Below, in pieces: positions 1-36,864 of a DNA stretch of 36,864 nucleotides (positions within the stretch are counted from its first letter, which is position 1; the number at the start of each line of letters is the position of its first letter). Both the position numbers and the translations under genes were made by a program. This DNA is from Eubacterium sp. GTDB lineage: Bacteria > Bacillota > Clostridia > Lachnospirales > Lachnospiraceae. The stretch is from contig JAFRGW010000106.1 in the NCBI GenBank assembly GCA_017433615.1, positions 1-36,864 of the forward strand, in the 5' to 3' direction. The notes beneath the pieces were generated by a model, which was given only the letters and a program-made list of their open reading frames with translations, was not told where the DNA came from and made no database searches.

Positions 1-48
1 ATCTTCTACACCGCAGATCACTACAAGAGTTTTGAGCAGCTGTATTAA
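1..48 (+). CDS. C-terminal end of a barnase-type guanyl-specific ribonuclease (partial, cut by window edge)
   Basis: Only the last 15 codons are visible, IFYTADHYKSFEQLY followed by TAA at 46-48. They resemble the end of microbial ribonucleases: barnase finishes with TTDHYQTF and the Streptomyces RNase Sa group with YTGDHYATF. The histidine in the DHY motif is the general acid (His102 of barnase). The call is strengthened by the next gene on the same strand, which starts with a barstar inhibitor domain, so the pair forms a toxin-immunity unit. The N-terminal part lies outside the window, so any export signal or larger polymorphic-toxin architecture cannot be judged. With only 15 residues the family call rests partly on the neighbour. 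Confidence 0.72.
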   Translation: MFYTADHYKSFEQLY

Positions 49-61
49 TTTATGGAGAGAT

Positions 62-177
62 GGACGTGCCGGATAATTGTCTTCTTGCTCAGGTGAAATT
101 CGCAGGAGACAATTATCCGGCACGTCCTGCACAGGTAAAATTCGCAGGAGACAATTATCCGGCCCGCCCTGCGCAGG
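62..177. repeat. Palindromic repeat cluster: two 42-bp direct units plus one inverted arm
   Basis: Two adjoining 42-bp units (90-131 and 132-173) share the core GACAATTATCCGG preceded by AAATTCGCAGGA. An inverted copy of the same core lies at 62-81 and pairs perfectly over 20 bp with 108-127, leaving a 26-nt loop (82-107). Transcribed, this would fold into a strong hairpin between the ribonuclease gene and its inhibitor. No T-run follows, so it is not a standard terminator. A cluster with the same layout and related core lies at 13821-13962. The element resembles bacterial REP/BIME-type intergenic repeats; I do not recognise a named family. Confidence 0.85.
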
Positions 178-198
178 TTTTTATATATAGGTGAACAT

Positions 199-1023
199 AT
201 GAACAAACGAAATTTGGATTTCAATGAAGTATACACCCCCGAACAGGCGCATGTCATGATTGCGGCGGAGCTGGATTTTCCCTTTTATTATGGAAGGAAT
301 CTGGATGCGCTGTATGACTGTCTGACGGATCTTCAGGAGGATCTGAAGGTAGTGCTTCTGCCGCCGCCTGAAACAGCGGCGCTGTACGAGTGGTTTCGGA
401 AAGCTGCGCGCGTTTTTGCGGACGCTGCCCGGGAGAATGCGCATCTGGTGGTAGAAGTGCAGGAGCAGGAGAAGCCGAAGATCGCGGTTCTGTTTCCGGG
501 AATCGGATATACCTGTGACCGGTCGCTTCTGTATTATTCCGGGAAGCTGGCGGCTGCGGCAGGCTATGAGATCCTTACGGTTCCCTACAGGGATTTCCCG
601 CAGGGTGTAAAGGGAAACCGCAGTAAGATGGAAGCAAGTTTTTATTCCGCAATAGAACAGACGGAGACGATTCTGAAAGATGTTGACTGGGCTGCATATG
701 GCGATATCCTGTTTATCGGCAAGAGTATCGGTACGATTGTCGCGTCTGCTTATGCGAAGCAGCACGGTCTGCAGGTCCGGTCGCTTCTGTTTACGCCGCT
801 GAAAGACACGTTCCAGTTCCTGGGCAAGGGCGCGGAAGCGGCTGCATTTCACGGGACGGCAGACCCCTGGGCAGAAACAGAGGAGATTGTCAGCGGCTGT
901 GAGGAGAAGGGAATTGCGCTCCATCTCACGGAACATGCAAATCATTCGCTGGAGACCGGTGATGTGCTGACAGATCTGGATGGGCTGAACCGCACGATGC
1001 TTATTGTGAAAGGATTTATTTAA
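199..1023 (+). CDS. Barstar-type ribonuclease inhibitor fused to an alpha/beta-hydrolase domain
   Basis: The protein has 274 residues. Residues 1-90 form a barstar domain: YYGRNLDALYDCL (30-42) matches the barnase-binding helix of barstar, with both key aspartates kept (D36 and D40, equivalent to barstar D35 and D39). Residues 93-274 look like a compact alpha/beta-hydrolase: a strand and turn at IAVLFPGIG (95-103), a nucleophile elbow GKSIGT with S176, a likely acid at D222 (GTADPW) and a likely base at H249 (HANHSLE). It follows the ribonuclease tail directly, so the first domain should neutralise that enzyme in the cytoplasm. The substrate of the second domain is unknown. Stand-alone barstars are about 90 residues, so this is a real extension, not a misread start. 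The ATG at 199 has an AGGTGA site just upstream. Confidence 0.85.
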   Translation: MNKRNLDFNEVYTPEQAHVMIAAELDFPFYYGRNLDALYDCLTDLQEDLKVVLLPPPETAALYEWFRKAARVFADAARENAHLVVEVQEQEKPKIAVLFPGIGYTCDRSLLYYSGKLAAAAGYEILTVPYRDFPQGVKGNRSKMEASFYSAIEQTETILKDVDWAAYGDILFIGKSIGTIVASAYAKQHGLQVRSLLFTPLKDTFQFLGKGAEAAAFHGTADPWAETEEIVSGCEEKGIALHLTEHANHSLETGDVLTDLDGLNRTMLIVKGFI

Positions 1024-1029
1024 TTAATC

Positions 1030-1944
1030 ATGACACTCTATCAGATCGCGTCTTATTTTCTTATTTATTCGTTTCTCGGCTGGTGTACCGAGGTGGTCTA
1101 TCAGGCGCTGAAGCGGGGAAAGATTATTAACCGTGGTTTTCTGAACGGACCGGTCTGTCCGGTATACGGATTTGGTGTGATTGCTGTTTTTGCATTTACG
1201 AAGAAAGTGCTGCCATCGCTGACTTCTCTGTCAGAGAGCCGGATGACAGGAGAAAACCGTCTTCTGGACCTGCTGGTTTTGTTTCTGCTTGGCGTTGCGC
1301 TGGCGACGGCGGTAGAATTAATCGCAGGGTGGCTGCTGGATGTCTGCTTCCATGCGCGGTGGTGGGATTACAGTAATGTGCCGCTTAATTTTCACGGCTA
1401 CATCTGCCTGCGGTTCAGCATCATCTGGGGACTCGCGATTGTTTTTGTTGTCAGAATTATCCAGCCGGTGATGGAGTCTGAGAAATCGCTTCATATTCCG
1501 GAACAAATCGGCTGGCCGCTTCTGTGCGTATTATATCTGATCTATCTCGCGGATTTTATAGTGACGGTAATGATTGTTGCCGGTATGAACAGGCGGCTCA
1601 CAGAATTGGATGATATTCAGAAGAAGATGCGGATTGTCAGTGATGATCTGAGTCAGAAACTGGGCAAAAATACGCTGGAGACACAGCAGAAAGCCGGAGA
1701 GCGGCGGGTGCAGATGCATCTGGCCGGAATGGAGATGAAGGATCGCTCCGCAGAAACACGCGAGAAGCTGTATAAGCGGAAAGCAGAGCTTGAAAAGCAG
1801 CTGCTGGCGAATCCGCATTTCGGAACAGGAAGACTGTTGAAAGCGTTCCCGGATCTGGTTCACCGCGAGCATGACAGCGTGTTGAAAACACTCCGGGAAC
1901 GGATTGCCGAAGAGGCCGCAAAACGGCGTAAGCCGAAACTGTAA
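1030..1944 (+). CDS. CmpB-like (PF06541-type) integral membrane protein
   Basis: This 304-residue protein begins with a hydrophobic stretch and the signature FLGWCTEVVYQALKRGKIIN followed by RGFLNGPVCPVYGFG. That pattern is typical of the family annotated as putative ABC-transporter type IV or CmpB (PF06541), common in Firmicutes and without a firm function. About five membrane segments occupy residues 1-185. The remaining 120 residues are charged, predicted helical or coiled-coil, and cytoplasmic. It starts 6 bp after the barstar fusion, so the two are probably co-transcribed. AAAGGAT lies about 14 nt upstream of the ATG, a long spacing. A strong terminator follows the stop. Confidence 0.75.
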   Translation: MTLYQIASYFLIYSFLGWCTEVVYQALKRGKIINRGFLNGPVCPVYGFGVIAVFAFTKKVLPSLTSLSESRMTGENRLLDLLVLFLLGVALATAVELIAGWLLDVCFHARWWDYSNVPLNFHGYICLRFSIIWGLAIVFVVRIIQPVMESEKSLHIPEQIGWPLLCVLYLIYLADFIVTVMIVAGMNRRLTELDDIQKKMRIVSDDLSQKLGKNTLETQQKAGERRVQMHLAGMEMKDRSAETREKLYKRKAELEKQLLANPHFGTGRLLKAFPDLVHREHDSVLKTLRERIAEEAAKRRKPKL

Positions 1945-1953
1945 TAACTGACA

Positions 1954-1990
1954 GAAGGCCCGGACTTTTTGAAGTCCGGGCCTTCGTTTT
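1954..1990 (+). terminator. Intrinsic terminator after the barstar/CmpB operon
   Basis: A perfect 14-bp stem (1954-1967 with 1972-1985), a 4-nt loop and a T-rich tail (CGTTTT) stand 9 bp after the stop at 1944. It also faces the end of the minus-strand gene at 2021 and may serve both directions, since T-runs in the loop and A-rich sequence flank it. Confidence 0.9.
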
Positions 1991-2020
1991 ATAAGAGAAA
2001 TCCGGATCGGGCAGTATTGC

Positions 2021-2488
2021 TTACATGAGTCGCCACCGCGGCAGTTTCTTCCAGCATCGGACTTCATGGAAGGCGCTTATGGCAGCTTTAAAAGATACGT
2101 AGCCGAGTCCGCGTACAGTGACTCTGTAGGTGCCTTTGGTGAGTTTGATATGCATTTCTCCGCTCGCCCAGAGTCTGTTGGTACAGATTTTCTTATTAAT
2201 GCTGCGGCCGTTTGCATCCTTGACCTGGACAATTGTCACACGGTAAGATCCGTAGGCCTGTGCGGTCTTGTCGTATTTTCTTCTGAGCCAGTTGTAAAGA
2301 TTCAGGACACCCTTCTCCTGTGAGAGGATTTTGTAGTTACCCGCTTTTCCGACATTTATCTGTACGGTGGTATTTGCACAGCGATTATAAGTGTACCATC
2401 TGGTGGCGGCAGATGCCGGCAGAGCGCTTTGAATAACCATGATCATTACCAGTGCAAGCAGCAAACATTTCTTCTTACAAGTTTTCAT
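2021..2488 (-). CDS. Small secreted basic protein of unknown function
   Basis: This 155-residue protein has a clear Sec signal peptide: a positively charged start (MKTCKKK), a hydrophobic core and an AxA cleavage site near residues 26-28 (PASAA). The mature part, about 127 residues, is rich in Lys, Arg, Tyr and Trp. It contains GSYRVTIVQVKD and KGTYRVTVRGLG, two similar strands that suggest a small beta-sandwich. I recognise no family. AAAGGAGG sits just upstream of the ATG, so it is well translated. It is a single gene, convergent with the CmpB-like gene and divergent from the glycosyltransferase. The product should be released outside the cell or held at the wall by charge. Confidence 0.7.
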   Translation of the reverse strand: MKTCKKKCLLLALVMIMVIQSALPASAATRWYTYNRCANTTVQINVGKAGNYKILSQEKGVLNLYNWLRRKYDKTAQAYGSYRVTIVQVKDANGRSINKKICTNRLWASGEMHIKLTKGTYRVTVRGLGYVSFKAAISAFHEVRCWKKLPRWRLM

Positions 2489-2619
2489 ATTGAACCTCCT
2501 TTGGTTTGTATAGATGCGTTTGAACTGTTCTTCATGTATACAATATAAGACGGCGATGATTTAATGCACACGTATATAGTTTTTAATGAAGCGCTATAAT
2601 TATTTAATAAAAAAGCACG

Positions 2620-2673
2620 CCTGCGTTTTACGACGCAGGTTTTATTTTTGCCCGGCTTCACACATGGCCGGGC
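2620..2673. terminator. Paired hairpins in the intergenic region, first one terminator-like in both directions
   Basis: CCTGCGT (2620-2626) pairs with ACGCAGG (2633-2639). It is followed on the plus strand by TTTTATTTTT and on the minus strand by a short GC step and TTTTTT, so it can act both ways. A second hairpin, GCCCGGC/GCCGGGC (2650-2656 with 2667-2673), follows at once. No gene in the window clearly ends here, so it may insulate the secreted-protein gene from the glycosyltransferase operon or be a remnant. Confidence 0.6.
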
Positions 2674-2751
2674 GCTCTTTGTCATATTTATTTGATTTAA
2701 AGTACATCTTAGGTTGCGCGGGTATGATGACCATCAAGAGGAGGTGACTCT

Positions 2752-3945
2752 ATGAATCAGGTAATTATCATACCGGCACTGAATCCGGACGAAAAGATGC
2801 TCCGGGTGATCCGGGATTTGCAGGCATATGGATTTGAAAGAATTATAACGGTAGATGACGGCAGCGAAGCAGCATACCGTCGATTATTTGAGGAAGCACA
2901 GTTGCTCGGATGCGTGGTCATCCGGCATGAACAGAACCGCGGCAAGGGTGCTGCGCTCCGCACGGCGATGCGGACGGCGCAGGAATTATACGGCGAAGTT
3001 TCTTTTATCACTGTGGATGCGGACGGGCAGCATCTTCCGGAGGATATTCTGCATGTCGCAGAGGCAATGGAACTGCAACCGGCGTCTCTGGTTCTGGGAA
3101 CCCGGGATTTTTCAGGCGGTCACGTGCCGAAGAAAAGTCTTCTGGGAAACCGGATTACGGCCAGAGTTTTCCGGTTGACGACAGGGATTGACTGTCCGGA
3201 TACGCAGACCGGATTAAGAGGCATTCCATCCTGTCTGGCGGATCTGGCATGTGAGACGACCGGAAACCGGTATGAATACGAAATGAATTTTCTCATGGAC
3301 GCTTCGCAGCGGGTACCATTCATAAGCGTGCCGATTACGACTGTCTATGAGGATGGAAATAAATGTTCGCATTTCCGCCCGGTGCGCGACTCGATCCTCG
3401 TGTATAAGCGGCCGCTGCGGTTTGTCGTATCCTCCCTGACGGGCGCGGTTTGTGATGTGTTGCTGTTTGCGCTGCTGCTGTATTTCCTGACCGGAAAGTG
3501 GAATGTTTCAGCCGGTCAGAGTATTTCTGGCAGCAGTCTGGTGCAGCCGGGCACTGGCGGCGTGTCCGGGTTTCAGCAATACACATATGGCGCACATGTC
3601 ATCTTGATCGCAACCATAGCGGCCAGAATCGGCTCCGGCATCGTCAATTTTCTGATGAATAAATACTGGAGTTTTGAGAGTCGGGCATCCGGCAGAAGAG
3701 AAATGCTGCGGTATGGTATTTTGTTTGCCGCCCAGATGTTTGCAAGTGCGGGTCTGGCGATGCTTTTGTCGCTGGTGATGCCGTCTGTTGCAGGAAAAAT
3801 GATTGCGGACACGAGTCTTTTCTTTATCAGCTATGTAATCCAGCAGCGCTGGGTGTTTTCCGGGAGAACACCCGGGCTCGGAATCGGAACCAGAAGTGTA
3901 ACGGCAGGAGGAAACAGATATGTTCAGGAAAAAATCCGGGGATAA
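2752..3945 (+). CDS. GT2 family glycosyltransferase fused to a GtrA-like membrane domain
   Basis: In this 397-residue protein, residues 1-215 form a GT-A fold of the dolichol-phosphate-mannose-synthase type: IIPALN at the start, TVDDGS (33-38), and the metal/nucleotide-binding DADGQH (89-94). Residues 220-380 form a GtrA-like domain with four membrane segments, including the typical NFLMNKYWSF. A Gly/Ser-rich insert separates the first two segments. The usual role is to make or flip an undecaprenyl-phosphate-linked sugar for decorating cell-surface polymers. AGGAGGTGA precedes the ATG. Its 3' end overlaps the next gene by 26 bp, so the two are translationally linked. Confidence 0.88.
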   Translation: MNQVIIIPALNPDEKMLRVIRDLQAYGFERIITVDDGSEAAYRRLFEEAQLLGCVVIRHEQNRGKGAALRTAMRTAQELYGEVSFITVDADGQHLPEDILHVAEAMELQPASLVLGTRDFSGGHVPKKSLLGNRITARVFRLTTGIDCPDTQTGLRGIPSCLADLACETTGNRYEYEMNFLMDASQRVPFISVPITTVYEDGNKCSHFRPVRDSILVYKRPLRFVVSSLTGAVCDVLLFALLLYFLTGKWNVSAGQSISGSSLVQPGTGGVSGFQQYTYGAHVILIATIAARIGSGIVNFLMNKYWSFESRASGRREMLRYGILFAAQMFASAGLAMLLSLVMPSVAGKMIADTSLFFISYVIQQRWVFSGRTPGLGIGTRSVTAGGNRYVQEKIRG

Positions 3946-5263
3946 TGCCCCGTTGGAAAATCATAAAGAACAGAAGAAAAAAAGGATCCGCATCCGGCCG
4001 CTTCTGCTCGGTGCAGCACTCACGGCGTACACAGTATTTACACTGCTGGATGCATTTGTGATTCCGCGGGATATTGTGACGCTGGAGTCAGTACAGGCCG
4101 CTGCGGGCAGCGGAGCTGCGGATGAAAGTCAAGCCGGATCAGCGGATGTATCGACTGGTGCATCTGATACTGACAGCAGCGCAGCAGAGCAGAACGGAAC
4201 TGACGGGGATAGCAGTATGTCTGAATCCGAAGGTGGCGGAAGCACGGCTGATGCGGCGGAAGACGGCGGCAATTCCGATACCGGGGACAATACAAAACAC
4301 AAACATAAGCCGGGCGGAAAAGGCGGAAGAAACGGCAGCGGCGGTCCGGGTTCCGGCAAGGGCAGATCCGGAAAGCCGGGCAGCGGTTCATCCGCCGGCA
4401 GTGCCTCAGGCAAATCCGGATCAGCAGGCAGTGCCTCCGGCAGTACGTCGGAAGGAAATTCATCCGCCGGCAGTGCCTCAGGATCGGACAGCGCGGACAG
4501 TGCTTCCGGTGAGTCATCAGACGCAGAAGTTGTCACATCCGACAGTTATCAGGCGGACGGCGTATCCATTACGCTGACGGAGGAACGCGTCTATGACACA
4601 CAAGTTTACATTGCAGATATTCAGCTGGATGATCCGTCAGAACTGCTTTCGGGTCTGGCAGACAACAGCTTCGGCCGGAATCTGAGTCAGAAGACTTCAG
4701 AGATGGCAGAAACACTGAATGCAGTCCTTGCGATTAACGGAGACTATTACGGCTTCCGGGATTCCGGCTACGTCATGCGCAACGGTTATCTCTACCGCAG
4801 CACTGCGCGCAGCGGCAGCGGCAATGAGGATCTGGTTGTCTACAGCGACGGGAGCATGGAGATCATAGATGAATCGGAGGTGACAGCGGAAGAGCTGGAG
4901 GCAAAGGGTGCAGTTCAGATTTATTCCTTCGGCCCAGGTCTGATCAGCGACGGAACGGTTAGTGTCACGGCGGGCGACGAAGTCGACCAGTCCATGCGCA
5001 GCAATCCGCGGACGGCGATCGGTATGGTCGAACCGGGACACTATATCATGGTTGTCTCCGACGGCAGAACAGATGAGAGCGCAGGCCTTTCTCTGGCGCA
5101 GCTGGCTGATGTGATGCAGAATGCGGGCTGTACAGAAGCCTACAATCTGGACGGCGGCGGCTCCACAACCATGTGGTTCAACGGAAAAATCGTAAATAAC
5201 CCGACCGGCGGACGCGGGTCGAATGAAAGGGCGGTGAGCGACATTGTATACATCGGCAAATAA
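3920..5263 (+). CDS. Membrane-anchored phosphodiester glycosidase (NAGPA domain) with long Gly/Ser linker
   Basis: The 447-residue protein has a short basic cytoplasmic tail and one membrane segment near residues 29-48. A low-complexity linker rich in Ser, Gly, Asp, Ala and Glu follows (about residues 55-205), then a phosphodiester-glycosidase domain (PF09992-like). That domain shows NGDYYG, RTAIG, VSDGR and the terminal NLDGGGSTTMW plus RAVSDIVYIG, all typical of the family and of exopolysaccharide-associated NAGPA-type proteins. It should act outside the membrane on a phosphodiester-linked sugar, consistent with the glycosyltransferase it overlaps. GGCAGGAGG precedes the ATG inside the upstream gene. 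The linker suits spanning the peptidoglycan. Confidence 0.87.
   Translation: MFRKKSGDNAPLENHKEQKKKRIRIRPLLLGAALTAYTVFTLLDAFVIPRDIVTLESVQAAAGSGAADESQAGSADVSTGASDTDSSAAEQNGTDGDSSMSESEGGGSTADAAEDGGNSDTGDNTKHKHKPGGKGGRNGSGGPGSGKGRSGKPGSGSSAGSASGKSGSAGSASGSTSEGNSSAGSASGSDSADSASGESSDAEVVTSDSYQADGVSITLTEERVYDTQVYIADIQLDDPSELLSGLADNSFGRNLSQKTSEMAETLNAVLAINGDYYGFRDSGYVMRNGYLYRSTARSGSGNEDLVVYSDGSMEIIDESEVTAEELEAKGAVQIYSFGPGLISDGTVSVTAGDEVDQSMRSNPRTAIGMVEPGHYIMVVSDGRTDESAGLSLAQLADVMQNAGCTEAYNLDGGGSTTMWFNGKIVNNPTGGRGSNERAVSDIVYIGK
4387..4482 (+). repeat. Exact 24-bp direct repeat in the glycosidase linker
   Basis: The 24 bases at 4387-4410 recur exactly at 4459-4482, 72 bp (24 codons) apart and in the same frame. 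They encode the SSAGSASG linker motif. A related partial copy lies between them at 4420-4440. In-frame spacing means recombination between the copies would shorten the linker without a frameshift. Confidence 0.85.
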
Positions 5264-5342
5264 TACCATTGCATTAAAAGAAATGACAGGCCCGGGAAAT
5301 GAGGCAGCTGAGAGGAACAGCAGAACAGGAGTGGTGCATGTA

Positions 5343-5744
5343 ATGAAAAAACAGAAAAAAAACCAGGCAAAACATGCGCTTGCTGTTTATGCTGGCATCA
5401 CGGTATTCTGCGGTATCGTATTTCTGGTATATGACCGGTTTTCACACGGTGTGCGGTCGCCTTATATGACATTTTTGTTTGGATGGCCGCTGGCGTTCGG
5501 CGTGCTGCCGGCACTGATCCGGATGGCGGCGAAACTGCCGGATCCGGATCTGCTCTCGAAGGATATTTATAATACCGGCGTCGCGGCAATGACATTTTCC
5601 AGTCTGCTGCGCGGGATCTTTGAGATTGCAGGAACTGCATCTGACTACCAGAAGTATCTGATGGGCGCCGGCGTCATATTTGCAGCGGCGGGGCTGCTTC
5701 TGTACGTTTTTTGCCTGATACACAGAAAGCAGCAGACGGAATGA
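5343..5744 (+). CDS. Small four-helix membrane protein of unknown function
   Basis: This protein has 133 residues, counting from the ATG at 5343, which lies 11 nt after an AGGAG site (5327-5331). An in-frame ATG at 5244 would add 33 polar residues and overlap the upstream gene, but it lacks a good site of its own. Four hydrophobic segments are visible (HALAVYAGITVFCGIVFLVY, the FLFGWPLAFGVLPALI region, a moderately hydrophobic third, and VIFAAAGLLLYVFCLIH), with a basic N-terminus and tail. I recognise no family. Its place at the end of the glycosyltransferase/glycosidase operon suggests an accessory envelope role, by inference only. Confidence 0.7.
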   Translation: MKKQKKNQAKHALAVYAGITVFCGIVFLVYDRFSHGVRSPYMTFLFGWPLAFGVLPALIRMAAKLPDPDLLSKDIYNTGVAAMTFSSLLRGIFEIAGTASDYQKYLMGAGVIFAAAGLLLYVFCLIHRKQQTE

Positions 5745-5748
5745 GGGA

Positions 5749-6378
5749 TCAGAACATCCCCCGCGCTTTGTTCAGCAGGCGGAGATAGACAATTCCAACG
5801 GCCAGTGAAGCAATCATCGCAAGAAGAGAAGTAATGATGCCTGCAGCGGTTAAGGCCCTTACAGATAAGACCGTGGAGATTATATTCAGAACAAGAATGA
5901 CGGCATAGAAGAGCAGGATCAGCTTCAGTGTGTCAAGCCCGAGAGCCTGCACTTCCCGGTCATGTACAGATCTGGCGAGATTGAGCGTTCCGCTGACGAT
6001 ATAGTAGGTGACCAGGAACTGGCAAAATGTTCCGACAACGACAAACAGCCCTGCAACAAGCGGACCTTTGCCGGATACAGCAGTCTGCGCAATGTTGGCA
6101 ATGATACCGACAAACAGCGCAGCCAGAGCATTTTTAAAATTGTTTTCATCTTTGGATGCATTAGAAATCCCGAGGATTGTAAGGATAAATGCTGCCAGAG
6201 CGAGTGCCGTGGAAAGGAAAAACAGTCCGCCGGAAGACATACCCGCAGCGGCAGTCAGCGAGCGTCCTGTTATAAACATGAGAATGGTGGCAATGACAGA
6301 AATTAAGACGGAGGCCAGTGTCAGGATTTCGCCGATAAAGATTTTCTGAATGCCTTTTTGAGAATTTGTATAATTCAT
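5749..6378 (-). CDS. Multi-spanning membrane protein of unknown function
   Basis: A 209-residue, very hydrophobic protein with about six membrane segments. The short polar start (MNYTNSQKGIQK) precedes the first helix, and a polar loop with HDREVQALG follows the fourth. I recognise no enzyme motif or family. GGGAGG lies well placed before the ATG, and a good promoter stands upstream (6420-6448). It converges with the plus-strand gene ending at 5744, only 4 bp away, with no clear hairpin between them. Confidence 0.7.
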   Translation of the reverse strand: MNYTNSQKGIQKIFIGEILTLASVLISVIATILMFITGRSLTAAAGMSSGGLFFLSTALALAAFILTILGISNASKDENNFKNALAALFVGIIANIAQTAVSGKGPLVAGLFVVVGTFCQFLVTYYIVSGTLNLARSVHDREVQALGLDTLKLILLFYAVILVLNIISTVLSVRALTAAGIITSLLAMIASLAVGIVYLRLLNKARGMF

Positions 6379-6419
6379 GGAAAAACCTCCCGCTTCATGA
6401 GATGAACTGATAATTATTT

Positions 6420-6448
6420 ATTATCCAACGAATAAAAATCAAAGTCAA
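6420..6448 (-). promoter_or_regulatory. Promoter of the 5749-6378 membrane protein gene
   Basis: On the minus strand TTGACT (6448-6443) is separated by 17 nt from GATAAT (6425-6420), a near-consensus sigma-A promoter about 40 bp before the start codon. Confidence 0.7.
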
Positions 6449-6508
6449 CTTAGTAGAGATGCACTTCCGCTGCGGGTGGTGATAATTATAGAAGAAGCGA
6501 CGATTTTC

Positions 6509-6535
6509 TTGACAATTCTGCGGGCAGTCTATAAA
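6509..6535 (+). promoter_or_regulatory. Promoter of the MoxR/VWA operon
   Basis: TTGACA (6509-6514) and TATAAA (6530-6535) are separated by 15 nt, slightly short of the optimum. Transcription would start near 6542, inside the palindrome that follows. Confidence 0.6.
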
Positions 6536-6539
6536 TTAG

Positions 6540-6572
6540 GGAGACAGGGGACGGTTCTCTGTCTCCTTTTTT
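6540..6572. repeat. REP-like palindrome with terminator character (GGAGACAG...CTGTCTCC, T-tract)
   Basis: GGAGACAG (6540-6547) pairs with CTGTCTCC (6559-6566) around the loop GGGACGGTTCT and is followed by TTTTTT. The sequence GGGGACGGTTCTCTGTC resembles a short palindrome I recall from many clostridial genomes, where such units sit in intergenic regions; this needs a search. It stands between the promoter and the MoxR gene. A transcript begun at the upstream promoter would contain most of the hairpin from its first bases. Confidence 0.6.
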
Positions 6573-6662
6573 GTAAATGAGAAGAAAAGCCGGCCAGGGC
6601 TGATCCGTTTGCAGTATTTCGCAAGGAAAAAACGATAAAAGAACAGGAAAAAGGAAACCGAC

Positions 6663-7481
6663 ATGAAACAGCTTTCATTTAACCGCGACACACAGTATGT
6701 CGCATCCGCAGATCTGATGAATACCGTCAACATTGCCATTGCGCTGCAGAAGCCGCTTCTGGTCAAGGGCGAGCCGGGCACTGGCAAGACAATGCTGGCG
6801 CAGGCTGTCGCCGACGCACTCGGCAAGAAGCTGATCATCTGGAATATCAAATCCACGACAAAAGCACAGGATGGCCTGTACGTCTATGACGTTGTACAGC
6901 GTCTCTATGACAGTCAGTTCGGCAATGCGGGCGTGGACGACATTGCCAGCTATATCAAGTTCGGCAAACTCGGTGAAGCCTTCCAGTCCGATGAACAGGT
7001 TGTTCTGTTAATTGACGAGATTGACAAGGCCGATCTGGAATTCCCGAATGATCTGCTGTGGGAGCTGGATCAGATGGAATTCTATATTCCGGAGACGAAG
7101 GAGACAATCCGCGCGAAACAGCGTCCGATCGTGATCATCACATCCAATGCGGAGAAAGAACTGCCGGATGCATTCCTGCGCCGGTGTATTTTCCACTACA
7201 TTGAATTTCCGGATCCGGAACAGATGGAAGATATCATCAACGTACACTTCGACCGGCTGGAGGACAAGCTGGTCTCACAGGCAATCGCGGCATTCTACCA
7301 GGTCCGTCAGATGCGCGGCATCGAGAAGAAGCCCAGCACATCCGAGCTGATCGACTGGCTGCGCGCGCTGACTGTCTGCGGGGTCAATCCGAAGAAAATC
7401 ACCAGTACGATTCCGCTCGCCGGGGTTTTGCTGAAGAAAGACAAGGATCTGGCGACACTGAACCGGCAGCTGAGACGGTAA
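6663..7481 (+). CDS. MoxR-type AAA+ ATPase
   Basis: The 272-residue protein shows Walker A GEPGTGKT (36-43), Walker B VLLIDEIDKAD (about 116-126), a sensor-1 region IVIITSN and the arginine-bearing DAFLRRCIFHY. These place it in the MoxR group of AAA+ ATPases, which act as chaperone-like remodelling motors together with a VWA protein. The VWA partner is the next gene, 35 bp downstream. The target is unknown; in characterised pairs it is often a metal-dependent enzyme that needs cofactor loading. AAAGGAAAC, a weak GA-rich site, precedes the ATG. Confidence 0.9.
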   Translation: MKQLSFNRDTQYVASADLMNTVNIAIALQKPLLVKGEPGTGKTMLAQAVADALGKKLIIWNIKSTTKAQDGLYVYDVVQRLYDSQFGNAGVDDIASYIKFGKLGEAFQSDEQVVLLIDEIDKADLEFPNDLLWELDQMEFYIPETKETIRAKQRPIVIITSNAEKELPDAFLRRCIFHYIEFPDPEQMEDIINVHFDRLEDKLVSQAIAAFYQVRQMRGIEKKPSTSELIDWLRALTVCGVNPKKITSTIPLAGVLLKKDKDLATLNRQLRR

Positions 7482-7516
7482 GCAGAGGTTTTAAGTTTCG
7501 AAAAAGGAACAAAGAT

Positions 7517-8713
7517 ATGTTCACAGAATACTTCTACTTAATGAGAAAGCGCGGGCTGGACGTGGCTCCGAATGAATGGATGTCGCTTCTCGAGGCGCTG
7601 GAAAAAGGTTTGCACGGATCCACACTGACAGGATTCTACCACGTGGCCCGGGCGATTCTGGTAAAAAATGAGACGGAGTTTGACCGGTTCGACCAGATTT
7701 TCCTGGAATATTTCCGGGGCGTTCCGTTCGAGGGTGAAATTCCCGACGAGCTGATGGACTGGCTGAATCATCCGTCAGAGAATCTGTTCCGGGAGCTGGA
7801 GGAACTGAAGGCGGCCGGCGTACTGGATGAGACGCTCGAAGAACTGCTGAAAAGGCTGGAGGAACGTCTGGCGGAACAGACCGAGGAGCACAATGGCGGC
7901 AATTACTGGGTCGGCACGCAGGGCCGCTCGGCGTTCGGCAACAACGGCTGGCATCCCGGCGGCATCCGCGTCGGCGGAAAGTCGATGCACCGCTCCGCAG
8001 TGGCCGTGGCGAGCCAGCGTGTCTACCGCGATTTCCGGAAAGATAACAAGCTGGACACGCGCCAGTTCCAGATGGCATTCCGCCTGCTGCGCAATCTGTC
8101 ATCACAGAGTAATGAAGAAGAATTTGATGTGGACGCGACCATCCACGACACGTGTGAAAATGCGGGAACGCTGCAGGTGCGCTATAAGAAGGCGCGCCGC
8201 AATACCATCAAGGTGTTGATGCTGATGGACAGCGGCGGTTCCATGGATTACTATGCGGGCCTCTGCAGCCAGCTGTTTCAGGCGGCGGTTTCCTCGCGGC
8301 ATTTTAAAGAACTGCACACGTATTATTTTCACAATTGTATCGGCTCCAATGTCTATACCGATCCGCGCATGAATTTTGACAGCGCGGTGCAGTTCGAGAA
8401 GTTTCTGGCACAGTATGATAAGAGTTACCGCGTGATTCTGGTCGGCGACGCGGCTATGAATCCGTATGAGCTGGAGCATCCGCAGTATAATTTCCAGACA
8501 CATGCCTACGGGTTGTCCGGAATTGAATGCTTCCGGCAGATGAAGCGGCATTTTCCGCATATCATCTGGCTGAATCCGGAATCTATGCCGACTTATGATA
8601 ATTACTGGACACGCACACATCTGCAGCTTGCTGAGATGTTCAATATGTTTGATCTCTCCGTGGAAGGGCTGGAGAACGGCATGAAGCAGCTGCTTGTGCG
8701 CAAGGCGGGGTGA
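7517..8713 (+). CDS. VWA domain protein (CoxE-like), partner of the MoxR ATPase
   Basis: A 398-residue protein. The N-terminal half is helical and charged; the C-terminal half (from about 225) is a von Willebrand A domain with the metal site VLMLMDSGGSMD (about 232-243). The motif reads DSGGS where the classical MIDAS is DxSxS, so its middle serine is glycine, a variant I recall in CoxE-like bacterial proteins. Later elements include VGDAAMNPYEL. It is expected to be the adaptor that presents a client to the ATPase encoded just upstream. AAAGGAAC precedes the ATG. Confidence 0.88.
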   Translation: MFTEYFYLMRKRGLDVAPNEWMSLLEALEKGLHGSTLTGFYHVARAILVKNETEFDRFDQIFLEYFRGVPFEGEIPDELMDWLNHPSENLFRELEELKAAGVLDETLEELLKRLEERLAEQTEEHNGGNYWVGTQGRSAFGNNGWHPGGIRVGGKSMHRSAVAVASQRVYRDFRKDNKLDTRQFQMAFRLLRNLSSQSNEEEFDVDATIHDTCENAGTLQVRYKKARRNTIKVLMLMDSGGSMDYYAGLCSQLFQAAVSSRHFKELHTYYFHNCIGSNVYTDPRMNFDSAVQFEKFLAQYDKSYRVILVGDAAMNPYELEHPQYNFQTHAYGLSGIECFRQMKRHFPHIIWLNPESMPTYDNYWTRTHLQLAEMFNMFDLSVEGLENGMKQLLVRKAG

Positions 8714-8718
8714 TTTAT

Positions 8719-9111
8719 ATGAAAAATTCCAGCCGTTTTTTTGAAAACAGAGAATGCCGGTATTTTCCGTGCCACAAGGACCAGGAACCGTTCAACTGCC
8801 TGTTCTGTTACTGCCCTTTCTATCTGAAGGAGAAGTGTCCGGGTAATCCGGCGTGGCTGAAGGTGAAGAAGAGACCGGCTGCGGCGAATGATGGTGCCGG
8901 TGCGTCTGATCATGCTGAAGCGGGCGGCAATGCTGCCGGCGGTATTCCGGAACCGTCAGTGAAAGCCGGATATAAGATTATCAAGGACTGCACGAACTGT
9001 ACATTTCCGCACAGACCGGAAAGCTATGATGTGATCATTGATTTTATCCGGAAGGAAAATGAGACGCGGGAATTCAGCAGGGAAATCTGGGACAAGGCGG
9101 TTGAGATCTGA
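8719..9111 (+). CDS. Cysteine-rich small domain protein (PF04071-like)
   Basis: About 130 residues. The N-terminal part has the pattern ECRYFPCH, FNCLFCYCPFY and EKCPGN, and the C-terminal part has KDCTNCTFPHRPESYDVII, matching the cysteine-rich small domain family of anaerobes, presumably metal-binding. A variable Ala/Gly-rich stretch (residues 55-80) is inserted between the two halves. I chose the ATG at 8719, with GGCGGGGTGA upstream. A GTG at 8710 overlapping the previous stop is also possible and would add three residues. It sits right after the MoxR/VWA pair, so a role in the same metal-related process is plausible but unproven. Confidence 0.78.
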   Translation: MKNSSRFFENRECRYFPCHKDQEPFNCLFCYCPFYLKEKCPGNPAWLKVKKRPAAANDGAGASDHAEAGGNAAGGIPEPSVKAGYKIIKDCTNCTFPHRPESYDVIIDFIRKENETREFSREIWDKAVEI

Positions 9112-9169
9112 AAACGGCAGATTTGCCGGGCCGGACCTCGAAAGAAAAAATACAGGGATTAGAAATAGA

Positions 9170-10027
9170 ATGGGAAAGAAACTGATTTTTCTGGATCTTG
9201 ACGGCACAGCGCTGACCGATGACAAGAAACTTCCTGCGGGAAACCGGAAAGCGATTGACGAGGCAATGGCAGCGGGGCACAAAATCGTTGTGACGACCGG
9301 GCGGCCGCTTGCAAGTGCAAAGAAGCAGGCGGAACGGCATGGTCTGGCCGGCCCGGGAAGCTACATTGTGGCTTATAACGGCGGCCTGATCTATGATGCG
9401 GAACATGAGAAGACCATTTTCCAGCAGACCATTGATCTTGAAACGGTTCGCAAAGTGTTTGCGGAAGCGGCCAGGCGCGGTGTGCATATCCAGGCCTACC
9501 GCGGGGATAAGGTGCTGGTGGATCCGCAAAATGATGATGCAGAGCTGCAGAGCTACTGCAGTCTGATCGAAATTGACTATGAAGTGATTCCGGATATCGC
9601 GGAACTGGAAGATGAGCCGGTGAAGATGCACTCGAGTACACTGGCTATGCAGCCGCATGGCAGAGACAGCGCGGCGGCAGAGCCGGATCCAGGGCTGCTT
9701 GCACTGCGCGACTGGATTAATGAGAACTATGCTGAGAAGCTGGATGCGTTTCTCTCTGCGCCGGTTTATCTGGAAATTGTATCCCACGGGATGAACAAGG
9801 GAATTGCCGTTCATAAAATGGCAGAGCTGCTTGGTTATCCGATCAGCGACACCATCGCAATCGGGGATGAAGCAAATGATATTCCAATGATCCGCGAAGC
9901 GGGAATCGGCGCGGCGATGTGCAATGGACTTGCCGATGCGAAGGCGGCAGCGGACTATGTTACGATGGCGGATAACAACCATGACGGCGTCGCGGAAGTA
10001 CTGCGGAAGTTTGTACTGAAATTATAA
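9170..10027 (+). CDS. HAD-superfamily sugar-phosphatase-like hydrolase (Cof type)
   Basis: About 285 residues from the ATG at 9170. Motif I is FLDLDGTALTD (6-16), with the nucleophile and acid aspartates of HAD enzymes. TTGRP follows as motif II, NKGIAVHKM supplies the conserved lysine, and GDEANDIPMI is motif IV. The large cap between motifs II and III is the C2B type of Cof-like phosphatases, which usually remove phosphate from sugar or cofactor phosphates in the cytoplasm. A longer reading frame runs back to 9038 but overlaps the upstream gene and adds a basic, non-family extension. The ribosome site (AGGGAT) is weak. Confidence 0.88.
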   Translation: MGKKLIFLDLDGTALTDDKKLPAGNRKAIDEAMAAGHKIVVTTGRPLASAKKQAERHGLAGPGSYIVAYNGGLIYDAEHEKTIFQQTIDLETVRKVFAEAARRGVHIQAYRGDKVLVDPQNDDAELQSYCSLIEIDYEVIPDIAELEDEPVKMHSSTLAMQPHGRDSAAAEPDPGLLALRDWINENYAEKLDAFLSAPVYLEIVSHGMNKGIAVHKMAELLGYPISDTIAIGDEANDIPMIREAGIGAAMCNGLADAKAAADYVTMADNNHDGVAEVLRKFVLKL

Positions 10028-10043
10028 CATTGCGAAACAAGTA

Positions 10044-10073
10044 AACCGCGCTGGATTTCTCCGGCGCGGTTTT
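10044..10073. terminator. Intrinsic terminator, likely bidirectional
   Basis: AACCGCGC (10044-10051) pairs with GCGCGGTT (10064-10071), then TTTT. It lies between the convergent HAD and DMT-transporter genes and can serve both. Confidence 0.8.
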
Positions 10074-10087
10074 AACATAACACAGGG

Positions 10088-11014
10088 TCAGCTGACGGTT
10101 TCGACATCCTGAAGCTGTGTTTTTTGATGCAGCAGCGACGGCAGCACATCTGCCAGCACAATTGCTGCGAACATGAGACCGCAGCCGGCAAGCTCACGGG
10201 CAGACATGGCCTGATGCAGGATCAGCCATCCGGCGAGGACGCTGATGCAGGACTCCATGCTCATCAGCAGCGAGGCGACGGCGGGGTGAATGCCCTTCTG
10301 CGCGACAATCTGCAGTGTATAGGCGATGCCGCAGGAGAAAATGCCTGCATATCCGATCGGAAGCCACGCTTCCCGCACCGCCTGGAAGTCAGGCCGTACA
10401 AAGAGGATCATCAGCACGACAGAGATGACGCTCACGGTCAGGAATTGGATACAGGACATGGCGATGCCGTCGACCTGATCCGTATAATGATCGATTGCCA
10501 GAATGTGGAATGAAAAAAATACAGCGCACACCATCGTCAGCAGGTCGCCGCGGTTGATCGTAAAGGATTCGTTAATACAAATCAGATACAGGCCGCCGAC
10601 TGCGAGCAGAATTGCAAGCCAGATGGTGCGGGATACCTTCTTGCCGAAGAACATGGAAATCACAGGTACGAGCACGACATAAAACGCTGTAATAAACCCT
10701 GATTTCCCGGCAGTGGTATATTTGATCCCGTAGGACTGGATTGTGCTTGCGGCAAAGAGCAGGATGCCGCAGACAATACCGCCCGTCAGATGGATCCGCG
10801 GATGATTCTGCAGCCGCACGCGAAGTTCCGGTGATCTTTTCGTCCGGATCATCATAACGACAGCCAGAAAAACAAATGCCAGAATGGAGCGGGTTCCGTT
10901 AAAAACCAGCGGGTCAACGGTCTGCATGCCGACGCTCTGGGCCACAAAGGAGGTTCCCCAGATCGTCGCGGTTATAAGAAGCAGGAACGAGTTTCGTAAA
11001 GTCTGGTGCTGCAT
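10088..11014 (-). CDS. EamA/DMT-family transporter
   Basis: A 308-residue protein with ten predicted membrane segments arranged as two EamA repeats. The first has TIWGTSFVAQSVG and NGTRSILAF; the second has SFHILAIDHY and the typical VASLLMSMESCISVLAGWLILHQ. DMT proteins usually export metabolites or amino acids, and the substrate cannot be inferred from sequence. AAAGGAC lies about 12 nt before the ATG. Its promoter is divergent from the end of the trp operon. There is no sign of co-transcription with trp, so a role in tryptophan export is only a possibility. Confidence 0.85.
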   Translation of the reverse strand: MQHQTLRNSFLLLITATIWGTSFVAQSVGMQTVDPLVFNGTRSILAFVFLAVVMMIRTKRSPELRVRLQNHPRIHLTGGIVCGILLFAASTIQSYGIKYTTAGKSGFITAFYVVLVPVISMFFGKKVSRTIWLAILLAVGGLYLICINESFTINRGDLLTMVCAVFFSFHILAIDHYTDQVDGIAMSCIQFLTVSVISVVLMILFVRPDFQAVREAWLPIGYAGIFSCGIAYTLQIVAQKGIHPAVASLLMSMESCISVLAGWLILHQAMSARELAGCGLMFAAIVLADVLPSLLHQKTQLQDVETVS

Positions 11015-11088
11015 AAGGATAATAGCGTCCTTTCGTAAGGTGTCTGAATCAGGATGAGAGACTCCTCATCTGTGTTAAAAACGCTACT

Positions 11089-11117
11089 ATATTAGCAGAA
11101 TTGGCGCGGACGTACAA
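11089..11117 (-). promoter_or_regulatory. Promoter of the DMT transporter gene
   Basis: On the minus strand TTGTAC (11117-11112) stands 17 nt before TAATAT (11094-11089). The 75-nt leader contains a short hairpin, GATGAG/CTCATC (11053-11070). Confidence 0.5.
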
Positions 11118-11127
11118 GAAGAACATC

Positions 11128-11159
11128 AAAAACTGCCCGGTGCAGAAAACACCGGACAG
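11128..11159 (-). terminator. Terminator of the trp operon
   Basis: On the minus strand CTGTCCGGTG pairs with CACCGGGCAG (one G-U pair) around a 7-nt loop, followed by TTTTTGATG. It starts 8 bp after the trpA stop. Confidence 0.88.
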
Positions 11160-11166
11160 CTGCTTG

Positions 11167-11937
11167 TCAGCGCAGAGCCTGTTTCATTTCTCCTACATAA
11201 GTCCCGACATAGTCCGCCGCATCTCTCCCGTGCGCCGCGAGCAGTTTGATAATTGCAGAACCGACGATGGAACCATCCGAGATGGCGGCCATTTTTTTTG
11301 CCTGGTCCGGCGTTGAGATGCCAAAGCCGATGGCACAAGGGACATCCGTGTTCTCCCGCACTACTTTCATAATGGAAGATAAATCAGTCTTGATTTCGCT
11401 CCGTGTACCGGTCACGCCGAGGCTGGAGACAATGTAAAGAAAGCCTTCCGCTTCTTTTGCAATCATCGCGATCCGGTTCTCGGAGGTGGGTGCGATCATG
11501 GAAATGAGGTCGACGCCGTATTTGCGGCACAGCGGCAGAAATTCCTCTTTTTCTTCAAAGGGAACATCAGGCAGGATCAGGCCGTCAACGGAAAGATCCC
11601 TGCAGGCTGCGATGAATTTTTCTGCGCCGTAGGAAAATACAACATTTGCGTAGGTCATAAATACCAGCGGAACAGATACATCGCGCCGCAGTTCTGCGAC
11701 GAAGGAAAAGATCTGATCGGTCGTGACACCGCCGGCGAGCGCCCGCATATTTGCCGCCTGGATGACGGGACCCTCCGCAGTCGGATCCGAAAACGGAATA
11801 CCGAGCTCAATGAGGTCCGCACCGTTCGCAACAGCCGCGCGGACAACCTTTCCGGTCGTCTCCAGGTCCGGGTCGCCGCAGGTAATAAAGGGAATAAATG
11901 CCTTTCCGTTCTGAAACGCTTTTCTGATATTACTCAT
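11167..11937 (-). CDS. trpA: Tryptophan synthase alpha subunit
   Basis: A 256-residue TIM barrel that cleaves indole-3-glycerol phosphate to indole for TrpB. The catalytic glutamate lies in [11 protein letters not shown] (E44, equivalent to E49 of E. coli). The second catalytic acid, Asp60 in E. coli (LADGP), is glutamate here: TAEGP, E55. A phosphate-binding GFGIS near residues 207-211 is present. I start it at the ATG at 11937, preceded by GGGGAGGAT; upstream in-frame starts lie inside trpB without a site. It overlaps the trpB stop by 8 bp. It is the last gene of the operon. Confidence 0.96.
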
Positions 11938-13114
11938 GAAGATCCTCCCCTCTGTAGCGTGCGATTGCAGCGACGTCTTTATCGCCCCGGCCGGAAAGGG
12001 TAATGACAATCAGCTTATCTCTGCCCATTTGCGGTGCGATTTTCATGGCGTGTGCAACAGCGTGTGCTGACTCAATTGCCGGAATAATGCCCTCTGTTTT
12101 TGCAAGATATTCAAATGCCGAGACGGCTTCCTCATCGGTGACCGGAACGTATTCCGCGCGGCCGGTATCGTGCAGATACGCGTGCTCCGGCCCGATGCCC
12201 GGATAATCCAGACCGGCCGAAATAGAATAGACCGGTGCGATCTGTCCGTACTGGTCCTGGCAGAAATAGGACTTCATGCCGTGGAAAATACCTGGCTTTC
12301 CGGTGGCAATGGTTGCTGCGGTCTCAAAGGTATCGATGCCTCTTCCCGCCGCCTCGCAGCCGATCAGCCGGACGTCTTTGTCTTCTATAAAATGATAAAA
12401 GCTGCCGATGGCATTGGATCCGCCGCCGACACATGCGAGAACAGCGTCCGGGAGCCGGCCTTCCTTCTCCAGAATCTGAACTTTGATTTCTCTGGAAATG
12501 ACAGCCTGAAAATCCCGCATAATCGTCGGGAACGGATGTGGTCCCATAACAGAGCCGAGGCAGTAATGGGTGTCGTCGATCCGGGAAGTCCACTCGCGCA
12601 TCGCCTCCGAGACAGCGTCTTTGAGTGTCGCCGTTCCGGTTTTGACCGGGATGACTTCTGCACCCAGAAGCCGCATGCGGTAGACGTTCAGAGCCTGCCG
12701 GATGGTATCCTCTTCGCCCATAAAAACGACGCATTCCATATCCATAAGTGCAGCGGCAGTTGCTGTTGCGACGCCGTGCTGCCCGGCGCCGGTCTCTGCG
12801 ATGAGGCGCGTCTTGCCCATTTTCTTTGCGAGCAGTGCCTGACCAAGGACGTTGTTGATCTTGTGCGCGCCGGTGTGATTGAGATCCTCCCGCTTCAGGT
12901 AGATCTTCGCGCCGCCCAGATCCCGCGACATTTTTTCGGCGTAATACAGGCGGGAGGGTCTGCCGGCGTATTCGTTGAACAGTGTATCAAGTTCCTGCAA
13001 AAAGGCAGGGTCGTTTTTGAAGTGATTGTATGCATTTTCCAGCTCAATGACGGCGTTCATCAGGGTTTCGGGGATGTACTGGCCGCCGTGAGCGCCGAAG
13101 CGTCCTTTGTGCAT
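11930..13114 (-). CDS. trpB: Tryptophan synthase beta subunit
   Basis: A 394-residue pyridoxal-phosphate enzyme that condenses indole with serine. The lysine forming the Schiff base is K85 in HTGAHKINN. The phosphate-binding loop is GGGSNAIG, and the domain starts with the typical [14 protein letters not shown] chose the ATG at 13114, which has AAAGGA upstream and gives the usual family length; an in-frame ATG at 13156 would add 14 polar residues and touch the trpF stop. It forms the alpha2-beta2 complex with the product of the overlapping trpA gene. Confidence 0.97.
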
Positions 13115-13152
13115 GGTTTTTCCTTTCTTGTGATTATGAGAATCCTGGTGAA

Positions 13153-13755
13153 TCATGAAGTATGGGCTGCTTTGACAGCGGCACGTATTTTAGCAGGATC
13201 TTTGTATCCGGCGGTTTCGACGCCGGAGGAGAGATCGACGAGGGCGGGGTGCAGGGTGCGGACAGCGTCCGGGATGTTTTCGGGCGTCAGACCGCCTGCC
13301 AGGTAAAACGGCCGTTCGAAGTCCCGGGCGAGGGTCCAGTCAAAGACCTCGCCGGTGCCGTAGCCGTTGTCCAGAAGGACGGCGTCTGCAGGAGACGCAG
13401 CTGCGTCATCCAGATCGGCAGGTGTACGGATGCGGAATGCCTTCCAGACCGGCAGGCCGGAAGCATGTTGGATCCCGCGGATATATGCGGCGTCTTCCTG
13501 CCCGTGCAGCTGGATCACATCCAGACCGGCCGACTGTGCCGCCTCCAGAACGGTTCCTGCAGGCTGGTTTACAAATACACCAACTGCGCGAATCGCAGGA
13601 TCCAGCTCCTTTCGCAGCACCGCGGCCTGCACGGGCGTCAAATTGCGTCTGCTCTTCGGAAAAAGCAGGATAAAACCGATATAATCCGGTTTCGTCTCAT
13701 TCACATACGCGATATCCTGCGGCCGCGTCAGACCGCAGATTTTGATTTTCGTCAT
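13153..13755 (-). CDS. trpF: Phosphoribosylanthranilate isomerase
   Basis: A 200-residue TIM barrel. The catalytic cysteine is in KICGLT (C7) and the catalytic aspartate in [11 protein letters not shown], slightly different from the more common LLDT..GGTG. The C-terminal phosphate loops AGGLTPENI and DLSSGVE are present. It carries out the Amadori rearrangement before TrpC. GGAGAAATAGAG precedes the ATG. It is separated from trpC by 213 bp containing a repeat cluster, the only large gap in the operon. Confidence 0.95.
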
Positions 13756-13820
13756 ACTCTATTTCTCCATACAGGATGCCCGGATAAGCAGTAGGCCTCT
13801 CCTGTGAACTCGTACTGAAC

Positions 13821-13962
13821 AGGGTCATCAGCATGTCTCTCCGGCGAATCCCTTCTGGGCCGGGGAAGCAAAATGTCACCCCGGCGAATCACACCTGAGC
13901 CGGGTAAGGAGAATGTCTCCCCGACGAATTCCTCCTGAGGCGGGAGACATTCTCCTTACCCG
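13821..13962. repeat. Palindromic repeat cluster inside the trp operon, related to the one at 62-177
   Basis: Three degenerate direct units of about 45 bp share the pattern ATGTC-C-CC-GCGAAT--C-CCTG (cores at 13833, 13873 and 13913). The last is followed by an inverted copy, giving a perfect 21-bp inverted repeat (13901-13921 with 13942-13962) around a 20-nt loop. Layout and core match the reverse complement of the cluster at 62-177 (TTGTCTCCTGCGAATT there, ATGTCTCCCCGACGAATT here). No T-run follows. It starts 6 bp beyond the trpC stop on the transcript. Confidence 0.85.
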
Positions 13963-13968
13963 ATATAT

Positions 13969-14763
13969 CTATGCTTCCCCGCCACACCTCCGCAGGGCAT
14001 CCAGCACAGCCCCTTTGTCCCGCGCCCGCATCAGCGTCTCGCCGATCAGCACGGCATCTGCGCCGATTTTCTTTAAAACGGCGGCGTCTTCCGGCGTCTG
14101 CACGCCGCTTTCGGCAACATACAGACAGTCCGGCGGGATCAGATCGCGCAGTCTTGCGGCGTTTGAGAAGTCCACGCTGAAATCCTTCAGGTTCCGGTTG
14201 TTGACGCCAATGATTTCTGCTCCTGCGCTGACGGCAGAAGCGATCTCTGCTTCGTCATGGGCCTCAACGAGTGCCGCCAGTCCCAGATCAGAAGCGATCT
14301 GCAGATAGCGGGACAGTGTTTCCGTCGGAAGCAGGGCGCAGATCAGAAGAATGCAGTTGGCGCCCATCAGTTTTGCCTGATAGATCTGATACTCATCTAC
14401 AGTGAAGTCTTTGCGCAGCATCGGGATCCGGACCAGCGAACGGATTTCCCGGAAAATGGCATCAGATCCCAGAAACCACTCCGGTTCTGTCAGACAGGAA
14501 ATGCAGTCGGCACCGGCATTTTCATAGGAAGCTGCGATCTGCATATAGTCGAATTCCGGGTCAATGATGCCTTTTGAGGGGGATGCCTTTTTCACCTCAC
14601 AGATGAAGCGCAGGCCGGGTTTTACAAGTGCATCGCAGAATGCCCTGCCGTCTGCCGGCGTACCGGATACAGCGAGTGATCGGAGTTCCTCTGTGCTGAT
14701 TCGTTTCTTTTCGTTTGTGACACGCTCCTGTGCATGTGCCGCGATTTGTTCCAGAATGGTCAT
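13969..14763 (-). CDS. trpC: Indole-3-glycerol phosphate synthase
   Basis: A 264-residue TIM barrel that closes the indole ring. The N-terminal helix is followed by FICEVKKASPSKG (52-64), with the catalytic Glu and Lys. LRKDF, LVEAHDEAEI and GVNNRNLKDF follow, then VAESGVQTPED, all family hallmarks. The ATG at 14763 is preceded by GGAGG at 14771-14775 and begins 3 nt after the trpD stop. A TTG just upstream is less likely. Its end abuts a strong palindrome. Confidence 0.96.
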   Translation of the reverse strand: MTILEQIAAHAQERVTNEKKRISTEELRSLAVSGTPADGRAFCDALVKPGLRFICEVKKASPSKGIIDPEFDYMQIAASYENAGADCISCLTEPEWFLGSDAIFREIRSLVRIPMLRKDFTVDEYQIYQAKLMGANCILLICALLPTETLSRYLQIASDLGLAALVEAHDEAEIASAVSAGAEIIGVNNRNLKDFSVDFSNAARLRDLIPPDCLYVAESGVQTPEDAAVLKKIGADAVLIGETLMRARDKGAVLDALRRCGGEA

Positions 14764-14766
14764 CAA

Positions 14767-15795
14767 TCATTCCTCCGGCCGGTTGCTGACGGCGATCATT
14801 TTGTCCAGTGTTTCAATGGCTTTGCCGGAATCGATCAGACCGGCAGCCATGGAGATGCCATACTCCAGGCGGTTTGCCTTGCCGCCGATGTACAGGGCTG
14901 CGCCTGCATTCAGCAGAACGGCATCCCGCTTCGGACCTCTCTCTTCGCCGCACAGGATGGCGCGCGTGATGGCTGCATTCTCTTCCGGCGTGCCGCCGAC
15001 AAGTTCGTCTTTGGTGCAGCGGATAAATCCGAAATCTTCCGGCTTGATGAGATAGGATTTGAACCATCCGTCCCGGATTTCGCAGATTTTCGTCGGGGCG
15101 CTCATTGATATTTCATCCAGTTTGTCCATGCCGTATACAACCATGCCGCGTTTTACGCCGAGACTGATCAGAACCTGGGCAAGCGGTTCGACCAGATAGT
15201 CGTCGTAGACACCCAGAAGCTGCATGGAGGGACTTCCCGGATTGGTCAGCGGGCCGAGAATGTTGAATACCGTACGGAAGCCGAGTTCCTTTCGGATTGC
15301 GCCGACATATTTCATCGATGTGTGGTATTTCTGTGCGAAGAAGAAGCACATGCCGACTTCGTTCAGAAGTTCAATACAGCGCGCCGGACTCTGGCTGATG
15401 TTGACGCCGAGTGCTTCCAGACAGTCAGCGGTTCCGCTCTTGGAAGATGCAGCGCGGTTTCCGTGTTTGGCGACCTTCATCCCGCCTGCCGCGGCGACGA
15501 TTGCAGCCGTGGTGGAAATGTTAAAGCTCTGTGCATTGTCACCGCCGGTGCCGACGATTTCGAAAAGATCCATATCGGTTTCCACCTTTGTTGCGTGGTC
15601 GCGCATGGCAGCCGCGCAGCCGGCGATCTCATCTGTTGTCTCAGCCCGCGCGCTTTTTGTGGAAAGGGATGCCAGAAACGCGGCGTTCTGTGTCGCGGTT
15701 GTCTCACCGCTCATAATTTCATTCATGACGGTGTAGGCTTCGTCATAGGTCAGGTCTTCTTTGCTTACGATTTTTACAATTGCTTCTTTGATCAT
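14767..15795 (-). CDS. trpD: Anthranilate phosphoribosyltransferase
   Basis: A 342-residue enzyme that joins anthranilate to PRPP. It has the PRPP-binding [14 protein letters not shown], the [14 protein letters not shown] loop and the metal-binding [12 protein letters not shown] region. I start it at the ATG at 15795, with AGAGGAG upstream; an in-frame start 14 codons earlier has no site and extends beyond the family. It is a separate gene, not fused to trpG as in enteric bacteria. There is a 45-nt gap to trpG. Confidence 0.96.
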
Positions 15796-15840
15796 TATTG
15801 GTGCTCCTCTTTTGATCTTAGTGTTCTGAGAATTCAATCT

Positions 15841-16413
15841 TTAATACTCGTGCGAAATAAAATTCCGCAGCATGGTTTCTCCGTACAGGGTCATGATGGA
15901 TTCCGGGTGAAACTGCACACCGAAAACAGGATTTGTTTTGTGCTGTACAGCCATCACTTCCCCGTCTTCCGTGTGTGCAGTGATAAGCAGTTCGTCCGGC
16001 ATGGTTGTTCTGTCGGCTGCCAGAGAGTGATAACGCGCGACCTGCATTTGTTTCGGGCAGCCCCGGAACAGAAGGCAGTCCCGGTCAGTTGTGATCAGCG
16101 ACTGCTTTCCGTGCATCAGCTCTTTTGCGTAGGTAACTGTCGCGCCGTATGCCGCGCAGATTGCCTGGTGGCCGAGGCATACGCCGAGGATCGGGATGTC
16201 TGTGCCGAGTTTCTGTACAACTTCGATGATGCAGCCTGCGTCTTCCGGTCTGCCCGGACCCGGTGAGAGAACAATCCGGGCCGGCGCAAGCGTGCGGATG
16301 TCTTCAACAGACAGTTCATCGTTCCGGATGACGCGGATGTCCGGATCAATTCCGCCGATGAGCTGGTAGAGGTTATAGGAAAAACTGTCATAATTATCAA
16401 TTAAAAGAATCAT
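15841..16413 (-). CDS. trpG: Anthranilate synthase glutamine amidotransferase component
   Basis: A 190-residue class I glutaminase. The catalytic cysteine is C79 in GVCLGHQ, with the His-Glu pair in FHPES (H169, E171) and the N-terminal LIDNYDSFSYN. It supplies ammonia to TrpE. The ATG overlaps the trpE stop (ATGA, 4 bp) and has AGGAGG upstream, so translation is coupled. A dual role with folate synthesis (PabA) is possible but not indicated by this context. Confidence 0.96.
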   Translation of the reverse strand: MILLIDNYDSFSYNLYQLIGGIDPDIRVIRNDELSVEDIRTLAPARIVLSPGPGRPEDAGCIIEVVQKLGTDIPILGVCLGHQAICAAYGATVTYAKELMHGKQSLITTDRDCLLFRGCPKQMQVARYHSLAADRTTMPDELLITAHTEDGEVMAVQHKTNPVFGVQFHPESIMTLYGETMLRNFISHEY

Positions 16414-17876
16414 AAATCCGCCTCCTGTGCCAGTTCGAGTGCTGTGAGAGATGCACGTGCCTTGTTCAGGCATTCCTCGTATTCTTTTTCAGGAACAGAA
16501 TCGGCGACGATGCCGGCGCCGCTGCGTACGAATACCCGCCCGTTCTTTTTGTAGACGATGCGGATGGCGATACAGGTGTCCATGTTTCCGGTAAAATCGA
16601 TGTAGCCGATGGCGCCGCCGTAGATGCCCCGCTTGTCATTTTCCAGTTCTGCGATCAGCTGGCAGGCCCGGATTTTCGGCGCCCCGGAGAGCGTGCCGGC
16701 AGGGAGAACCGCTTCGATTGCATCGAGCGCATCCTTCTCCGGGCGGATCTCGCCGCACACGGTGGAGCCGATGTGCATTACATGGGAGAAGCGCTCAATG
16801 CTGTGAAACTTTTCTACCTGAACCGTCCCGAACCGGCTGATTTTCCCAAGATCATTTCGCCCGAGATCTACCAGCATGTTGTGTTCAGCCAGCTCTTTTT
16901 CATCGGCCAGCAGTTCCTGCTCCAGTGCAATATCCTGCTGCGGTGTTTTCCCGCGCGGCCGTGTGCCGGCAAGCGGAAACGTGTGAAGGATGCCGTCTTC
17001 CAGACGCACCAGTGTCTCCGGCGAAGCACCGGCTACTTCCACATCTGTGCCCGCAAAATAAAACATGTATGGAGACGGGTTGATGGTACGAAGCATGCGA
17101 TAGGTGTTCAGAAGACTTCCCTCAAATGGTGCCGACAGGCGGTTCGAGAGAACAATCTGGAAAATGTCCCCCTCAAAAATATGATGTTTTGCCTGTGCGA
17201 CCATATCGCAAAACTGCTGCCGGTCAAAAAGCGCAGTAACGGCACCGGTCAGCTTTCCGCCCGGTTCATCCCGTTTTGCCCCTGTGCGCAGAAGGCTGAC
17301 CATCTGGTTCAGCTCCAGTACGGCTCTGTTATAGCCCGCTTCGCCGTCCTCCAGCCGCATGTTGACAATCAGGATGATTTTCTGACGCAGATTGTCGAAA
17401 GCGATTACTTTGTCAAACAGCATCAGATCTACATCTTTAAAGGCTTCACTGTCATCAGCGCCGCAGCGGACGGCCGGCTCACTGTAGCCAAGATAATCGA
17501 ACGAGAAATATCCGACCAGTCCGCCGGTAAAGGGCGGAAGATGATCGAAGCGGGGACTTCTGTATCCGGAAAGAATCTGCCGCAGCACATCGGAGGGATT
17601 ATCGGTCTGCATGTGGATATTACCGGCCTGCATTTTTCCGTCAATGCAGGTGACTTCCATGATCGGGTCATAGCCGAGGAATGTGTACCGCCCCCAGGTT
17701 TCATTTGCCTGTGCAGATTCCAGCATGTAACAGTGGCGGGAGACATGTTTCAGAATCCGCATGGTTTCAATCGGCGTTGTAAAATCTGAGAGAATCTCGC
17801 AGCTGACCGGCAGAACATCATAGTTTCCGCTTTCTGCGTAGTATCTGACATCAACAAGGTTCGGTGTAATTTGCAT
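16410..17876 (-). CDS. trpE: Anthranilate synthase component I
   Basis: A 488-residue chorismate-utilising enzyme. The N-terminal feedback-binding segment reads YMLESAQ (the LLESA element of tryptophan-sensitive enzymes) followed by GRYTFLGYDP. The catalytic domain has FAGTDVEVAGASPETLVR, AGTRPRG, ELLADEKELAEHNMLVDLGRND, TLSGAPKIRA and the terminal RSGAGIVADSVPEKEYEE. The ATG at 17876 has TGGAGGTGAAACG upstream; frames running further up enter the T-box leader. It is the first gene of the operon, so it is controlled by the T-box and probably by tryptophan feedback. Confidence 0.97.
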   Translation of the reverse strand: MQITPNLVDVRYYAESGNYDVLPVSCEILSDFTTPIETMRILKHVSRHCYMLESAQANETWGRYTFLGYDPIMEVTCIDGKMQAGNIHMQTDNPSDVLRQILSGYRSPRFDHLPPFTGGLVGYFSFDYLGYSEPAVRCGADDSEAFKDVDLMLFDKVIAFDNLRQKIILIVNMRLEDGEAGYNRAVLELNQMVSLLRTGAKRDEPGGKLTGAVTALFDRQQFCDMVAQAKHHIFEGDIFQIVLSNRLSAPFEGSLLNTYRMLRTINPSPYMFYFAGTDVEVAGASPETLVRLEDGILHTFPLAGTRPRGKTPQQDIALEQELLADEKELAEHNMLVDLGRNDLGKISRFGTVQVEKFHSIERFSHVMHIGSTVCGEIRPEKDALDAIEAVLPAGTLSGAPKIRACQLIAELENDKRGIYGGAIGYIDFTGNMDTCIAIRIVYKKNGRVFVRSGAGIVADSVPEKEYEECLNKARASLTALELAQEADL

Positions 17877-18015
17877 CGTTTCACCTCCATAAAAAATTCG
17901 CATTTTCCTCCTGCTGCGCAGGATCGTGCTCATGCCTGTTGCCTTGTCTGACTCCCGGATGACTGCACACACTTCGTGCGGCAGTATCCGGACGCCCGGC
18001 AAGAGCTTATACAGT

Positions 18016-18052
18016 AAAAAACCCCTGACAGAACGAGATGCTCTGTCAGGGG
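18016..18052 (-). terminator. Regulated terminator of the T-box leader
   Basis: On the minus strand CCCCTGACAGA pairs with TCTGTCAGGGG around a 9-nt loop, followed by TTTTTT. It lies just after the T-box sequence and 140 nt before trpE. Confidence 0.93.
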
Positions 18053-18361
18053 CGAATAGATAAAATCCGCGGTGGCACCCTGGTTCACGGGTTTCCCCGT
18101 GCGCTTAGCGGGATACAATCATATCCCCGGCAACTGACGTATGCCTGCACGTTGCAGAATACTCTGTGAAACCGGTCTCCCGTAACTATAATCAGACTGG
18201 CCGGGTCTGCCGGCGCTGCGTCCTGCGGGCTGTTTCACATTTGACTGCACCCTCCGCGGTCCATTTGACAGGTTGTTTCCCGCCTTATTCTCAGCATCTA
18301 AGGCTCTCTGTGGGGGCATGGCTGCCGTTATCTCCGCTTCAACGGTTTAAGCTGTTAAATT
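18016..18361 (-). ncRNA. T-box leader (riboswitch) of the trp operon, tryptophan specificity likely
   Basis: The minus-strand leader, about 345 nt, ends with AGGGTGCCACCGCGG (within 18066-18081), the signature T-box sequence that pairs with the tRNA acceptor end, then the terminator at 18016-18052. A UGG triplet at 18263-18261, in the context CAAATGGACC, is a good candidate for the tryptophan specifier codon. Uncharged tRNA-Trp would stabilise the antiterminator and switch on trpE onward. I did not fold the full stem I. Specificity rests on the UGG and the downstream genes. Confidence 0.92.
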
Positions 18362-18367
18362 GGTAGC

Positions 18368-18396
18368 ATTGTAGCATGTGAAACTTAAAGTGTCAA
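18368..18396 (-). promoter_or_regulatory. Promoter of the trp operon
   Basis: On the minus strand TTGACA (18396-18391), 17 nt, TACAAT (18373-18368): near-consensus sigma-A. Start expected near 18361. Confidence 0.9.
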
Positions 18397-18415
18397 CCAT
18401 TTTGCGGAAGAAATA

Positions 18416-18444
18416 TTTACAAACATTTTTTTGTGGATTATGAT
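18416..18444 (+). promoter_or_regulatory. Promoter of the VanX-like lipoprotein gene
   Basis: TTTACA (18416-18421), 17 nt, TATGAT (18439-18444). It is divergent from the trp promoter; the two -35 boxes are 19 bp apart. Confidence 0.7.
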
Positions 18445-18502
18445 ACTTGCATCGGATTTATGGAGCGGAAAATCAAGGGTCCGCCCCGGGGGGGATTCAT
18501 TT

Positions 18503-19327
18503 ATGAAGAAAAAAAGACGGAAAATAACAGGTGCAGCATGGCTGTCTCTTATCTTGCTGTTGTCTTTGCTGCTGTGTGCGTGCAGCCATAAAGAAAACTC
18601 TGCAGAACTGCCGGAAACAGATTCCTCTTCTGTAAGTGCTGCAGCATCCGGAACAGAAGCAGAAGCGGAAACTGACAGCAGCAGTCCGGCACCGGCGGCG
18701 GAATCCGCAGATGCATCTGCAGGGGCCACATCACAGCAGGCAGGCAATTCCCTTTCGGCGACAGCTGCAGAACCGGAGGATGATGATCTGGTCCGGGTGC
18801 GGGATTACATTCCGGATATTCTGGTCGAACTCAAATATGCGACAGAGGATAATTTTACCGGCCAGATTATCTATGATTTTAAAGATGCCTATCTGCGGTA
18901 CGGTACGGTAAAGCGTCTGCAGTATGTACAGGATGTGATGAGGGAACAGGGACTGACGCTTAAGATCTGGGACGCGTTCCGGCCGCTCTGGGCACAGCAG
19001 GCACTCTGGGATGCATATCCGGATCCCACCTATGTCTCCAATCCGGAGGAGCGCGGCTACACGTCGCATAATTTCGGAAATACCGTGGATATTACGGTCG
19101 TCCGGGAAGATGGCAGTGAGATTCCGTTGCCCACCGGTTTTGATGACTTTTCGCTGAAGGCCGACCGGGATTACGATGACTGTACAGAGGAAGAGGCGGA
19201 AAATGCCTGGATGCTGGACCAGACCATGTCGGATGCCGGATTTGAAGGATACTGGGGCGAGTGGTGGCACTACCAGGATATTGACGAGTACCCCGGCGAG
19301 GATCTGGAAGGGGTGGAACTGGAGTAA
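18503..19327 (+). CDS. VanX-like D-alanyl-D-alanine dipeptidase, lipoprotein
   Basis: A 274-residue protein with a basic start, a hydrophobic core and a lipobox ending at C27 (LLLCAC). A Ser/Ala/Glu-rich linker follows to about residue 95, then an M15D peptidase domain. The domain has WDAFRPLWAQQ (the arginine that stabilises the transition state in VanX), SHNFGNTVDI (zinc ligands His and Asp, roughly residues 190-197) and EWWH (catalytic Glu and third zinc ligand, near residue 253). It should act outside the membrane on D-Ala-D-Ala or related dipeptides, in wall turnover rather than vancomycin resistance, since no vanH or vanA neighbours are seen. A G-rich run precedes the ATG at 18503. Confidence 0.88.
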   Translation: MKKKRRKITGAAWLSLILLLSLLLCACSHKENSAELPETDSSSVSAAASGTEAEAETDSSSPAPAAESADASAGATSQQAGNSLSATAAEPEDDDLVRVRDYIPDILVELKYATEDNFTGQIIYDFKDAYLRYGTVKRLQYVQDVMREQGLTLKIWDAFRPLWAQQALWDAYPDPTYVSNPEERGYTSHNFGNTVDITVVREDGSEIPLPTGFDDFSLKADRDYDDCTEEEAENAWMLDQTMSDAGFEGYWGEWWHYQDIDEYPGEDLEGVELE

Positions 19328-19386
19328 GCAATTGAGTGGGGGAGTCCCCGCCTCTCTGCAGGCGGCGGGTTTCGATCCATGCTGTT

Positions 19387-19415
19387 TTGACATTGAATTA
19401 GTCACATGGTATCAT
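19387..19415 (+). promoter_or_regulatory. Promoter of the D,D-carboxypeptidase gene
   Basis: TTGACA (19387-19392), 17 nt, TATCAT (19410-19415). A weak GC hairpin after the previous gene (19348-19369) may end upstream transcription. Confidence 0.8.
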
Positions 19416-19483
19416 CAGGTTTGTGGTATCTGAAGCAATCATTCAGGTCCGGGATGTTCGAAATACGACAGGGGAGAGAGAAC

Positions 19484-20584
19484 ATGGCAGAGGAAACAAG
19501 GAAGAAAAAGAAAAAGAAGAAATCCGGCAGGATCGGCATGGTTCTGACAATTATTATTATCGTGCTTCTGGTCGGAATTCTGGCGGCGCTGGTGCTGCAG
19601 CGGGGATTCGGCAATGCTGCTTCGAGCGAGATTGCGGCAGTCTCCGGAACTTCGGCAGATGAATTCAAGATGCACTATGTCGGTGAGAATAAGGTTGAGA
19701 TGCCGCAGCTTCCTTCCGAGGAAGAGGCAGCCGCAGCCGAGGCAGAGGCAAAAGCAGAAGCGGCAAAGAACGTGAAAAAGCTTTCCGGTAAGGGCGTGTA
19801 CAGTGATTACGCGCGCATGGTGCGTCTCTCTGACGGCGCGGTTCTGTTTACCAAAGCTTCCAAGGAGAAAATGTACCCGGCGTCCATGACAAAGATTATG
19901 ACCTGCATTCTGGGAATCGAGAATGTAGACGATCTGGACAGCGAAGTCACGATTAAGCAGGAATACATTGATGCGCACTATGCGGAACAGGCGAGCCGCG
20001 CAGGGTTTGAGGCCGGCGAGAAGGTTACCTACCGGGATGTTCTCTATGGCGTTATGCTGCCGTCCGGTGCGGAAGCGTGCATGGCAGTCTGCGACAAGGT
20101 TGCCGGTTCTGAGTCGGCGTTTGTTGATCTGATGAACAAGAAGGCCGAAGAACTGGGCATGAAAAACACGCATTTTACCAATTCGATCGGACTTCACAAT
20201 GAAGATCACTATACGACCTGCAAGGACTTTATCAAGCTGGAGAAGTATGCACTGCAGAATGAAATCTTCAAACAGATTTTCACAGCGCGCAGCTATACAA
20301 CGTCACAGACAGATGTACATCCTGCGGGCATTCCGCTGACGAATAACAGCTATATGCACATTGATACGGTCAACCTGCCGAACGGCGCGGTCTATATGGG
20401 CGGCAAGACAGGGTATACCGATGAGGCAATGCATACCCTTGCCAGCATCTGCCGGTACGAAGGCGAGGAGTACATCATGGTAACGGGACATGCCGGCGGC
20501 GTGGAGCATGCAAACATTGTGGATGCAGTTACGCTGTACAGCAGGCTTGGTGAAGATGCAGAAGAAGAATCGGCAGAAGAGTAA
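19484..20584 (+). CDS. D-alanyl-D-alanine carboxypeptidase (serine type, S11)
   Basis: A 366-residue protein with a Lys-rich start, one membrane segment (about 19-41) and a charged Glu/Ala/Lys linker. A penicillin-binding-protein fold follows with the SxxK motif in [10 protein letters not shown] and the KTG motif in [10 protein letters not shown]. The second motif is PSGAEAC, where the usual asparagine of SxN is alanine, a deviation worth noting. The enzyme trims the terminal D-Ala of peptidoglycan stems outside the membrane, fitting the VanX-like neighbour. I chose the ATG at 19484 for its GGGGAGAGAG site. An upstream ATG at 19406 overlaps the promoter and is unlikely. Confidence 0.9.
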
Positions 20585-20588
20585 CCGG

Positions 20589-20864
20589 GTGAAATACTAT
20601 TATACTTATATGGTGGAGTGCAGTGACGGCAGTTATTACACCGGTTATACGACTGATCTGAAGAAACGGGTAGCCAGTCACAACGCCGGGACCGGTGCAA
20701 AATATACAAAAAGCAGGCGGCCGGTCAGCCTGATCTATGCAGAGCAGTACGAGACAAAGCATGATGCGATGTCCCGAGAGGTAAAGATCAAGCAGCTGTC
20801 GCATCAGGAAAAGGAAGAATTAATTAAGATTAATAAGAGAACAGCCTCTGTCACCGTTTGGTGA
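20589..20864 (+). CDS. GIY-YIG domain protein (UPF0213 type)
   Basis: About 91 residues. [30 protein letters not shown] is the GIY-YIG nuclease core, followed by [15 protein letters not shown], typical of small YhbQ/YazA-like proteins of unknown role. Family members begin MKYY..., so I place the start at the GTG at 20589 (VKYYYTYM). The ATG at 20556 would overlap the previous gene by 29 bp but has a GGTGA nearby and cannot be excluded. The last codons lie inside a palindromic terminator and overlap the convergent gene by 14 bp. Confidence 0.82.
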
Positions 20865-20878
20865 CGGAGGCTGTTTTT
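20841..20878. terminator. Bidirectional terminator shared by two convergent genes
   Basis: ACAGCCTCTGTCACC (20841-20855) pairs with GGTGACGGAGGCTGT (20860-20874), a 15-bp stem with one mismatched pair and a 4-nt loop. It is followed by TTTTTCTT on the plus strand; on the minus strand the tail is TCTCTTATT. Both stop codons lie inside the stem. Confidence 0.88.
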
Positions 20879-23202
20879 CTTATAGGATATCCATATTGAC
20901 GGTAGAGCTGTTCGGCCTGTTCCTGCGCCTGTGTAAGTGCTTCCTCAGGTGTCATGGAACCGCTGGCTGCTGTGCGGAATGCATCGCACAGGATGGACAT
21001 GACATCGCCTGTCGGGATAATTCGCTGTCCTTTCCGGTGCGGAATATAGCGGGGCACGGAAGGCATAATGCTCTGTTCTGACCAAACAAGCCATGGATAA
21101 AGTTTCTGCAGTTCAAAGTTATGGTACGGCTCAGTAAACGGCGATGCACCGTTCAGAACGGTCAGGTAAAAACTGGTGTCGCGTCTGCAGAACCAGTTCA
21201 GATATTCAAAAGCCTCACGGCGCTTCAGCGACCGCGGGTTAACACCGAAGCTGAATCCGCCGCGAACAGGTTTATTTCCGGGAATCCGGAAGGAGCCGAT
21301 CTGTGCCTGCAGATTCTGGCGCAGCAGCCGGCTGATCAGGTGTGCATGATCACTGAAGGAGATCAGCATCGCAGTTTTTCCGCTGCAGAAATCTTCAATA
21401 CTCTGGTCAATGTCTTTTCCTGTATAATCGGGTGCAACATACTGCAGGGTGGTCAGTGCGGCGTCAAATGCCCGCACATTTGCGGCGGTCAGGAATGTCG
21501 GGTGATTGTATGAATCCCAGAGTGCTCCGCCGTAGGATGACAGACGGATCAGCAGCTCGGGCCCGAGAAATTCATTGCTGCGCGCTGTAAAAGAAGTGCC
21601 GTATTCTGTCGGCGAGCCGGGGTTTACCGAACGTGTAAAAAAGGCCGCAATATTGTTAAATTCTGTCCAGGTGCGCGGCGGGCGCAGGGACAGGGTATTA
21701 TTCAGGGCAAATGCTTTCTGAAAAGCGGAATCCTGAAAAAAATCACTCCTGTAAAACAGGATCTGACTTGCGGCGGTGAAGGGAATGCCGTGCATTCTCC
21801 CGTCAATGAGGCAGTTTTCCAGTGTCTGGCTGAAAAAGCGGTCCGTGTTGATATGATACTGGCTGATGAAATCCGACAAATCTGTCAGACAGCCGTGTTC
21901 GGCCATCAGATCGCGCCACGGGGAATTATAGGTAAACAGGTCATATGTTTCGAGGATGGACTGATAATCCTCCCGCATTTTTTTGTGAAGATCCTCCTGA
22001 ACACATACGTCGTATGTTACGGGAATGCCTGTCCGGTCGGTGAAATTGCGCGTCAGCGAAATGATCGGCTGGGTCGCGGTGGTGTCGACAATCAGAATGC
22101 GGAGACCGGGCGGTCTGGTTCCGGTGCTGTTTACCGGCCCCGGCTGATGCTGCCGGAGCGTGCCGGCGTCCGGGAAATCAAGTGCGTCATCGGCGGTCGT
22201 ATCCTCCAGTTCGCTGTAGACAAGATCATTCAAATCGGGCTGTTCGATGCTGCGGATCATTGCCTTTGCGGCCAGATCGCCAAGCTGCATTGCCGGGCGT
22301 GCAATCTGGTGCATGCCGTTTCCGGCCTGCATGTTGTTCCAGGATTCCTCGCCGAATGTGATCACCAGGAGATCTTCCGGGATGCTGAGACCGCAGTAGC
22401 GGACTGCGGCGTTGATTCCTTTTTCAATTTCGCGGCTGGTGCAGATGATGGCTTCCGGTGCAGTGTTGGCGTACCGGGAAAGATAATCGCGGAATGCATC
22501 TTCTTTGTTCATATTAACAGAGAAGATCAGTGATTCAATGTCCGTGGTGCCGGGACTCCTGTCCGGCAGACCGGATTCGCTGTAAGAAGCGATTGCATCC
22601 TGATATCCCTGCAGACAGTTCTGCTCCGGGGAAAACATCAGGGGGCCGCAGGCAAGCAGTATTCTGCGGTAGCCTCTTTCCAGGAGATGTGTCACGAGCC
22701 GGTAGGTTGCCTGGTAGGAATTAAACCCGATGAAATTCGTGGCAAAAGAGGTAGGCGCGCGCTCAATAAAGACGGTCGGCACACCGACATCAGCGACACG
22801 GTGCTGAAAAAAATCTGTCTGCTCCGGCTGACATGTGATCAGAAGAAGGCCGTCAATATTCATTGCAACCAGCTCGCTGATGCTTTTCTGTTCCTGTTCC
22901 GGGATGTCATTGGAAAAAGCCACCCGGGGAATATAGCCATGGCTCTGTAAATAGGAAGAGAGACTGGTAAAAATACTTGCGTACAGTGCATCCTGTATAT
23001 TCGGCAGAACAATACCGATCGATTTGGAAGCAGTAACACGCAGACTGCGCGCAGAGGCATTCGGTACATAGCCGAGCGCCTGTGCGGCCTCCAGAACGCG
23101 TTCACGCGTATCGGGTTTAACGGGACGTGAATTATTTAATACATAGGAAACGGTTGCGACAGATACGCCTGCTTTTGCGGCGACTTCTTTAATTGTACTC
23201 AT
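20851..23202 (-). CDS. LacI-family regulator fused to a solute-binding-protein-like domain
   Basis: A 783-residue protein. Residues 1-55 are a LacI DNA-binding domain ([22 protein letters not shown], and the hinge helix near NASARSLR). Residues 58-340 are the usual LacI/GalR effector domain ([38 protein letters not shown]). A Pro/Gly-rich joint leads to residues 365-775, which look like a family-1 extracellular solute-binding protein ([57 protein letters not shown]). There is no signal peptide or membrane segment, so the second module is cytoplasmic and presumably senses a second ligand. LacI proteins are normally about 340 residues. AAAGGAC precedes the ATG. It is divergent from the dehydrogenase gene, its likely target. 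Confidence 0.88.
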
Positions 23203-23303
23203 ACAATAAGGTCCTTTCCCGGCCGGCGGGATAATCCCGGCAGAAATTGTTCCGGCTGATATATGCCGGAAGCGGTCTCACGTGAAGTGAAAGCTCTGTA
23301 TGT

Positions 23304-23332
23304 AGTATATATTCCAGGAAGTCTGTTGTAAA
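23304..23332 (-). promoter_or_regulatory. Promoter of the LacI/solute-binding fusion gene
   Basis: On the minus strand TTTACA (23332-23327), 17 nt, TATACT (23309-23304), about 100 nt before the start codon. Confidence 0.68.
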
Positions 23333-23344
23333 GGTGAAATTAAC

Positions 23345-23356
23345 TTAAACGATTAA
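23345..23356. promoter_or_regulatory. Candidate LacI-type operator between divergent promoters
   Basis: TTAAACGATTAA has the central CG and flanking TTAA arms of LacI/GalR sites (10 of 12 positions symmetric). It lies 13 bp from the regulator's -35 box and 22 bp from that of the dehydrogenase gene. Assignment to the fusion regulator is inferred from position. Confidence 0.5.
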
Positions 23357-23377
23357 CCAATTATATTTAAAAACCTG

Positions 23378-23406
23378 TTGAAATTAGCAAAAAGGCATTG
23401 TATTAT
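23378..23406 (+). promoter_or_regulatory. Promoter of the Gfo/Idh/MocA dehydrogenase gene
   Basis: TTGAAA (23378-23383), 17 nt, TATTAT (23401-23406). The A-rich leader of about 155 nt up to the start codon shows no obvious hairpin. Confidence 0.8.
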
Positions 23407-23568
23407 AAACTCAACAAGCGGGACAACAAACCGCAGGAAACAAAACGAGACGAATCAGAAGCCCGTCGACAACTACAGGAAATCAATAAGCAGCACTTAA
23501 ATAAAACACAATCAAACAATATCCATTCAATTAAAACAACAATCATTAAAAGAAAAGGAGAAAACAAA

Positions 23569-24747
23569 ATGAACATCGGCGAAAAGAAAATTGCAAGACC
23601 TTTCAGATGGGGAATCGTAGGCGGCGGACGTACAAGCCAGGTCGGATACAAGCATCGTCTTGGCGCACGCATGGACAACACAAACTTTGATCTGCAGGCA
23701 GCAGCATTCGATATCGACGCTGACCGCTGCGTAGATTTCGGTAAGGCTCTGAACATGGATCCGGAGCGTCTGTACCCGGACTACAAGACCATGTTCGCAA
23801 AAGAAGCTGAGCGCGAAGACGGCATCGAAGTTGTTGACATCGCTACACCGAACTTCCAGCACTACGAAGTCTGCAAAGCTGCTCTTGAGGCAGGCCTGCA
23901 TGTCATCTGCGAGAAGCCGCTGTTTTTCGAAGTTGAGCAGGGTCTTGAGATCAAGAAACTCGCTGAGGAAAAGGGCAAAGTTGTCTGCGTAACATACGGA
24001 TTCTCCGGATTCCCGATGCTCCTGCAGATGCGCGCAATGGTTCAGAGCGGCATGCTCGGAAAGATCAACATGGTTGACCTTCGCTATGCACATGGATTTG
24101 GCTGCAACGCTGAGGCGGATGTCAAGGCAGAAGGACAGAAGTGGCGTGTTGACCCGGCAAAGGTTGGTAAATCCTTCGTTCTCGGCGACCTGTCCACACA
24201 TACATTCTACATGAGCCAGCTGATCTGCCCGGATCTGAAGCTGAAACAGGTTCTGTGTGACCGCCAGGCATTTGTCGGTTCCAGATATCCGCTGGAGGAC
24301 AACGCATATGTACTGATGCGCTATGAGAGCGGTGCTGTCGGCCGTATGTGGGCATCCGCTGTCAACGCAGGCGACATGAGCTCCCAGCACATCCGTATCG
24401 TCGGCTCCAAGGCTTCTCTGGAGTGGAACGACCAGACATGCGACCAGCTTCGCTACGAAGTACAGGGTCAGCCGGCGCAGATCCTGACCCGCGGCATGGA
24501 CTACCTCGATGGCCTCGCACAGGAAGACGAGCGTCTGGGCGCACTTCACTATGAAGGACTTCCGGAGAGCTGGGCAAACCTGTACACCAGATTCGCACAG
24601 GTTATCGACGCAAAGAACCGCGGCGACGAAGAGACTGTCAACAGCATCATCTATCCGGATCTTGACCACGGCATCGACGGCATCCGCTGGATCAACAGCT
24701 GTGCAAAATCCGCTGACGAAGGCGCTGTCTGGGTAGATTTTGAATAA
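23569..24747 (+). CDS. Gfo/Idh/MocA-family NAD(P)-dependent oxidoreductase
   Basis: A 392-residue protein. The Rossmann start is WGIVGGGRTSQVG, followed by DIATPNFQHYEVC and the family signature HVICEKPLFF. The C-terminal sheet domain includes LGDLSTHTFYMSQL with a likely catalytic-region histidine. The family oxidises sugars, cyclitols or glycosides at a secondary hydroxyl. Paired with a TIM-barrel isomerase downstream, it may form a 3-keto-sugar or keto-inositol route; the substrate is not readable from sequence. AAAAGGAG precedes the ATG. An open frame running back to 23398 covers the promoter and leader and is not the gene start. Confidence 0.9.
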   Translation: MNIGEKKIARPFRWGIVGGGRTSQVGYKHRLGARMDNTNFDLQAAAFDIDADRCVDFGKALNMDPERLYPDYKTMFAKEAEREDGIEVVDIATPNFQHYEVCKAALEAGLHVICEKPLFFEVEQGLEIKKLAEEKGKVVCVTYGFSGFPMLLQMRAMVQSGMLGKINMVDLRYAHGFGCNAEADVKAEGQKWRVDPAKVGKSFVLGDLSTHTFYMSQLICPDLKLKQVLCDRQAFVGSRYPLEDNAYVLMRYESGAVGRMWASAVNAGDMSSQHIRIVGSKASLEWNDQTCDQLRYEVQGQPAQILTRGMDYLDGLAQEDERLGALHYEGLPESWANLYTRFAQVIDAKNRGDEETVNSIIYPDLDHGIDGIRWINSCAKSADEGAVWVDFE

Positions 24748-25081
24748 TAAAACCAGATAACCGGACATCGGGATTTATCAGCTGGTGTCAGCCTGAAAAG
24801 AAGAAAAAACTGCCGGACCGCCCCGGGTAATGCCGGGGCGGTTTTGGGCGGTTTTGCAGAAAATATAGGATCCGCAAAAACGGCAAAAAAAATCTTTGGA
24901 AACCAGGCGATATATAAAGAAGTTCATACCCTTCCGGGGGTAGAGAAGAATCTGACATTGCATTTTTTATATGGTTACTTGCCGGGAAGGTTATATAATA
25001 AAACCATAAACCTGATTCCGCAGTCAGGATAAAGGGAGAAGGTATTTATCAAACTGGCAAAAGATGTTAAGGAGGAAACAA
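24748..25081 (+). other. 334-bp intergenic region: terminator, then A/T-rich leader
   Basis: The first part holds the terminator at 24817-24846. The rest is A-rich and contains TATAAT at 24994-24999 without a recognisable -35 box, so the isomerase promoter may depend on an activator. A CDS here is not supported: short open frames lack sites and family features. Confidence 0.5.
24817..24846 (+). terminator. Intrinsic terminator after the dehydrogenase gene
   Basis: ACCGCCCCGG pairs perfectly with CCGGGGCGGT (24817-24826 with 24833-24842), followed by TTTTG. The T-run is short, so read-through into the isomerase gene is possible. Confidence 0.8.
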
Positions 25082-26050
25082 ATGAAGCTTTCAATTTGTA
25101 CAGATGTATTCGGTCCGATCCCGTTCACAGAGATGCTCGACAAGGTTGTTGCATATGGCATTCCTGCAATTGAACTGACCGCAGGCGGCTGGGGTGGATG
25201 TCATTTTATTCCTTCAGCAGAAGAGCTGATCAACAATCCGGACAAGCTCGCTGCATTCAAGGCAGAGATCGACAAGAGAGGCCTTGAGATTTCCGCACTG
25301 AACTGCTCCGGCAATCCGCTGATCGACACACCGATGGGCAAGGCGCACAGCAAGACCCAGCACGACACCCTGAAACTCGCAGGCCTCCTGGGTGTTAAGA
25401 CGATCGTTACCATGTCCGGTCTTCCGGCAGGTGCGCCTGGCGACAAGACCCCGAACTGGATCGTTTCCACCATCTCCTGGCCGGAGTATGACGGATTCAA
25501 CTACATGGCAGAAGCTGTGAAGTATCAGTGGGAAGTTGCTGCAGAGTGGTGGAAAGAGTTCTGCCAGTGTGCAAAGGACAACGGCGTTGAGAAGATTGCG
25601 ATCGAGGAGTTCCCGGGCGCGCTTGTTCACAATGTCCGCACATTCAACAAGCTCTGCGAAGTTGTAGGACCGGAGCTGTCTGACGTACTCGGACTGAACC
25701 TGGATCCGTCCCACCTGATGATTCAGGGTGCAGAGCCGATCGCGGCTGCACGTGCACTGGGCGATAAGATTTACTATGTACACGGCAAGGATGCACGTCC
25801 GGAACAGTACAATGTCGATGTTGACGGACTGCTCGAGAATCTGCCGGTCACCGAGACAAAAGACCGCACATGGAATTATGTCGCAGTCGGCTGCGGCAAG
25901 GATCTGAAATGGTGGAAAGAGTTCTTCTCTGTCTGCTCCATGATGGGATATGACGGATATGTATCTCTGGAGATGGAAGATCTTACCATGTCCGTAGAGG
26001 CGGGCCTTCAGACATCCATCGATGCACTGAAGATGACGATCAGTCAGTAA
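25082..26050 (+). CDS. Sugar phosphate isomerase/epimerase-like TIM-barrel protein
   Basis: A 322-residue protein of the xylose-isomerase-like (AP endonuclease family 2) barrel. Likely metal ligands are the glutamate in KIAIEEFPG, the aspartate and histidine in LNLDPSHL, the histidine in YYVHGKDA and the glutamate in VSLEMED. The pattern SALNCSGNPL resembles IolE/epimerase-type proteins that act on keto-sugars. AAGGAGGAAAC gives a strong ribosome site before the ATG at 25082. It stands after the dehydrogenase, so it probably isomerises that enzyme's keto product. Exact substrate unknown. Confidence 0.88.
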   Translation: MKLSICTDVFGPIPFTEMLDKVVAYGIPAIELTAGGWGGCHFIPSAEELINNPDKLAAFKAEIDKRGLEISALNCSGNPLIDTPMGKAHSKTQHDTLKLAGLLGVKTIVTMSGLPAGAPGDKTPNWIVSTISWPEYDGFNYMAEAVKYQWEVAAEWWKEFCQCAKDNGVEKIAIEEFPGALVHNVRTFNKLCEVVGPELSDVLGLNLDPSHLMIQGAEPIAAARALGDKIYYVHGKDARPEQYNVDVDGLLENLPVTETKDRTWNYVAVGCGKDLKWWKEFFSVCSMMGYDGYVSLEMEDLTMSVEAGLQTSIDALKMTISQ

Positions 26051-26063
26051 AATATACAAAATT

Positions 26064-26099
26064 GAGACTGCCCCTCTTTCTGCGGGGGCAGTCTCTTTA
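26064..26099 (+). terminator. Intrinsic terminator after the isomerase gene
   Basis: GAGACTGCCCC (26064-26074) pairs perfectly with GGGGCAGTCTC (26085-26095), followed by TTTA. Confidence 0.88.
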
Positions 26100-26213
26100 T
26101 GGCGCTTTTGATGAATTCGACAGAGCGCTGATGGGCATTTTGCTGAAAGATTAGTTTATAATTTGTTTATAGTTTAACAATGTGAACGAACTATGAATAA
26201 ATAATTAACGAAA

Positions 26214-26278
26214 TATTCGAAATGTCCAAGTTATTATTCGAATTGTGCTACTTTCGCATGTGCAAAAAGTGATACAAT
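26214..26278 (+). promoter_or_regulatory. Transporter promoter with 21-bp direct repeats (AraC-type activator site)
   Basis: TATTCGAA occurs at 26214-26221 and again at 26235-26242, exactly 21 bp apart; 15 of the 21 positions of each unit agree. The second unit runs into the -35 region (ACTTTC, 26250-26255, a poor match), 17 nt before TACAAT (26273-26278). Direct repeats two helical turns apart that reach a weak -35 box are the classic arrangement for AraC-family activators, and such a regulator is encoded at 30658. A near-palindrome (26252-26267) lies in the spacer. Confidence 0.68.
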
Positions 26279-26306
26279 GAATTTTGTCCAAGTATAGAAG
26301 CAATTT

Positions 26307-26355
26307 GCCCTCTTTTTTGGGCGGGTTGTACAAATTATCGGCTTAAATTTGTGCA
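26307..26355 (+). other. Two hairpins in the leader of the transporter mRNA
   Basis: GCCC/GGGC around a T-rich loop (26307-26322) is followed by a 10-bp stem, TGTACAAATT with AATTTGTGCA (26327-26336 with 26346-26355, one G-U pair). No T-run follows the second. These could shape stability or translation. The region 26100-26429 otherwise holds only the promoter described above. Confidence 0.5.
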
Positions 26356-26429
26356 GGTTGCTGTTTCAGGACAGAGAGTCGGTTGCTTCAGGGGGGACGC
26401 AGCGATCAATTTGGTAAAGGAGGGATAGA

Positions 26430-27932
26430 GTGGCGGAAAAAAAGGTTGCTATCGAGCTGAAAAACATTTCCAAGTCTTTTCCGGGTGTAAAAGCGCTGGA
26501 TAATGTCAGCTTCACAGTAAACGAAGGCGAATGTCACGTTCTGGTAGGCGAGAATGGCGCCGGTAAATCGACACTGATCAAATGTATCAATGGCATGTAC
26601 ACAGCCGATGAAGGCGAGGTATATGTCTTCGGAGAGAAGATTACCACCCACAATCCGAGATACATGAAGGAAAAAGGTGTTGCGACAATCCATCAGGAGC
26701 TGAACCCGGTTCCGGATCTGACCATCGCAGAGAACATTTTCCTTGGAAGACTGCCGCAGAACAAGTTCAAGATGATCAACAAGAAGTATATGTTCAAAGA
26801 GGCACAGCGCCTCATCGATGAACTTGGCTTCAAGTATGATGCAAAAGCACTGATGCGTTCACTGACCGTATCGGATACACAGATCATCGAGATTATCAAG
26901 GCAATCTCAGTTAACGCAAAAATCATTATCATGGATGAGCCGACATCCTCAATCACAGAGGCAGAGGTAGCTGTCCTTCATGAGCAGGTTATGCGCCTGA
27001 AGAAGATGGGCATTGCTATCATCTACATTTCTCATAAGCTTGACGAGCTGAAAGTCGTCGGTGACAGACTGACCGTTCTTCGAGACGGAAAGAGTATTTC
27101 CTCTCATGATATCAATGACCTCACACAGGATGAGATCATTGCAAAGATGGTCGGACGTAAGATGGACAACGTTTATCCGGAGAAGACCAACAAGGTCGGC
27201 GAGCCGCTCTTTGAGGTCAAGGATCTTTCCGGCGAAAAGTTCCACAATGTCACATTCACGCTTCATAAAGGCGAGATTCTCGGCATGGCAGGACTGGTCG
27301 GCGCAGGCCGTACAGAGACATGCCGCGGCATCTTCGGTCTTGATCCGATTAAGAGCGGAACGATGACCCTGAACGGCAAAGAGGTTAAAGTCAGCAAGGT
27401 AAAAGATGCAATTGATCATGGTATCATTTACCTCTCTGAGGACCGTAAGCTGGAAGGTCTTGTCCTGATCCGTTCGATCTGTGAGAACATCGGACTTCCG
27501 AATCTGAAGAAGTACAGAGGCGTATTCCTGAACAAGATTGCAGAGCGTAAGGATGCAGAGGAGATGAAAGGAAAACTCCGCATTAAGACGCCTTCGATCG
27601 ACACACCGGCAATGAGTCTTTCCGGCGGTAACCAGCAGAAGGTCGTTATTGCAAAATGGCTGCTGCAGAATCCGCTCGTATTCATCTGCGATGAGCCGAC
27701 ACGTGGTATCGACGTCGGTGCGAAGTATGAGATTTATAAGATCATGATCGATCTGGCTGAACAGGGCGCAGGCGTTATCATGATTTCCTCAGAACTTCCG
27801 GAGATTATCGGTGTCTGCGACAGAACACTGGTAATGGCAGAGGGACGTGTTACAGGTGAAGTTATGAGAGAGGACTTCTCTCAGGAAGCGATTATGAGTT
27901 TTGCATTAGGAGGAAGTGCGGCTAATGGCTAA
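26430..27932 (+). CDS. Sugar ABC transporter ATPase (RbsA/MglA type, two nucleotide-binding domains)
   Basis: A 500-residue protein. The first domain has Walker A GENGAGKST (about 39-47), a degenerate signature region (LTVSDTQIIEI) and Walker B IIIMDEPTSS. The second has the altered Walker A GLVGAGRTE, a full LSGGNQQKV signature and Walker B VFICDEPTRGID. That asymmetry is normal for the ribose/galactose class. It powers import with the permease and binding protein encoded next. The start is GTG at 26430, set by AAAGGAGGG just upstream. Its stop overlaps the permease start by 8 bp. The cargo may be a pentose, hexose or inositol; the neighbouring iol genes favour a cyclitol, by inference. Confidence 0.94.
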   Translation: MAEKKVAIELKNISKSFPGVKALDNVSFTVNEGECHVLVGENGAGKSTLIKCINGMYTADEGEVYVFGEKITTHNPRYMKEKGVATIHQELNPVPDLTIAENIFLGRLPQNKFKMINKKYMFKEAQRLIDELGFKYDAKALMRSLTVSDTQIIEIIKAISVNAKIIIMDEPTSSITEAEVAVLHEQVMRLKKMGIAIIYISHKLDELKVVGDRLTVLRDGKSISSHDINDLTQDEIIAKMVGRKMDNVYPEKTNKVGEPLFEVKDLSGEKFHNVTFTLHKGEILGMAGLVGAGRTETCRGIFGLDPIKSGTMTLNGKEVKVSKVKDAIDHGIIYLSEDRKLEGLVLIRSICENIGLPNLKKYRGVFLNKIAERKDAEEMKGKLRIKTPSIDTPAMSLSGGNQQKVVIAKWLLQNPLVFICDEPTRGIDVGAKYEIYKIMIDLAEQGAGVIMISSELPEIIGVCDRTLVMAEGRVTGEVMREDFSQEAIMSFALGGSAANG

Positions 27933-28890
27933 GGCAGAGAAAAAAGAATTTAATTTTGGTGAATTTTATAGTAAATATGGTATTTTCCTGATTTTCATTC
28001 TGATGTTCATCATCTTCGCAGTTGTAAACCACAACTTCCTTTCCGGTATGAACATCCGAAACATCCTGAGACAGGTCGTTGTTATCACCCTGCTTGCCTG
28101 CGGTGAGCAGTTCATGATCATCTGCGGCATGATCGACCTGGGTGCATCCCGAGTCCTTGCCTGCGCAGGTACCCTTTCAGCATACTGCATGCTGACAACA
28201 CACAACCTGTTCCTTGCAATCCTGGTAGCACTGTTCACAGGACTTTGCTTCGGCGCTTTTGCAGGTTTCTTCATTACAAAGTTTGATATCCCGCCGTTCA
28301 TCGCAACACTGGCAACCATGATGGTCGCTGAAGGTTTCATCATGACCTTCACAGGCGGACAGAACTACTCCAACCTCGGTGATGCTTATACATTCATCGG
28401 CCAGGGATACATCGGAATCATTCCGTTCCCGGTTATCCTGATGATCATCATCCTGCTGATCACCTACTATATCCTGTCCTGGACTCCGATCGGACGCGGC
28501 ATGTATGCAGTCGGTGGTAACCAGAATGCTGCAAAAGCTTCCGGTATCAACGTCAGCATGGTTAAGTTCTTCGCAGCAGTTTATTCCGGACTTATGTCAG
28601 CAGCAGCAGGTATCGTCCTGATGGCTCGTATGAACTCCGGTCAGCCGGCAGCAGCTCTTACCTACGAGATGGACGCAATCGCAGCCGTTGTCATGGGTGG
28701 TACATCCATGGCAGGTGGTACTGGTACAGTTGTTAACACCATTATCGGTTCTCTGATCATCGGTATCATCCGTAACTTCATGAACCTGCAGAACATCACA
28801 GCATCTCTGCAGAAACTCGTTCTTGGTCTTCTGGTACTGCTCGCAGTTATCATCGATACTGTTGTACGTAACGCCAGAACAAAAGGCTGA
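27925..28890 (+). CDS. Sugar ABC transporter permease (RbsC type)
   Basis: A 321-residue protein with about nine or ten membrane segments and the family landmarks MIDLGASRVLACAG, GFFITKFDIPPFIATLATM, GRGMYAVGGNQNAAKASGI and AAVVMGGTSMAGGTGTV. It forms the membrane channel of the importer. The ATG at 27925 lies inside the ATPase stop region (8-bp overlap) with AGGAGG 11 nt upstream, so translation is coupled. The gene avoids rare-looking codons, as do its neighbours to the right, suggesting high expression. Confidence 0.94.
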   Translation: MAKAEKKEFNFGEFYSKYGIFLIFILMFIIFAVVNHNFLSGMNIRNILRQVVVITLLACGEQFMIICGMIDLGASRVLACAGTLSAYCMLTTHNLFLAILVALFTGLCFGAFAGFFITKFDIPPFIATLATMMVAEGFIMTFTGGQNYSNLGDAYTFIGQGYIGIIPFPVILMIIILLITYYILSWTPIGRGMYAVGGNQNAAKASGINVSMVKFFAAVYSGLMSAAAGIVLMARMNSGQPAAALTYEMDAIAAVVMGGTSMAGGTGTVVNTIIGSLIIGIIRNFMNLQNITASLQKLVLGLLVLLAVIIDTVVRNARTKG

Positions 28891-28930
28891 TTTCGTAAGA
28901 GTTAGTGCTTAATTAAGTTTATAAACGGAT

Positions 28931-28966
28931 GTCAGGCGGATGTCACCCGATTATCGTCCGCCTGGC
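28931..28966 (+). other. Hairpin between permease and binding-protein genes
   Basis: CAGGCGGA (28933-28940) pairs with TCCGCCTG (28957-28964) over a 16-nt loop. No T-run follows, so it is probably not a terminator. Stable stems upstream of a binding-protein gene often protect a processed, more abundant mRNA segment, which would suit the stoichiometric excess of binding protein. Confidence 0.5.
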
Positions 28967-29063
28967 AGACCGCACCACTCACCTTGATTGATATATGCTC
29001 CGTTATTTACGGGCATATGTTAATAAATATATCTTTTTTATTTTCATTAAGGGAGGAAAACAA

Positions 29064-30263
29064 ATGAAAAAAAAGATTCTTGCATCAATCCTTGCAGCAG
29101 GTATGGTAGCTAGCCTTGCAGCATGCGGCGGCAGCTCTTCTTCAGGCGGAGACAGCGCAGCAGCAAGCAGCGCAGCAGCAAGCAGCGCAGCAGAAGCTAC
29201 TTCTGAAGCAGCAGAAGCAGCAAGCAGCGCAGCAGAAGCTACATCTGAGGCAGCTGATGATGCAGCAGCAGAGGATGCTGGTTCTGAAGATTCCGAGACA
29301 GATATCATGTACACAAAGGCTGACATCGAAGCAGCAGCTGATGGCCTTGGCGACTGGGAAGCTGATTATGACATGGCTATCTCCGGTGATGAAGCTTTCA
29401 CATGGGGCTACATCGACATGGGATTCAAGGATACCTTCACAACCAAGATCCGTAACACATTCAAATATTACTGCGAACTGAACTTCCCGAATGTCACAAT
29501 TAACGAAGGTGACGGTGAGATGGACCCGAACAGACAGCTTCAGCTGGCTGAGAACTTCATCACACAGGGTGTTGATGCGATCATCCTTGACCCGACAGAC
29601 GCTGACGGATGCCTTGGTATCGTTGAGCTCTGCCAGGAAGCTGAGATGCCGCTCGTACTGGTTAACGCTATTGTCCACACAGATGCTATGAACAATGGTA
29701 TCGGCTTCGTTGGTTCTGATAACTACTATGCAGGACAGCTTGAGGCTGAATGGATCATCGCTAACGTTGATGACTCTGAGACAGTTAACATGTGCTATCA
29801 GAGAGGTCAGGAAGGTTACGACCACACAGAACTTCGTCAGAAAGGTGTCTTCGAGACTCTTGACGCAGCTGGATACAACTATGATCTGAAGGCTGTTCTG
29901 ATTTCTGACTACATGCGTGACAAAGCTATGAACAACGCAGAAGACTGGACCAACAGCTTCGGCGAAGACATCAAGGTTATTCCGTGCTGCAACGACGAGT
30001 CCGCTATGGGTACTCTGCAGGCATACCAGGCAGCAGGTCTTGCTGATGGCGTTTCTATCCTTGGTATCGATGCAAACCAGGATGCTCTTCAGGAAGTTAA
30101 GGCCGGCAACCTTGCTTGCACAGTCTTCCAGAATGGTCTTGCACAGGCTAAATGGGCAGCAGCTTCCGCATACGACGCTTGCGTAAACGGCACAGTTGAG
30201 ACTAAGGGCGTTGACGTTCCGTTCGAGCTGGTTGATGCTACAAACATTGATGACTATCTCTAA
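29064..30263 (+). CDS. Sugar-binding lipoprotein of the ABC transporter (periplasmic-binding type 4)
   Basis: A 399-residue protein with signal peptide and lipobox LAACGG (lipidated Cys near residue 21). A linker of Ala, Ser, Glu and Thr follows (about 22-80), then a type I periplasmic-binding fold with QLAENFITQGVDAIILDPTD, GFVGSDNYYAG and ILGIDANQDALQEVKAG, as in RbsB-like proteins. It is longer than RbsB, with an N-terminal ADIEAAADGLGDWEADYD segment. It captures the substrate at the outer membrane face. GGGAGG lies before the ATG at 29064; an open frame from 28995 is leader. An antisense open frame across it is a codon-bias shadow. Confidence 0.93.
   Translation: MKKKILASILAAGMVASLAACGGSSSSGGDSAAASSAAASSAAEATSEAAEAASSAAEATSEAADDAAAEDAGSEDSETDIMYTKADIEAAADGLGDWEADYDMAISGDEAFTWGYIDMGFKDTFTTKIRNTFKYYCELNFPNVTINEGDGEMDPNRQLQLAENFITQGVDAIILDPTDADGCLGIVELCQEAEMPLVLVNAIVHTDAMNNGIGFVGSDNYYAGQLEAEWIIANVDDSETVNMCYQRGQEGYDHTELRQKGVFETLDAAGYNYDLKAVLISDYMRDKAMNNAEDWTNSFGEDIKVIPCCNDESAMGTLQAYQAAGLADGVSILGIDANQDALQEVKAGNLACTVFQNGLAQAKWAAASAYDACVNGTVETKGVDVPFELVDATNIDDYL
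29175..29258 (+). repeat. 42-bp tandem repeat in the lipoprotein linker
   Basis: Two 42-bp units (29175-29216, 29217-29258; about 37 of 42 bases alike) encode the 14-residue motif AASSAAEATSEAAE/D twice. Slippage here would change linker length in steps of 14 residues without breaking the frame. Confidence 0.85.
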
Positions 30264-30361
30264 TTCCTGAAAACAGATTCCGGCAGTGACACTGTCTGAA
30301 ATCAAAGGACAATGCTTCTGAACAGAAGTGTGAGATAATCACAACAAGGTGAATAAAGGGG

Positions 30362-30400
30362 CCTGTCGCGGCAGTAAAGCCGCGGCGGGTTTCTTTTTTT
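30362..30400 (+). terminator. Terminator of the sugar ABC transporter operon
   Basis: CCTGTCGCGGC pairs with GCCGCGGCGGG (11 bp including G-U pairs, 6-nt loop), followed by TTTCTTTTTTT, 100 nt after the binding-protein stop. The intergenic stretch 30264-30657 also holds the next promoter. Confidence 0.88.
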
Positions 30401-30457
30401 GCGAAAACTAACGGCACCGCGCCGGTTTGACCAGGATCTGACCGCACGCAGGCATTG

Positions 30458-30486
30458 TTGCCAGAAAGGAAACACTTTGCTATAAT
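30458..30486 (+). promoter_or_regulatory. Promoter of the AraC-family regulator gene
   Basis: TTGCCA (30458-30463), 17 nt, TATAAT (30481-30486). The leader is about 165 nt and includes a hairpin TTCCCGC/GCGGGAA (30601-30620). Confidence 0.78.
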
Positions 30487-30657
30487 CGTCTGTGAATTTA
30501 TTGCGAAGGTTTCGTTTTGCGGTGGCCGGCAGCTCCGGAGGTACGGTTACATTCTGCAGGGCAGGTCTGCTGAAACGAGTTTGTACCAACCACCTGATAC
30601 TTCCCGCATCTGAGGCGGGAACACCTGCTGAAAGTTGTATAAGAAGAGGTAGTCAAA

Positions 30658-31680
30658 ATGGAAGAAAGCGGAAGAATCGTTCTGCATCTGATCGGGGACG
30701 AAAACGGCTGGGGTCTGCCGATGTATGACGGCTATCTTGAATTCCCGCGCCAGGATGAGTCGGGAATTGCTGTTTTGTATCAGGACCATGCAAATACAGT
30801 TTTGCCGCACAAGCATTTTTACCACGAGCTTGCATTGATTATCCGCGGGCGTGGAACGCATACCTATCAGGGAGAAGACGCGGTTCCGCTTTTGCCGGGC
30901 GATGTTATAATGATTGAGCCGGGTGTCGAACACAGCTATTTTGTTGAATCGCAGATGACGATCGTGAATTGTCAGTTCTTTACACGTAAGTTAAATATGG
31001 ATTTCAACCGGATACAGAAAAGAGGCAACCGGCCGCTGGAAACGATTTATGAAGAATCACAGGTGCTGCATCGCTGGAACGAACTGCGGCGCGAGGCGGA
31101 TATCTTCTGGGAGAAAACGAATTCCGAAGGCACAGCACAGGAAATGAATGCGACATCTGTGCGAAGAAAGGGTATTATCGGCCTCAGCATGAAAGAGCGT
31201 GAGGTAATGGAACGGATCTGTCTGGATATGATTGATGAACAGAATCTGAAAGACCGGGACAGCGCCGCCATGAAATCCATTCAGCTGCAGTATCTGCTCA
31301 CCTGGCTGAAAAGGATTGTGCGCCGGCAGAACACGGTAAGTGTCACCCAGCGTGTCGACAACCGGCAGCAGAAGATCCAGCGGGTCATTACTTATATCGA
31401 AGAACATCTTGCAGAGAATATTGAAGTAAAAGATCTGGCTTCCCAGATGTACTGGAGTGAGGGATATTTCCGTAACGTTTTCAAGGAATTTACAGGATTT
31501 ACACCGGTTCAGTATATCAACCGGAAGAAGATTATGAAGTCCATTGATTATATCGAAAAGAGCAATATGAATGTGCAGGAGGCGGCAGAGAAGGTCGGGA
31601 TCTATGATCCTTCTTATTACAGCCGGCTTTTTAAACAGCATATGGGATATTCACCGCGGGAAATCAGCAAAAGCAGCTGA
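30658..31680 (+). CDS. AraC-family transcriptional regulator with N-terminal cupin
   Basis: A 340-residue protein. The N-terminal half is a cupin sensor (HKHFYHELALIIRGRG, LLPGDVIMIEPGVEHSY). A helical middle follows, and the C-terminal 100 residues hold two helix-turn-helix motifs (IEVKDLASQMYWSEGYFRNVFKEF and MNVQEAAEKVGIYDPSYYSRLFKQHMGYSP). Such proteins usually activate sugar-utilisation genes. Direct repeats 21 bp apart at 26214-26255 on the transporter promoter are its best candidate site. GAGGTAG precedes the ATG. It lies immediately after the transporter operon but has its own promoter. Confidence 0.92.
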   Translation: MEESGRIVLHLIGDENGWGLPMYDGYLEFPRQDESGIAVLYQDHANTVLPHKHFYHELALIIRGRGTHTYQGEDAVPLLPGDVIMIEPGVEHSYFVESQMTIVNCQFFTRKLNMDFNRIQKRGNRPLETIYEESQVLHRWNELRREADIFWEKTNSEGTAQEMNATSVRRKGIIGLSMKEREVMERICLDMIDEQNLKDRDSAAMKSIQLQYLLTWLKRIVRRQNTVSVTQRVDNRQQKIQRVITYIEEHLAENIEVKDLASQMYWSEGYFRNVFKEFTGFTPVQYINRKKIMKSIDYIEKSNMNVQEAAEKVGIYDPSYYSRLFKQHMGYSPREISKSS

Positions 31681-31730
31681 AAAATTTTTAGTCTGCAGCA
31701 GAAAACCAATCTTGAGAGGAGTGTATGGTT

Positions 31731-32078
31731 ATGGAATCAGGAGGTATGTTTTTATTAATTGATATCATTATCGCAGCATATGGTGCATATCTGATATATG
31801 GCGCTTTTAATCTCAGAAAGAACGGCGAGATCGGCGGTGCTGTCTGGAGCAAAGATCTTCCAATGCGCAAATGTAAGGATAAAGAAGGCTTCATAAAGTA
31901 CATGTTTCCGCGGCTGCTGGTGAGCGGAATACTGGTTCTGATCAATGGTATTCTGGGTGTTCTGGATGACAAAATGGGACTTCCGCTGATCATTTCATTG
32001 ATCCCGATGGCGATTATTCTCTTTGTTGTGGTCTGGTATATCATTTTTGCAAAAAAAGCACAGAAAATGTATTTCTGA
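31731..32078 (+). CDS. Small membrane protein of unknown function
   Basis: About 115 residues with three hydrophobic segments (FLLIDIIIAAYGAYLIYGAF, LLVSGILVLINGILGVL, LPMAIILFVVVWYIIF-like) and basic connecting loops. GAGGAG (31716-31721) is 9 nt from the ATG at 31731, better placed than the ATG at 31725, which would add two residues. I recognise no family. It sits between the AraC and LacI regulator genes and may share the AraC transcript, as there is no terminator between them. Confidence 0.68.
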   Translation: MESGGMFLLIDIIIAAYGAYLIYGAFNLRKNGEIGGAVWSKDLPMRKCKDKEGFIKYMFPRLLVSGILVLINGILGVLDDKMGLPLIISLIPMAIILFVVVWYIIFAKKAQKMYF

Positions 32079-32180
32079 TTCAGCTGCGATCGCTGATCGC
32101 GTGCCGGAAACGTAACGAACGAGATGCGTCTTTCTCTGACTAAGTAAACAAAAAACAGAATGCAATATTGTCGAAAATGA

Positions 32181-32213
32181 CACTTGCGTACACGTGCACG
32201 CAAGTGATAAGAT
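32181..32213 (+). promoter_or_regulatory. Promoter with embedded LacI-type operator (autoregulation)
   Basis: A 26-bp palindrome (32181-32206, one asymmetric pair) has the core TTGCGTACACGTGCACGCAA. Its left end TTGCGT (32184-32189) is the -35 box, with TAAGAT (32208-32213) 18 nt downstream, so a bound protein would block the polymerase. Nearly the same palindrome recurs at 33425-33446. The leader also has a hairpin at 32239-32271. Confidence 0.8.
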
Positions 32214-32344
32214 TTTTTCAGGCAATCCTGATCATTACGCCCGCCGATGGCTGTTCAAGCTGCCGGCGGGCGATTATTATACCGGAAAAGCAGCGAACGG
32301 ATTTATTAAAAGCGGTAAGTCTGCAAAAAGTGAGGGTACGTAAA

Positions 32345-33394
32345 ATGGCAGTAACGATTAAAGAAATTGCAGATGCATGTGGTGTATCACGGGGAACTGT
32401 GGATCGTGCACTTCATAATCGCGGACGTGTACAGCCGGAAGTGGCAGAGCGTATCAGAAAAGTTGCCGACGAGTTGGGATATACGATCAACGTGAGCGGA
32501 AGAGCGCTGGCGATGACAGGAAAGAATATTGCAATTGGTGTTGTTCTGCAGTTTGCGGAGACCCCTTTTATGCAGAAAGTCAGGGAGGGCATCCGCGAGG
32601 CTGAAAACGAGATCAGTCAGTTTGGCTGCCGCATCGAGCTTTGCGAGATTGAAGGAATTGACATGAAACGGACGATCCGGCAGATGGAACTGCTCCGGGA
32701 AAAGAAGGTACAGTCGATTGCCGTGGTTGCGGGAGAAGACCCACGCCTGCGGGAGGAAATCAGCAAATGTGTGGAGGATGGAATCGGTGTAATCACCTTA
32801 AACTCAGACATTACGAATTCTTCGAGAAGGTGTTTCGTCGGCCAGGATGCAGAGAGAAGCGGAAGCATGGCGGCGGGACTGATGGGAGATCTGCTGCAGG
32901 GAAAAGGGAATGCCGCGCTGTTTTACGGAATTGAAGAGACAAGCCAGGGCGCCAGAATCCGGGGATTCCGGGATGTGATTACACGCGATTATGCGGGGAT
33001 CCGGATCGTCGAGACGTGTCACACACAGAACAGCCCGGAAAAGCTGGCAGCATCTCTGCGCGATACACTGACAAAGCATCCGGATCTTGCAGGGATTTAT
33101 CTCTGTGCTGAAGGTGCGGCTGAACTGGCACAGTGCCTGCGCGAAAGCGGCAGAGCATCTGATATCCGGGTGATTGTGCATGACCTGGCCGGCTGTAAAC
33201 CGGAGGATATTGCAGACCGGATTATTGATTATGTGATTGATGATGACGGGCACCGGCAGGGATATCTGGCGATCCGTCTGCTTTTCTGGTGGTTTTATCA
33301 TCAGAAGGAACCACAGGAGGAATTATACGCGACAGACATCCGTGTCATCAGCCGCTACAACCTGCATCACGAAGAGTTCGTGAATCTGCATTAA
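32345..33394 (+). CDS. LacI-family transcriptional regulator of the iol genes
   Basis: A 349-residue protein. The DNA-binding domain at the start reads TIKEIADACGVSRGTVDRALHNRGRV, with the hinge at INVSGRALA. It is followed by a sugar-binding-type effector domain (IAIGVVLQFAETPFMQKVREGI, GVITLNSDI, AGIYLCAEGAAELAQCL). It should repress itself and the iolG operon by binding the palindromes in both promoters, released by an inositol-related ligand. GAGGG lies before the ATG at 32345; an open frame running back to 32168 covers the operator and leader. The ligand is inferred only from the regulated genes. Confidence 0.92.
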   Translation: MAVTIKEIADACGVSRGTVDRALHNRGRVQPEVAERIRKVADELGYTINVSGRALAMTGKNIAIGVVLQFAETPFMQKVREGIREAENEISQFGCRIELCEIEGIDMKRTIRQMELLREKKVQSIAVVAGEDPRLREEISKCVEDGIGVITLNSDITNSSRRCFVGQDAERSGSMAAGLMGDLLQGKGNAALFYGIEETSQGARIRGFRDVITRDYAGIRIVETCHTQNSPEKLAASLRDTLTKHPDLAGIYLCAEGAAELAQCLRESGRASDIRVIVHDLAGCKPEDIADRIIDYVIDDDGHRQGYLAIRLLFWWFYHQKEPQEELYATDIRVISRYNLHHEEFVNLH

Positions 33395-33424
33395 AAACAA
33401 AAGGATATTTTATGTATTTTGCCT

Positions 33425-33454
33425 ATTGCGTGTGCGCGCACGCAATGATACAAT
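33425..33454 (+). promoter_or_regulatory. iolG promoter with embedded LacI-type operator
   Basis: A 22-bp palindrome (33425-33446) has the core TTGCGTGTGCGCGCACGCAA. TTGCGT (33426-33431) is the -35 box, 17 nt before TACAAT (33449-33454). It differs from the operator at 32181 at only two positions of the 20-bp core. Confidence 0.82.
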
Positions 33455-33523
33455 AAGACCATCTTAACAAGACGACAACGAAGCAGGGAAACAATATATA
33501 TCTAATATTTAAGGAGGAAAGTT

Positions 33524-34531
33524 ATGTTACGTGTTGGTGTTATCGGATGCGGCGGAATGGGAAGAAGTCACATTGACAGAATTACAAATCGCACACAGGG
33601 CGCGCAGGTCGTTGCAGTATCTGACGTTTTCGAAGAAGGCGCTAAGAAGGGCGCTGAGATCGCAGGTGAAGGCTGCAAGGTATATACAGACAGCAAACAG
33701 CTGATCAATGATCCGGATGTTGACGCAATCGTAATCGTTTCTCCGGGATTTGCTCACTGTGAAGACCTGCTTGAGGCAATTAAGGTCGGAAAACGTGTAT
33801 TCTGCGAGAAGCCGCTCTGCACAACAGCTGATGACTGCAAGAAGGTTATGGACGCTGAGGCCGCTTCCGGCAAGCATCTGATCCAGCTTGGATTCATGCG
33901 CCGTTATCATAAGGGATATATCCAGATCAAAGACGCGATCAAGACCGGCGAATACGGTGATCCGCTCATCATGCACTGCACACACAGAAATCCGGAAGTT
34001 CCGGAGAGCTACAATACACCGATGGCTGTTCATGATACCGTTATTCATGAGATCGACCTCTGCCACTGGATGGTAGATGACGACTATGAGAGCGTCCAGG
34101 TTATCATGCCGAAGCAGACACGCTACATCCACAAGAACTGCAAAGATCCGCAGATCATGATCATGCGTACCAAGAGCGGTATCACCATTGATGTAGAGTG
34201 CTTCGTAAACTGCCTGTTCGGTTATGACATCAACTGTGAAGTCGTCTGCGAGAAGGCTGCTCTCAAGATGGGAACACCGATCGCTCCGTTCATCAAGAAA
34301 GACGCTACACTTTCCACAGAAGTTTCCACAGACTGCTTCGTTCTCTTCAAAGAGGCATATGACGAAGAGATCCAGAACTGGATTGACTGCGCAGCAAAGG
34401 GCGTTATCGAAGGACCGAACACATGGGACGGATACCTCGCAGCTGTTACCGCTGATGCACTCGTAAAGGCACAGGAAAGCGGTCAGATCGAGCCGGTCAA
34501 CACTGTTGAAAAACCGGACTTCTACAAGTAA
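33524..34531 (+). CDS. iolG: Inositol 2-dehydrogenase
   Basis: A 335-residue Gfo/Idh/MocA enzyme that oxidises myo-inositol to the 2-keto form with NAD. The Rossmann start is GVIGCGGMGRSHIDRI, and VFCEKPL is the family lysine-bearing motif (K97 region). The run LGFMRRYHKGYIQIKDAI, then HRNPEVPESY, HEIDLCHW (catalytic His), DDDYESVQVI and VKAQESGQ match Bacillus IolG closely as I remember it. AAGGAGG precedes the ATG. It is the first gene after the operator at 33425. A close relative acting on scyllo- or chiro-inositol cannot be excluded. Confidence 0.9.
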   Translation: MLRVGVIGCGGMGRSHIDRITNRTQGAQVVAVSDVFEEGAKKGAEIAGEGCKVYTDSKQLINDPDVDAIVIVSPGFAHCEDLLEAIKVGKRVFCEKPLCTTADDCKKVMDAEAASGKHLIQLGFMRRYHKGYIQIKDAIKTGEYGDPLIMHCTHRNPEVPESYNTPMAVHDTVIHEIDLCHWMVDDDYESVQVIMPKQTRYIHKNCKDPQIMIMRTKSGITIDVECFVNCLFGYDINCEVVCEKAALKMGTPIAPFIKKDATLSTEVSTDCFVLFKEAYDEEIQNWIDCAAKGVIEGPNTWDGYLAAVTADALVKAQESGQIEPVNTVEKPDFYK

Positions 34532-34583
34532 ATCGAGTAGAAAACCTGATAAATAAACCAGATTTAATAAGGAGATTTCATTC

Positions 34584-35447
34584 ATGAAATTAGGATTTAA
34601 CGAAGCGAACAGCAAGGGCTGTGCAGGACATACCGTTATGAAAGATCTGGAGCTGTGCGACAAGTACGGTTTCGACCTGATCGATATCCAGTCCGAGTGC
34701 CTGGACAGAGACCTGGAGAAGGGCATTGTTACAATTGAGGAAATCGGTGAGTTCTTTAAAACGCATCATCTGAAAATGTCTTCTTACAATGCACTTATTT
34801 TCTTCAATATGAAGAAGACACAGGAAGAGAAGGATGCGGTTCTCGACGAGCTGCGTGAGATCGTCCGCCGCTGCAAGATTTTCGGCTGCAAGATGATCGT
34901 TGTTGTTCCGTCCATGGATCTGGATGTTCCGGCAACCCGTCCGGAGATCCGCAAGGATGCAGTTGAAGTAATCAAATCCATGCTTCCGATCGTAGAGCCG
35001 GAAGGCATCAAGCTCTCCATCGAGTTCTGCGCAAGTCCGACAATGTCTATCAACCGTTTTGATGACGCATACGCAATCATCAAAGAAGTTGATCATCCGC
35101 TCGTCGGCCTTACCTGTGACCAGTATCATTTCCGTACCATGGGATCTTCCTGGGAAGAGCTTGAGAAGGCTGACGGCTCCAAGATCTTCGTATGGCACCT
35201 CAATGGTTCCGAGGATATGCCGCTGGGCGCTTCCTACAACACAGACGCTGTCCGCGTATGGCCGGATGACCCGAAGGACTGCCTCGACCAGAAGCGTTTT
35301 GCTGATACCTTCAAAAAGATCGGTTACAGCAACGACAACTGCATCATCGAGATCTTCCGTCCGGAGTACTGGGAGATGAGCCAGGAAGAAAACGTCAAGA
35401 AGTCCTTTGAAGTTACAAAGGCTCACGTTGAGAAATACTGGGATTGA
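34584..35447 (+). CDS. iolI: Inosose isomerase (IolI-type TIM barrel)
   Basis: A 287-residue protein. The start MKLGFNEAN, LELCDKYGFDLIDI, SYNALIFFN, VGLTCDQYHFRTMGSSWEELEKADG, RVWPDDPKD and EIFRPEYWEMSQEE closely follow Bacillus IolI, which interconverts 2-keto-myo-inositol and its 1-keto isomer. Likely metal ligands are the glutamate in LSIEFCA, the aspartate and histidine in CDQYHF and the glutamate in IIEIFRPEY. AAGGAGA precedes the ATG, 52 bp after iolG, so the two are co-transcribed. Confidence 0.86.
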   Translation: MKLGFNEANSKGCAGHTVMKDLELCDKYGFDLIDIQSECLDRDLEKGIVTIEEIGEFFKTHHLKMSSYNALIFFNMKKTQEEKDAVLDELREIVRRCKIFGCKMIVVVPSMDLDVPATRPEIRKDAVEVIKSMLPIVEPEGIKLSIEFCASPTMSINRFDDAYAIIKEVDHPLVGLTCDQYHFRTMGSSWEELEKADGSKIFVWHLNGSEDMPLGASYNTDAVRVWPDDPKDCLDQKRFADTFKKIGYSNDNCIIEIFRPEYWEMSQEENVKKSFEVTKAHVEKYWD

Positions 35448-35518
35448 TCAGGTTAATCGTTTCCGTGAAAAATTTGATTCATGACAAGTATTTGAATAGG
35501 AAATGCTTGTAAATATGT

Positions 35519-35591
35519 TATAATATTGTGCAGGCGGGTGCAGATGAACTGTGCTGCGCCTGTACAATTTTTATCGGGATATCGTATCCCG
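35519..35591 (+). promoter_or_regulatory. Overlapping terminator-like hairpin and internal promoter before the iolH-like gene
   Basis: TGTTATAAT (35516-35524) is an extended -10 without a clear -35 box; an inverted repeat CAAGTATTT/AAATGCTTG (35485-35509) stands just upstream. Immediately after, ATTGTGCAGGCG (35525-35536) pairs with CGCCTGTACAAT (35557-35568; one G-U pair) and TTTTT follows (35568-35572), an intrinsic-terminator shape. A second perfect hairpin, CGGGATA/TATCCCG (35575-35591), comes before the ribosome site. The leader could end read-through from iolI or work as an attenuator. Confidence 0.6.
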
Positions 35592-35621
35592 GGGGGTTTA
35601 AGAAGAGAAAGGAGTTCTTAC

Positions 35622-36542
35622 ATGAAAATTGCTTTTGATGTAGATGTATTGGCAAAGCAGTATGACATCAACACCATGGTGCATAAGGTTGCTGACTGGG
35701 GTTATAAATATATCGAGCAGTCACCGCATCCGCGCATCAATCCGTTCTACAAACATCCGCTTTTCTCCAAGGAGTGCGAGGCTGAGTACCGTCAGGCATT
35801 GAAGGAGACAGGCGTTGAGATTTCTTCCTTTATCGTAGTTTACCGCTGGTCCGGTCCGACTGAAGAGCAGCGCAAGATGGCTGTTGCAAACTGGAAGAAG
35901 ATCATCGAGATCGCAGTTAACATGGGCGTTCCGGTAATCAATACAGAGCTTTCCGGCGATCCGAATCAGCAGGAAATCTGCAATGGCATGTGGTTCCGCT
36001 CTATGGAAGAACTTCTTCCGATCATCGAGCGCGAAGGCCTGCGTGTTGAGATCCAGTCTCATCCGTATGATTTCTGCGAGCTGAATGACGAGACCTGCGA
36101 TCTGGTTAAGTCCTTCCGTTCCCCGAACCTCGGCTATGTATATTCTGCATCCCATGGATTCTTCTATGACCAGGGCAAGGGCGATGTACGCCATATGCTG
36201 AAATATGCCGGTGATGAACTGACCCACGTACTTTTCGCAGATACATGGAATCAGACCAAGGACTGCCGTTACATCCTGAATCCGCCGTGGCTCAATGCAC
36301 GCGGAGCTGCTGACGTAACCATTCATCAGCACACTGCTATGGGCGAAGGCGAAGTAGACTTCCCGGGCATCTTCGAGACACTGCGCGAGATGGACTTCGC
36401 AAACAAACAGCTGAAGCCGGATGCTCCGAAGGTCGGCGGCGACAACATCGCATGCGTATCTTATTTCGGATTCCCGGAGAAGATGGACAAGCAGGCACCG
36501 GAAGCACGTGAAATCATCGAGAGAGAGCTTCTGGGCAAGTAA
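35622..36542 (+). CDS. iolH: IolH-like sugar phosphate isomerase/epimerase family protein
   Basis: A 306-residue TIM-barrel protein. The start MKIAFDVDVLAKQYD, WGYKYIEQSPHPRINPFYKHP, SSFIVVYRWSGPTEEQ, INTELSGDPNQ, MEELLPIIEREGLRVEIQSHPYDFCELN and HVLFADTWN fit the IolH group of inositol operons, whose exact reaction is still uncertain. Likely metal ligands are the glutamates in NTELSG and RVEIQSH, plus later histidines. GAAAGGAG precedes the ATG at 35622; an open frame from 35526 covers the leader hairpins and is rejected. It has its own upstream -10 but may also be read from iolG-iolI. Confidence 0.83.
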   Translation: MKIAFDVDVLAKQYDINTMVHKVADWGYKYIEQSPHPRINPFYKHPLFSKECEAEYRQALKETGVEISSFIVVYRWSGPTEEQRKMAVANWKKIIEIAVNMGVPVINTELSGDPNQQEICNGMWFRSMEELLPIIEREGLRVEIQSHPYDFCELNDETCDLVKSFRSPNLGYVYSASHGFFYDQGKGDVRHMLKYAGDELTHVLFADTWNQTKDCRYILNPPWLNARGAADVTIHQHTAMGEGEVDFPGIFETLREMDFANKQLKPDAPKVGGDNIACVSYFGFPEKMDKQAPEAREIIERELLGK

Positions 36543-36577
36543 ACACTTACATATACAATAAGATAAGTAAAGAAAAA

Positions 36578-36608
36578 AGGTGCAGGAGAGCAGTCCTGCA
36601 CCTTTTTT
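36578..36608 (+). terminator. Terminator of the iol operon
   Basis: GGTGCAGGA pairs perfectly with TCCTGCACC (36579-36587 with 36594-36602) around a 6-nt loop; TTTTTT follows and AAAAAA precedes, so it can work in both directions. Confidence 0.93.
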
Positions 36609-36654
36609 GAGTATAGAGAATAAAGGGGGCTTTAAGTGAGTTGTTTCTATTTAC

Positions 36655-36845
36655 GCCGTCCGTCAAAGATGTACCTCGCCCGCTCCGCGAAAATACCATC
36701 GAACCACATGCTAAGATTCTGTAAGTGTGCCGCCGATTCGTGATAGAGGAGCACTCTTAGCCGGCACACTAACATCATCTAAGCATCCGTTTCTCCGGTA
36801 TTTTCCATGCAAGTCGCGGCGAGGATACATACTTTGCCGTACGGC
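36655..36845. repeat. Long imperfect inverted repeat at the right edge
   Basis: The left arm (36655-36732, read on the minus strand) and right arm (36762-36845) align over about 80 bp. They share CGGCACACT, AGCAT, GGTATTTTC, GGCGAGG, TACAT and CTTTG in the same order, roughly 70-75% alike by hand with small gaps, around a 29-nt centre. No known gene is seen in 36610-36864. A 43-codon minus-strand frame (36778-36647) covers the left arm but has no family likeness. It may be a MITE-like element, a structured RNA or two diverged copies in opposite orientation. Confidence 0.65.
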
Positions 36846-36864
36846 TTACACAGTCGCTGCAGAC

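What the first reader, a model, noticed from the sequence alone, without database searches (positions are those of the whole stretch)
20851..23202. LacI regulator fused to a cytoplasmic solute-binding-protein domain
A complete LacI protein (DNA-binding plus effector domain) continues into about 410 residues resembling a family-1 extracellular solute-binding protein, without signal peptide. This gives two ligand-binding modules on one repressor, a possible logic gate for two sugars, or a transporter component recruited as a sensor. I know of no characterised regulator with this layout.
Basis: partly seen in the sequence, partly recalled or inferred. Interest (0 to 1): 0.76.

Follow-up and report, generated by a model that had tools for sequence, protein, structure and literature searches.

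The report
Sugar-gene regulator with captured transporter receptor
A bacterial gene switch of the lac-repressor type carries, fused to its tail and kept inside the cell, a copy of the receptor that transporters normally use outside the cell; it belongs to a widespread, apparently uncharacterised family in which that receptor seems to have taken over the job of sensing the signal.

Summary
Confirmed. Window 20851-23202 (-) encodes one intact 783-aa protein: LacI helix-turn-helix, LacI core, then a complete family-1 solute-binding protein (SBP) without signal peptide. It is no artefact: such fusions occur in 34 of 397 sampled genomes of its family (own included), in Rhizobium, and in 46 of 5426 E. 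coli genomes (44 on plasmids), annotated 'extracellular solute-binding protein' in nearly all records listed. Both halves form single clades and evolve together.

The 'two-sugar logic gate' is not favoured. The LacI core lost its hallmark inducer residues (LacI R197 equivalent: 0 of 45 fusions, 28 of 30 ordinary LacIs; D274 equivalent: 2 of 45, 24 of 30), while SBP pocket positions are kept. Best reading: the core became a dimeric relay and the captured SBP is the sensor.

The DNA site at 23345 is unique in the window and conserved in two orthologues. Across the family such sites lie 25-27 or 37 bp upstream of the predicted -35 box of the divergent operon (19 of 35 loci; about 2 expected). This points to contact with RNA polymerase (activator-like, or GalR-OE-like), not simple promoter blocking. 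Ligand, sign of regulation and structure are untested; AlphaFold models were unusable.

The parts
20851..23202 (-). LacI-SBP fusion gene, 783 aa
23029..23202 (-). LacI-type HTH and hinge helix (residues 1-58)
   Evidence: Pfam LacI 3-48, E 1e-18; A8, V13, S14, T17, V18, S19, L54 invariant in alignment A1
22192..23028 (-). LacI core, PBP1-type (residues 59-337), inducer-pocket hallmarks lost (C196, G284)
   Evidence: (R 0 of 45 vs 28 of 30; D 2 of 45 vs 24 of 30); C196 and G284 align with Arg and Asp of E. coli RbsR 9ny7 and ancestral LacI 9nt3
22114..22191 (-). variable linker (residues 338-363)
   Evidence: low conservation in the alignments; borders chosen by eye
20854..22113 (-). family-1 solute-binding domain (residues 364-783), cytoplasmic
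   Evidence: Pfam SBP_bac_8/1; PDB profile hits 5iai, 1eu8; no signal peptide by hydropathy
23345..23356 (.). predicted operator TTAATCGTTTAA (LacI-type, CG-centred)
   Evidence: unique in window, identical in L016, one change in L015, family-wide enrichment of such sites
23304..23332 (-). predicted promoter of the fusion gene, TTTACA-N17-TATACT
   Evidence: also found by the consensus scan; counterpart in both orthologues
23378..23406 (+). predicted promoter of the divergent operon, TTGAAA-N17-TATTAT; -35 starts 27 bp from the operator centre
   Evidence: (locus represented there by L016)
23569..24747 (+). divergent gene 1: Gfo/Idh/MocA oxidoreductase (ATG at 23569 after AGGAG, start read by eye)
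   Evidence: Pfam
25064..26050 (+). xylose-isomerase-like TIM barrel protein
   Evidence: Pfam AP_endonuc_2
26430..30263 (+). CUT2-type ABC importer: ATPase (26430-27932), permease (27916-28890), Peripla_BP_4 lipoprotein (28995-30263)
   Evidence: ORFs; Peripla_BP_4; ATPase and permease named by eye from the sequence
20840..20875 (.). strong hairpin shared by the 3' ends of the fusion gene and the convergent GIY-YIG gene (likely two-way terminator)
   Evidence: -30.2 kcal/mol, z -9.5

Best explanation
It is a LacI-type DNA-binding regulator in which a cytoplasmic, signal-peptide-less family-1 solute-binding domain has become the ligand sensor, while the original LacI core has lost its inducer pocket and serves as dimerisation and relay module. 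The dimer binds the CG-centred operator at 23345-23356 between two divergent promoters. Ligand closing the SBP domain changes how the bound dimer contacts RNA polymerase (or whether it binds), so switching the divergent operon (Gfo/Idh dehydrogenase, TIM-barrel enzyme, CUT2 ABC importer); the fixed 27/37-bp spacing to the -35 box favours contact-type regulation, activation more likely than contact inhibition. Shown computationally: layout, family, common descent of the fusions sampled, loss of LacI hallmark residues, retained SBP pocket positions, operator and its spacing. Inferred: sensing by the SBP domain, relay role of the core, RNA-polymerase contact, its sign. Unknown: ligand.
For: Layout. 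Family (overlapping samples, own genome included in each): 19 of 299 genomes at E<=1e-60, 34 of 397 at E<=1e-80, 17 of 392 in the order sample, 2 of 398 in the phylum sample; E. coli 46 of 5426. Gap in 5 genomes: fused SBP domains score 460-569 bits, best free SBP 134. Trees: 45 fused rows one side of a branch in both halves, SH-aLRT 93 (SBP) and 94 (LacI); LacI-core and SBP divergence correlate, r 0.90, 0 of 999 permutations as high. Inducer residues lost (positions checked). SBP pocket positions mapped on trehalose/maltose-binding protein: D70 equivalent D in 42 of 45 (N in the three window-clade rows), W257 equivalent aromatic in 44 of 45, W295 equivalent aromatic in 39 of 45, R364 equivalent R in 35 of 45. 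SBP identity exceeds core identity in 85% of 990 pairs. Operators: 17 of 45 upstream regions hold a CG palindrome with >=7 of 8 pairs, about 1.0 expected. Spacing to the divergent -35: 27 bp in 10, 25 in 4, 37 in 5 of 35 loci; shuffles 0.98 (max 4 in 500 runs) for 25-28 bp, 0.99 (max 5) for 35-38 bp.
Against: No binding, expression or structural data. Both AlphaFold jobs failed (pLDDT 33 and 37). 24 of 59 non-redundant members have no operator by my rule. In two members of the E. coli branch (L045, L106) the site lies over the divergent -35, a repressor-like place. 9 of 35 loci have a second copy of their site within 2.5 kb, so looping repression is not excluded there. The divergent -35 boxes are near consensus, not the weak boxes usual at activator-dependent promoters (general knowledge). 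The adjacent importer has its own SBP of another class, so why this SBP class was captured is unexplained. The LacI core keeps conserved residues of its own (E104, E234, S256, W288), so it may bind something. The window clade itself has N and F where most of the family has D and W in the SBP pocket. I have no yardstick for how fast LacI cores and SBPs diverge when not fused.
Confidence: 0.65

Rival explanations
1. Two-input regulator: both the LacI core and the SBP domain bind ligands and are integrated.
For: Two PBP-type modules are present; the core is present in every fusion aligned and has its own conserved positions E104, E234, S256, W288.
Against: Hallmark inducer residues gone in 45 of 45 (R) and 43 of 45 (D; kept in L087, L099) fusions; the core diverges more than the SBP half and is not recognised by Pfam in the E. 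coli member.
Confidence: 0.15
2. Contact inhibitor or conventional repressor: the fusion represses the divergent operon and is released by ligand, as GalR does from OE at -60.5 on gal P1.
For: GalR at OE (-60.5) represses P1 by RNA-polymerase contact and activates P2 (passages of PMC4693257); near-consensus divergent promoters; site over the -35 in L045 and L106; second sites within 2.5 kb in 9 of 35 loci.
Against: In the window the site overlaps neither predicted promoter and no second site within 1 mismatch exists; 25/27/37-bp phasing equally fits class-I activation.
Confidence: 0.3
3. The SBP half is a structural or docking remnant (for example it binds the importer's components) and does not sense a ligand.
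For: No ligand known; window clade changes D to N and W to F at two mapped pocket positions.
Against: Pocket positions kept across most of the family, full-length SBP in the fusions sampled, no free-standing copy of this SBP type in the 5 genomes searched.
Confidence: 0.1

Closest known systems
LacI/GalR family regulators (CcpA, PurR, RbsR, GalR)
   Same: HTH, hinge helix, PBP1-type core, CG-centred palindromic operator; best PDB matches of the family profile's N-half are CcpA and PurR, of the window core RbsR and ancestral LacI
   Different: extra 420-residue SBP domain; inducer-pocket Arg and Asp lost; operator at fixed distance upstream of the divergent -35
SgrR / DsvR (HTH + C-terminal SBP_bac_5 domain)
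   Same: a DNA-binding domain joined to a cytoplasmic solute-binding domain as presumed sensor (passages of PMC13060122)
   Different: different HTH and SBP families, no LacI core; Btr of B. subtilis is another precedent that I recall only
Engineered chimeras of periplasmic binding proteins and DNA-binding domains
   Same: a binding protein made the sensor of a cytoplasmic regulator, LacI's DNA-binding domain among those used (abstract and passages of PMC6079105)
   Different: man-made; the binding protein replaces the LacI core instead of being added behind it
Family-1 sugar SBPs of CUT1 importers (5iai, 1eu8 TMBP, 4qrz)
   Same: SBP domain homologous over nearly full length
   Different: no signal peptide or lipobox, fused to a regulator, family-specific block RPP.TW.EFN.IA.FFTR..NP.SPT.YGTS
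GalR at gal OE (-60.5) and CRP class-I sites (-61.5)
   Same: operator centre about 60-64 bp upstream of the predicted start in 14 of 35 loci
   Different: sign of regulation here unknown; spacing rests on predicted promoters

Membership tests
LacI/GalR transcription regulators | N-terminal LacI HTH plus hinge helix | tested here: met
   Pfam PF00356 E 1e-18; invariant A8, V13, S14, L54
LacI/GalR transcription regulators | PBP1-type core | tested here: met
   Peripla_BP_1/3 above cut-off; five diverged members of the E. coli branch align with the family core, hhalign probability 99.9
LacI/GalR transcription regulators | inducer-contact Arg (LacI R197/PurR R190) and Asp (LacI D274/PurR D275); roles and numbers recalled, positions aligned | tested here: not met
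   R 0 of 45, D 2 of 45 fusions vs 28 and 24 of 30 ordinary. Not a requirement for the family by fold, but it argues against sensing in this pocket
LacI/GalR transcription regulators | CG-centred palindromic operator near the gene | tested here: met
   the window site is an imperfect palindrome (5 of 8 pairs); binding itself not tested
Family-1 extracellular solute-binding proteins | SBP_bac_1/SBP_bac_8 domain over full length | tested here: met
Family-1 extracellular solute-binding proteins | export signal or lipobox, works outside the cell with an importer | tested here: not met
   N-terminus is the HTH, max hydropathy 1.18; so it is an SBP domain, not an extracellular SBP
SgrR family | SgrR-type HTH plus SBP_bac_5 domain | tested here: not met
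   Pfam finds LacI HTH and SBP_bac_8/1, no SBP_bac_5 up to E 1
Class-I type activator sites | site upstream of -35 at fixed helical phase | tested here: inconclusive
   25/27/37 bp in 19 of 35 loci, but promoters are predicted and the sign is unknown

The most novel reading that the evidence does not exclude
A widespread LacI subfamily has moved its sensor: the native inducer pocket is abandoned and a captured ABC-importer receptor, now cytoplasmic, drives a contact-type (class-I-like) activator bound at a fixed helical phase upstream of the divergent operon; in a branch that also spread on E. coli plasmids the same architecture switched to a site over the -35 (seen in two members).
Probability: 0.4. 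Interest if true: 0.75.

Novelty: new variant of a known kind. Interest (0 to 1): 0.62.

Why it matters
LacI-type regulators are the textbook example of a switch whose own pocket reads the sugar. A whole family that discards that pocket and reads its signal through a captured transport receptor would show how sensing can be transplanted onto an existing switch in nature, as engineers have tried by hand, and would offer a natural template for biosensors with SBP specificity. It also points to a mis-annotation: these regulators are named 'extracellular solute-binding protein' in 19 of the 20 E. coli and Rhizobium plasmid records listed and in all 8 listed. The operator-promoter spacing rule makes the activator question directly testable.

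Tried and rejected
Artefact of joined genes: rejected (two orthologues, paralogue, E. coli complete genomes). Fused SBP as the displaced SBP of the neighbouring importer: unlikely in the window, whose importer is CUT2-type with its own Peripla_BP_4 protein. Operator as a CcpA cre site: unlikely; the window site lacks the TG...CA ends of cre (recalled), and the E. coli member, L106 and L228 all match ATTGRAACGTGTCAAT without mismatch. Papers: one search listed two papers (one, PMC6079105, then seen in abstract and passages); searches returned none; none describes a natural LacI + SBP regulator. The LacI regulon survey PMC4052901 has no 'fused', 'fusion' or 'solute-binding' in its main text (find only).

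Limits: free controls for the trees came from few genomes (5 for SBPs, 3 for LacIs, plus neighbours of fusions), so 'single origin' means not contradicted. The 45 fused rows include near relatives (window, L015, L016 and others). One 409-bit row (L170, 296 aa) was left out of the free SBPs because its locus edge cuts through a fusion gene. In wide genome samples only 2 candidates per genome were scored (3), so counts are lower bounds. In one search five fusions (L091, L102, L104, L222, L224) were dropped because my HTH pattern missed them; 69 proteins remained, 59 after removal at 75% identity, 35 with an operator. Control: of 30 ordinary LacIs 8 had a site by the same rule; one (L003) also lay at -60. 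In the residue count, 14 low-scoring relatives (score 50 or less) were set aside; 11 of those 14 also carry R and 11 D. In one search L230 (same DNA as L015) and L044 were left out; close relatives remain. Which trehalose/maltose-binding protein residues touch sugar: W295 seen in a passage of PMC13311272; Asp70 and domain closure seen in a passage of PMC7949145, which names another organism; W257 and R364 recalled.

Full report
Observation. The minus-strand ORF 20851-23202 is intact and encodes 783 residues. Pfam finds the LacI HTH (3-48), the PBP1-type LacI core (60-281 and 170-321) and an SBP_bac_8/SBP_bac_1 domain (385-674), each above its curated cut-off. Residues 341-783 match solved sugar SBPs (4qrz E 3e-14), and the family profile of the SBP half aligns nearly end to end with 5iai and with trehalose/maltose-binding protein 1eu8. 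Among the 60 PDB sequences listed for the full-length profile none covers both halves (18 more were not listed). There is no signal or membrane segment by hydropathy.

Not an artefact, not alone. The window genome has a second full-length copy (L002, 38%). Orthologues at 84-85% lie in two other assemblies (L015 Eubacterium sp. RGIG4369, L016 Lachnospiraceae bacterium FE2018; L017 is the same DNA as L016). In overlapping samples of the window's family, own genome included, 19 of 299 genomes had full-length matches at E<=1e-60 and 34 of 397 at E<=1e-80 with the profile; 17 of 392 in the order; 2 of 398 in the phylum. Fifty-three plasmid records hold a place covering at least 80% of the query; the 20 listed are 19 of E. 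coli and one of Rhizobium rhizoryzae. The E. coli gene is in 46 of 5426 genomes, 44 places on plasmids and 2 on chromosomes. The E. coli protein has a LacI HTH and SBP_bac_1 domain, and its core is too diverged for Pfam, but five members of its branch together align with the family core by profile comparison. The records call these proteins extracellular solute-binding proteins, which hides the regulator.

Origin. With free SBPs and LacIs as controls (20 and 30 rows), the 45 fused SBP domains form one side of a branch (SH-aLRT 93) and so do the 45 fused LacI parts (94; 99 without L099). Core and SBP divergence correlate at r 0.90 (0 of 999 permutations). In five genomes searched with the SBP profile, every match of about 460 bits or more lies in a frame of 758 or more residues; the best free SBPs reach 134 and 123 bits. 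So this looks like one old fusion inherited as a unit, with transfer to Pseudomonadota (inference); the control sample is small.

Which half senses? In LacI/PurR the inducer or corepressor is held by an Arg (R197/R190) and an Asp (D274/D275) (roles recalled). The window's C196 and G284 align with these Arg and Asp positions in E. coli RbsR and an ancestral LacI. There the fusions have Arg in 0 of 45 and Asp in 2 of 45 (L087, L099), against 28 and 24 of 30 ordinary LacIs. The core keeps other, family-specific residues (E104, E234, S256, W288), which may be a relay surface or a changed pocket. In the SBP half, positions that align with trehalose/maltose-binding protein D70, W257, W295 and R364 (alignment printed) are D in 42 of 45 (N in the three window-clade rows), aromatic in 44, aromatic in 39 and R in 35 of 45; the window clade has F at the W295 position. 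The SBP half is more alike than the core in 85% of 990 pairs (medians 28% and 22%), though I have no unfused yardstick for these rates. I conclude that the SBP is the likelier sensor (inference).

Where it binds. Upstream regions of fusion genes are rich in CG-centred palindromes: 17 of 45 have at least 7 of 8 pairs, about 1.0 expected in shuffles. The window site TTAATCGTTTAA (23345-23356) has only 5 of 8 pairs as a 16-mer but is unique in the window, unchanged in L016 and with one change in L015. Outer bases of the site follow residue 20 of the HTH: all 11 members with Cys20 and a site carry an ATC or GAT end in at least one half, against 1 (L231) of 31 other members with a site (counted by eye), as expected if the fusion itself reads it; members are related, so this is supporting only. 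The E. coli, L106 and L228 members match ATTGRAACGTGTCAAT without mismatch.

Geometry. In the window the site overlaps neither predicted promoter: -35/-10 of the fusion gene are at 23332-23304 (-) and of the divergent operon at 23378-23406 (+), both also found by the consensus scan. Over 35 non-redundant loci with a site (the window represented by L016), the best predicted divergent promoter has its -35 box 27 bp (10 loci), 25 bp (4) or 37 bp (5) from the site centre; shuffled sequence gives 0.98 on average (max 4 in 500 runs) for 25-28 bp and 0.99 (max 5) for 35-38 bp, so the 37-bp group is weaker evidence by itself. 27 and 37 differ by about one helical turn. On the fusion gene's own side the distance is scattered (7-27 bp in 22 of 27 loci with a promoter there). 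This is what a protein touching RNA polymerase from one face would need, as CRP at -61.5 or GalR at OE (-60.5), which inhibits P1 and activates P2 (PMC4693257, passages). I lean to activation because the site is outside both promoters and the window has no second site for looping, but the near-consensus -35 boxes speak for caution, and 9 of 35 loci do have a second copy of their site within 2.5 kb. In L045 (E. coli) and L106 the site covers a divergent TTGACA (L106: -29; L045 read by eye from the sequence, with a poor -10): a repressor-like place, so the family may include both signs. 24 of 59 members have no site by my rule.

What it controls. In the window the divergent genes encode a Gfo/Idh oxidoreductase, a TIM-barrel protein and a CUT2-type importer with its own Peripla_BP_4 receptor. 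Of 73 loci examined, 31 have a CUT2 ATPase and permease within 8 kb, 11 a phosphonate-type importer, 1 a CUT1 importer, 21 a URO-D-like enzyme, 15 a GDPD and 11 an MgtC gene; 30 of 73 have none of the three importer types by this test; 43 of 71 with a known upstream neighbour are divergent (several contigs end early and close relatives are included). The fused SBP is of the CUT1 class although the importer nearby is more often CUT2, so the sensor was not simply the neighbour's own receptor. The ligand cannot be named from this evidence.

Compared with what is known. By HTH, fold and operator it is a LacI-family member; by mechanism it resembles SgrR and DsvR, which join an HTH to an SBP_bac_5 domain (PMC13060122, passages), but the families are different, and engineered chimeras of binding proteins with DNA-binding domains (PMC6079105, abstract and passages). 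My literature searches returned no description of a natural LacI + SBP regulator; the library is partial. Hence: a new variant of a known kind, with a possibly general lesson about moving sensors between proteins.

Noticed in passing
Receptor capture by LacI may have happened more than once.
   Followed up: partly
   Followed up: partly
window 20840-20875: A very stable hairpin (-30.2 kcal/mol, z -9.5) lies in the overlapping 3' ends of the fusion gene and the convergent GIY-YIG gene (20490-20864), so the last residues of the fusion are encoded inside it.
   Followed up: partly
L045, L106, L228, L211, L212, L103, L229: Branch with the site ATTGRAACGTGTCAAT (no mismatch in L045, L106, L228; 1-2 in the others). 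Several lie beside aminoethylphosphonate-type importers, GDPD and MgtC genes; the E. coli plasmid copy beside PhnP-like MBL, nucleoside-permease-like MFS and MgtC genes.
   Followed up: partly
L072, L069, L071 and others (21 of 73 loci): URO-D-like (PF01208) proteins recur near the fusion, often as the divergent neighbour and with a CUT2 importer; their role there is unclear.
   Followed up: no
window 11167-18002 (-): Looks like a tryptophan biosynthesis operon (named by eye), unrelated to the finding.
   Followed up: no
L067 (MT836780.1), MT837991.1: Two unannotated 'Bacteriophage sp.' faecal contigs in the phage collection carry LacI-SBP matches (27-29% identity, 70-76% of the query); probably bacterial DNA labelled as phage.
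   Followed up: no
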